The notes under the pieces: generated by a model | Seen by the model: the letters and a program-made list of their open reading frames with translations, nothing else | Told to the model about the DNA's origin: nothing | The model's database searches: none | Position numbers and translations under genes: made by a program | Source of the DNA: Candidatus Parabacteroides intestinigallinarum | GTDB taxonomy: Bacteria; Bacteroidota; Bacteroidia; Bacteroidales; Tannerellaceae | Length of the DNA stretch: 41,659 nt | Assembly: GCA_019114945.1 (NCBI GenBank) | Contig: DXEN01000008.1 | Location: 1 to 41,659 of the forward strand | Direction of reading: 5' to 3' | Shown: positions 1 to 41,659 of the stretch, piece by piece | How the letters are laid out: each line of letters opens with the position of its first letter | How positions within the stretch are numbered: the stretch's first letter is position 1

Positions 1-49
1 TACCACGTAATTGGGCAAAATCCAATCAAACTTGTTACGAATAGATACT

Positions 50-93
50 ATTAGTTCCGAATCGACTACGAATTGCACCGATTCGGAACTAAT
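50..93. repeat. 15-bp perfect inverted repeat with 14-nt spacer
   Basis: The arms at 50-64 and 79-93 are exact reverse complements, each containing AGTTCCGAATCG. The right arm ends where the recognisable O-antigen ligase reading frame begins, directly after an in-frame TAA at 90-92. The repeat could be a recombination site, a terminator stem or a rearrangement scar. The AGTTCC core is also present in the inverted sites around the SusC promoter. Confidence 0.7.
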
Positions 94-455
94 TCACAAA
101 ATTTACAACGTGGTTTACCGAATGCTTACCAGCATTCGCCCTATTAGGTATCACATGCTTCCTCGGGCAAAAAGCCTATTACAAGGCTTACCAGAATTGG
201 AGCCGAGCACGTATGTACTACAATAACAAGGCATACGAATCCACCCTGCCGGAACGAATCTATCCCTACTATCTACTCGCGCACCTCTACGCCGAACCCG
301 ATTTCTTCCACCCGGAGAAATTAAGAGAGGCCTCCGATTCCGTCCTCCGGAAGGTTCCCAAGATAGAAAGCCCAGCCATCCGGGAAATGCGGGAAAAGGT
401 CCGGAAGATATACCCAGATCACGCTCCAACATCATCTCATAACCTATTATTATGA
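93..455 (+). pseudogene. O-antigen ligase/polymerase (Wzy/WaaL-type) C-terminal remnant
   Basis: Read from 93, just after an in-frame stop, the frame gives a hydrophobic segment (AFALLGITCFLG), a WSRARMYYNNKAYE stretch, then PERIYPYYLLAHLY and ESPAIREMREKVRKI before the TGA at 453-455. In Bacteroidales O-antigen ligases with a C-terminal TPR domain, a last transmembrane helix leads into TPR repeats that end in a motif like PxRxYPxYLLAxLY...SxAIxEMRxxxxKI. Here the start of the TPR region appears joined directly to its end, so most of the TPR seems deleted, and the whole membrane domain is missing upstream. The first usable ATG is at 213. I read it as a decayed gene rather than a working 80-residue protein. 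It converges on the NRPS gene and overlaps its stop by a few bases. Family assignment is from motif memory only. Confidence 0.6.
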
Positions 456-3400
456 GAGCCTCGAGAATTGGTCGTAAATTTGTTCGACGGATTCAGGAGA
501 AAGGAGATGCCAATGATCCGTGTCTATCCAGTTCATTTTGATGTGGGGTTGGAGGTTTGACCAGGATGTCGCGTTCTCATCGTATTGACGACGATATTGA
601 GCGGCGATATCTGGATTCTCTAAACCTTTTATGCGGTCGAACGCGAAGCGATGAGGCAAGAAAATCCACGTGTCCCCATCGTATGGCTGTAGATGGCGGG
701 TACGGATCAGCTGGCGGGTTTCCTCGTTGCGCGTTTCAGCCGATGTAGAAAGTGTATCCGGATATTCCATAGACCAGGAATCGTCAGGGTTTCGCTTTGA
801 GAAGCTACCCAGCATCAATACTTTTGGCTGATGGTTGGTACTGTAGAATCGTTGGGCTAGTGAGAAAGCTAATTCACCTCCAAGGCAGAATCCCGCAATT
901 ACGTTCGGTGATTGTCCATTGAGTGTTTTAGTTGCTGTTGTGTAGAAGAAATCAATGAGTGATTCCCAGTCTAACGCATTTTTGATGCGGAAACATTCGT
1001 GGAAAGATTCTAAGACCAGTATTCGGTAATGTTGGCTGAAAACTTTGGTAAAATATTGGTATTCGGGGTTGTAGAATAAGTCGCCACATACGAGGAGTAA
1101 GATTTCCCGTTCGTCGGAAGAGCATTCGGAATCTTCAGACCAGAAGCAGAAGCTGGGGCGATGATCACGAACGATCGCACGGATCGTTTTCTCGCGATAG
1201 AAAGTGGCGACGGATAAATTCAATCCATGGTTAGCCGCTTCGGCAAGGATCGTCATTACTTGGATAGACGAGAGACCAAGGTCGAAAAGGTTTGTATCGG
1301 CGCTGACTTGGTTCATCCCAAGAGCTTCGGCCACAATGCGTGCGAGGATTTTCTCAGCTTCCGTTATGGGGGGGACGAAAGATTCTTCCGGCTGTTTTTC
1401 TTCCGGATTAGGAAGTGAGCGGGTATCTATTTTCCCGTTAACGGTCATTTGGAATGTTTCAACGAATGCCCAATATGTCGGTACCATATAATGTGGAACA
1501 TGTCGTGAGAGATACGTTCTTAATTCTTGGGTAGTGAGTGTGGATGTGGCGTTTGGTTGGATATAGGCTACAAGCGCTTTATCTCCCCTGATTTCTCGGA
1601 TGAGGACGACGGCGCGGACAATGGCGGGGTGTTGGTTCAGGATATTCTCGATCTCGCCGAGCTCTATCCGGAAGCCATGCAGCTTGATTTGCGAATCGAT
1701 GCGTCCGTGGAAAAGCATTCTTCCGGAGGGGAGGCGTGAGACGAGATCGCCTGTCCGATAAAGCGTAAGATTGCGGCCCAATTGGCGATCGCGTTCCGTG
1801 GCGAACGGATTCGGGACGAATTTCTTCGCGTTCAATTGGGGGCGATTAATATAACCGGAAGTCACTTGAGGCCCTCCGACTAGCAGTTCGCCGCGGACAA
1901 AATCGGGTGTTAAGTTTCCTTCTTTGTCGACGATATAGCATGTAGCCCCAATGAGCGGCCACCCAATGTCATTAGGGACGGTTTGCTCCGTAAGTTGACC
2001 CGCTGAGGCACAAACAGTCGTTTCCGTTGGGCCGTAGCCATTATAAAGCGCGCATTGAGAACGCCAAAACTCAATGTCTTTTTCGGGCGTGGATTCGCCA
2101 GCCACCCATAGCGATTCCAGTTCCTCAATCTTCCGATGAGGGAAGCGTGAGAGAACCGCGGGGGGAATCAGGGCAACAGAAACATGTTCATCTGTCAATA
2201 GTTTGCGCAAACGCTCGACATCGTGCCGTTCCTCCTCGGTCGCGATGATAAGTGTGGAGCCGTGTAAGAGCGTAAAGAATATCTCCCATACGGAAGCGTC
2301 AAAGCAAAGGCTCGCAAACTGGAGTACACGTTTTGACGCGTCGACCACGAAAACGCCAGAATGGACTAAAGTCAAGACTTGTTCATGCCGGATGGGAACT
2401 CCTTTAGGCTGCCCAGTTGTTCCGGAAGTGGAAATGATATACGCACGGGCAGAAGCGGGAATAGCCGGGCAATCCATTTCGGTCGAAGCCTCTAATTCCT
2501 CAGGGGTAAAGCATATTAAGTCCTTTGGTAAGCTTCTTTTCGCTTGCTCGTTCTCGCAAAGAACGCATTTCATGCCGTAGTCGTTCGCGAGGAACGCAAT
2601 GCGGTCTGTCGGGAAGCTTTGGTCGAGATACACGTAGGTTGCGCCTGCTCTTAGGATACTGAGAATCCAAATGATCGCTTGAAATTTGTTCGTTATGTAG
2701 ATACCGATAGGCTCATCCGCGGGAAGAGGATACCCGAGAATCTCGGCAAAATGTCCGCGTAGTCGACGGGCGTTCCGCTCACTTTGGACGAGGAGATCAG
2801 CATAAGAGACGGATTTTCCCGCATAGATTAAAGCTATATGATTGGGTTGACTTAACGCTATTTTGCGAAACCTTTCCGGAATGGATTCCTCTATATGTGG
2901 CAAAAGATCCAACTGTTTTTCATACTTATTCATCAATTGTGCTTGTTCTTCCGCAGAGAATAAGGATATGGATGATAAAGATTGATCGCAATCGGCGGAA
3001 AAAGTTTCTAACGCTATTCGTAAGGATCTTACTAGAACTTGGATTTGCGCTTTGGAGAACATGGAATGGTAGCGTATGCGCGAAAAGCCAATTTGTGTCG
3101 GTTCTATTTCCAGTAGAAGATCAAGATTGGAAAAATGGTCTAGACGCCGGAAGGGTTGGCTTTTGATCGTGGTGAATGGGATGGCATGCCGCCATTCCGC
3201 GAAATTAATGCCGATGTTTGTCCGGAGTGATAAGTCCGTTTTTGTCTCATGATTCAGGAAATATGCGATCTCAGACCATGTATATCGACGTATTGTTTTC
3301 AAAGCCTCCCATTGTTCTATTAGAGTGGTAAATAGATCGCATACCCGTATAGACTCTTTGATACCAACGGATAGTAAAAGACTATTCGCAAAGAAACCGA

Positions 3401-4235
3401 TTAAATTTCTTGCTTCTTTGGGACGTTGATTGATAGGCGTTTCTAAAATGATTTGTTCTTGCCTCATGAAGCGCTTCAGCACGAATCCCCAAGCGGCCAT
3501 CATGATCAAGAAAACCGTGGCCCCATTTTTTCGGGCGGCAGGATTTATTTTCTTGGCGACCTCGTTAAGTCGCTCCATTAAGTCACTTCCTAATTCAAAT
3601 TCCTCCGCTTGAAACGCAAAAGAAGATGGTGTGGGCGTTTCCAAGGGGAAAGTCTCGAAAGCATTCTTATCTAATAAGTTTATCCAATGATCGAAGTCTG
3701 TTTTATTGAACTTGTTTTTTTCGTGAGGAAGCGCATCGTTCCATGCGGGAATCTCTAATTGGGAATATTCGCCGTTTTTATTTAGCAGATCATAGACATT
3801 GGCTAACATCGTGAAAAAGTCTACGACTGTGATGCCATCAATGCAGATATGATGGAATATGATCGCAAACATATAAGAGTGGTCTGGCAAACGGTATAGG
3901 CGAGCACGGATCGGCCATTCCTTGGACAAGTCAAAAGGCTGGTTGTTGAATTGTTCCATATCTTTTTGGCATTCATCCAAAGAGCATTCGATCATATCAA
4001 AAATTTCTTTCCCGTTATTCTCAGTTTCAAAATAGAGTCCCGATTGTTCATTTCCTTTCAGAACGCTGTGTAAGAGGTCTACGGAATGAACAACGTGTGT
4101 AAAAGATTTTTGTAACAAATCAGTCCGCAAGTTTCCTGACAAAAGAAAACTCCATCCTAAATTATAGAAATTAGCTGGATATATATGTGCATATCGCCAT
4201 AAATCCTCTTGATAATGATTCAAATGCAACTTCAT
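450..4235 (-). CDS. Single-module NRPS, C-A-T-TE, with cysteine thioesterase
   Basis: This 1261-residue cytoplasmic synthetase carries a condensation domain (about 1-430; HHICIDG at 128-134 fits HHxxxDG), an adenylation domain (about 440-940; STSGTTGQPKG, NGYGPTETT, YRTGDL, HGFRIELGEIE, NGKID), a carrier domain (DLGLSSIQ, phosphopantetheine site Ser990) and an alpha/beta-hydrolase thioesterase (about 1035-1261). By-eye alignment to the GrsA code gives D-A-W-L-W-A-G-V-C-K: a normal alpha-amino acid, perhaps hydrophobic or aromatic, substrate unknown. The thioesterase nucleophile motif is GFCLGG, so Cys1117 replaces the usual Ser, and the residue aligned with the usual triad Asp is Gly; His1241 or His1243 remains. 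The N-terminal C domain implies that the loaded residue is acylated or joined to a partner made elsewhere. It lies 6 nt after the TonB-receptor gene as the last gene of the six-gene operon. No phosphopantetheinyl transferase gene is in the window. Confidence 0.93.
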   Translation of the reverse strand: MKLHLNHYQEDLWRYAHIYPANFYNLGWSFLLSGNLRTDLLQKSFTHVVHSVDLLHSVLKGNEQSGLYFETENNGKEIFDMIECSLDECQKDMEQFNNQPFDLSKEWPIRARLYRLPDHSYMFAIIFHHICIDGITVVDFFTMLANVYDLLNKNGEYSQLEIPAWNDALPHEKNKFNKTDFDHWINLLDKNAFETFPLETPTPSSFAFQAEEFELGSDLMERLNEVAKKINPAARKNGATVFLIMMAAWGFVLKRFMRQEQIILETPINQRPKEARNLIGFFANSLLLSVGIKESIRVCDLFTTLIEQWEALKTIRRYTWSEIAYFLNHETKTDLSLRTNIGINFAEWRHAIPFTTIKSQPFRRLDHFSNLDLLLEIEPTQIGFSRIRYHSMFSKAQIQVLVRSLRIALETFSADCDQSLSSISLFSAEEQAQLMNKYEKQLDLLPHIEESIPERFRKIALSQPNHIALIYAGKSVSYADLLVQSERNARRLRGHFAEILGYPLPADEPIGIYITNKFQAIIWILSILRAGATYVYLDQSFPTDRIAFLANDYGMKCVLCENEQAKRSLPKDLICFTPEELEASTEMDCPAIPASARAYIISTSGTTGQPKGVPIRHEQVLTLVHSGVFVVDASKRVLQFASLCFDASVWEIFFTLLHGSTLIIATEEERHDVERLRKLLTDEHVSVALIPPAVLSRFPHRKIEELESLWVAGESTPEKDIEFWRSQCALYNGYGPTETTVCASAGQLTEQTVPNDIGWPLIGATCYIVDKEGNLTPDFVRGELLVGGPQVTSGYINRPQLNAKKFVPNPFATERDRQLGRNLTLYRTGDLVSRLPSGRMLFHGRIDSQIKLHGFRIELGEIENILNQHPAIVRAVVLIREIRGDKALVAYIQPNATSTLTTQELRTYLSRHVPHYMVPTYWAFVETFQMTVNGKIDTRSLPNPEEKQPEESFVPPITEAEKILARIVAEALGMNQVSADTNLFDLGLSSIQVMTILAEAANHGLNLSVATFYREKTIRAIVRDHRPSFCFWSEDSECSSDEREILLLVCGDLFYNPEYQYFTKVFSQHYRILVLESFHECFRIKNALDWESLIDFFYTTATKTLNGQSPNVIAGFCLGGELAFSLAQRFYSTNHQPKVLMLGSFSKRNPDDSWSMEYPDTLSTSAETRNEETRQLIRTRHLQPYDGDTWIFLPHRFAFDRIKGLENPDIAAQYRRQYDENATSWSNLQPHIKMNWIDTDHWHLLSPESVEQIYDQFSRLS

Positions 4236-4241
4236 GCTTTC

Positions 4242-6620
4242 TTATCGTCTTAATATGTATCTTAAAGTTCCCAACATGCTAAATCCTTGTTGAATGTAAG
4301 GAACGAACGTACTTCCTCCTTGGTAATAAGTCTTATCGAATAGATTATAGAATGTCAATTCTAGCTCAATGTTTTTAAATCGATAACGTGCGCCCGCATT
4401 GGCTATAAAGATAGCGGGCAATTGATTCTCAAGATCAACGACTGTTTCTCCTCCGATCATGACATGATCTATCGGGGATAATTGCGGACCAGTTAGTGAC
4501 GCATTTGCGTATAGCCAGAGTTCGTGTTCGGATTTCTTTACGACATTACCGTTTAGCACCAAATTCATGAACCAATTTGGGATATTGTGTATACGATGTC
4601 CTGAAAAGCTATAATTTGTTCCTCCTAATACGTTTTGATAAGTCAAATTGAAATTCGCCATAAAGCGAGGGACATGATATTGTATCGTATTTTCTAAGCC
4701 TATAGTCCGTAACTCGCCACCATTGATGTAACGAGGATCATTTCCTGTCGCGGTTGGGTCGCGATAAATTAATCCCGTCAGGTTATTGTAGAAGAATACG
4801 CTATTGTAGCTTAATGCGGGAATTGGATGATAGGAAATACTCGCTTGAAAAGCCTCCATGTATTCAGATTCCATATCCTCAAGTCCTTTATAAGAAGGAA
4901 GTCCATTATAGCGATAGAAGTAAGGTGCGTCTACAAATGATCGGCCGTAATTGGCTTTTATATTAATTTTGTCATTTAATAAATAGATTAGAGAGATACG
5001 AGGTGAAATAGATGTGACGACATTTTTATTTGCTCGCCTTTTAATGTCATAGCGAGCTCCTGCGTTCAGAATCAATCTTTTATTAAAATAGTGCTTCAAT
5101 TGGATAAATGGAGAATAGGTCGATTCGGCTCCTGTCTGGACAGGGGTAGGAAAAGAGGAGATGATATTTGTATATTCCGAACCAATAAATCCTTCTTTTC
5201 CATATAGGCGTATGTATTCCAATTGCATTCCAACTAGTAAATTACCTTTTCCTAATATGCCTAATTGCGGGTAAGTGTAATTTGCTAAAGCGGTCCCACC
5301 TAAAGAATATTCAGACCACCTCATGATTTGGAAGGGGGAATAAATTGTCGCTGTATCTCCTGCGGCTACTCCACTGACACCATCGCCTATTAATGAATAG
5401 AGACTACTCTTATTTAAATCAAAATAGCCATTAATGTCAATTGACCAATTTCCGAATTGATTTAGATAGGAAATGCCCGCATGTGTAAAGGACATGCCAT
5501 GCCCTGGACCTTCTCCATTTGTAACCAAATATTTATCATAATCATATAAGGCTCCCATGGATGAATAGACATCTGCGTGGGTTGGAATTTTTTTGCCATA
5601 TCGTTGATTGAAATTTAATGTGATTTTCCGCCACTTGAATGTGAACCCAAAATCATAAGATGGTAATCGATTGTATCCTTCTGTCCATGCGTATCCATCA
5701 TGAGGATTTGTGCCAATCGCGTCCTGAGCTGAAACGAATCTCTTTTGTCCATCTGAGGCATAAATGGAAGCCCATCCCATAAAGTCCATGTCCATGAAGC
5801 GTTTCCCGACCAATAGGCTACCTTTTTTTTGCCCGAAATTGCCAAACCCGACAGAGGCTTCCACGCCATTTACATCCGAACCTTCTTTCGTGATCAAGTT
5901 GACGACCGCCATTAAAGCGACGTTGCCATAAAGCGACGAAGCCGGTCCCCTTAGTACCTCTATTTGCTTTACTTTATCCAAGCTAATGCTATAATCAGGT
6001 GCCGCTTTATTGGTCGCACGAGCATTCATGCGTTGGCCATTCAACATGATTAATATTTTTTCCTGCCCGGCCGAATAAACGCCATGCGTCGCCACGTTTA
6101 CCTCGTTGGGGCTTTCAACGGAGGTTATTCCGGGGACGTAGGCGATTAGGACATCTTTCAATGTTCGTGCCCCGATCGCCTCGATCATCTCTTCCGTAAT
6201 CAAGGTGACAGGAACCGGGGCTTCCTCCACGGTCTCGGCTTGTTGAGAGGCGGTCACAAGAGTAGTCTTTCCTTCTTTACGGTTCCGGATCAACTCGGCG
6301 AACCGCTCCGGGTCGTTGAACGAGATACTATAATAAGGATCCTCTTTCAACAATAAATCCACGCACTGGTTGGCGTTCTCCATGTCATCTTGCGCTAAGT
6401 AGCATAGCGCCAGAAGGCGATAGGCGCTGACCTTCAGCGTACCGCTATATGTGGCGACTTCCCGGTTGAGCATATCGATCGCATTGTCAAGATGCCCTAT
6501 CTGATATTCCGACTCCGCCAAGGCAAAGCGTTGCCGATGATCCATCTCGGCTTGTTGAGCGAACAAAGAGCCGGAGATAAGGATGTTTATCGTCGCCCAT
6601 ATATAGATTAGCCTCCTCAT
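4242..6620 (-). CDS. TonB-dependent outer membrane receptor with N-terminal TPR segment
   Basis: The 792-residue product has a signal peptide (residues 1-21, ending SLFAQ), then a helical TPR-like stretch at about 28-115, a plug domain at about 130-245 (PVTLITEEMIEAIG, VLRGPASSLYGNVALMAV) and a 22-strand-type beta-barrel ending in RYILRR. A TPR segment in the place of an STN or CarboxypepD_reg domain is unusual. The barrel does not end in the usual aromatic residue. The start overlaps the stop of the histidine kinase gene by 4 nt (ATGA), and the NRPS follows after 6 nt, so it probably imports, re-imports or senses a ligand tied to the NRPS product; that role is inferred. Base composition changes inside the gene: the plug end is about 55% G+C in a sampled line, the barrel end as low as 25%. 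Confidence 0.9.
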   Translation of the reverse strand: MRRLIYIWATINILISGSLFAQQAEMDHRQRFALAESEYQIGHLDNAIDMLNREVATYSGTLKVSAYRLLALCYLAQDDMENANQCVDLLLKEDPYYSISFNDPERFAELIRNRKEGKTTLVTASQQAETVEEAPVPVTLITEEMIEAIGARTLKDVLIAYVPGITSVESPNEVNVATHGVYSAGQEKILIMLNGQRMNARATNKAAPDYSISLDKVKQIEVLRGPASSLYGNVALMAVVNLITKEGSDVNGVEASVGFGNFGQKKGSLLVGKRFMDMDFMGWASIYASDGQKRFVSAQDAIGTNPHDGYAWTEGYNRLPSYDFGFTFKWRKITLNFNQRYGKKIPTHADVYSSMGALYDYDKYLVTNGEGPGHGMSFTHAGISYLNQFGNWSIDINGYFDLNKSSLYSLIGDGVSGVAAGDTATIYSPFQIMRWSEYSLGGTALANYTYPQLGILGKGNLLVGMQLEYIRLYGKEGFIGSEYTNIISSFPTPVQTGAESTYSPFIQLKHYFNKRLILNAGARYDIKRRANKNVVTSISPRISLIYLLNDKINIKANYGRSFVDAPYFYRYNGLPSYKGLEDMESEYMEAFQASISYHPIPALSYNSVFFYNNLTGLIYRDPTATGNDPRYINGGELRTIGLENTIQYHVPRFMANFNLTYQNVLGGTNYSFSGHRIHNIPNWFMNLVLNGNVVKKSEHELWLYANASLTGPQLSPIDHVMIGGETVVDLENQLPAIFIANAGARYRFKNIELELTFYNLFDKTYYQGGSTFVPYIQQGFSMLGTLRYILRR

Positions 6621-7471
6621 AGATTCATCGGTATGGATATCGTAAAACGGGTATATTTGTTTTCCTCAGACTCGAATTTGATTTGCCCATGGTGTTTCAC
6701 CTCGATAATATCGCGGGTAATGGAAAGCCCTAAACCGGTCCCCTCGCCTACCGGCTTTGTCGTGAAGAAGGCATCGAACAATTTCCGCTTCACTTGGTCG
6801 GACATCCCGATACCATTATCTTCTATACATATATATAATGTCTGCTCCTGTTGATACGCCTTGACACATACGGTCGGGATATACGCGCTCCCGGTCGCCG
6901 TATCGTGCTGCTTTTTCCAGACGGCGTAGCAAGCGTTGTTCATTAGGTTGATAATCGCCCGGCTGATATCTTGCGGGATTACCTTCACCTCGGGCAAGGT
7001 CGGGTCGTAATCCTCCTGGATGCTCACATTGAAGTCCGCTAAATTCGCACGCATCGCATGGAAGGAAAGCCAAACATATTCCTTGAGTAGCTTAGGAATG
7101 GAAGTAGGCATAAACTCGTCCGACCGTCCGCGCGAATACAGCAAGATACCTTGGATGATATCGGTCGCCCGATGTCCATGCTCGGCGATCTTCGCCAAGT
7201 AAGAGCGCAACGTAGCGATTGTCTCTTTCAATTCATCATTGGCCTCATCTTCCAAGTCGATGCCTTTCTCGTCGAGGATATCCGTCAGGTCGTCTACCAT
7301 ATCGTTGGACATCTGGCTGAAATTGATAACAAAATTCAACGGATTTTGTATCTCATGCGCGATCCCCGCGCTCAATATGCCCAATGAGGATAGTTTCTCC
7401 GACTTCTGGATCTGCGCCCGCAAATCCTGGACCTGCTGCTCTAATGCTTTTATATCATTCATCGTCGTCAT
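6617..7471 (-). CDS. Soluble sensor histidine kinase without a recognisable sensor domain
   Basis: Numbered from an upstream ATG at 7522, the protein has a short coiled coil (about 22-46), an H-box GIAHEIQNPLNF with phospho-acceptor His56, N-box NLMNNACYAV (about 192-201), G1 box EDNGIGM and G2 box GEGTGLGLS. All catalytic boxes of a HisKA/HATPase_c kinase are therefore present. There is no transmembrane segment or known input domain, so it likely receives its signal from a partner protein in the cytoplasm. I prefer the start at 7471 (MTTMND) or 7462, because 7522 lies deep inside the preceding gene and adds a cysteine-containing tail without family support; 7471 leaves a 17-nt overlap. Its H-box region closely resembles that of the preceding propeller protein, so the two kinase cores may be paralogues. 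The likely phosphate recipient in the operon is the REC domain of the PP2C protein. Confidence 0.88.
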   Translation of the reverse strand: MTTMNDIKALEQQVQDLRAQIQKSEKLSSLGILSAGIAHEIQNPLNFVINFSQMSNDMVDDLTDILDEKGIDLEDEANDELKETIATLRSYLAKIAEHGHRATDIIQGILLYSRGRSDEFMPTSIPKLLKEYVWLSFHAMRANLADFNVSIQEDYDPTLPEVKVIPQDISRAIINLMNNACYAVWKKQHDTATGSAYIPTVCVKAYQQEQTLYICIEDNGIGMSDQVKRKLFDAFFTTKPVGEGTGLGLSITRDIIEVKHHGQIKFESEENKYTRFTISIPMNL

Positions 7472-10463
7472 GTTTTGAGGATTGATGTATAGGAATGGAC
7501 AAAATAAATTCCGTATATTCATCTTTTTGAGACTTCACTTCCACGGAACCATTATGATTCAAGATAATTTCCCGGCTCAGGTATAAGCCGACACCCGCGG
7601 CCTCGGCGGTTGTCTTCGTCGTAAAGAAGGGATCGAAGATCTTATCCATGATATTGGACTCGATACCGATACCATTATCCCATAAATGAATATTCGTTTT
7701 GTCGCCTTCTTTTTCCAAATGGATACGCATTTCCGCCTCATACGCCATCTTCGCTTTTTTCTTGCAGAGCGCATGTACACTGTTCTGCATCATGCTCATC
7801 AACGCTTTCCCCAATTGCAAGGCATCGACTTGCGCGACGAGCTTCTCGCCAAACGGCTCGAATATTACACGGATATCGTTCGCTTGAATCTCTTTCTGGT
7901 AATATTGTTTCAATACATCCAGGTTGTTGAGGATTAATTTGTTGAGGTCCGTCTCCGCAAAATGGCAACTATGATCGGACAACATCTCTTCCATGGCTTT
8001 CAATATACGCGAGGTACTGTTGCCATGTTCCTCGATTTTCGTCAGGTGCGTATTCAACATCTCCAGGATTTCATGCATATCCTCGTAATTATCGGTGGAT
8101 ATGCTTTCCTGCTCATCCTCGATATCCTCTCGCATATCTTTCAACAAGACGTTCGATAGATGCGAGAAGTTAATGATATAATTCAACGGATTCAAGATAC
8201 GATCGATCAGTCCTTGGGTCAACTTACCAACGGTCGCGACTTTTTCCTGACGAATCAATTGCTCTTGCGCCTCGCTCAACTCCTGGAGCGTCACCTCCAG
8301 CTTTTGGGATTTCTCGGCGATCTCATCCCGTTGCTCCCGAATCTGCCGGGTACGCTCTTCCACGATGCCTTCCAAGCGCATCTTCTCCGCCAACAGCTTC
8401 CGGGTACGCCACTTGAAGAACAACAGGATCAATAGGACAAGGCCCGCTAAGTAAACCAATAGGCTATACCATTTGAGGTAAAAGGGTTTCCAGATCGTGA
8501 ACGTAAAAGTATCCTCCTCGCTCTCGCGGCCAAAAACATCCATTGCCTTTACATGGAACGTATAAGTGCCATAGGAGAGGTTGGTATATTCCCTTTTCGA
8601 GGAACTTTGCCATGGGCTCCACGACGTCTCGTAGCCTTCCAAGTAATAAGCGTATTGAGTCGCCTGGATAACGTCGCTCGCGTCCGAGGAGAAGGAAAAA
8701 GAAAAGTTCCGGAACGCGCTCTGAAAATAGGGCGCCGGCAATGTCGTGATTCGTCGCAGGTCGTTATTATATCCCTCATAATAGATGGAATCGTTGCCCG
8801 TTTGGATGGACCGGATATGGATAGCGGGCCTTTGGGCGTAGGCGGCATCCGGATTGTTCGGGTCGAACTTAATCAATCCAAAATCGCCACCAATCCAAGC
8901 GACTCCGTTGTCCTCCAGGAATAACGTACGGACAGTATATGCCTTTATCGGAGCAAGCATCTGGTTGCATCGGGTGTCTATTTGCCCTTCCGACAAGGCC
9001 ATCAGGTTCTTCCCGTCACCTCCCGTGATCCATTCTTGCTTGCCGGAAGGCGTGGCGGCATAAAGGCCCGGCCACCAAAGGTTGGCACTCAGCAAAGAAT
9101 CCAACGGAGAGGAAATCCGCTCGAACCGATTTGTAGCCGCGTTCCAACGTTGAAAGCCGTATCGCGATAAGACCCGGATGGTGTTATCGATCACGTATAA
9201 CTTATTTCCGCCAATCGCCTGGATGCCTCGCGTAGAATCTTGCAACACCGGCTCCGAAAGATCGGTACCCCATTGATACAACTCGCCATATAACGTCTCG
9301 GCCCAAAGCCTATCGGCCGCGAAGGCTAATTGGACCGCTTTTTCCACGTCCGCGATTTTTTCCTTTCGGCTCCCCGTTATGCGATAAACACCATCGATCT
9401 CTCCCGTATATAAAACATGAGAATCTTTTGGATCGAACGTCAAGCTAAACGTATTATAATCATTAATCGCCTTCGCCCGGTTCCCGTTGATTTGGAACAA
9501 GCCATTGCTGGTTACGGCGTATAAGTCGCCTTGAGGGCTCTCTTTCAATTGCCAGCAAGATTGCGTGATCGCGGGAAGTTGCACGAAGCGGTCGCTTTCC
9601 GGAGCATACAAGAAAAGTCCGTGAAGCGTCCCGGCATAAAGCCGGTCGCGATAGCGGTATAACGCGGTCACCTCGCCATTCAAACCCTCTGTTGTCCCGA
9701 ATCGTGTATAAAAAGAGGGGACATTTATCCGGAATACACCGTTATCCGTAGCCGCCCATACCGAGCCTTTGCCATCGTACGCTAACTCGTTAATGGTATT
9801 GCTACAGATTCCGTTCGCCTCCGTTATCGCGTACAACGGTTCTCCCCGCGCGTCCCGGACAAGGAGCCCGGACGTCCCTTGCGCCGAGACGGTCCGCCCG
9901 TCCAGCAATTCTACGCGTCGCTCGCCGGTATCTTCTATAACATCCTTGGTCATCGATTCTATGGAAACAATCGAATCACGCAGGAGCGTGACTTGATAAT
10001 TCTGCGTATCGAACAAGAGCGTCTCACCTCGTTCCTCGATTCTCGTCACTTCCCCAATTTGAACACCTTTCAGGTATGTCTCCTGATCGGAGATGTAAGA
10101 ACGCAATTGAGGGGCGCCTTTGGGCGAGGCGACGATTTCTCCGATATAATTATGTCCGCCCGCCCAGATTCGATTCCGCCGGTCGATGTGCAGGCGAGTA
10201 ATCCGCGAGATGCCCGGGGTAAGTATTTTGTGCCATTCCGCTCCGTTATAGTAAATAATACCCTCGAAGTTGGCGAAATAAACGACTCCGGAGGAATCGC
10301 AAACCACGTCGAAGTTCCGGTTGTGCGCTTGGTATTCCTGAGCCGTATAATTCCGGAAGAAAGGCATACCCTCTTGCGAGAAAGCCGGGAAAAGTATCCC
10401 CAACACGCATACGATCCCGATCGCGCATTTCCTTTTCCATCTATTTTTATCTGTAGGTCTCAT
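7455..10463 (-). CDS. Two-component regulator propeller protein with degenerate histidine kinase core
   Basis: The 1002-residue product has a signal peptide or N-terminal anchor (about 13-30), a periplasmic two-blade Reg_prop/beta-propeller region (about 35-585), a Y_Y_Y domain (about 590-655), one transmembrane helix (666-683), a coiled coil (about 685-745) and a kinase core. This matches the sensor half of Bacteroidetes hybrid two-component sensors, which usually detect glycans, but there is no receiver or AraC domain at the C-terminus. In the H-box, the usual His-Glu pair is Asp754-Arg755 (GLIDRILNPLNY against GIAHEIQNPLNF in the next gene). The ATP-binding boxes look intact (QNSVHAL, WDNGIGI, FDPFFTTK, GVGLYLS). 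It may therefore bind ATP without autophosphorylating and act through the adjacent kinase. It overlaps the WD40 gene by 17 nt. Confidence 0.9.
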   Translation of the reverse strand: MRPTDKNRWKRKCAIGIVCVLGILFPAFSQEGMPFFRNYTAQEYQAHNRNFDVVCDSSGVVYFANFEGIIYYNGAEWHKILTPGISRITRLHIDRRNRIWAGGHNYIGEIVASPKGAPQLRSYISDQETYLKGVQIGEVTRIEERGETLLFDTQNYQVTLLRDSIVSIESMTKDVIEDTGERRVELLDGRTVSAQGTSGLLVRDARGEPLYAITEANGICSNTINELAYDGKGSVWAATDNGVFRINVPSFYTRFGTTEGLNGEVTALYRYRDRLYAGTLHGLFLYAPESDRFVQLPAITQSCWQLKESPQGDLYAVTSNGLFQINGNRAKAINDYNTFSLTFDPKDSHVLYTGEIDGVYRITGSRKEKIADVEKAVQLAFAADRLWAETLYGELYQWGTDLSEPVLQDSTRGIQAIGGNKLYVIDNTIRVLSRYGFQRWNAATNRFERISSPLDSLLSANLWWPGLYAATPSGKQEWITGGDGKNLMALSEGQIDTRCNQMLAPIKAYTVRTLFLEDNGVAWIGGDFGLIKFDPNNPDAAYAQRPAIHIRSIQTGNDSIYYEGYNNDLRRITTLPAPYFQSAFRNFSFSFSSDASDVIQATQYAYYLEGYETSWSPWQSSSKREYTNLSYGTYTFHVKAMDVFGRESEEDTFTFTIWKPFYLKWYSLLVYLAGLVLLILLFFKWRTRKLLAEKMRLEGIVEERTRQIREQRDEIAEKSQKLEVTLQELSEAQEQLIRQEKVATVGKLTQGLIDRILNPLNYIINFSHLSNVLLKDMREDIEDEQESISTDNYEDMHEILEMLNTHLTKIEEHGNSTSRILKAMEEMLSDHSCHFAETDLNKLILNNLDVLKQYYQKEIQANDIRVIFEPFGEKLVAQVDALQLGKALMSMMQNSVHALCKKKAKMAYEAEMRIHLEKEGDKTNIHLWDNGIGIESNIMDKIFDPFFTTKTTAEAAGVGLYLSREIILNHNGSVEVKSQKDEYTEFILSIPIHQSSKHDDDE

Positions 10464-12015
10464 ACGCGCTTACTTCTCCAATATAATAATCCCATTCTTC
10501 CCGCGTGAAATTCCGGGTCAGACGACTTCGTATTTCCGATGCCATATAATCCGGCGAGATAGAGACGGAACTGAGGTTCCCTTTCTCGTCGCCCGTAAAG
10601 ATTCGCTCGCCATCCGGATTGATAATAAACGTATGTATCCACTCGGACGGACGATAAACGATAGACGAGGCGGCCTTGTTCTCGTTGTTGATATTCCAGA
10701 GGCGGACCGTCCCGTCGTAACTGCTCGTGAATAATCTCCCGCCTAAGAAACGTATCGCCGTAATGGGTGATATATGCCCGCTGAGTTCCGAGGAAACACC
10801 GTCGCGCACGTCATCGAGAACGACCAGCCCGCTTTTATATCCAATCATGAGGATACCGCTATGGGCATCGGAATAAACGCAGGTAACAGGCTGCTTGACG
10901 CGATCCGCCAACACCGTGGCTTGCCCTCGCTCGTCGATCCGGTAGACACTCCCTTGGTCGTCTCCTACGATGAGTCCCTTGTCGCTTATCTCGCAAGCCG
11001 TTATCGTATGCGGATGGTGATAGACCAGGGTGAAATTCCATTTATTTACCTGGGCTTTCCAAATATCGCCTTTTTTAGAGGCCACGAACAGATCGCCACG
11101 GATAACGCCCATGCCCACGCAAGCGTCGCCCGGAAGCGGAATCTCGGACAAATTCCCTTCACCATCGATGCTGATGACTTGCCCCGTAAATGAGAGGACG
11201 AAAAGCCGCCCCGACGTTTTGTCGAGCTCTATTTTCCGGAAATCATACTTAGGGTCGTCTATCCACACGCGCTCCCGGATCAGGTCGTTCCCGGATGTTT
11301 TCCAAAGGAATAACTCGCCGTACTGGCTCGCTGATAGCAACAAGGCCTCCTGCCTCCGGTAATAGGGCATGATATCGCGGATCGCTCCTTTGTGCAATCC
11401 CCAGCGTTGCGATAAATCGCTGGTTTGGGATAAGGCGTCGAAGATAGCGGGCTGGTAAACATCGCCTTTGTTCTCGGACGTGAATTTCCAAGCCGAATAG
11501 CTGAGCAAGGAAGCCAAATCCTCGTTCCCGAGCGCGTATTGCGTCGAGGCTTGCGCCCCCAGCGAGCGTCCCAGCGCCAAGCGAGCCAATGTATCCGCCT
11601 TCATACGCGCCTCTACCGCCTCCTCCCGACGCAACTCGGCGATTCGTTTCTGCTCCTCCATTTGGTTATAGGATTCTACCGCCGCCTGTTGGGCGAGGAG
11701 CGCCCTTTCCCGCTCCAACTCGGCGTGCTCGCGCATTTGATCGGCGATCTGCTTTTGGTTTACCGCCTCTTGCCGTTGTATATCCGATATCTCTTTTTGC
11801 TGATAAGCGATTTCCTCCAGTTGCGTGCTGACCCGCCGGGTGATGGTCGCTTCTTTCTGCGCTTCCGTGGCTTGTCGCAATTGCTCGGTCAACGCCTCAC
11901 GCTCCCGGCGATTCACCTGGTTTTCCCACCAAAGCGTAGCCATACCCGCACCTCCTCCTACGATGAGCAGCAGGAACGCGGCCAGACTAATAGATCGCTT
12001 GGGGAAAAGGGGCAT
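10447..12015 (-). CDS. Membrane-anchored coiled-coil WD40-repeat protein
   Basis: The 522-residue product starts with a basic tip and a transmembrane helix (about 9-30), followed by a long charged coiled coil (about 31-140, rich in Glu, Arg and Gln). A helical linker (LARLALGRSLGAQA..., about 141-180) comes next, then a beta-propeller with WD40-like blades (SGHISPITAIRFLGGRLFTSSYDGTVRLWNI is the clearest region). The layout, transmembrane helix, coiled coil, a linker like SLAAQA...LALLLA, then WD40, is what is seen in the C-terminal halves of large nSTAND-WD40 signalling proteins, here without the NTPase. The propeller probably faces the cytoplasm and serves as a scaffold for neighbouring signalling proteins; this is inferred. 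The start lies 1 nt after the stop of the PP2C gene. Confidence 0.85.
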   Translation of the reverse strand: MPLFPKRSISLAAFLLLIVGGGAGMATLWWENQVNRREREALTEQLRQATEAQKEATITRRVSTQLEEIAYQQKEISDIQRQEAVNQKQIADQMREHAELERERALLAQQAAVESYNQMEEQKRIAELRREEAVEARMKADTLARLALGRSLGAQASTQYALGNEDLASLLSYSAWKFTSENKGDVYQPAIFDALSQTSDLSQRWGLHKGAIRDIMPYYRRQEALLLSASQYGELFLWKTSGNDLIRERVWIDDPKYDFRKIELDKTSGRLFVLSFTGQVISIDGEGNLSEIPLPGDACVGMGVIRGDLFVASKKGDIWKAQVNKWNFTLVYHHPHTITACEISDKGLIVGDDQGSVYRIDERGQATVLADRVKQPVTCVYSDAHSGILMIGYKSGLVVLDDVRDGVSSELSGHISPITAIRFLGGRLFTSSYDGTVRLWNINNENKAASSIVYRPSEWIHTFIINPDGERIFTGDEKGNLSSVSISPDYMASEIRSRLTRNFTREEWDYYIGEVSAYETYR

Positions 12016-12016
12016 A

Positions 12017-13186
12017 TCAATTCTTCTTTCGTTTGATTACCAACATCGTTATATCATCGGATTGGGTCGTGTCGCCAATGAACTCGCCCAAATCGTTATG
12101 CACCTCTTCGATGATTGTTTTCGCGTCCTCGTAATAAAGTTCCGCCAAGGAGTCCTCCAAACGTTCCTCGCCGAAAGGCTCGTCTTTCTCATTAAAGGCC
12201 TCCGTCACGCCATCGGTGTATAACACGATCGCCTCACCCGGATTCAGGTGAGTCGTGTTGTTCTTATAAACGAATCCCTCGATGCCTCCGGCCACGAAGT
12301 TCGGGAATTGCTTCACTTTCTCCACCGTACCATCCTCGTGCAGGATATAAGCGGGGTTGTGTCCCGCGTTGGTGAAGTCGATATCGCCTGTCTTATGATT
12401 CAGGATTCCGTAGAACATCGTGACAAACATTGAATTGACACTCGCTTTGCATAACAGGCGGTTCACCTCGTCCATGCACTCGTTGGTCGTTTCCGTGGCC
12501 ATAGCCACCGAGCGGAGCAACGTATTACTTACCGCCATGAAGAGAGCCGCAGGAATACCTTTACCCGATACATCGGCGATAACGAAGCCAATCTTATCCT
12601 CGTTAATCCGGAAGAAATCATAGAAGTCTCCTCCGATTTCCTTTGCCGGGGTCATGGAGGCGTAGATATCCAACACGGAAGCCAATTCCTTGAAAGGCGG
12701 GAACTTGCACGGCAATATCGCTTTCTGGATCTCGCCCGCCGTAGCCAGGTCCGATTGCAACGATTGCAATTGGAAATGCTCTTGCTGGGTCTTCTTCACG
12801 AACTCGATTTGCTCGATCGCCTTCTCGATAGTCACGGAAAGGTCGTCCATGTCGATTGGTTTCGTCGCGAAGTCGAACGCGCCCCGGTTCATCGCCGTAC
12901 GGATATTTTTCATATCGCCGTACGCGGACACCATGATGCACTTCTGGGCGGGGTTGCGCAACTCGTTGATTTTCGATAACAAGGTCAGTCCGTCCATCTC
13001 CGGCATATTAATATCGCTCAGGATAATATCGAAGTTCGGTTGCTCTACCATCAATTTAAGAGCTTCCAAGCCATTATGCGCGAACGTGAACTCGTATTCC
13101 CCTTTCCTGATTTTCCGCCGGAAGTAATGCGTTAATAAGACCTCCAAGTCTTGCTCGTCATCAACACTTAATATTCGTATAGCCAT
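12017..13186 (-). CDS. Response regulator with SpoIIE/RsbU-type PP2C phosphatase output
   Basis: The 389-residue protein has an N-terminal receiver domain (1-125; acidic Asp9 and Asp10, phospho-acceptor Asp58 in LSDINMPEMDG, Ser87, Lys109). A coiled-coil linker (about 125-155) leads to a SpoIIE-family PP2C domain (about 165-387; metal ligands in GGDFYDFF, Asp187, and ADVSGKG, Asp205; AGHNPAY; QSDDITMLVI). This family normally dephosphorylates a serine-phosphorylated STAS-domain antagonist in partner switching. No STAS or RsbW-like kinase gene is in the window, so its substrate is elsewhere or is atypical. It is the first gene of the six-gene operon, 54 nt after the small membrane protein gene, with a possible promoter in that gap. 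Phosphorylation by the operon's histidine kinase would link sensing to serine/threonine signalling. Confidence 0.93.
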   Translation of the reverse strand: MAIRILSVDDEQDLEVLLTHYFRRKIRKGEYEFTFAHNGLEALKLMVEQPNFDIILSDINMPEMDGLTLLSKINELRNPAQKCIMVSAYGDMKNIRTAMNRGAFDFATKPIDMDDLSVTIEKAIEQIEFVKKTQQEHFQLQSLQSDLATAGEIQKAILPCKFPPFKELASVLDIYASMTPAKEIGGDFYDFFRINEDKIGFVIADVSGKGIPAALFMAVSNTLLRSVAMATETTNECMDEVNRLLCKASVNSMFVTMFYGILNHKTGDIDFTNAGHNPAYILHEDGTVEKVKQFPNFVAGGIEGFVYKNNTTHLNPGEAIVLYTDGVTEAFNEKDEPFGEERLEDSLAELYYEDAKTIIEEVHNDLGEFIGDTTQSDDITMLVIKRKKN

Positions 13187-13224
13187 ATCTATGTTGTTTT
13201 CATTTACAATGGATTATAGACTCG

Positions 13225-13232
13225 CGAATATA
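13225..13232 (-). promoter_or_regulatory. Possible -7 box for the REC-PP2C/NRPS operon
   Basis: On the minus strand this reads TATATTCG, one base from the Bacteroidetes -7 consensus TAnnTTTG. It would place the transcription start about 32 nt before the ATG at 13186. No convincing -33 TTTG was seen, so readthrough from pdxB remains possible. Confidence 0.35.
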
Positions 13233-13240
13233 CGTTTTTT

Positions 13241-13465
13241 TCAAATACCATTTTCGCTTTTTCCCCTTTTCTTCCGTAGCATTCGGATAAAACGCTCCGC
13301 GATTACATACAGGCCTGTACCGATAAGCGCACCCACCGAATGAACCAACAAATTTCCGCCCTCAGGGTCGTTCGCGAGGTTCAACCGCGAGATTCCACCC
13401 ATAATCAGGAAGAACAAGACGAATACAAGGAAATAACGCCCTCCTTTTTTATACGTTTGTTTCAT
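13241..13465 (-). CDS. Small two-helix membrane protein
   Basis: This 74-residue protein has two hydrophobic segments (about 11-28, YFLVFVLFFLIMGGI, and 39-58, LLVHSVGALIGTGLYVI) with basic ends on both sides. I do not recognise the family. It follows pdxB by 3 nt, so it is almost certainly co-transcribed with it, and it precedes the REC-PP2C gene by 54 nt. The ATG at 13463-13465, the tight spacing and the clear membrane topology favour a real gene over a chance frame. The function is unknown. Confidence 0.7.
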   Translation of the reverse strand: MKQTYKKGGRYFLVFVLFFLIMGGISRLNLANDPEGGNLLVHSVGALIGTGLYVIAERFIRMLRKKRGKSENGI

Positions 13466-13468
13466 ATC

Positions 13469-14590
13469 CTATTCATTATTATTGTCTAATCGAAATCCTA
13501 ACGCCCGGAATGTCACGGCCTCCTCATCGCTCGCGTGGAGAATCCGGTAAGCCGGATACTCGCGGGGGTGATCGTAATTCGCCCGGAACCACTCGAAGCG
13601 CTCCGGAGTGGCGCGCAAGGCTTTATCGACAGGAAGCGGATGAAACGTACGCAAAATAGCGCCCGCCACACGGTCGCCCTCAAGTTGATCCAAGTCGATA
13701 ACCGGGTCGCATGGCGCGGGAGGAAGAATCCGGTCGATACGCTCTACGCGCAGGTGGAAGAAACGGGCGATGTTCTCCACGCAAGCGCGTGTACCATTCG
13801 CCTTTCCATCCGCGGAGAACCCGGCGATGTGCGGCGTGGCGATCGACACTTGACTCATTAACTCCCGGTCGATCCGGGGCTCGTTCTCCCAGCAATCGAT
13901 AATCAACTCGCTCACCAGCCCTTTCGCCTTCGCTTCCTTCAGCGCTTCCGTATCGTGCACGGCGCCCCGGCAACTATTCACGAACCAAGGTTTACGCCTC
14001 AGGCTTTGGAAAAAGGCCTGATTCGCTAAGTGATAGGTCGGGTAGCTTCCTTCCCGTGTCAAGGGAACATGGAGCGTAATGATATCCGCCTCTTGGGCGA
14101 TTGTGTCCAGGGAAACAAAACCCGCCTCGCCTTCCCGCTCGGCCCGGGGCGGGTCGTTCCGGAGTACCCGCATCCCTAAAAGCGCGCAAAGGCGTTCCAC
14201 GATCGATCCGACATGCCCTACGCCAATGATGCCGATGGTCTTCCCGCGAAGCGATTCCCCGGTGCGCCGGGCGACCGCGAGCAACGAGGAAAGGACATAT
14301 TGCCCGACCGAGGCGGCGTTGCATCCCGGCGCGTTTTTCCACTCGATACCGGCCTCCGCGCAATAACGCGTGTCGATGTGGTCGAAACCAATCGTGGCGG
14401 TGGTGATTAACCGGACCGCGCTACCTTCCAATAACGAGCGGGTACATTTGTCGATACTCCTGACAATCAAAGCGTCGGCGTCCTTGACACGTTCCGGCGT
14501 GAACTCGCTCGCGTTGATATACGCGACCTCCGCGACCGGCTCCAAGATGCCCTTCAAATAAGGGACGGTATTATCTGCTACTATTTTCAT
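13469..14590 (-). CDS. pdxB: 4-phosphoerythronate dehydrogenase
   Basis: This NAD-dependent D-2-hydroxyacid dehydrogenase oxidises 4-phospho-D-erythronate to 2-oxo-3-hydroxy-4-phosphobutanoate, the second step of the DXP-dependent pyridoxal phosphate pathway. The 373-residue length fits PdxB. The Rossmann glycine motif GIIGVGHVGS lies at about 118-127. The catalytic Arg (NSCRGAVHD), Glu (DCWENEP) and His (ATPHIAGFS) are all present, and the C-terminal DUF3410-type dimerisation segment (about 290-370) separates PdxB from SerA and other family members. An AAAGGAG stretch lies just upstream of the ATG. A TATCTTTT sequence about 45 nt upstream resembles a -7 box. It leads the small operon with the 74-residue membrane protein. 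Confidence 0.92.
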   Translation of the reverse strand: MKIVADNTVPYLKGILEPVAEVAYINASEFTPERVKDADALIVRSIDKCTRSLLEGSAVRLITTATIGFDHIDTRYCAEAGIEWKNAPGCNAASVGQYVLSSLLAVARRTGESLRGKTIGIIGVGHVGSIVERLCALLGMRVLRNDPPRAEREGEAGFVSLDTIAQEADIITLHVPLTREGSYPTYHLANQAFFQSLRRKPWFVNSCRGAVHDTEALKEAKAKGLVSELIIDCWENEPRIDRELMSQVSIATPHIAGFSADGKANGTRACVENIARFFHLRVERIDRILPPAPCDPVIDLDQLEGDRVAGAILRTFHPLPVDKALRATPERFEWFRANYDHPREYPAYRILHASDEEAVTFRALGFRLDNNNE

Positions 14591-14689
14591 GCTCGGCTCC
14601 TTTCTATGAATCGGTTTATCTCATTTTTCCTAAAAGATAGCTTTACCGCGTATAAAAGCATGTTTTCTTCCTCCGAAAGGTACGTTTTA

Positions 14690-15889
14690 TTATCGCAACT
14701 TGTTTCGGTTGAAATGCGGACCCGCCTTGAAGAGGAAGAAAAGCGTGGATATTACGGTGAGGCAAGCGCCAAACAAATAGGCGTACTCGAACCCTCCCAA
14801 ACGTTGGGCGATGCTACCGCCCACCATCAATCCGATACCGATGCCCACGTCCCAACTGGTCAGATACGTGGAGGTGGCGGTACCGCGCTGATTATTGGGC
14901 GCCAAGTTCACGAACAAGGTATTGAATGCGGGGAACATCGTCCCGAAAGCCACACCTTGCGAGAGCGCGATGCCGATATACAGATAAGAGGTGAACACGT
15001 GGTTCCAAGCCATCAAGCTCTTGAGCGCGGCGAGCAGGAAAAAGCTGATGGCGGCCAAATACATGCCCAAGGAAATGACCAGCGTAACGCGTCCTTTATC
15101 GACTTGCCGACCGGAGAAAAGCCTCGATACCGCCAAGCCGATCGCCATGAAGGTGAAATACAAACCGGAGTTTACGTCGATCCCGATCTCGTCCGCGTAC
15201 ATCGCCACGTAGGTGGTGGTCATGCCATACGGGATGGAGAGCAAGAGCAGGGAAATGCCCGCCAACGTTCCTTTCACGAGGAAGAAACGGTCCAGCGAGA
15301 TCGGTTCCCGCTTCACCGGAGGCTTATAAGGCGTTTTTACCATATATGCCATGAGAATCCCCAAGCCGCACGAAAGGAGCGCGCAGAGGAAAATCACGTC
15401 GTAAGTAACGCTCTCGTGCATGAACAAGCCGATCATCGGACCGAAGCTCATAGCGATGTTGTTCGCCAAGCCATAGTAGCCCACTCCCTCGCCGCGACGG
15501 GACGAGGGCAAGATATCGATCAGGATCGTATTGCCCGCCACGGTCACCATGCCGAAGGCAAGGCCATGCACGACGCGCAGGGCGATAAACAACGTCAGCA
15601 CCGTAGCGAACATATAACCGGCGAAGATGGCGGCAAATATGAAATAAGCGACCAGATACAACGGACGCCGCGCGAAGGTGTCCAGGAAATAACCCGCGAA
15701 GGGACGGATACAGAGCGCCGCCAGCGTGTAGCAGGACAGGACGAACCCGATCATCGATTTCCCCACCATGAACTCTTCCTCCAAATAGAATGGCAAGATG
15801 GGCAAGATTAGATAGAACGCGAAATAAAGCAGGAAATTCGCCGCCAGTATATAACAAAAACTGGGCGTCACCATTTTGTCTGTACGCAT
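14690..15889 (-). CDS. MFS transporter
   Basis: The protein is about 399 residues with 12 predicted hydrophobic helices and the usual major facilitator layout: a loop after helix 2 (GYFLDTFARRPLYL, similar to motif A) and a central basic loop near KTPYKPPVKREP. It is an inner membrane secondary transporter; the substrate cannot be told, though drug and sugar efflux families are similar. The open frame extends upstream to a TTG at 15913, but that TTG lies within a good -7 box (TAACTTTG on the minus strand), so translation must start later. I chose the ATG at 15889 (MRTDKMVTPSF). The gene stands alone, divergent from the first C10 protease. Confidence 0.88.
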   Translation of the reverse strand: MRTDKMVTPSFCYILAANFLLYFAFYLILPILPFYLEEEFMVGKSMIGFVLSCYTLAALCIRPFAGYFLDTFARRPLYLVAYFIFAAIFAGYMFATVLTLFIALRVVHGLAFGMVTVAGNTILIDILPSSRRGEGVGYYGLANNIAMSFGPMIGLFMHESVTYDVIFLCALLSCGLGILMAYMVKTPYKPPVKREPISLDRFFLVKGTLAGISLLLLSIPYGMTTTYVAMYADEIGIDVNSGLYFTFMAIGLAVSRLFSGRQVDKGRVTLVISLGMYLAAISFFLLAALKSLMAWNHVFTSYLYIGIALSQGVAFGTMFPAFNTLFVNLAPNNQRGTATSTYLTSWDVGIGIGLMVGGSIAQRLGGFEYAYLFGACLTVISTLFFLFKAGPHFNRNKLR

Positions 15890-15910
15890 AATAACTTCTG
15901 TTTGTCGCCG

Positions 15911-15918
15911 CAAAGTTA
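15911..15918 (-). promoter_or_regulatory. -7 box of the MFS transporter
   Basis: Minus-strand TAACTTTG matches TAnnTTTG exactly, giving a transcription start near 15904 and a leader of about 15 nt before the ATG at 15889. This decides the start codon of the transporter. Confidence 0.6.
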
Positions 15919-15931
15919 CGAAGTTATGATT

Positions 15932-16037
15932 TTAAATTTCAGATTTTAGATTTCAAAATTCGGATTTAGACTTGTAAAATATAATTATTACCTTTGGCGT
16001 GTTTATGTGATTTGTAAATTTGAAATCTGAAATTTAA
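15932..16037. repeat. 15-bp inverted repeat flanking the first C10 protease promoter
   Basis: TTAAATTTCAGATTT at 15932-15946 is exactly repeated in inverted form at 16023-16037, which abuts the ATG at 16039. A second nested pair (10 bp) lies at 15948-15957 and 16019-16028. The 76-bp interval contains the protease promoter. The arms are A+T-rich, so either an mRNA/DNA hairpin or an invertible segment is possible. Confidence 0.55.
15966..15996 (+). promoter_or_regulatory. Promoter of the first C10 protease
   Basis: A TTAG at 15966-15969 (-33, consensus TTTG) is spaced 19 nt from TACCTTTG at 15989-15996 (-7, TAnnTTTG). The predicted start is near 16002, with a leader of about 37 nt. Confidence 0.55.
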
Positions 16038-16038
16038 G

Positions 16039-18168
16039 ATGAGAAAGTTTTTTACGTTAAGTATTTTAGGCGCGGCTTGCCTCGCTTGGACAATGAACGC
16101 GGCTCCCCGCTCGGCGGAGGACGCGTTGCGAGTCGCCATATCGTTTTATCAGGAGCAAAGCTTGCTGCGCTCCGTCTCCGACGCGGATTTCCACTTGGTG
16201 TATACCGGCGAGAGCGATGGTTTGCGCTCCACATCCGAGCCGTATTATTATATCTATAATATAGGCGAGGACGGAGGTTTCGTGATGGTATCGGGCGACG
16301 ACCGGGTAGATGCGGTCATCGGTTATGGCCTATCCGGAGCGTTCGACCCTAACAAGATTCCGGCGAACATGGCGGGCTGGTTCAAGGAGTACGAGCGCCA
16401 GATCGACTACGCCCGCACGCTCCCGGAGCGGGTCTTCCCGGAGGCGAGCACCAAGGCCGCCGCGAGCGATTCCCTGCCGGACCGCGTCGAGCCTCTGATC
16501 ACGACCCAATGGGATCAATTAACCCCCTATAACCTGCTTTGCCCGATGGTGGGCTACCAGCGGACGCCGACCGGTTGCGGCGCTACGGCGATGGCGCAGA
16601 TTTTGAATTATCACAAATGGCCGGAACGAGCGACTGGAACAGGCTCTTACACCGTCCCAGAGTTGGGCGGCGACACGACTTACGTGGACCTGAGCCAATT
16701 CACCTTCGACTGGGCGAACATGGCAGACGTGTATGACGAGAACGCCACCACCGAACAGCGCGAAGCGGTGGCGGAATTGATGTTCGCCGCGGGTGCCGCT
16801 ATTAACATGGTGTATAGCACCACTTGGAGCTACTCTCAGTATAATCAGATATCGGAAGGATTTGTCACGCACATGGGTTACGATGAGAATCTGGCCTACT
16901 TGATGCGCAACTGCTATGACTCCGACTCTTGGGAGTCCACCATCAAGAAGGAATTGGCGGAGAAACGCCCGGTCTTCTACATGGCGCAATCCATTAGAGA
17001 CGGTCATTATTTCGTGTGCGACGGATATGTGAGCTCTCCGAGCCAAGGCGACTACTTCCACATCAATTGGGGATGGGGTGGCATGCGAAACAATTATTTC
17101 CGGTTGGATTTGCTGAACGAGTATGACGTGGAGGGTAACATGACCGGTTACTCGTGGGACCAGGTGGCTCTCGTGGGCATCCAGAAGCCGACCGACAGTT
17201 CTGAGCGAATCGAGAAGGTCGCGATGGTTCGGTTTGAGCCGGAAGAGGATTACATCGCACAAGGCAACACCTTGCACCTCAGCTACGATTATCAATACAG
17301 CGGTTCCATACCAACGCGCAGACTCCAGCATGGTTTTGCCATTTATACGGACAATGGCCAAGAGGTGGGAAGTTTGGAAAATGAACTAGAGATAATTCCT
17401 CAATACAATTATTGGTACAGAGAGCGTTGGAGGATAACCGACTTAAGGCTTGACCCCGGCACCTATAAAGTGCGCATGCTGTATCGTTTCGAGGGCGATG
17501 AGGAATGGAAGGAGATAACTCCGATGAAAGATGCCTTGCTGTTCGACTTTACGCTGACGGCCACGGAAGATAGGATTTTCTGGGACTCCACAAACCGTAT
17601 CCTGACGGGCGACCCCGTCCAGATGGAGCGTTCCGACTTACCGGCCTATACTTGGTTCGCCACGAGCACGCTACGCAACAGTGCGCCCGATGAGACACAG
17701 GCCTCACTCTTGATGCACATATTCTCGAGCACGATAGACGCCATGTTCTACGCGGCAGGCGTATATCTCGACGCAGGGGCGGCGGAGACGGTGGAAATCC
17801 CGCTCACCATCCAGCTGGAGCCGGGCGAGTACACGGCAGAGTTGGTCGCCTCGAATCTTGCGGACACCTATACATATCCCATAGAGGGCACCCGCACGAC
17901 CTTCACCGTTTCGGAGGAGCCGACCGCCAACGAGAGCATCTCCGGCCCGACGGGCGGCGTGAGCGTCCGCGTGGAGGGCGACCGGCTGAGGGTGGAATCC
18001 GCGGCTGAGGTGCGCGAGGTGCGGCTGTTCGACATCACGGGGCGGCAAGTGGCCGTCGGGCAAGGCCCGGAGGTCTCCCTGACAGGTGTCGCGGCGGGTG
18101 TTTACATCGTCCGTGCCGTGACGGACGAGGAGACGCTCACCCGCAAGGTGCTCATCGGGCAGCGGTAG
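16039..18168 (+). CDS. Streptopain-like C10 cysteine protease with sorting domain (copy 1)
   Basis: The 709-residue secreted protease has a signal peptide (1-21), a Spi-like inhibitory prodomain (about 22-140), a C10 papain-fold catalytic domain (about 150-375), beta-sandwich regions (about 385-620), and a C-terminal sorting domain (about 640-709, RLFDITGRQ...AAGVYIVR...RKVLIG) of the type IX secretion type. The catalytic residues are visible: oxyanion Gln in TTQWDQ (Gln157), Cys180 in PTGCGATAMAQ, His323 in GHYFVCDGY, and the conserved INWGWGG at 342-348. Family members such as SpeB and B. fragilis fragipain mature by cleavage of the prodomain; here the junction is around 140-150. It has its own promoter and is followed 84 nt later by a paralogue with its own promoter. 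It is likely exported to the cell surface or medium to cut host or bacterial proteins. Confidence 0.92.
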   Translation: MRKFFTLSILGAACLAWTMNAAPRSAEDALRVAISFYQEQSLLRSVSDADFHLVYTGESDGLRSTSEPYYYIYNIGEDGGFVMVSGDDRVDAVIGYGLSGAFDPNKIPANMAGWFKEYERQIDYARTLPERVFPEASTKAAASDSLPDRVEPLITTQWDQLTPYNLLCPMVGYQRTPTGCGATAMAQILNYHKWPERATGTGSYTVPELGGDTTYVDLSQFTFDWANMADVYDENATTEQREAVAELMFAAGAAINMVYSTTWSYSQYNQISEGFVTHMGYDENLAYLMRNCYDSDSWESTIKKELAEKRPVFYMAQSIRDGHYFVCDGYVSSPSQGDYFHINWGWGGMRNNYFRLDLLNEYDVEGNMTGYSWDQVALVGIQKPTDSSERIEKVAMVRFEPEEDYIAQGNTLHLSYDYQYSGSIPTRRLQHGFAIYTDNGQEVGSLENELEIIPQYNYWYRERWRITDLRLDPGTYKVRMLYRFEGDEEWKEITPMKDALLFDFTLTATEDRIFWDSTNRILTGDPVQMERSDLPAYTWFATSTLRNSAPDETQASLLMHIFSSTIDAMFYAAGVYLDAGAAETVEIPLTIQLEPGEYTAELVASNLADTYTYPIEGTRTTFTVSEEPTANESISGPTGGVSVRVEGDRLRVESAAEVREVRLFDITGRQVAVGQGPEVSLTGVAAGVYIVRAVTDEETLTRKVLIGQR

Positions 18169-18201
18169 CGGCGCGGGGGCGTTCATTTTCGGAGACAATC
18201 A

Positions 18202-18233
18202 TTTGGCGTAATGAATCATAAATCCTAATTTTG
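18202..18233 (+). promoter_or_regulatory. Promoter of the second C10 protease
   Basis: TTTG at 18202-18205 and TAATTTTG at 18226-18233 with a 20-nt spacer match the Bacteroidetes consensus on both elements. The transcription start is predicted near 18240, 13-19 nt before the start codon. The paralogues can therefore be transcribed separately. Confidence 0.7.
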
Positions 18234-18252
18234 TCTCACTTACAAGAAAGAA

Positions 18253-20382
18253 ATGCTTATGAACAGGAAATTGACCTTGAGTGTGCTGGGGGCGGCCTGC
18301 CTCGCCCTGACCGTGGGCGCCAAATCCCGCTCGGCGGTGGAGGCGCTGGAGATCGCACGGACGTTCTACGAGGGGCAGAGCCTCTTGAGGGCGGTGGCGG
18401 AGCAGGACTTCCGGCTGGTCTATACAGGCGGCGGGAGCGACCTTCGCTCGGCCGCCGAGCCCTATTACTATATCTATAACGTCGGCGAGGACGGCGGCTT
18501 CGTGATGGTCTCCGGCGACGACCGGGTGGCGTCCGTCATCGGCTACGCCCTGAGCGGATCGTTCGACCCGGCGGATATGCCGGACAACATGAAGGGCTGG
18601 TTCGAGGAGTACGAGCGCCAGATCGACTACGCCCGCACGCTCCCGGAGCGGGTCTTCCCGGAGGCGAGCACCAAGGCCGCCGCAAGCGATTCCCTGCCGA
18701 ACCGCGTCGAGCCGCTGATCACGACCCAATGGGATCAAGGGGAGCCGTACAACCTGCTTTGCCCGGAGATAAACGGACAACGGGCATTGACCGGATGCGG
18801 AGCGACCGCTATGGCGCAAATCTTGAATTACTATCAATGGCCGGAGAAGGCGACCGGCAAGGGTTATTACATCATCCCGGAACTGGGCACGGATACGATA
18901 TGGGTCGACCTTAGCCAATATACTTTCAATTGGGCGAACATGGCGGATATATACGACGAGAATTCCACGCCGGAGCAACGCGAGGCGGTAGCGGAGTTGA
19001 TGGCCGCCGCGGGAGTCTCTGTCGGCATGAGATACGGCTCCCAGGCCAGTAGCTCTTTAACTGATCCTATTCTCAACGGGTTCATCCGGCATATGGGATT
19101 CGACGAGAAGAGCGTGGCGTACGTAAAACGCTCTTTTTTCGACTCGAATAGTTGGTATACGCTCCTAAAGGAAGAATTGGCGGCCGGAAGGCCGATTTAT
19201 CACGTTGGGCGATCCATCACCGGTGGACATGCCTTTATTTGCGATGGCTACATAGATTCTCCGGACGATTCTTTCTTCCACATCAATTGGGGTTGGGGAG
19301 GAAATGGAGATAACTATTTCAAGCTGGATTTACTGAACGAGTACGATACCTCCGGACATCTCGCCGGATACTCGTGGGATCAATCCGCCATAATCGGCCT
19401 CCAAAAGCCGACCGAACAGTCCGAACCCTTCGAGAAGGTGGGCATGAAGGGCTTCAAGCCTGAGAAAGAGTCTATCGCGCAAGGCGATACGTTGCGATTC
19501 ACCTATTATTATCAGTATATCGGTTCGCTTTCCACGAAATCGATCGAGCATGGGTATGCCCTTCTCAAGGATGGAAAGGATACCGTAAGACACGAGACAA
19601 TGACATCCGAGGCGCTTCCAATGGATTATTGGGAATACGTTGATCAGGAAATCCATGATTTGCATCTTGATCCCGGTACGTACGAGTTACGTCTTTTCTA
19701 CCGTATGGAAGACGAAGAGGAATGGAAAGCGATGACACCCACGAAAGATGCCATACGGTTCGATTTCACGCTGACCGCTACCGACGATCGAATTTATTGG
19801 AACGCCGATGCCCGCTCGCTTTCCGGAACACCTGTCGAGATGATACGCCAGGAGAACAACCCTATATTTACGTGGCTCATCAAGACGACGCTTTATAATG
19901 AGTCGGATACCGAGGAAACACAAGCCATTCTGTCGGCACATATCACCTCCGACGCGATGAATCTGGACACGGTTCCCAACGTAGGGGGCGTTTATCTGTC
20001 TCCCTCGGAGACACTCACCATATGGTATCCGTTTACGATCCCATTAGAGCCGGGCGAGTATACGATTGAGTTATTAGCCAACGATGAGATAAAAGCTTAT
20101 ACCTACGCGATAGAAGGCACCCGCTCCACCTTTACGGTGGACGACCTGACCGCTACGGAAGCGATCGAGGCGAATACCACGACGGTCAACCAGTCCGGCG
20201 ACCGCCTGATAATCCGCACGGATGAAGTTGTCCAAGCCATCCGTTTGTACGACCGCTCAGGCCGCTTGGTACGTACGGGTGATGAGGCGGCACTTTCCAT
20301 CTCCGGCCTGCCCGCGGGCATCTATGTCGTCAGTGTAGAGACCCCGTCGGGGTGCATCACGCGGAAAGTGAAGATTCAATAA
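18253..20382 (+). CDS. Streptopain-like C10 cysteine protease with sorting domain (copy 2)
   Basis: This 709-residue paralogue of the preceding gene has the same layout: signal peptide (about 1-23), prodomain, C10 domain with Gln159 in TTQWDQ, Cys182 in LTGCGATAMAQ, His326 in GGHAFICDGY and INWGWGG at 345-351, beta-sandwich region, and a C-terminal sorting domain (RLYDRSGRLV...LPAGIYVV...RKVKI). The start may be the ATG at 18253 or the one at 18259 (MNRKLTLS), which aligns better with the first copy. Overall the two proteins are diverged, but a 138-nt stretch across the prodomain/mature junction is 97% identical at the DNA level. The catalytic set is complete, so both copies look active. The beta-sandwich regions are the most different and may set the target or the partner. 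Confidence 0.92.
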   Translation: MLMNRKLTLSVLGAACLALTVGAKSRSAVEALEIARTFYEGQSLLRAVAEQDFRLVYTGGGSDLRSAAEPYYYIYNVGEDGGFVMVSGDDRVASVIGYALSGSFDPADMPDNMKGWFEEYERQIDYARTLPERVFPEASTKAAASDSLPNRVEPLITTQWDQGEPYNLLCPEINGQRALTGCGATAMAQILNYYQWPEKATGKGYYIIPELGTDTIWVDLSQYTFNWANMADIYDENSTPEQREAVAELMAAAGVSVGMRYGSQASSSLTDPILNGFIRHMGFDEKSVAYVKRSFFDSNSWYTLLKEELAAGRPIYHVGRSITGGHAFICDGYIDSPDDSFFHINWGWGGNGDNYFKLDLLNEYDTSGHLAGYSWDQSAIIGLQKPTEQSEPFEKVGMKGFKPEKESIAQGDTLRFTYYYQYIGSLSTKSIEHGYALLKDGKDTVRHETMTSEALPMDYWEYVDQEIHDLHLDPGTYELRLFYRMEDEEEWKAMTPTKDAIRFDFTLTATDDRIYWNADARSLSGTPVEMIRQENNPIFTWLIKTTLYNESDTEETQAILSAHITSDAMNLDTVPNVGGVYLSPSETLTIWYPFTIPLEPGEYTIELLANDEIKAYTYAIEGTRSTFTVDDLTATEAIEANTTTVNQSGDRLIIRTDEVVQAIRLYDRSGRLVRTGDEAALSISGLPAGIYVVSVETPSGCITRKVKIQ

Positions 20383-20390
20383 TAAATACA

Positions 20391-20466
20391 GATCACGAAC
20401 TATGAGTTACGATTTATGGATGCGCGCCAAAGCATGACAATAAATCGTGACTCATAGCTCGTAACC
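20391..20466. repeat. Imperfect 27-nt inverted repeat (possible terminator or REP-like element)
   Basis: The arms at 20391-20417 and 20440-20466 agree at 23 of 27 positions (core CTATGAGTNACGATTTAT) around a 22-nt loop. It lies between the second protease and the lipoprotein gene. There is no T-run on either side, so it is a poor intrinsic terminator. No TAnnTTTG box was seen before the lipoprotein gene. Confidence 0.55.
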
Positions 20467-20482
20467 CATAATTCATAAAAGC

Positions 20483-21019
20483 ATGAGACAAGCGATAGCT
20501 ATTTGTTTAATGGCCGCCATCGGCGGAAACCTAAGTTGCTCCTCCGGGAAACGGACCGCCTCCGGTGAGGCAAGCGATAACGGAGTGGCAAACGTCGCGA
20601 CGGTTTCCTCCGGGACGATCTCCAGGCAACCTTCCGCACCTACGCAAGCCGGACCGCCCGTGGTGGTTTACAAGACCACGAAAGACTATAGCCGCAACGT
20701 CCCGGTCGGCTTGAGTGCGGACGGCACGCGGGTCGTATCCTATCCGGCGGTGAGCGACGTACGTAGATTACCTTATCCCACGCCTCTCGCGAACGGATAC
20801 CTGTTGGATAACCGAGGCATCGGGCATAACGTAGCGTTCTTGTCTTACACATACGAGGAGTACGCCGCGTTACCCGCCACGCCTTCCCCCGAGGAGTTGC
20901 TGGAGAAAGTAATCGACAAACACCCACTTCTGGAGATTCATTTCCTGGGCAACCGATATCAATACAAGGATATCATTCGGGAACTGAACGAACGCATCGA
21001 GGCCGGTGAGCTCCGATGA
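20483..21019 (+). CDS. Putative lipoprotein of unknown function
   Basis: The 178-residue product has a lipoprotein signal peptide ending in GNLSC (Cys19), followed by a low-complexity Ser/Gly/Pro-rich linker (about 20-60). A compact C-terminal part (about 61-178) has YKTTKDYSRNVPVGLS and a terminal helix DIIRELNERIEAGELR. I do not recognise the family. It follows the two C10 proteases on the same strand after 100 nt. Some C10 loci encode a dedicated inhibitor next to the protease (Spi in streptococci, Bfi in B. fragilis), but this sequence shows no clear likeness to those, so such a role is only a guess. Confidence 0.75.
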   Translation: MRQAIAICLMAAIGGNLSCSSGKRTASGEASDNGVANVATVSSGTISRQPSAPTQAGPPVVVYKTTKDYSRNVPVGLSADGTRVVSYPAVSDVRRLPYPTPLANGYLLDNRGIGHNVAFLSYTYEEYAALPATPSPEELLEKVIDKHPLLEIHFLGNRYQYKDIIRELNERIEAGELR

Positions 21020-21064
21020 GCGAATGACCTCCACACCTATGGAGAAGAGGAGAAAAAGCTTCGA

Positions 21065-21145
21065 TTTCCTTCGGGAGAAATAAACTTTTCTTCCGAAGGA
21101 AATTGTTTTTTCCTTCGAAGGAAATGGAAATTCCCTTCGGAGGTA
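21065..21145. repeat. Array of four 22-bp palindromic repeats
   Basis: Palindromes related to TTTCCTTCGAAGGAAA start at 21065, 21087, 21109 and about 21131, a period of 22 bp. The third is a perfect 16-bp palindrome; the others carry one or more mismatches. The array sits between the lipoprotein gene and the promoter of the LPS operon. Confidence 0.7.
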
Positions 21146-21178
21146 TGAAAAAATCATAAATCATAAATCAGAATTGCG

Positions 21179-21186
21179 TATCTTTG
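21179..21186 (+). promoter_or_regulatory. -7 box of the DUF4254/LPS operon
   Basis: TATCTTTG matches TAnnTTTG. It predicts a start near 21193 and a 25-nt leader. The -33 element is not clear; the region upstream is a run of ATCATAA repeats. Confidence 0.5.
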
Positions 21187-21217
21187 CCCAAGTATTCACA
21201 GCAGAAAAGAGAATTAT

Positions 21218-21823
21218 ATGAACTTCAGCGAACAATGTTTCCGGATTTTCGAGCAGGCAACGAAAGCCTATCACGAGACCAATAGCGTGGACGCGACGGT
21301 GCATAACCCGTACCCGGTCAAGAGCATCGAGTTTTATCTATACTTGAAAAACTGGATCGATGCCGTGCAATGGCATTTGGAAGACATCATCCGCGACCCG
21401 GCGATCGATCCGGTGAAAGCGCTCACCATCAAACGGCGCATCGATAAGTCGAACCAAGACCGGACGGATTTGGTGGAGCTGATTGATAGTTTCTTCCTCG
21501 ATAAATACAAACACGTGAAAGTCGCCCCGAACGCCACGATCAATACGGAAAGCCCCGCCTGGGCGGTCGACCGCCTATCGATCCTCACGCTGAAGATTTA
21601 CCACATGCGCGAGGAGGTAGAACGCGCCGACGCGACTCCGGAGCATAAAGAGCGATGCGAGCGGAAACTGGCGGTGTTGCTGGAGCAGAAAAAGGATTTA
21701 TCCCTCGCCTTGGACCAATTGCTGACCGACATCCACGATGGCAAAAAATACATGAAGGTCTATAAGCAAATGAAGATGTATAACGATCCCTCGTTAAATC
21801 CTGTTTTGTACGGCAAGAAATAA
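21218..21823 (+). CDS. DUF4254 family protein
   Basis: This 201-residue soluble, mostly helical protein carries the features of the DUF4254 family: an N-terminal YPVKSIEFYLYLKNWIDAVQWHLED, a central RIDKSNQDRTDLVELID, and a C-terminal ...KVYKQMKMYNDPSLNPVLY. The family has no assigned enzymatic activity. In Bacteroidetes it is found next to GT9 heptosyltransferase-like genes, as here: the next gene starts on the last base of this stop codon (TAATG). That coupling suggests a role in LPS or surface glycan assembly, but the role is not known. It is the first gene of a four-gene operon. Confidence 0.85.
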   Translation: MNFSEQCFRIFEQATKAYHETNSVDATVHNPYPVKSIEFYLYLKNWIDAVQWHLEDIIRDPAIDPVKALTIKRRIDKSNQDRTDLVELIDSFFLDKYKHVKVAPNATINTESPAWAVDRLSILTLKIYHMREEVERADATPEHKERCERKLAVLLEQKKDLSLALDQLLTDIHDGKKYMKVYKQMKMYNDPSLNPVLYGKK

Positions 21824-22857
21824 TGGCAAAGATATTAGTGATACGACTTTCCGCCATCGGCGACGTAGCGATGACCGTTCCCGTGATTTATTCCGCCGCC
21901 CGGGCCAACCCGGAGGACTCGTTTACGGTGCTGACGCAGGCGTTCCTGATTCCGTTATTCATGCATCGGCCGGCGAACGTAGAGGTAATGGGCATCAATA
22001 CGAAAACCACGGAAAAGCGTCTTCTGGGATTGCTCCGTTTTACCTCGGCCTTGGTAAAGTATGATTTCGACCTCGTGCTGGACTTGCACGACGTGTTGCG
22101 TACGATCGTGATCCGCACGGCGCTCCGTCTGGAAGGGAAGCGGGTGTTCGTGGTCGATAAGGCCCGGAAAGAGCGAGCGCGCCTGACCGCAATGCGGCAT
22201 AAGAATCTTCAACCTCTTCGCTCGGTGATCGACCGTTATGCGGATGTGTTCCGCAAGGCCGGACTCGCTTACGAGGAATCGTTCACGTCCTTGTTCGCCG
22301 ATGCTGCGCCCGACCTCTCAGCCTTGGAGTCGTTAGTGGGAGCTAAAAAGGGCGTATGGATTGGCATCGCCCCCTTCGCGAAGCACCGGGGCAAGATTTA
22401 TCCGGTGGATGAGATGGAACAGGTAATGGACCAACTCGCCCGCCGCGAGGAGGTTACGATTTTCCTTTTTGGCGGTCGGGGCTATGAGGAGGCGATTTTG
22501 GACCAATGGGCATACGAGCACGAGCGGGTGATCAGCGTCGTAGGGAAATATACGCTGGATCAGGAGCTGGCGTTGATTAGTCAATTAGATTTGTTGATTT
22601 GCATGGATTCGGCGAATATGCATTTCGCCTCGTTGGTGGGTACGCGAGTGCTGTCCATTTGGGGCGCGACACATCCATACGCGGGATTTTATGGGTATCA
22701 TCAAGACCCGGCCGATTGCGTACAGACGAACTTGCCTTGCCGGCCTTGTTCGGTGTTCGGCGAGAAACCATGCGCACGGGGCGATTGGGCTTGCATGAGC
22801 CAAATTAAGCCGGAACGAATCGTGGCGCAAGTACTCACTTCCCTTAACTTGGCATGA
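21823..22857 (+). CDS. Glycosyltransferase family 9 (heptosyltransferase-like)
   Basis: The 344-residue protein has the GT-B fold layout of GT9/ADP-heptose:LPS heptosyltransferases. The N-terminus ILVIRLSAIGDVAMTVPVI is the typical RxSxxGDxxxxxP motif. The C-terminal half has the donor-site pattern ICMDSANMHFASLVGTRVLSIWGATHP (compare D-SG-MH-A---G-P-----G-T-P). Cysteines cluster near the end (CRPCSVFGEKPCARGDWACM). It probably adds a sugar to lipid A/LPS core in the cytoplasm; the donor sugar is not certain. It overlaps DUF4254 by 1 nt and lies 4 nt before the outer membrane protein gene. Confidence 0.9.
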   Translation: MAKILVIRLSAIGDVAMTVPVIYSAARANPEDSFTVLTQAFLIPLFMHRPANVEVMGINTKTTEKRLLGLLRFTSALVKYDFDLVLDLHDVLRTIVIRTALRLEGKRVFVVDKARKERARLTAMRHKNLQPLRSVIDRYADVFRKAGLAYEESFTSLFADAAPDLSALESLVGAKKGVWIGIAPFAKHRGKIYPVDEMEQVMDQLARREEVTIFLFGGRGYEEAILDQWAYEHERVISVVGKYTLDQELALISQLDLLICMDSANMHFASLVGTRVLSIWGATHPYAGFYGYHQDPADCVQTNLPCRPCSVFGEKPCARGDWACMSQIKPERIVAQVLTSLNLA

Positions 22858-22861
22858 CCGG

Positions 22862-23749
22862 ATGAAAAAGCGATTAAACAGATGTAAGGCTTCTTGGTCG
22901 CTCCGTATCGCCTTGATCGCGTGTTTATGGGGTATCGCCTCGCTTCCCGCGCAGGCATTGAGTTGGTGGGAGAAAGTGGACTACCTGACCTACTCACCCC
23001 GTTACTTCGGGCCGAACGCTTTCCCGATACCGGAATTGGTCGGGGCGGACTTGTCGAGACGTTGGGAGGTTGAATTACGGGGTGAATACCATACGATGAC
23101 CGGCGACCAGACAAAGGATGTCTTCCTGCGTTTGTACATCCCTGTCGTGAAAGGACGGGTAGGCGTGAATATCAGCTGGGTGTTCCAGGAATGGTATGAG
23201 ATGTCGCCGGAGGTGCGCGACGAGCGCTACGCCGTGGAACAGAAACCACCTATCGCATGCCGGGGTGACGTGATTTTTAATTTCTACTTCCAGGCGCTCC
23301 GGAGCGAGAAGTGGATGGATATCATGTTGAGCGCCAACCTGAAGACAGCCAGTGGAGGTCGCTTATGCGACGCCCGTTATACGGATGCCGCCTCGTATTG
23401 GTTCGATGCGAATATCGGGCGCACGCTTTGGCGACGTGCCGACGTGAACGCCTCGCTCCGTGTGCAGGCCTTGGCGGGCTTCTATTGTTATATGACCAAC
23501 GATATCGTACACCGGCAAAACGATGCTATCTCGTATGGGGCCGGCGTACGGGCCACGTACCGGAATTTCTCGCTCGATTGCGATTACGCGGGTTTCCGAG
23601 GTTATCAGCACAACGGCGACAAACCGATGATCCTGCGGACCAAGTTGAATTACGAAATCAAGAAGAACATTATCTCTTTCCAATATCGGCATGGCATGAA
23701 GGACTATCTATACGATAGCTACTCATTGGGTTACATCCGGTGTTTTTAA
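22862..23749 (+). CDS. Putative outer membrane beta-barrel protein
   Basis: The 295-residue product starts with a signal peptide (about 1-33, cleavage near ASLPAQA). The mature part alternates polar and aromatic residues in likely transmembrane strands (WEVELRGEYHTM, RVGVNISWVFQEWY, VIFNFYFQAL, YGAGVRATYRNFSLDCDYAGF, IISFQYRHGM). It ends in a phenylalanine (SLGYIRCF), as expected for a BAM-inserted barrel. No named family was recognised. Its position inside an LPS core operon, 4 nt after GT9 and 31 nt before the LPS kinase, suggests a part in outer membrane or LPS biology, which is inferred from context only. Confidence 0.75.
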   Translation: MKKRLNRCKASWSLRIALIACLWGIASLPAQALSWWEKVDYLTYSPRYFGPNAFPIPELVGADLSRRWEVELRGEYHTMTGDQTKDVFLRLYIPVVKGRVGVNISWVFQEWYEMSPEVRDERYAVEQKPPIACRGDVIFNFYFQALRSEKWMDIMLSANLKTASGGRLCDARYTDAASYWFDANIGRTLWRRADVNASLRVQALAGFYCYMTNDIVHRQNDAISYGAGVRATYRNFSLDCDYAGFRGYQHNGDKPMILRTKLNYEIKKNIISFQYRHGMKDYLYDSYSLGYIRCF

Positions 23750-23765
23750 GAGCGGCGCTTAGAGT

Positions 23766-23772
23766 AAGGAGG
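23766..23772 (+). promoter_or_regulatory. Strong Shine-Dalgarno site before the LPS kinase gene
   Basis: AAGGAGG lies 8 nt before the ATG at 23781. Such a complete site is uncommon in Bacteroidetes and fixes this start. Confidence 0.7.
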
Positions 23773-23780
23773 AACATTTA

Positions 23781-24485
23781 ATGAGGAGGATAGTTATCAA
23801 TCCATCGTATGGCGAGTTGACGGAATTCATCCATGCGCTTCCGGCCTCGTTCGAGTTTCAGGGCGAGGTGATTTTTCAGGGCAGGAACGTATTGAAACGT
23901 TTCTGGGCAGGCGGTCGTTCGCTGATCGTGAAGCGCTTCCGGCGCCCTCATTGGCTTAATCGGTTCGTTTACGTCACCTTGCGCGCTTCCAAGGCAGCTC
24001 GTTCCTACCGGAACGGAATGCGGCTGGAGGAATGGGGCATACGAACGCCCGCTCCGGTAGCTTATATAGAGGAACGCTATTGCGGATTGACCGATTCCTA
24101 TTATATCACGCTCGAGGAACGGGGAATGCGGGAAATCCGTTGCTTTTGCCCGGGTTATTGGAAAGGCGAGCCACTCGAGGTGCTGGATGCCTTTGGCGAA
24201 TACTCGGCGCGGCTCCATCAACGAGGGGTGCTGCATAAGGATTACTCACCGGGCAATATTCTTTTCAATAGCGAGGATGGACGGATCGAATTTTCCTTGG
24301 TCGATATCAATCGGATGCGTTTTGGCCCCGTTACCGAGGAAGAAGGCTATCAAAACTTAAGCCGGCTTTGGTTCGATAACGCTTCCTATCAGCGGGTCGC
24401 TTATGCCTACGCACGGGAAGCGGGAATCGCCCCCGAACACGCTTGGGAAAGAATCCGATGGTATAAAGACAAGTTCATGCGTTAA
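23781..24485 (+). CDS. LPS core kinase (Kdo/WaaP-like family)
   Basis: The 234-residue cytoplasmic protein has a minimal protein-kinase fold. An ATP-binding Lys51 lies in LIVKRF, the catalytic loop is LHKDYSPGNILF (Asp154, Asn159), and the metal-binding Asp175 is in SLVDINRMRF. This arrangement is that of the lipopolysaccharide kinase (Kdo/WaaP) family, which phosphorylates a core sugar of LPS with ATP. The acceptor sugar cannot be told from the sequence. It is the last gene of the operon DUF4254-GT9-OMP-kinase and converges with the GT-like gene on the other strand, overlapping it by 11 nt. Confidence 0.88.
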   Translation: MRRIVINPSYGELTEFIHALPASFEFQGEVIFQGRNVLKRFWAGGRSLIVKRFRRPHWLNRFVYVTLRASKAARSYRNGMRLEEWGIRTPAPVAYIEERYCGLTDSYYITLEERGMREIRCFCPGYWKGEPLEVLDAFGEYSARLHQRGVLHKDYSPGNILFNSEDGRIEFSLVDINRMRFGPVTEEEGYQNLSRLWFDNASYQRVAYAYAREAGIAPEHAWERIRWYKDKFMR

Positions 24486-25227
24486 GCATCATTTCCTTAA
24501 TCTTTTTCAGAAGCGGATTCTTCGGGAAATTCCGGTGGAGATAGCTCGCGTGTTTGTGCGTAAGCCGTTTCAGTTGGTGGTTGCGCATAAAGCTATCCAC
24601 CCGTTTCTCGAAAAGCTCTCCCCCATAAGCCGGGTATCGCTCGGACGCCGCGTTGCGCTCGTTATAGATGGGCCGTTTGAAGACTTCGTTTCTTACCAGA
24701 TAACATTGATCCGAGAAACCATAGCTGATAAAGAAGTCGTCGGTCTCGTCGATAGCCTCGCGGGCCACTTTCTTGAATTTACGGTTCCATGCGGGATTGG
24801 CGACAACAAGATCTTCCCGGTTGTCCATTAGCGCGATCGCCTCCGGGATCCAACTCTCGGAAGCGGGCGCCATAATCGCGTCGCTGGAGAAATGGAGGTG
24901 ATACGTTGTCTCGCTCAAGTAAATCCCTACGAGCTCCGCGATGGAATAATAATAACCTTTCCCGAACGAATCCCGGTCTATCTGGAAGAAATCGAGCGCT
25001 TCCCGCTCATAATCGGCGGCGATATAATACGTGTCGATGACGCCTTTCCGTACTTTCTCCTCAGCGTACGCACGAACCGTATCAATATCCTTCACATTGT
25101 TGATGATCAGTTGCTTGCGCTGAAAGGTAATGCCGCATCGCTTGATCATCTCGTCCAGATAAGGCGTTCGCAACAAGAACCGCCAGTCATTCTCGTAGCA
25201 CTTTGTCTCGAAAGTAATCGTATTCAT
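24475..25227 (-). CDS. Glycosyltransferase-like protein of unknown specificity
   Basis: This 250-residue protein has no clear family signature that I can name. The N-terminal half reads like a GT-A nucleotide-sugar fold (NTITFETKCYENDW..., HLHFSSDAIMAPASESWI), where SSDA occupies the usual place of a DxD metal-binding motif. A basic C-terminal tail (HRNFPKNPLLKKIKEMM) could touch the membrane. It is the last of three overlapping minus-strand genes: its start overlaps the stop of the GT2 gene by 4 nt (ATGA). Context with GT2 and DUF5672 supports a role in LPS or surface glycan synthesis. It ends within the convergent LPS kinase gene. Confidence 0.75.
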   Translation of the reverse strand: MNTITFETKCYENDWRFLLRTPYLDEMIKRCGITFQRKQLIINNVKDIDTVRAYAEEKVRKGVIDTYYIAADYEREALDFFQIDRDSFGKGYYYSIAELVGIYLSETTYHLHFSSDAIMAPASESWIPEAIALMDNREDLVVANPAWNRKFKKVAREAIDETDDFFISYGFSDQCYLVRNEVFKRPIYNERNAASERYPAYGGELFEKRVDSFMRNHQLKRLTHKHASYLHRNFPKNPLLKKIKEMMLNA

Positions 25228-26006
25228 CTCTCTATCAATTCAGGGTCTATATCTTCTTTACGTACACGCATCTCCCATATCTTAGCGATCGTGACATATT
25301 TATAAAAGGCGTTCAATCCGCAATAAACCAACCCAGCTTTGCCATCCTTGTATCCTCCTTTGAATAGATACAACTTCAGGAAGCGAAAGAAAGTCTCGCC
25401 CATCAGTGAGCAGAAAGGATATTTCTTCGTTTTCCGCCTGGCCAGTTCGTTCTCGGTATATTGATTTGTCTTCCGGATATTGGTCGCGACGGAGTCGTTC
25501 GCCAAATGAACGAGGGCAAGCTCTTTCCGCTTTCCGGGAATCGTCTCGATGCGTCCTTGTACTTGCGGATGGGCATGTACGAAAGGAGGCCAATACGTTT
25601 TTTCCTTCCGGAAGAAACGAAGATGCAGACTGGGATAATCGCTATGCATGAACCGACCCATGAAATAGTTTTTCATGGGAATCCGGATACCGTCCGGGCA
25701 ATCGGGAGAGGCGGTCCGCACGTATAGATATTCTTTAAGTGAGGATGGGACAATCTCGTCGGCGTCGATGACCAGCACCCAAGGATGGCGGGCCGATTGG
25801 ATGGCGAAATTGCGTGCCGGTTCCACGAAACCGGTATGATCGTGATACACAATCGTGCAACCGTATTCTCGCGCGATAGCGATGGTCCGGTCCATGCTGT
25901 GCATATCGCAAATCAGAATCTCGTCAAAATCCTTGACCGAGCGGAGCACTCTCTCCAAATGCCTCTCCGCGTTAAACGTATTAATGACAACCGATATATG
26001 ATTCAT
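25224..26006 (-). CDS. Glycosyltransferase family 2 (WaaE/KdtX-like)
   Basis: This 260-residue GT-A enzyme has the N-terminal beta-strand motif ISVVINTFNAERHLERVL, an acidic pair ICDMHSMDRT, the PARNFAI stretch and the metal-binding WVLVIDADEIV. Those features, and the following PMKNYFMGRFMHSDYPSLHLRFFRK, match the WaaE/KdtX-like beta-glycosyltransferases that add glucose-like sugars to LPS core. Substrate is inferred from family only. It starts 15 nt after the DUF5672 gene and overlaps the next gene by 4 nt. Confidence 0.9.
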   Translation of the reverse strand: MNHISVVINTFNAERHLERVLRSVKDFDEILICDMHSMDRTIAIAREYGCTIVYHDHTGFVEPARNFAIQSARHPWVLVIDADEIVPSSLKEYLYVRTASPDCPDGIRIPMKNYFMGRFMHSDYPSLHLRFFRKEKTYWPPFVHAHPQVQGRIETIPGKRKELALVHLANDSVATNIRKTNQYTENELARRKTKKYPFCSLMGETFFRFLKLYLFKGGYKDGKAGLVYCGLNAFYKYVTIAKIWEMRVRKEDIDPELIER

Positions 26007-26021
26007 GGCTTCTTTCTTTAC

Positions 26022-26786
26022 TTAAAAGTGAATGATGGGTTTCCAGAACGCACGCATTTTCCGTTTGTACCAAGCGTGGCAACCGAATGGCAAGCGATGG
26101 CCTGTCAACCGGAAGCAATAAGCCGGGTATTTGTCGAAAGCGAAAAGGAGTGCCTCCCGAACCGGAGGATAGCGGAATCCTTGGGCTTGCGTGGCCCAAA
26201 AGACATCCTCGTTATAGAGATGATGGCGAACCGCCAGATAGCGTTCAATCAGTTCGCTTCGCGTCGACACGACACGAAGATGGCTGGCTACCTTGCGCAA
26301 TGAGAGACCGCCATTGCCGACCTTGTCGTATAAGTCTTGTTTCGACGGGCGATGCTTCCATCGGGCGTATCGGTGGCAAAGCCGCATGAATGTGGAAATG
26401 AGCGGCCAGGTATAAATGGGTTTCCGCAGCCAAGGCGCTCCGGTGTAATCATATCCCTTAGCGACCCATTCCGAAAGCTCGTCGCGAAAGACGTATGCGT
26501 CCAATTGATAAATCAATATATATTCGCTATCTAAAAAGCGTTCGTAAAAGTGTTCGGAGAGCATCAATCGGTTGTATCCGCTTATTCCCGCGAAATAAAT
26601 GTCATCAAACGATTCGATTCGCAACCGGGGAAACTCCGTTACTAATTCCGACAAATCCAATGATACGGGTTTGACAACAACCAACGGATAGGCACACAAC
26701 ACCGTATATACCTGCCTCAACGAACGTTTCTCCAGCTCGGATAATACGTTCTTATAAATAGGTATGACGACTTTCACCGCTTCCAT
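26022..26786 (-). CDS. DUF5672 family, glycosyltransferase-like protein
   Basis: The 254-residue product fits the DUF5672 family: KVVIPIYKNVLSELEKRSL at the N-terminus, central YILIYQLDAYVFRDELSEW and GYDYTGAPWL, then GNGGLSLRKV and NEDVFWA. These motifs resemble GT-A enzymes, where QLDAYVF holds an acidic residue in the DxD place and GNGGLSLR resembles the acceptor loop of GT families. Family members are found in LPS/O-antigen clusters. It is the first gene of the three-gene minus-strand operon and has a good -7 box upstream. Confidence 0.85.
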   Translation of the reverse strand: MEAVKVVIPIYKNVLSELEKRSLRQVYTVLCAYPLVVVKPVSLDLSELVTEFPRLRIESFDDIYFAGISGYNRLMLSEHFYERFLDSEYILIYQLDAYVFRDELSEWVAKGYDYTGAPWLRKPIYTWPLISTFMRLCHRYARWKHRPSKQDLYDKVGNGGLSLRKVASHLRVVSTRSELIERYLAVRHHLYNEDVFWATQAQGFRYPPVREALLFAFDKYPAYCFRLTGHRLPFGCHAWYKRKMRAFWKPIIHF

Positions 26787-26835
26787 CGCATATTTGCGCT
26801 TGTTTGTTGCCTTTTAGAGGTTTGTTATCGTGGGG

Positions 26836-26843
26836 CAAATGTA
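26836..26843 (-). promoter_or_regulatory. -7 box of the DUF5672-GT2 operon
   Basis: Minus-strand TACATTTG matches TAnnTTTG. The predicted start near 26829 leaves a leader of about 43 nt. No clear TTTG at -33. Confidence 0.5.
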
Positions 26844-26882
26844 GGAAAAATAACGATAAGAACCGAATTTCCCTGCCGAATG

Positions 26883-27521
26883 TCATTTCCGTCCGAAATC
26901 CGCGGGAATCTCGCCCCAAGCGGAAGTTTCCCATTTTAAGATAGGCGTGGTGTAAGTGTGGGCGTTTAGCCAACGCTCCGCCCGCTCTATCAGGTCGAAG
27001 ATGGGCTCGTTGACGGACGTTCGGGCAAGCTTGGTCTTGCATTTCTTGTTCTTGACCCATGAGATAGCGTTCCGGCTATCCGAGTATATCGGCCAATCAA
27101 GGCCTTTCTGTTTCAATAAAGCCAAGCCATGCACCAAGGCAAGAAACTCGCCGATGTTATTCGTGCCTTCTTTCATCGGACCGATGTGGAAAATCTCCTG
27201 TCCGGTCGCGGTATAAACCCCTCGATATTCCATGTTCCCGGGATTGCCGCTACAAGCGGCATCGACGGCGAGACTCTCGCGGATAGGTTGCCCGGTAGCG
27301 GACGCACTTGTCTTATGTATCTCGCTCTGAAGCGACGCGATGCCCCAATAAGCCTCCGGGCCATTCTTGAAGGCCTGCTCGGCTTCCTCTCGCGTCGGAA
27401 AGGATTTGTATTTCGCTCCTTTTTGTCCGTGCACTTGCGCTTTGCACGTTTCCCAAGTCTCATAGACTCCCGGAGCGAGCCCTTGCCACACGACGTAATA
27501 TTTGGTTTTACGCTTCGCCAT
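26883..27521 (-). CDS. Ribonuclease HI with N-terminal viroplasmin (RNA/DNA hybrid-binding) domain
   Basis: This 212-residue enzyme degrades the RNA strand of RNA/DNA hybrids. The N-terminal domain (about 5-53) has the viroplasmin/hybrid-binding pattern YYVVWQGLAPGVYETWETCKAQVHGQKGAKYKSF (read in parts: YYVVWQG, GVYETW, CKAQVHG, YKSFPTREEAEQAF). The RNase H domain (about 83-212) carries the acidic set Asp87 (AVDAACSGNPG), Glu125 (GEFLALVHGLALL), Asp148 (IYSDSRNAISW) and probable Asp208 near the end. The layout is that of eukaryotic-type RNase H1, common in Bacteroidetes. It stands alone between the glycan genes and GH92, and is probably a housekeeping nuclease for R-loops and primers. Confidence 0.92.
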   Translation of the reverse strand: MAKRKTKYYVVWQGLAPGVYETWETCKAQVHGQKGAKYKSFPTREEAEQAFKNGPEAYWGIASLQSEIHKTSASATGQPIRESLAVDAACSGNPGNMEYRGVYTATGQEIFHIGPMKEGTNNIGEFLALVHGLALLKQKGLDWPIYSDSRNAISWVKNKKCKTKLARTSVNEPIFDLIERAERWLNAHTYTTPILKWETSAWGEIPADFGRK

Positions 27522-27551
27522 CTTCTTTGTAATTGATTGAATAATAAGGAA

Positions 27552-27590
27552 GGTGTATCAAGATTACGCGGTTTCGCGATTTGATACACC
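27552..27590 (-). terminator. Probable terminator of the first GH92 gene
   Basis: GGTGTATCAA at 27552-27561 pairs with TTGATACACC at 27581-27590, with an inner CGCG/CGCG stem. It lies 11 nt after the GH92 stop. On the minus strand it is followed by TTCCTTATTATTC, a moderate U-rich tail. Confidence 0.6.
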
Positions 27591-27601
27591 CTCCAACTAT
27601 T

Positions 27602-29938
27602 TTAATCCGTCAAGGAATAAGGACGGTCCTCGCCAAGGAACAGCCGTTTCTTATTCGGTTTGGACGACATCTCGAAGGTGAGCGTGCCGCCGTTCATGAT
27701 GTCATCTTGCGTGATGTAGCCTTTCGTGTAAGGCTTGCCGTTCAGTTTCACGGCCTTCACGTAGCGATTCTTGTCGCTGATCTTCTCGGCTTTTACCTCG
27801 AAAGTCTTGCCATTCTCCAACGATACCTTAATATAAGGCAGGTACGGAGCGCCCAACACGTATTGATCCGTGCCCGGGCAGACGGGATAGAAGCCCATGG
27901 CGGAGAAGATGTACCAAGCCGACATCTGACCGCAATCGTCGTTTCCACAAAGCCCGTCGATGTTGTTGCGGTACATCTTGTTCATAATCTCACGTTGCCA
28001 GTACTGCGTTTTCCAGGGTTGGCTGGTCCACGCGTAAAGGAACGGGATGTGATGGCTTGGCTCGTTGCCTTGCACGTAACCACCCAGCAGGCCTTCCTTG
28101 GTTACGTCCTCCGTTTGGGCGAAGAACTCATCGGGCAGGTGCATCGTGAAGAGAGAGTCCAGCTTCTGGATGAAGGTCTGCTCACCGCCCATCAACCGGA
28201 TCATGCCGTTCACATCTTGCGGGACGTAGAAAGAGTAGTTCAAGGCATTGCCTTCGATGAAGCCCTCGCCGTGTGTGCTGAGCAGGCTGAAATTCTCCTT
28301 GAATTGCCCGTTCGCGTAACGGGGCCGTGCGTATCCAATCGATGTATCAAACACGTTCGCGTAGTTGGCGGCCCGTTTCTTATAGGCCTCGGCGACGCTG
28401 GCGTTGCCCGCTAATCGCGCCGTGTTGTAGATTGTCCAGTCATCGTAAGCGTATTCCAACGTCAGCGAGCCGGCGCTTCCGTTGCGTTCCAAGGGGACGT
28501 ATCCCAATTCCATGTATTCTTTCGTACCGTCGTAGTAGGGAATCGTGGAGCTGCTGACCATCGCTTTCAGCGCCGCCTCCTTGTCGATGGGCAGTCCTTT
28601 CGCGATGGCGTCCGCCAGGACGGAAACCGAATGATAGCCAATCATGCACCAATTCTCGTTCGCCATATGGCTCCAGATTGGCAAGGCGTGATGAACGCTC
28701 TGCTCATAGTGTTTCAGCATAGACTGGGCGATGTCCGTATTTACTTGCCGGTTGATGATGTTAAAGAGCGGATGGAGGGCGCGATACGTGTCCCATACGG
28801 AGAAGACCGTATAATTGGTGAAACCTTCCGCCTTGTGGATGTTATGATCCAAGCCGCGATATTGCCCGTCCACGTCCGTATAAACACAGGGGTTGATCAT
28901 CGTGTGATACAATGAGGTATAAAGCATCGCCAATTGATCCTCGCTTCCTTCCGCCTCGATGATGGAGAGCGCCTTGCTCCATGTATCGGATGCCCGAGCG
29001 GCTAATTGGTCGAAGGAAGCTCCGGAAGCCTCGGCACGCAAGTTCTTCAAGGCGCCGTCCGCGCTCACTCCCGAAAGAGCCACTTTCACTTCTAATTCGT
29101 TGGAGGTCTTGGGATCGAATTCGAAATAGGCTACGATCTTCCTTCCGCCGATATCGGGGAAGTTCTCTTTCATATTGAACTTGCCATAACCACCCCGATA
29201 ATCCACTTTCGCTTTCTCCTCGCATCCGTAATGGATGATAGGTTTCGAGAACGACATGGCGAAATAGGTATAATTGGTACGCGCCCATCCGTTCGTGATG
29301 CGATAACCGGTAATAAGCGTATCGTTCTCCACCCGGATGTTGGTCCAAAGTACCTTGCCATCGTAGTTATAGATTCCGTGAATCATATCCAGCACGATGC
29401 GTTGGTTCTCGCTATCGGCGGGATACGTATATTTATGAACGCCTACCCGTCGCGTCGTGGTGAGTTGCGCCTTCACGCCATAATCGTCGAGCGTTACCTC
29501 GTAATAGCCGGGACGTGAGACTTCCGTGTCGTGCGAGAAACGGGAACGGTATCCGCTATCCGGGTTCGTGGCCGTACCGGGATTCAACTTCAACGCTCCG
29601 GTGGTCGGCATGATCAGGATATCGCCCAGGTCGGAATGCCCCGTGCCGCTGAAGTGCGTATGACTGAAACCGACGATGCTGCTATCCTTATACTGATAGC
29701 CGGCGCAATACTCGTAGGCGCGGGGTTGGTATTTCCCGTCGATGTTATGCGGGATGGTGTCCGTATCCGGACTGAGTTGGACGAGTCCGAAGGGTACGCA
29801 AGCGCCGGGGAATGTATGTCCCATTCCATTGGTGCCGATAATCGGATTGACACGGTCGATGACGCTCGTTTGCGCCATCGCGAGGGTCGAGCAGGCTGCC
29901 ATCAGCAGGCAGCAAATAGATTGATGGATATGTACCAT
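27602..29938 (-). CDS. GH92 alpha-mannosidase (GFSHTHFSGTG clade)
   Basis: This 778-residue calcium-dependent glycoside hydrolase has the GH92 beta-sandwich (about 25-275) and (alpha/alpha)6 barrel. Visible family motifs are VNPIIGTNGMGHTFPGACVPFGLVQLSPDT, GFSHTHFSGTGHSDLGDIL, WDTYRALHPL, NENWCMIGYHSVSVLADA (the Glu is the probable acid), LEYAYDDW and GNDDCGQMSAWYIFSAMGFYPVCPGT (each quoted only in part by function). GH92 enzymes remove alpha-mannose, often from host N-glycans or fungal mannan, by inversion. The linkage is not certain. The signal peptide (about 1-22) has both a type I site (AMAQ) and a Cys (LLMAAC), so it could be a lipoprotein or periplasmic. It has its own -7 box and terminator and is separate from the SusCD locus. 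Confidence 0.9.
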   Translation of the reverse strand: MVHIHQSICCLLMAACSTLAMAQTSVIDRVNPIIGTNGMGHTFPGACVPFGLVQLSPDTDTIPHNIDGKYQPRAYEYCAGYQYKDSSIVGFSHTHFSGTGHSDLGDILIMPTTGALKLNPGTATNPDSGYRSRFSHDTEVSRPGYYEVTLDDYGVKAQLTTTRRVGVHKYTYPADSENQRIVLDMIHGIYNYDGKVLWTNIRVENDTLITGYRITNGWARTNYTYFAMSFSKPIIHYGCEEKAKVDYRGGYGKFNMKENFPDIGGRKIVAYFEFDPKTSNELEVKVALSGVSADGALKNLRAEASGASFDQLAARASDTWSKALSIIEAEGSEDQLAMLYTSLYHTMINPCVYTDVDGQYRGLDHNIHKAEGFTNYTVFSVWDTYRALHPLFNIINRQVNTDIAQSMLKHYEQSVHHALPIWSHMANENWCMIGYHSVSVLADAIAKGLPIDKEAALKAMVSSSTIPYYDGTKEYMELGYVPLERNGSAGSLTLEYAYDDWTIYNTARLAGNASVAEAYKKRAANYANVFDTSIGYARPRYANGQFKENFSLLSTHGEGFIEGNALNYSFYVPQDVNGMIRLMGGEQTFIQKLDSLFTMHLPDEFFAQTEDVTKEGLLGGYVQGNEPSHHIPFLYAWTSQPWKTQYWQREIMNKMYRNNIDGLCGNDDCGQMSAWYIFSAMGFYPVCPGTDQYVLGAPYLPYIKVSLENGKTFEVKAEKISDKNRYVKAVKLNGKPYTKGYITQDDIMNGGTLTFEMSSKPNKKRLFLGEDRPYSLTD

Positions 29939-29979
29939 GTATAAAATAGAATTTGTTTGATTGATTTGGAAAACGCGGC

Positions 29980-29987
29980 AAATTTAC
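29980..29987 (-). promoter_or_regulatory. -7 box of the first GH92 gene
   Basis: Minus-strand TAAATTTG matches TAnnTTTG. The predicted start near 29973 gives a leader of about 35 nt. No clear -33 element. Confidence 0.5.
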
Positions 29988-30021
29988 CTTTTTTATTGGG
30001 GGTAGCCTATGTTTTCCCGGT

Positions 30022-30279
30022 TTATTTTTTCCTTTTATGCCGCATCATTCTTGCCCGGACGCCCCAAAGGAGGGAAAAAAGTACGCCTATCCAAAAGAAA
30101 CTGATCAAGAAAAGGTCGAATGAGGTAATTTGCTCCAGTGGAAGCGAGGAGATGTTTTCTCCGCTTATGAATCTCGCGCCGACGAGTCCGATCAGCACGA
30201 TCGCGCCGACGGGAATGATTCCTAAGAGCAGTTTGCGTTTGATATACGCGATATTTCCGGAGTCCCGTTTTGTTTTCAT
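30022..30279 (-). CDS. Small two-helix membrane protein
   Basis: The 85-residue protein has two hydrophobic segments (about 17-36, KLLLGIIPVGAIVLIGLVGA, and 52-71, FDLFLISFFWIGVLFSLLWG) and very basic ends (KRK before the first, RARMMRHKRKK after the second), so both ends are predicted in the cytoplasm. No family recognised. It lies between the first GH92 and a long palindrome and has no close operon partner. A real small membrane protein is likely because of the clear topology. Confidence 0.65.
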   Translation of the reverse strand: MKTKRDSGNIAYIKRKLLLGIIPVGAIVLIGLVGARFISGENISSLPLEQITSFDLFLISFFWIGVLFSLLWGVRARMMRHKRKK

Positions 30280-30388
30280 AGCGCGAAAATCCTCTTTTTC
30301 AAGGACGGGGAAAATCCCTATGAATAGGTAAAAGTCTGGGGCGGGTCATCATTTATAGGTAGATACGTATTTGTCAAATCGCAGAAAA

Positions 30389-30492
30389 GGCATGCGGACA
30401 ACGCAGAAGGCGCGGATTCGCACAGACTCTTTTTATTATTAATCAAATAAAAAAGAATCCGCGCGAATCCGCGTCCTCAGCGTCCGCGTGCC
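30389..30492. repeat. Long imperfect palindrome (REP/MITE-like)
   Basis: Arms of roughly 47-49 nt at 30389-30437 and 30446-30492 pair with few mismatches; both contain CGCGGATTCGC and GCGGAC blocks, with an A+T-rich centre. It follows the isomerase stop by 39 nt and may act as its terminator. Similar CGCGGATT-rich palindromes occur widely in Bacteroidetes intergenic DNA as far as I recall. The rest of 30280-30531 shows no gene. Confidence 0.65.
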
Positions 30493-30531
30493 AATACCTA
30501 ATTTTGACACACTTCCTTGCGATTCGTATTT

Positions 30532-31524
30532 CTACCGAACGAAATCGGCGTTTTGCAGATAAGCGGCGCTTTTCTCTACACCCTCAAACTGTGTACGGCC
30601 TTTCGGATCGCCTTCCAGCTCCACGTAATAACCGAGGATACCGATCTCGTACGCTTTCTTGAAGATGTTAGGGAAGTTCATCATGCCCGAGTCGCCTAAG
30701 ATCCAGCGATCCTTGATGTGCAACAGTTTGATGCGGTCCGGATAATTGCCCATCCATTCCAGCGGGTCTTGTTGTCCCATCACGGTCCAATAAACGTCCA
30801 ACTCGAACATCACCTTATCCGGGTCGGTGTTCTTTATGAACAGTTCCTCGATATACGTACCTTTCGGAGGAGCCCATGGATTGGGATCAGGTTTCTCGCC
30901 GGGCTTCAATACCCGTTTGAACTCGTTGTTGTGATTGTGATAGCCCCAAAGGATGCCGGCCGCTTTCGCGATCTCGCCCGCACGGTTGAAAATCTCGCAC
31001 ACCCGCTTGGCATCGTCCTCGTTCTCAATGCGGGGCAGACTGGGTTGCACCATATAAGAAACACCTAATTCCGCATGGATATCGGTGGCTTTTTTCCAAA
31101 AGTCCTCGAATTGAGACATATTCTCCTTCGTGTATTCCCGGACGGAAGGCGTCAGGTGCGAGCTGCTGATGCGCAAGCCGGCATCGTCCGCCATCTTCTT
31201 ATAGTCTTTTGCGGAGACGAAGGTCGTGTTTTTCGGATTGTAGTCGCCGAATTGTCCGGTTTTCTCTTGATAGCCGAAAATCTCCAAGTCCGTGTAGCCC
31301 ATCTTGGCTAAGCGGCTCAACCCGTTGGGTAGGTCGCGCAACAGTTCTTGTCCGAGCGAGTAGGTTTGCAAGCCCATTTTCTTCTTCGCCTCGATTCCTG
31401 TCGCCGCGGAAGTGGCGTCGATAGCTGGTGTGGAAAGCGCGTTGGAAGCTGTTAGTTTCTGGCTGGCCAAGCCGCCTAATGTCAATAAGGAAAGATTCCT
31501 CAGAAAAGTTCTTCTGTCTGTCAT
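30532..31524 (-). CDS. Tat-exported TIM-barrel sugar phosphate isomerase/epimerase
   Basis: The 330-residue product begins with a twin-arginine signal (DRRTFLRNLSLLTLGGLASQ), which implies export in folded form. The mature part is an AP-endonuclease-2/xylose-isomerase-like TIM barrel: GLQTYSLGQELL, YTDLEIFGYQ, SSHLTP, ELGVSYMVQPSLP, LWGYHNHNNEF (metal-binding His and Glu), MFELDVYWTVMGQQDPLEWM and KLLHIKDR. Such periplasmic enzymes in Bacteroidetes act on sugars or sugar acids, including epimerisation of 3-keto sugars; substrate unknown. The gene is monocistronic, with a TATATTCG box upstream. Confidence 0.88.
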   Translation of the reverse strand: MTDRRTFLRNLSLLTLGGLASQKLTASNALSTPAIDATSAATGIEAKKKMGLQTYSLGQELLRDLPNGLSRLAKMGYTDLEIFGYQEKTGQFGDYNPKNTTFVSAKDYKKMADDAGLRISSSHLTPSVREYTKENMSQFEDFWKKATDIHAELGVSYMVQPSLPRIENEDDAKRVCEIFNRAGEIAKAAGILWGYHNHNNEFKRVLKPGEKPDPNPWAPPKGTYIEELFIKNTDPDKVMFELDVYWTVMGQQDPLEWMGNYPDRIKLLHIKDRWILGDSGMMNFPNIFKKAYEIGILGYYVELEGDPKGRTQFEGVEKSAAYLQNADFVR

Positions 31525-31565
31525 GGTGATAAAGAATTAAAATTACACATCTATTGCTATATGCG

Positions 31566-31573
31566 CGAATATA
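31566..31573 (-). promoter_or_regulatory. Possible -7 box of the isomerase gene
   Basis: Minus-strand TATATTCG is one base from TAnnTTTG and is the same octamer found before the REC-PP2C gene. Predicted leader about 35 nt. Confidence 0.35.
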
Positions 31574-31701
31574 ACGAACCTTTTTAAGGTTTCGGGGCAT
31601 CGCGCCTATCAAAAAGAAGCGATGGCTTTTAAATAGACTTAAAATTTGATATATATCAATCCGTTCCCGCGGCGGGGGAAAGAATCTTCTGATGGAATAA
31701 A

Positions 31702-31920
31702 TCGCGACAACTCGAATAATTTTCTGTTAGCGTTGTCGCGGGGCGCGATAGCTCGAATAATTCTCTGTCAGCGTTGTCGCGGGGCGCGATAACTCGAATA
31801 ATTCTCTGTTAGCATCGTCGCGGGGCGCGATAGCCCGAATAATTTTCTGTTAGCGTTGTCGCGGGGCGCGGCAGCCCGGAAAATTCTCTGTTGGCGTTGT
31901 CGCGCCCCGCGGCAAGTCCG
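31702..31920. repeat. Five tandem 41-bp G+C-rich repeats
   Basis: Copies anchored on CTCGAATAAT (or CCCGAATAAT, CCCGGAAAAT) start at 31711, 31752, 31793, 31834 and 31875, an exact 41-bp period. Each unit ends in GTTGTCGCGGGGCGCG, which can fold as CGCG-GGG-CGCG; CGCGACAAC at 31703-31711 pairs with GTTGTCGCG at 31732-31740. In the last copy GGGGCGCG is replaced by GCCCCGCG. The array fills most of the 401-nt gap 31525-31925; no gene was seen in that gap. Confidence 0.85.
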
Positions 31921-31925
31921 TATGC

Positions 31926-33263
31926 TTACCACTCGATGAACTTGCCCCTTTGCCGGCGTTTCTCCAATTCTTCCCGCAGGTAACGTTGCCTATCTTTCGC
32001 GATATAGCGGCGGGCGAAGATGTTGGGTACGGCTACCCCCAAGGAGATGCATAGGATGATGAGCGCGGAGGAGATGCCGTTGAAGAATGCGTTCGTGACC
32101 TCTCCTACCACGCCGTGCATGTTGATGAATCCCAGCAGGGAACGGTACATCAGCACGCCGGGAATCATCGGGATGACGGAAGGTATTGTCAATACGTGAT
32201 TGGGGACGTGGAACCAGTGCACGGCTTTCACGGCGATAAGGCTGACCACGAAACTCCCCATGAACGAGCCGATGACCGGGCCGTAGCCCAACTCGAAGTT
32301 CACGAAGTTGCGGGTGCACACGGCGATGACCCCGCCTAAGCCTACGACCCACAATAAGCGCCGCTGTACATTAAAAATCATGGAAAATCCGGCGGCGGCG
32401 AGGGCCGCGGCGATCGCGTATATCAAATAGGAATCGTGCGGGATCATGCTCAGCTCGCTGAATTTCTGGTCGATCTTTACGTCGTTCATCTCCAGGATGC
32501 GCATGGCGAAAGTGATGCCGAATGTCATGGCGCCTATCGTCATGGCGGTATTGGCGGCACGGGTGATGCCTACCAGCAGGTGATTGTCGATCATGTCGTC
32601 CACGAAATTAATCAGTGGCACGCCCGGAACGATAAACAGGGCGCACGCCAATAGCGGATGGTAGGGCGTGGCGGAAAGCCCGGTGAAAGAGGAAGCGTAA
32701 GCCAGGCAGGTGGCGATGAACGCGGCGATGGCCATGCTCATGTACGGGTTGAAGCCCGCCTCGGTACAACGGGCCCGGATCCGGAATCCGACGAACGCGC
32801 AGATAGAGGAGAAGAGGAAAGCGGTCCAATCGCAGCCAAACAGTTTGCAGAAGCTGCCGCACGCGATGCCGGCTCCGATCGCCAGGACATAAGGCGTATA
32901 GTTACGGGGCTGCCGCGCGATTTTCTCCAGTTCCTCCTCGTATTTATCCAAGGAATAATCTTGCTCGATCGCCCGCCAGGAGAGTTTGCTGATTTGCGAG
33001 AGGGTAGTCATATTGATGCCGTGTTTCTCGCATTTCTGGAATTTGGAGAACGAGTTGCGCTCATCGCTCACGTTTACCATGATCATGGTGTAACTGATAT
33101 CCAGATGCAACTTCTCCTCGGGGATTCCCATGAAAGCGGCTACCCGCTTCATGTTCCGTTCGACGCGGTTTGTGTCCGCGGCGCTTTCTATCAACAATTT
33201 TCCGGTACGGAGTAAAAGGTCCAGTTTGCGTCGTAGCAATAATACTTCCTTGTCTGTCATCAT
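31926..33263 (-). CDS. ThrE-family threonine/serine exporter (fused two-domain form)
   Basis: This 445-residue inner membrane protein has a cytoplasmic N-terminal part with LLIESAADTNRVERNMKRV (DUF1212-like) and about ten membrane helices. A PGVPLINFVDDMIDNHLLVGITRAANT stretch is typical of ThrE, and the second domain has TIPSVIPMIPGVLMYRSL (ThrE_2). A fused ThrE_1/ThrE_2 layout is standard for this family, which exports threonine or serine by proton motive force in Corynebacterium. Substrate here is inferred from family. The start could be 33263 or the next ATG at 33260. A tandem repeat array lies directly after the stop. Confidence 0.88.
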   Translation of the reverse strand: MMTDKEVLLLRRKLDLLLRTGKLLIESAADTNRVERNMKRVAAFMGIPEEKLHLDISYTMIMVNVSDERNSFSKFQKCEKHGINMTTLSQISKLSWRAIEQDYSLDKYEEELEKIARQPRNYTPYVLAIGAGIACGSFCKLFGCDWTAFLFSSICAFVGFRIRARCTEAGFNPYMSMAIAAFIATCLAYASSFTGLSATPYHPLLACALFIVPGVPLINFVDDMIDNHLLVGITRAANTAMTIGAMTFGITFAMRILEMNDVKIDQKFSELSMIPHDSYLIYAIAAALAAAGFSMIFNVQRRLLWVVGLGGVIAVCTRNFVNFELGYGPVIGSFMGSFVVSLIAVKAVHWFHVPNHVLTIPSVIPMIPGVLMYRSLLGFINMHGVVGEVTNAFFNGISSALIILCISLGVAVPNIFARRYIAKDRQRYLREELEKRRQRGKFIEW

Positions 33264-33347
33264 CTTCTTATTATCTATGTATGATTCTCGTCTACGTTAC
33301 GTGTTGTTCAATGGCCTGGTTGAATGCTCGCATGGCGTGAAAAGGGT

Positions 33348-33671
33348 TTATCGTATGGCGATTTTCCGCACGGTATCATTAATACGGACGATATAATATC
33401 CTTTCGCGATGCGTAAGGTATATTCGGCGGTAGGTTGCTTGATCTTGATTTCTTCCACTTTGATACCTACCACGCTGTAAATTTCCACGATGCTGTCCAC
33501 GGGAGCGTTCGCGATCTTTATCCGGTTGCCGGATGCCGTAATCTCGATCGCGTTAGGGATTTCCTGCCGCTGGGTAGCGGACGCGCGTTCCGCCGGTTTA
33601 TCGGACTGCGCGAAAACCGGGTAACTCGCCAAGCAAGCGATAGTCAATATGATCGTTTGAAGAAGCTTCAT
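33348..33671 (-). CDS. Small secreted protein made of little more than a sorting-domain-like module
   Basis: The 107-residue product has a signal peptide (1-21, ending PVFAQ), a short polar linker (about 22-38) and then only a C-terminal module (about 42-107: IEITASGNRIKIANAP..., IYSVVGIKVEEIKI, LRIAKGYYIVRINDTVRKIAIR). This module matches the shape of type IX/Por C-terminal sorting domains seen at the ends of the C10 proteases in this window (xLYDxxGRxV...LxAGxYxVxV...KVxI). There is no cargo. It has a possible promoter (TACCTTCG, minus strand) and sits alone between GH92 and ThrE. Function unknown. Confidence 0.75.
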   Translation of the reverse strand: MKLLQTIILTIACLASYPVFAQSDKPAERASATQRQEIPNAIEITASGNRIKIANAPVDSIVEIYSVVGIKVEEIKIKQPTAEYTLRIAKGYYIVRINDTVRKIAIR

Positions 33672-33694
33672 TGATATCCATCCCTAAGTTTACG

Positions 33695-33702
33695 CGAAGG
33701 TA
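33695..33702 (-). promoter_or_regulatory. Possible -7 box of the small sorting-domain protein
   Basis: Minus-strand TACCTTCG is one base from TAnnTTTG; predicted leader about 17 nt. Confidence 0.35.
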
Positions 33703-33731
33703 GGAAAATTCTACCACAATTCGCCATTTTC

Positions 33732-33779
33732 TAAAAAAAGAAAGCTCGACCCTATTGATAACATAAGGCCGAGTTTCTT
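33732..33779 (-). terminator. Rho-independent terminator of the SusCD-GH92 locus
   Basis: On the minus strand an imperfect stem (AAGAAACTCGGCC pairing with GGGTCGAGCTTTCTT) is followed by a run of T. It lies about 57 nt after the GH92 stop and ends the locus transcript. Confidence 0.75.
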
Positions 33780-33835
33780 GGAAAGGTTGTGAATCTAAAC
33801 TAAATTAAAAACGCCTATTTAATGAGAAATGTTTC

Positions 33836-36106
33836 TTATTCATACGCGGATACGGAATAGGGTCTTGCCTCGTTGGCCACGCCCCTTGTTGTATTGGGGG
33901 TTTCCGACATCTTGAAGGTCAGCGTGCCGCCGTTCACGATCTCGTCGTAAGTGATATAGTTCCGATCCAACGATTTCCCGTTCAGGGTAGCGGATTGGAT
34001 GTACACGGCCTTCTCGTTGTTTCCGTCGGCCTTGATCGTGAATTTCTTTCCATCCTCAAGCGTGACGGTCACTTTCTTGAATAACGGGCTGCCGATTACA
34101 TATTGGTCCGTTCCCGGGCATACGCTGTAAAGACCCAAGGCGCTCAGCACGTACCACGAGGAGGTTTGTCCCTGGTCCTCGTCGCCAGGATAACCGTTCT
34201 CGGTGCTGTTGTAAAGCCGGGTCATTACCTCGCGCGCTTTCTGCTGGGATTTCCAGGGAGCGCCTACATAATTATAAAGGTATATCGCGTGTTGTATCGG
34301 CTGGTTGCCGTGCGCGTATTGTCCCATATTGGCGGCTTTCATCTCGTTCATCTCGTGGATGGCGAATCCATAGGTGCCTACCTTGAACTCGTTGGATACG
34401 GTGAAGACGGAATCCAGTCGTTGGACGAATCGCTCGTCGCCACCTAATAACCGGGATAATCCGGCGGGGTCATGGAATACGGACCACAGATAGTGCCAAG
34501 CACATCCTTCCGTAAACGGGCCGCCCCATTCCGCCGGGTCGAAGTTCTCCGTCCAGCTGCCATCCTTGTGCCGTCCTTGCATGAAGCCGGTCGCGGGATT
34601 GAACACGTTCCGGTAGTTATAGATCTGACGGCCGAAGATGTTCTCGTAATAGCTGTTGCCGGTCATTTGGGCGAGCTTGTAAGCACACCAATCATCGTAC
34701 GTATATTCAAGGGTCTTGGCGGTCGATTCCCGCACATCCGGATAAGGGATGTAACCCAACGTGAAATATTCCTTCCAGCCGTTGCGCCCGCTGGCGGGTC
34801 CGCCGGGGCTGTCGTTGGTCGCCTCATGATAATAAGCGGCGAGCGCCTCGTTCGGGTCGAAGGTGCGGATGCCTTTCGCCCAAGCGTCGGCGAACAGCGA
34901 GATGGAGTGGCTACCGATCATACCGCCGTCCTCATCGGGGAACGACCAGGAGGGAAGCCAGCCGAATTGCTCGTAGCAATCGAGCATCGCGTTCATATAG
35001 CGGCCTTGCATCGTGGGATGCAGGATGCAGGTCAACGGGAACTGCGCCCGGAAGGTATCCCAGAATCCGGTGTCCGTATAATAATAGCCGGAGTGGATCT
35101 GGTTGTCGTTCGGGCTCCGGTAGTAGGGATTGCCCTCGGCGTCATACTCGAAGAACGAGCGGGAGAAGATGCTCGCACGGAAGAAGCAAGAATAGAAGGT
35201 CTTCAGGTTCTCCTCATTATCATCTTCCACGAGTACGCGGCCGAATAAGTCGTTCCAGGCTTTCTTCGCGGCGGCTTTGGTGTCGTCCAGGCTTTTGTGC
35301 TTGCCTTGCTCACGCTCAAGGTTTAATTCGGCTTGGCTGGGACTGATGTACGAAGAGGCGGTCTTGATCTCGACCGTAGCGCCTTGCGCGAACTCGATAT
35401 ATGCGCCTTTGCGTTGGCCGTCGTCGGCTAAACGGCCTTTGTGTACCTCACCCGTAGCGCCGTCCCACGTGCCATAGGATACGAACGGCCGGTCGAACTC
35501 GATGACGAACCAGTTCTTGAGTCCGTGGCGTTTGGCGACCCTGCCGTTGGCCACATACCCCGTGATCCGACGGTTCTTGGGGTCGATGTTCACGCCGGAC
35601 ATTCCGGTGTATCCATCTAAGACGACGAATGATTTCTCTCCTTTCGGAAAGCTGAATCGCAAATGCGCTCCTCTTTCTACCGGAGAGAGCTCGGCTTTAA
35701 TGCCATTGTCGAAATTGACGCTGTAATAATGCGGACGGCCGATCTCGTTCTCGTGACTGAATTTGGCGGCCCGTCCATATTGGTCCACACGCAGCTGGCC
35801 GCTTACGGGCATCAAGCTGTAGACCATATAATCGTTTGTCCAGGAACTGCACTGATGGGCTTGCTGAAATCCCCGGATTGAATCTTTCTCGAATTGGTAT
35901 TTCCATCCACTGCCGTTTTCTCCGGTTTGGGGAGTCCACGTGTGCATGCCAAAAGGCATTGTCGTGGCGGGGAATGTGTTTCCATGAGTGAATTTAAACT
36001 CGGAATTCGTTCCTTGCAATGTGTTCGCGTACTGGGTCAGGTCTCTTGCCGTGACGTTGGCGCTGATCCCCGCGAGTAGGCATAATGATACGAATAGATG
36101 TTTCAT
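33836..36106 (-). CDS. GH92 alpha-mannosidase of the SusCD locus
   Basis: The 756-residue enzyme has a type I signal peptide (1-20, NVTARD) and the GH92 layout, but differs from the other copy in key places: RGFQQAHQCSSWTNDYMVYSLMPVSG replaces the GFSHTHFSGTG region, and LGYIPYPDVRESTAKTLEYTYDDWCAYK lies where linkage-deciding residues are found. The other common motifs (WDTFRAQFPL, EDGGMIGSHSISLFADAWAKG, GDEDQGQTSSWYVLSALGLYSVCPGT, in part) are intact. So it is a distinct clade and probably a different linkage from the first copy. It is the last gene of the SusC-SusD-GH92 locus, where it would trim mannosides bound and imported by SusCD. A terminator-like hairpin separates it from SusD, and no promoter fits in the remaining 20 nt. 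Confidence 0.92.
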   Translation of the reverse strand: MKHLFVSLCLLAGISANVTARDLTQYANTLQGTNSEFKFTHGNTFPATTMPFGMHTWTPQTGENGSGWKYQFEKDSIRGFQQAHQCSSWTNDYMVYSLMPVSGQLRVDQYGRAAKFSHENEIGRPHYYSVNFDNGIKAELSPVERGAHLRFSFPKGEKSFVVLDGYTGMSGVNIDPKNRRITGYVANGRVAKRHGLKNWFVIEFDRPFVSYGTWDGATGEVHKGRLADDGQRKGAYIEFAQGATVEIKTASSYISPSQAELNLEREQGKHKSLDDTKAAAKKAWNDLFGRVLVEDDNEENLKTFYSCFFRASIFSRSFFEYDAEGNPYYRSPNDNQIHSGYYYTDTGFWDTFRAQFPLTCILHPTMQGRYMNAMLDCYEQFGWLPSWSFPDEDGGMIGSHSISLFADAWAKGIRTFDPNEALAAYYHEATNDSPGGPASGRNGWKEYFTLGYIPYPDVRESTAKTLEYTYDDWCAYKLAQMTGNSYYENIFGRQIYNYRNVFNPATGFMQGRHKDGSWTENFDPAEWGGPFTEGCAWHYLWSVFHDPAGLSRLLGGDERFVQRLDSVFTVSNEFKVGTYGFAIHEMNEMKAANMGQYAHGNQPIQHAIYLYNYVGAPWKSQQKAREVMTRLYNSTENGYPGDEDQGQTSSWYVLSALGLYSVCPGTDQYVIGSPLFKKVTVTLEDGKKFTIKADGNNEKAVYIQSATLNGKSLDRNYITYDEIVNGGTLTFKMSETPNTTRGVANEARPYSVSAYE

Positions 36107-36119
36107 GCTATTAATTTTT

Positions 36120-36161
36120 AAGTCAAAAAGAAAGGTATAACAAAAATATTATACCTTTCTT
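36120..36161 (-). terminator. Hairpin with T-run between SusD and GH92 (attenuator-like)
   Basis: AAGAAAGGTATAA at 36128-36140 and TTATACCTTTCTT at 36149-36161 form a perfect 13-bp stem with an 8-nt loop. On the minus strand it is followed by TTTTTGACTT. The stem stands 36 nt after the SusD stop and 22 nt before the GH92 start. Confidence 0.75.
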
Positions 36162-36196
36162 ATGTTAAGACAGTTTACATTTTTAATTCACGAACA

Positions 36197-37861
36197 TTAA
36201 TAACCCGGGTTCTGAGCCAAGTTCGGGTTACGCTCGATCGCGCCTTGCGGCATCGGCCAGATCAACATGTGCATGTTTTCGCGGAAGCTCTTGCCGTCGC
36301 GTTTGTTATAGGTCTGCGCGGTCGCGATGTCTACCCAACGCAAAGAGCCATCGGCTTGCGCTTGCGGATAGAGGCGGTTCCGGCGGATGTCATCCCACAC
36401 TTTCAACTCCAAAGGAAGCTCGTGCAGGCGCTCGGTCAACACGTCCTCGATCGTGATCGTAGCCGGCAGGCTGTAGCCCTCGTTCAACTCGCCATTCACC
36501 GTGAAGGCGCGTTTGCGGACGATCTCTACGTAAGAGCGAGCCTTCGCTTGGTCCGGAGCGGCTTGTTTCAGCAACGCCTCGGCGGCGATCAGGTAAACCT
36601 CAGCCAAACGGAATACAGGGAAGTCCAAGCTCGTTCCTTGCGAGTTGATCATCGCGTACTCCTCAAACCAGAACCAGTTGTCGTACTCGTTGCATTGGAA
36701 TACCTTTCCGGTAGAAGAGACGTAGTTCGTGAAGAAGAAGTTCTTCTCCATCGCACGGACGTCGCCCTCTACGTAGCTATCCAATACATAGTCGCTCACG
36801 TGGTACATGTTCGCCAAGACACTCGTGTTGAATACCTTCGAGCCATCGTCCTCCACCCAGTTTTGGGATTGAGAAGTCATACATGCGTTGATGTATGGAT
36901 TTCCCTTGTTCAACGATTGGTCGTATTCGATCGCGTAGATCACCTCGTTCGAGTTCTCGCTGGTCTTAATCTTGTTGAACGCGCTCTGCTGGTTCTCACC
37001 GGCGTCATCGCTTACCTCCAAGGCATGACCGGCAGCGCCATTGATGACTGCCTCAGCCATTTGAGCGGCTTGCGCGTATTTCTCCGTAGCTTGCAAAGGA
37101 TAGCCTGCCCATTGCAAGTAAACCGAAGCCAACAAAGTCTGGGCGGCCGGTTTCGTCACACGCTTACCATTGTTTCCGAAGGTAACATCCGGCAAGTAAT
37201 TGATCGCTTCCAGCAAATCTTTCTCGACTTGCTCGTACACCGCCGTAATCGAGGCGCGCGGTTGCTGGATCGTTCCCGGATCGACGGTCTCATACGGAGC
37301 CAATACCAAGGGAACGCCACCATTGCCACCATCCGCCGCTTGTCCGTCCGGGCAACCGAATTCCTTCACCAAATAGAAGTAGTTCCATGCACGGAAATAG
37401 TAAGCCTCCGCCAACAGCTGGTTGGCACGCTCTTGTGTCAAAGCGCCGGCCTCTACCATACCCGGCAGACGGTTGATAACTACGTTCGCGCGGTTAATCG
37501 CCACGTACGGCTCGCGGTAAAGCTCGCCCACGTCAGACGCCACCGTTTGGAAGGTAACATTCATAAGCTCCAGGTTCGCGGAGAAATCACCATCCTTACG
37601 CTCATCCACGAACAGACCGGACATCAAGCCGCCATACATCAAACGAGTCGGTTGCCAACCCGTGTTACGTCCGCCATACAGATAGGGAACACCTCCGTTG
37701 TACAACATGTTCACGGCGTTCTCCGCGTCTGTCTCCGAGGTCCAGAACAGACCATCGGTCTTTACATCTACAGGCTCCTCTTCCAAGAAATTGTCGCAGG
37801 ACGGCATCGCTAACGTGAGGAGACCCAATGCGCTATACGCTAAATATTTGATTGTTTTCAT
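36197..37861 (-). CDS. SusD/RagB-family glycan-binding lipoprotein
   Basis: The 554-residue product is a surface lipoprotein: signal peptide with lipobox AMPSC (Cys22), followed by the SusD N-terminal pattern DNFLEEEPVDVKTDGLFWTSETDAENAVNMLYNGG. TPR-like helices follow (RANVVINRLP, LLAEAYYFRAWNYFYLVKEFG), then the C-terminal RagB/SusD pattern (FRLAEVYLIAAEALLK, VLTERLHELPLEL, WPMPQGAIERNPNLAQNPGY). It caps the SusC channel and holds the glycan. The gene follows SusC after 20 nt. The GH92 neighbour suggests a mannose-containing substrate, such as N-glycan or mannan. Confidence 0.95.
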   Translation of the reverse strand: MKTIKYLAYSALGLLTLAMPSCDNFLEEEPVDVKTDGLFWTSETDAENAVNMLYNGGVPYLYGGRNTGWQPTRLMYGGLMSGLFVDERKDGDFSANLELMNVTFQTVASDVGELYREPYVAINRANVVINRLPGMVEAGALTQERANQLLAEAYYFRAWNYFYLVKEFGCPDGQAADGGNGGVPLVLAPYETVDPGTIQQPRASITAVYEQVEKDLLEAINYLPDVTFGNNGKRVTKPAAQTLLASVYLQWAGYPLQATEKYAQAAQMAEAVINGAAGHALEVSDDAGENQQSAFNKIKTSENSNEVIYAIEYDQSLNKGNPYINACMTSQSQNWVEDDGSKVFNTSVLANMYHVSDYVLDSYVEGDVRAMEKNFFFTNYVSSTGKVFQCNEYDNWFWFEEYAMINSQGTSLDFPVFRLAEVYLIAAEALLKQAAPDQAKARSYVEIVRKRAFTVNGELNEGYSLPATITIEDVLTERLHELPLELKVWDDIRRNRLYPQAQADGSLRWVDIATAQTYNKRDGKSFRENMHMLIWPMPQGAIERNPNLAQNPGY

Positions 37862-37881
37862 TTTTACTTGTATCGACTAAA

Positions 37882-40800
37882 TTAGAATGTAACATTTGCA
37901 CCGAATGTGAAGGTACGAGCCTTCGGATAAGCGAAGAACATGACGTTCTGACCCCATGTCGACGTTCCCTTCGAGGAAGACTCCGGATCGTAACCCTTAA
38001 AGTCATCCGAGCAGATCATGAAGGCGTTGTTCACGTTGAAATACAGACGCAAGCCTTTCAACCCGATCTTCTCTACCACGTTCGGTTCGAAAGTATAACC
38101 CAACTGAACCAGGTTCAAACGGAAGTAAGATCCATCCGCGAGCCAAGAGGAGTTGAAGTTCTGGTCGCTATACGAGTCGCCATACTGACGGTTGAAAATC
38201 ATCTGCACGTCCGTATTCGGGTTCTCCGGAGTCCATGCGTCGGTCAGGATCGTCGACAAACCGGAAGTCAAGAAACGAGATTGCGTAGAGTGCAAGAAGT
38301 CCTGGAATACGTCAACGCCCCATACGAATTGCATATCCAACGTCAAGTCGAAGTTCTTGTAGCTGAAGTTGTTGATGAAGCTACCGGTCCAGTCGGGCAA
38401 ACCTTTACCCAAGATGGTGCGCTCGGTCGCGATCTTGCTACGTCCGATCATATCGCCCGAATCCTCGATACCCAGGAACTCGTAACCACTGAACGACGAC
38501 AAGGACTCGCCTACTTTCAACGTACCCCAGTTGTTCCAGATGGTCTCGTCGTTAGCGCCCAACTTCTCCACGCGGTTGCGGTTGTAGTTCAAGTTCAAGG
38601 TCGACGACCAGGTGAATTCCGGATTCAATACCGGCGTACCGCTGATCATCAAGTCCATACCCTTGTTGGATACCTCACCGATGTTCGCCATGATGCTGGA
38701 GTAACCGGTCGAGTAAGGCAATGGGCGGTCATACAACAGGTCGGTCGTATATTTCCGGTAATAAGAAACGTCGAACGATAAGCGATCCTGGAACAAGCCC
38801 AAGTTCACACCTATATCGAACTGAGAGGTTTTCTCCCACTTCAAGTCGTTGTTCGCCATCTTGTCGAGGTAAGCGGTCGATACCGTCTGCCCGCCGATAA
38901 CCGTCGTACCTTGGGCTACCGTAGCCAAGGAGCGGTATGTACCGATCTCGCTATTACCCATCAAACCGTAGCTGGTGTGCAGCTTCAAGGTGCTGATGGT
39001 GTTCTGGCTCTGCATGAAGTCCTCGTTCGATACGACCCACGCTAAACCGGCAGAGGGGAAGAACGCGTATTTGTTGTTCTCACCGAACTTGGACGAACCA
39101 TCGTAACGTCCCGTAGCGGTTACCGAGTAACGGTCGTTATAGGTATACGCCAAACGCAAGAAGTAAGAGTTCATCGCCCAGCGGTCGTTGTCGGAGCTTA
39201 CCTCCGGACGTTGCGTACCGGCTTGCAATTGATGGTAGCCGAAGAAGTCGTCCGAGAAGTTCTTCGCTCTCGCGCTGAAAGAGTCGTATCTACGCTCCTG
39301 CCAAGACAAACCGACCATCGCGTTCACGCGGTGCAGGTCGTTGAATACGTTCTGGTAGGTCAAATAAGTCTCCTCCTGCCAGTACAAGGTGCTGGAGTTG
39401 CTTTGGTAAGCGTTACCGAGGTCGCCCTTACCGAAGTCGTGCACGTCGTGAGGACCATACTCGCGGTTCGTGTTATTGTGGTGGTCGATACCCAACTGGG
39501 TCTTCAAGTCCAATCCTTCCGCCAAGTGGAACGTCAACGCCAAGTTACCGAAGATTTGCGTGCGGTATTGCATGCGTTGTACCTCGTTCAGGAAGTGTAC
39601 CGGGTTCGCGCCATCCTCGGCGTTGAAACGTACGTATTGCGCCGGTTGGTCGCCGTTGGCGGCGTATTTAACGACATCCTGGAACACCGCCGTGTTATCG
39701 TCGGCCCATGAGCCGTCGGTGTTACGTACCGGATACCATGCCGGCATCTCGATCATCGTACGCAAAGCGTTCTGTCCGCCATCACCGTGGTCTACGTTGT
39801 TACCCCAAGAGTGGTTGACCAATACGTTGACCGAGGTCGATAACCATTTCGTGGGATCCGCGTCGTAAGCGACCTTCGCGTTGATACGCTTCATATAAGA
39901 GTTCAACATGATACCCTGTTGATCCGTATAGTTCAAGAACGCGCCCATCGACGAGTTCTTGCCGGCTTGCTGGATGTTCAACTGGTGGTTGTGCGATACG
40001 GCGGCACGCGTAGCCTCGCGTTGCCAGTCGGTGTCGTAAATCGGATTACCGTTTGCGTCGAAATAGCGGGGATCCGTGAAGTGATCCGCCGGGTTTAGTG
40101 AGTAGTTCGTGCCATGATACGTGTTCGAGTTGGCCAAACCTTGCATGAAGGCCTGTTGCCACTCCGATGCGGTCAAGGTATCCATGTAGCGGGCCATCGT
40201 ACCTACGCTGACAGAGCCTTGGTAAGATACCGATACGCCATCGCCGTCTTTCTTACCGCGTTTGGTGGTTACCATGATGACACCGTTCGCGCCGCGGGCA
40301 CCGTAGATAGCGGCCGAGGACGCGTCCTTCAATACCTCGATGTTCTCGATATCGTTCGGGTTCAACAAGCGGAAGTCCTCCATAACGACACCATCGACCA
40401 CGTACAACGGATCCGTGGAAGAGTTGATGGTGCTGACACCACGGATCAACACGCGGATGTTAGATCCCGGCTGACCTGAGTTCGAGAAGATGTTCACACC
40501 TGAAGCTTTACCTTTCAATCCATCCAAGGCGCTAAATGATTGTCCCTTCAAGATGTCGGCACCCTTCGTGCTGGCGATAGAACCCGTCACGTCCGATTTA
40601 CGCATCGTACCGTAACCTACGACTACCACCTCGTCCAAAGCTTGCGTATCCTCTACCAAGGTTACCTTGATGTTGGTCTGGTTGCCAACCGGGATTTCTT
40701 GGGACAGATAACCGATGTAGGAAATGACTAATACGGCATCGGCCGGAACCTCTTCCAGCGTGTAGTTACCATCGAAATCGGTTACCGTACCGTTGGTGGT

Positions 40801-41025
40801 GCCTTTCACGATGATATTCGCTCCAATAATAGGGATACCCGCGTTGTCGAGGACAACACCCGTTACTCGTTTGCCTTGTTGTACTGCCTGAATCTCGTCT
40901 ACTGATTTTGTCGTAACGGTCGTAGCCGTAGCGGCATTTACAGAGAATGCGGAAAACAGCAAACAAAGGGCTGAAGCTTTAGCTATTTTGGGGATAGCTA
41001 ATAGCTTAGATTCATTCTTTGTCAT
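37882..41025 (-). CDS. SusC/RagA-family TonB-dependent glycan importer
   Basis: This 1047-residue outer membrane channel has a signal peptide (about 1-32), a carboxypeptidase-regulatory-like N-terminal domain (about 50-135, GVVLDNAGIPIIGANIIVKGTT...DFDGNYTL), a TonB box-like EVVVVGYGTM, and a plug domain (about 140-260, KSDVTGSIASTKG, SQPGSNIRVLIRGVSTIN, IENIEVLKDASSAAIYGARG in part). A 22-strand barrel ends in TFGANVTF. There is no STN domain, so it is not obviously coupled to an ECF sigma/anti-sigma pair, and none is in the window. It forms the SusCD pedal-bin complex with the next gene. Its leader is long (about 113 nt) and its promoter lies between two inverted palindromic sites. Confidence 0.96.
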   Translation of the reverse strand: MTKNESKLLAIPKIAKASALCLLFSAFSVNAATATTVTTKSVDEIQAVQQGKRVTGVVLDNAGIPIIGANIIVKGTTNGTVTDFDGNYTLEEVPADAVLVISYIGYLSQEIPVGNQTNIKVTLVEDTQALDEVVVVGYGTMRKSDVTGSIASTKGADILKGQSFSALDGLKGKASGVNIFSNSGQPGSNIRVLIRGVSTINSSTDPLYVVDGVVMEDFRLLNPNDIENIEVLKDASSAAIYGARGANGVIMVTTKRGKKDGDGVSVSYQGSVSVGTMARYMDTLTASEWQQAFMQGLANSNTYHGTNYSLNPADHFTDPRYFDANGNPIYDTDWQREATRAAVSHNHQLNIQQAGKNSSMGAFLNYTDQQGIMLNSYMKRINAKVAYDADPTKWLSTSVNVLVNHSWGNNVDHGDGGQNALRTMIEMPAWYPVRNTDGSWADDNTAVFQDVVKYAANGDQPAQYVRFNAEDGANPVHFLNEVQRMQYRTQIFGNLALTFHLAEGLDLKTQLGIDHHNNTNREYGPHDVHDFGKGDLGNAYQSNSSTLYWQEETYLTYQNVFNDLHRVNAMVGLSWQERRYDSFSARAKNFSDDFFGYHQLQAGTQRPEVSSDNDRWAMNSYFLRLAYTYNDRYSVTATGRYDGSSKFGENNKYAFFPSAGLAWVVSNEDFMQSQNTISTLKLHTSYGLMGNSEIGTYRSLATVAQGTTVIGGQTVSTAYLDKMANNDLKWEKTSQFDIGVNLGLFQDRLSFDVSYYRKYTTDLLYDRPLPYSTGYSSIMANIGEVSNKGMDLMISGTPVLNPEFTWSSTLNLNYNRNRVEKLGANDETIWNNWGTLKVGESLSSFSGYEFLGIEDSGDMIGRSKIATERTILGKGLPDWTGSFINNFSYKNFDLTLDMQFVWGVDVFQDFLHSTQSRFLTSGLSTILTDAWTPENPNTDVQMIFNRQYGDSYSDQNFNSSWLADGSYFRLNLVQLGYTFEPNVVEKIGLKGLRLYFNVNNAFMICSDDFKGYDPESSSKGTSTWGQNVMFFAYPKARTFTFGANVTF

Positions 41026-41098
41026 TTTGTTTTGTTTTTAGTATTAAAAGGATATTAGATTGATAATCATCATCAGTTCGTTTTCTCAGAATGATTCC

Positions 41099-41113
41099 GT
41101 TCCGCGGGAACTA
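41099..41113. repeat. Inner inverted site of the SusC promoter segment
   Basis: On the plus strand this reads GTTCCGCGGGAACTA, the exact reverse complement of 41356-41370. It lies in the SusC 5' leader, 73 nt before the ATG. Confidence 0.7.
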
Positions 41114-41144
41114 CGCGAACTTCGTCTTTTCTAAAAAAACGACG

Positions 41145-41152
41145 CAAACATA
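41145..41152 (-). promoter_or_regulatory. -7 box of SusC
   Basis: Minus-strand TATGTTTG matches TAnnTTTG; predicted start near 41138 and a 113-nt leader. The -33 element is unclear. It lies inside the 242-bp segment bounded by the two inverted sites. Confidence 0.55.
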
Positions 41153-41353
41153 TAATTTTTTCACAATAGGCGCCTAATGTGATAACACTATTTAATTATA
41201 ATATCATTTTTGCAGCAAATTGTAAGTTAAATACGAACATTTAAAGCTCGTATCTGGCGCATATAAACAGATAGGATTGCCTTATTGCGTACAAATTCCT
41301 TTCCTATTATTATAGACTCGCGTCCCAAAATTAGCTAAAGAGGATTGATTGTT

Positions 41354-41379
41354 CATAGTTCCCGCGGAACTATGTTTTT
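41354..41379 (+). terminator. Outer inverted site and plus-strand terminator-like hairpin
   Basis: CATAGTTCC at 41354-41362 pairs with GGAACTATG at 41366-41374 around a 3-nt loop, followed by TTTTT at 41375-41379, which is terminator-like for plus-strand transcripts. The core 41356-41370 matches AGTYYY-N4-GDACT, the inverted-repeat pattern I recall from B. fragilis invertible regions. It is the inverted partner of 41099-41113. Confidence 0.6.
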
Positions 41380-41438
41380 ATAACATGCGCCAGCAAGACC
41401 TCTCCGAGGTCGCTTCCGGTATTTGACACACCTCCTCT

Positions 41439-41659
41439 TTTATCTCCCAACAATCATCCGGAGAAATCCGAAGCACGTTTTATTTCTCCCAACGATGATT
41501 GGGAGAAATTTTAAGGGCTTGTTATTTCTCTCAACGATGATTGGGAGAAATTTTTAGGGCTTGTTATTTCTCTCAACGATGATTGGGAGAAATTTTAAGG
41601 GCTTGTTATTTCTCTCAATGATGTTTGGGAGAAATTTTTAGGTCTTGTTATTTCTCCCA
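41439..41659. repeat. Array of 42-bp hairpin repeats, continuing past the window
   Basis: Units anchored on TTATTTCTC start at 41480, 41522, 41564, 41606 and 41648, an exact 42-bp period, with a degenerate copy from 41439. Each holds a stem like TTTCTCCCAA/TTGGGAGAAA followed by T-rich DNA on the plus strand. The rest of the 634-nt region 41026-41659 holds the SusC leader, promoter and inverted sites and no gene. Confidence 0.85.

Follow-up and report, generated by a model that had tools for sequence, protein, structure and literature searches.

The six-gene operon described here is a mosaic, in which the gene of a TonB-dependent receptor is cut between its N-terminal domain and the plug, a feature that had escaped the first-pass annotation of the sequence. 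It lies in a 41,659-nucleotide stretch of DNA of Candidatus Parabacteroides intestinigallinarum (the window; the genome holding it is G000), in which a segment covering the receptor plug and barrel and the whole gene of a nonribosomal peptide synthetase (NRPS) is 98.4% identical, over 5833 bp, to the DNA of another species, G009. It seems that the enzyme and the part of the receptor that binds the ligand were exchanged between species as one block, whereas the signalling relay stayed put. As the two would have moved together, a bacterium sensing its own product is suggested, and we propose, with nearly as much credence as doubt, a lock-and-key sensing circuit across the cell envelope, in which the receptor would report the NRPS product to a kinase, a phosphatase and a partner switch.

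The six open reading frames (450..13186, minus strand) have the positions and junctions given in the first-pass annotation (Table 1). The REC-PP2C and WD40 genes are separated by 1 nt, the WD40 gene overlaps that of the propeller kinase-like protein by 17 nt, and the receptor gene overlaps the soluble kinase gene by 4 nt and is followed by the NRPS gene after 6 nt. The start of the soluble kinase is ambiguous: its overlap with the propeller gene is 68 nt when counted from the first ATG and 17 nt from Met18, which is about the point where the alignments of its relatives begin. An exact -7 motif (TAnnTTTG) was found approximately 34-49 nt ahead of the REC-PP2C start in three of the five upstream regions scanned (G001, G078, G075), and not in those of the window and G008. 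It was absent from the 250 nt upstream of each of the five downstream genes, in a scan that was blank before the first gene of the window too.

Table 1. Features of the operon and of the exchanged cassette, with positions in the window.
Feature	Position	Strand	Remark
REC-PP2C (SpoIIE-type) response-regulator phosphatase	12017..13186	-	389 aa, first gene of the operon
WD40 propeller protein: N-terminal hydrophobic segment and coiled-coil-like stretch (by eye)	10447..12015	-	522 aa
Two-component-propeller sensor with pseudo-histidine-kinase	7455..10463	-	1002 aa
Soluble histidine kinase, phospho-accepting His	6617..7471 (Met18 start preferred; 6617-7522 as called)	-	
TonB-dependent receptor, N-terminal part: signal peptide (by eye) and TPR-like domain	6254..6620	-	outside the exchanged block
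TonB-dependent receptor, plug and beta-barrel	4242..6253	-	within the exchanged block
One-module NRPS, C-A-T-TE	450..4235	-	1261 aa
Exchanged cassette: receptor plug-barrel and NRPS	421..6253		98.4% identity to G009 across 5833 bp

The REC-PP2C protein carries Response_reg (1.5e-22) and SpoIIE (2.9e-49) Pfam domains, i.e., a PP2C/SpoIIE phosphatase with metal-site motifs and a regulatory domain, and its gene was found in all core genomes (12/12). According to patterns of our own, and with the G003 copy cut by a contig end, the REC Asp motif and GDFYD occur in 12/12 relatives, the window included, the DxSxKG and YTDG motifs in 11/12, and the DDxT motif in 8/12. The next protein shows WD40-type matches and a single hydrophobic segment at residues 9-27, and we infer that it is periplasmic; the coiled coil ascribed to it earlier was assigned by eye. 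The propeller protein has Reg_prop, Y_Y_Y and HATPase_c domains, with no HisKA among the matches listed. It contains Asp-Arg at the expected His-Glu, and Asp takes the place of the phospho-accepting His in all aligned propeller proteins (10/10), in which the ATP-binding motifs are largely retained. The soluble kinase (HisKA 9.3e-9, HATPase_c 1e-20) keeps its phospho-accepting His in 10/10 aligned sequences. The propeller protein was correctly called a pseudo-kinase. The hybrid two-component systems (HTCS) of Bacteroides combine a Reg_prop propeller, Y_Y_Y, a transmembrane segment and a kinase core bearing the phospho-accepting His with a fused receiver and DNA-binding domain. The propeller protein of the window resembles them in Reg_prop, Y_Y_Y, the transmembrane segment and a kinase-like C-terminus, but it lacks the phospho-accepting His, and no receiver or DNA-binding domain was matched in it in Pfam.

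Plug (7.7e-16) and TonB_dep_Rec_b-barrel (1.8e-27) domains confirm the receptor, but the TPR repeats that were also attributed to it are weak, as the best match, TPR_16 (E 1.2e-4), reached 22.9 bits, below the gathering score of 32.7. In the NRPS, Condensation, AMP-binding and PP-binding domains (C-A-T) were found with Pfam, whereas the thioesterase that would complete the annotated C-A-T-TE module is below the Pfam cut-off (20.5 vs. 26.4 bits), with a confident predicted model (mean pLDDT 89.5). The window protein contains HHxxxDG, the T-domain Ser and a Cys as the thioesterase nucleophile, as expected of a type I termination module. This Cys replaces Ser in 10/10 aligned thioesterases; the residue after beta-6 is Asp in 6/10, Gly in the window and G009, and Glu in G019 and G077. 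The adenylation-pocket residues, at positions that we take to correspond to the PheA numbering, differ between NRPS alleles. ObiF1 and SulM, according to passages of PMC11298585, also release a small product through a terminal thioesterase with a Cys nucleophile; the window enzyme shares this residue, but its thioesterase matches solved ones weakly (best E 0.018).

An NRPS paired with a TonB-dependent receptor might instead make a metallophore: its product would be a metal chelator that the receptor takes back up, the kinase genes would adjust the uptake, and the exchange would amount to a pyoverdine-like siderotype switching. We regard this as unlikely, even though the receptor weakly resembles hemin, siderophore and B12 receptors (every match below the cut-off), and a genome with the receptor alone, G078, would be a "cheater". 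In Pseudomonas, pyoverdine synthetases and their cognate receptors diversify together and receptor-only strains exist, according to passages of PMC11734721 and PMC11366639, which is the likeness to the operon described here. However, the window NRPS is single-module, there are no chelator genes in the operon, and the joint falls within the receptor, where the N-terminal domain meets the plug. In passages of PMC12971057, a chelator-pathway gene serves as the marker of NRP metallophores, and none is among the matches listed for the six operon genes. Of the three transport families named there (TonB receptor, FecCD and periplasmic binding protein), two of which are called for, the operon holds the TonB receptor only.

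The tie of the signalling genes, the receptor and the NRPS is real and recurrent. Matches to the WD40 protein and to the receptor were found in the identical 11 of the 123 genomes of the family, even where the two are on separate contigs (G075, G081, G083), and a related NRPS is present in 10 of these 11. The order WD40-propeller-HK-receptor-NRPS is retained in 7 genomes; the receptor lies directly upstream of the NRPS in 9 (these 7, G075 and G081), and in G075 and G081 the pair is intact though away from the kinase genes. Among the recurrent copies, NRPS identity to the window goes down to ~27% over whole alignments. As the gene set recurs in other genomes, it is more than a product of chance, and the co-occurrence may reflect shared descent. 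The NRPS link to the signalling and receptor genes is not accidental, and attachment by accident is ruled out by the presence of the NRPS beside or together with the receptor in ten genomes. Nevertheless, the NRPS is dispensable to the core, since G078 and G177, the latter from another family, carry the core without the NRPS at the locus (in G078, no NRPS was matched at E <= 1e-60), which rules out an obligatory NRPS. The first-pass annotation had held that signalling and receptor genes found in many genomes with unrelated downstream genes, together with an NRPS promoter of its own, would make the NRPS link accidental. On the first point, these two genomes go some way towards that, as does the kinase trio, which occurs without the receptor or NRPS in paralogous operons, but 11/11 family genomes with the WD40 protein also have the receptor.

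The core without an NRPS in G078 and G177 would also suit an NRPS that is a mere passenger, with a product acting elsewhere, as an antimicrobial or lipid-like compound, signalling genes that read an unrelated signal via the receptor, and nothing but the promoter shared. The GC3 of the NRPS, which is lower than that of the signalling genes in 7/8 NRPS-bearing genomes examined (the exception is G009), could likewise be a sign of separate origin. We find such a role quite improbable, because the plug-barrel and the NRPS lie within one block in G000 and G009, and because in G075 and G081 the NRPS is with the receptor and not with the kinase genes.

In contrast to the cassette, the remaining alignable part of the operon is 68-80% identical to G009, whose other matching DNA shows 65-80%. 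In the last 20 kb of the window, where 40 of the 75 candidates were scored, 23 matches to G009 had 65-76% identity, apart from a 36-base one at 89%. The first joint lies between the TPR-like N-terminus of the receptor and the plug, and the second 29 nt beyond the NRPS stop; the receptors are 99.0% identical in the plug-barrel and 35% in the N-terminal part. Between G000 and G009, dN is 0.0068 and dS 0.046 for the NRPS, and 0.0045 and 0.060 for the barrel. The signalling-gene tree rejects a G000+G009 clade (p-AU 0.0085), and the barrel tree rejects G000+G001 (p-AU 1.7e-9). For the TPR-like part, a tree of 137 columns places G009 beside G000 with support of 90/83, not starred, and with a very long G009 branch, and is no help to the claim of a separate history of the receptor N-terminus. 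An assembly chimera in G009, with no exchange, is very improbable: G009 looks like a metagenome bin and the receptor joint adjoins a conserved linker, but a chimera needs two joints, one in frame and one just beyond a stop codon, the two copies are not identical (1.6% difference), with changes 7 to 13 times as frequent at synonymous sites, and the flanks of the block differ from the window on both sides (on the NRPS side, over 420 window bases only).

A gradual co-diversification of the NRPS and the barrel was considered and rejected, as rank correlation gave the barrel no special place: the Spearman coefficient with NRPS identity was 0.74 for the barrel, 0.74-0.81 for the kinase-side genes and 0.41 for the TPR-like part (28 pairs, 8 genomes). 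As the barrel is not tracked better than the kinase-side genes, the coupling comes down to one clear exchange and one replaced pair. Neither did the N-terminus of the G009 receptor come from another receptor class; a fragment search matched 12 genomes, and the 11 best were those with the receptor, so that it belongs to the same type but has diverged. By its GC3, the window's cassette may stem from a low-GC3 source; the value drops at the barrel and NRPS in G001 and others too. No plasmid match to the cassette was found at the "near" setting, and a viral-contig scan with a narrow pattern, which says little, was empty.

Partner switching proceeds through RsbU, RsbV and RsbW, with SpoIIE-type phosphatases and Pseudomonas RssB as further examples. 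RssB is the best NCBIfam match of the REC-PP2C protein, far under the cut-off (113 vs. 700 bits). Within the window operon there is no STAS or RsbW-like gene, but such genes are adjacent in the same genome (at G000:C90), and an RsbW-like gene lies just upstream of the G177 operon. Moreover, paralogous operons of the order STAS-RsbW-pseudoHK-HK-REC-PP2C occur at four loci (L048, L050, L056, L060); STAS was confirmed in 4/4, and the RsbW-like protein in L048, the one locus scanned for it. The presence of STAS and RsbW-like genes beside the same kinase trio in these operons supports a probable partner-switching output of the window operon. Its REC-PP2C phosphatase resembles the RsbU/RsbV/RsbW and RssB systems in its partners, but differs in being linked with an outer-membrane receptor, a pseudo-kinase and a kinase. 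The earlier proposal of a sensor cascade tied to an NRPS holds in part, as to the recurrent tie and the type of output.

The lock-and-key circuit builds on the gene content and the fact that it recurs, on the mosaic, on a dN that is far lower than dS for NRPS and barrel alike, and on the STAS and RsbW-like partners. The NRPS would make a small acyl- or aminoacyl-amino-acid product, which would leave the cell and be bound outside by the TonB-dependent receptor. Occupancy could be signalled by the periplasmic TPR-like domain of the receptor to the WD40 protein and the sensor propeller; the cytoplasmic pseudo-kinase of the sensor may then control the soluble histidine kinase, which would phosphorylate the REC-PP2C protein. 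The latter would dephosphorylate a STAS protein and so switch an RsbW-like anti-sigma kinase, and with it presumably the regulated genes. Specificity would be set by the plug-barrel and NRPS, movable as one cassette, and the TPR-like domain and kinase genes would form the fixed signalling half. Since the core stands without an NRPS at the locus in G078 and G177, the ligand may come from elsewhere or be something else.

By analogy, our best reading is that the circuit would work like siderophore cell-surface signalling, minus its STN, FecR and ECF parts. As in FecA, FoxA and FpvA, the receptor is TonB-dependent with an N-terminal extension ahead of the plug, and the operon has a biosynthesis gene that might supply the inducer. 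In contrast to them, the full receptor has no STN match at E <= 0.001, and six N-terminal fragments searched at E up to 1 (within HMMER's filters) gave none either. None of the six operon genes, nor of the next two larger genes upstream, was matched as a FecR-type anti-sigma or an ECF sigma gene; in their place, the operon has the propeller pseudo-kinase, the kinase and REC-PP2C.

Whether receptors are transferred together with synthetases is called an unresolved question for pyoverdine in passages of PMC11366639, and in one reported pyoverdine case the receptor was apparently transferred as well (passages of PMC11366639 and PMC11734721); the mosaic would offer a concrete case for this question. 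The receptor joint would mark a natural boundary of the signalling and ligand-binding parts, and a site for receptor chimeras. It is conceivable, though we doubt it, that the operon represents a pheromone-like system of gut Bacteroidales with a nonribosomal signal, whose strain types would change by swapping the NRPS and plug-barrel as one block onto a fixed TPR-like/WD40/pseudo-kinase/kinase/REC-PP2C half. If the circuit is as proposed, a gut commensal would use outer-membrane-receptor signalling with a nonribosomal ligand, and the relay would run over a kinase and a phosphatase rather than an anti-sigma/ECF pair.

Six minus-strand genes fill the operon interval in the window, encoding, in order of transcription, REC-PP2C, WD40, the propeller pseudo-kinase, a soluble histidine kinase (HK), a TonB-dependent receptor and an NRPS. 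The short gaps and overlaps at their junctions, as described in the first-pass annotation, were reproduced from the ORF coordinates, with ambiguity confined to the HK start. The domains it had named were matched by Pfam, with reservations concerning the thioesterase, which scored below the Pfam cut-off, and the TPR-like domain of the receptor, which was a weak match. Between pdxB and the first operon gene (REC-PP2C) is a 74-aa ORF that contains a hydrophobic stretch and may encode a small membrane protein on the same transcript as the operon. The SusC-like/SusD and GH92 genes form a probable glycan utilisation locus, the substrates of which are perhaps mannosides.

Coordinates of features in the window and in compared loci (G, genome; C, contig; L, gene neighbourhood)
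Feature	Location	Coordinates	Strand
Six-gene operon	window	450-13186	-
Cassette (receptor plug, barrel, whole NRPS)	window	421-6253	
74-aa ORF	window	13241-13465	-
Two tandem 709-aa proteins, Peptidase_C10 + Spi-inhibitor domains	window	16039-20382	+
SusC-like/SusD pair + two GH92 genes	window	27602-41025	-
Genes between REC-PP2C and WD40	G077, L128	1669-8649	
Nitroreductase-family gene, 3' of NRPS	G008, L083	15123-15668	
Nitroreductase-family gene, 3' of NRPS	G019, L085	12655-13233	
Nitroreductase-family gene, 3' of receptor	G177, L158	4489-5031	
pseudoHK-HK-REC-PP2C paralogue, NRPS-free	window genome, C66, L012	3537-8351	

The cassette was 98.4% identical over 5833 bp to that of G009, which shares its genus with the window genome (G000, where the window is contig C61), while the remaining alignable operon pieces were 68-80% identical. 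Across the final 20 kb of the window, at least 23 matches to G009 were found (40 of 75 candidates scored), all at 65-76% save one of 36 bases at 89%. One cassette edge falls at about receptor residue 123, within a highly conserved linker that precedes the plug, and the other 29 nt beyond the stop codon of the NRPS gene. At the protein level, identity between the two genomes was 99.0% for the plug-barrel and 98.4% for the NRPS, versus 35% for the receptor N-terminal (TPR-like) part, 46% for WD40, 52% for the propeller, 74% for HK and 76% for REC-PP2C. The changes were 38 synonymous versus 20 others in the NRPS and 26 versus 7 in the barrel, in genes whose synonymous sites are about 3.5 times fewer than the other sites.

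The signalling-gene tree rejected the grouping of G000 with G009 (p-AU 0.0085), and the barrel tree that of G000 with G001 (p-AU 1.7e-9); both analyses flagged G078 and G177 as long rows, and long-branch joins were flagged too. The short tree of the receptor N-terminal part, which placed G009 beside G000 (90/83, not starred; G009 branch 2.17), counts against a simple mosaic story. A second case, weaker than that of G009, is provided by the G075 group. Its signalling genes are as near to the window's as those of G008, but its identity to the window is 41% versus 63% for G008 in the barrel, and 48% versus 64% in the receptor N-terminal part. In a comparison made without G081 and G083, GC3 of the barrel and NRPS was lower than that of the TPR-like part in G000, G001, G003, G008, G019 and G077; in G009 the barrel was lower and the NRPS was not, and in G075 only the NRPS was lower. 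It fell little or not at all in the NRPS-less genomes (G078, 0.65 to 0.66; G177, 0.52 to 0.48). This pattern is compatible with the cassette being foreign in origin, but does not indicate the direction of exchange.

Matches to the receptor (E <= 1e-40, at most 8 candidates scored per genome) and to the WD40 protein (E <= 1e-8) were each found in 11 of 123 family genomes (one per species, many possibly metagenome bins), and these were the same 11, all of a single genus. NRPS matches (E <= 1e-60) occurred in 14 genomes: 10 of these 11 and four others (G014, G022, G080, G096), none of which matched the receptor or the WD40 protein at the respective thresholds. The order WD40-propeller-HK-receptor-NRPS was kept in seven genomes (G000, G001, G003, G008, G009, G019, G077). 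REC-PP2C adjoins it in five of them, split in G003 by a contig break with its tail beside WD40, and lies about 6 kb upstream in G019 and G077. The G077 interval holds epimerase-like (named after its G019 counterpart), two STAS, isoamylase-like and DJ-1/PfpI genes. Three genomes (G075, G081, G083) have REC-PP2C and WD40 beside pdxB and the receptor on a different contig; the receptor adjoins a two-module NRPS in the first two, and in G083 receptor and NRPS lie on two short contigs. In G078 the order pdxB-REC-PP2C-WD40-propeller-HK-receptor is followed by a convergent formyltransferase gene, and the NRPS is absent from the locus.

Beyond the family, a sample of 393 order genomes (two candidates scored per genome) yielded at least 10 receptor relatives besides the window's; for 4 of these 10, the match begins only at the plug or inside the barrel. 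Among ten neighbourhoods of such relatives, including G487 (contig ending inside the receptor) and G157 (receptor uncalled by the gene picker), kinase genes were seen only at G177, ordered RsbW-like, DJ-1/PfpI, REC-PP2C, WD40, propeller, HK, receptor and nitroreductase, with no NRPS found at the locus. A nitroreductase-family gene also comes after the NRPS in G008 and G019, and in G077 this position is occupied by a gene matching that of G019 in size. The coupling of the NRPS to the signalling genes, put forward in the first-pass annotation, is borne out by the seven ordered loci and not by those of G078 and G177. Given the G177 locus and the gene orders in the family, the stable core consists of the signalling genes plus the receptor, to which the NRPS is a usual addition.

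The NRPS is one C-A-T-TE module with the HHxxxDG motif and the T-domain Ser present. A second NRPS was not found in the window genome, where two weaker matches (27-28% identity) were read as acyl-CoA-ligase-like; a phosphopantetheinyl transferase is encoded there. Adenylation-pocket residues, at positions following PheA numbering, differ between NRPS alleles, so the products probably differ as well. The thioesterase nucleophile position carries Cys instead of Ser in all 10 aligned thioesterases. Cys is reported to be the less common nucleophile, known in thioesterases for the small products obafluorin and sulfazecin (PMC11298585).

In 10/10 propeller proteins the phospho-His is lost, with Asp at its position, and the two glycine-rich ATP motifs are largely retained; the soluble kinase retains its His in 10/10. 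The same Asp-Arg substitution occurs in 10 of 12 smaller propeller-less membrane paralogues, the remaining two giving no match to the search pattern. A paralogue operon, STAS-RsbW-pseudoHK-HK-REC-PP2C, was found at L048, L050, L056 and L060 (STAS by Pfam in all four, the RsbW-like protein from L048 only). The C66 trio of the window genome is preceded by a 1000-aa TPR protein and a 600-aa protein; by Pfam, the G001 counterpart of the former is TPR-rich, and that of the latter, without a Pfam match, resembles an outer-membrane barrel on inspection by eye. The genome's STAS-RsbW pair lies on C90. Together with the paralogue operons, this pair makes partner switching the likely output of the operon. 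The STAS, DJ-1/PfpI and isoamylase-like neighbours in G077, and the RsbW-like and DJ-1/PfpI ones in G177, may link the switch to glycogen/stress genes.

A literature search, judged by titles and the start of abstracts, found no paper on this gene combination, which leaves its absence from print unproven. One of the two nearest known designs is TonB-dependent cell-surface signalling, in which an extra N-terminal domain is needed for signal transfer (PMC11637429); its STN, FecR and ECF features were not found in the window operon. The other is pyoverdine lock-key evolution (PMC11734721). The exchanged unit unites the putative ligand-contacting parts (plug, barrel) with the putative ligand maker (NRPS), and the parts that would contact the kinase stay outside it. 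Such a division is what would be expected if the cell made a ligand for which it also carried the receptor.
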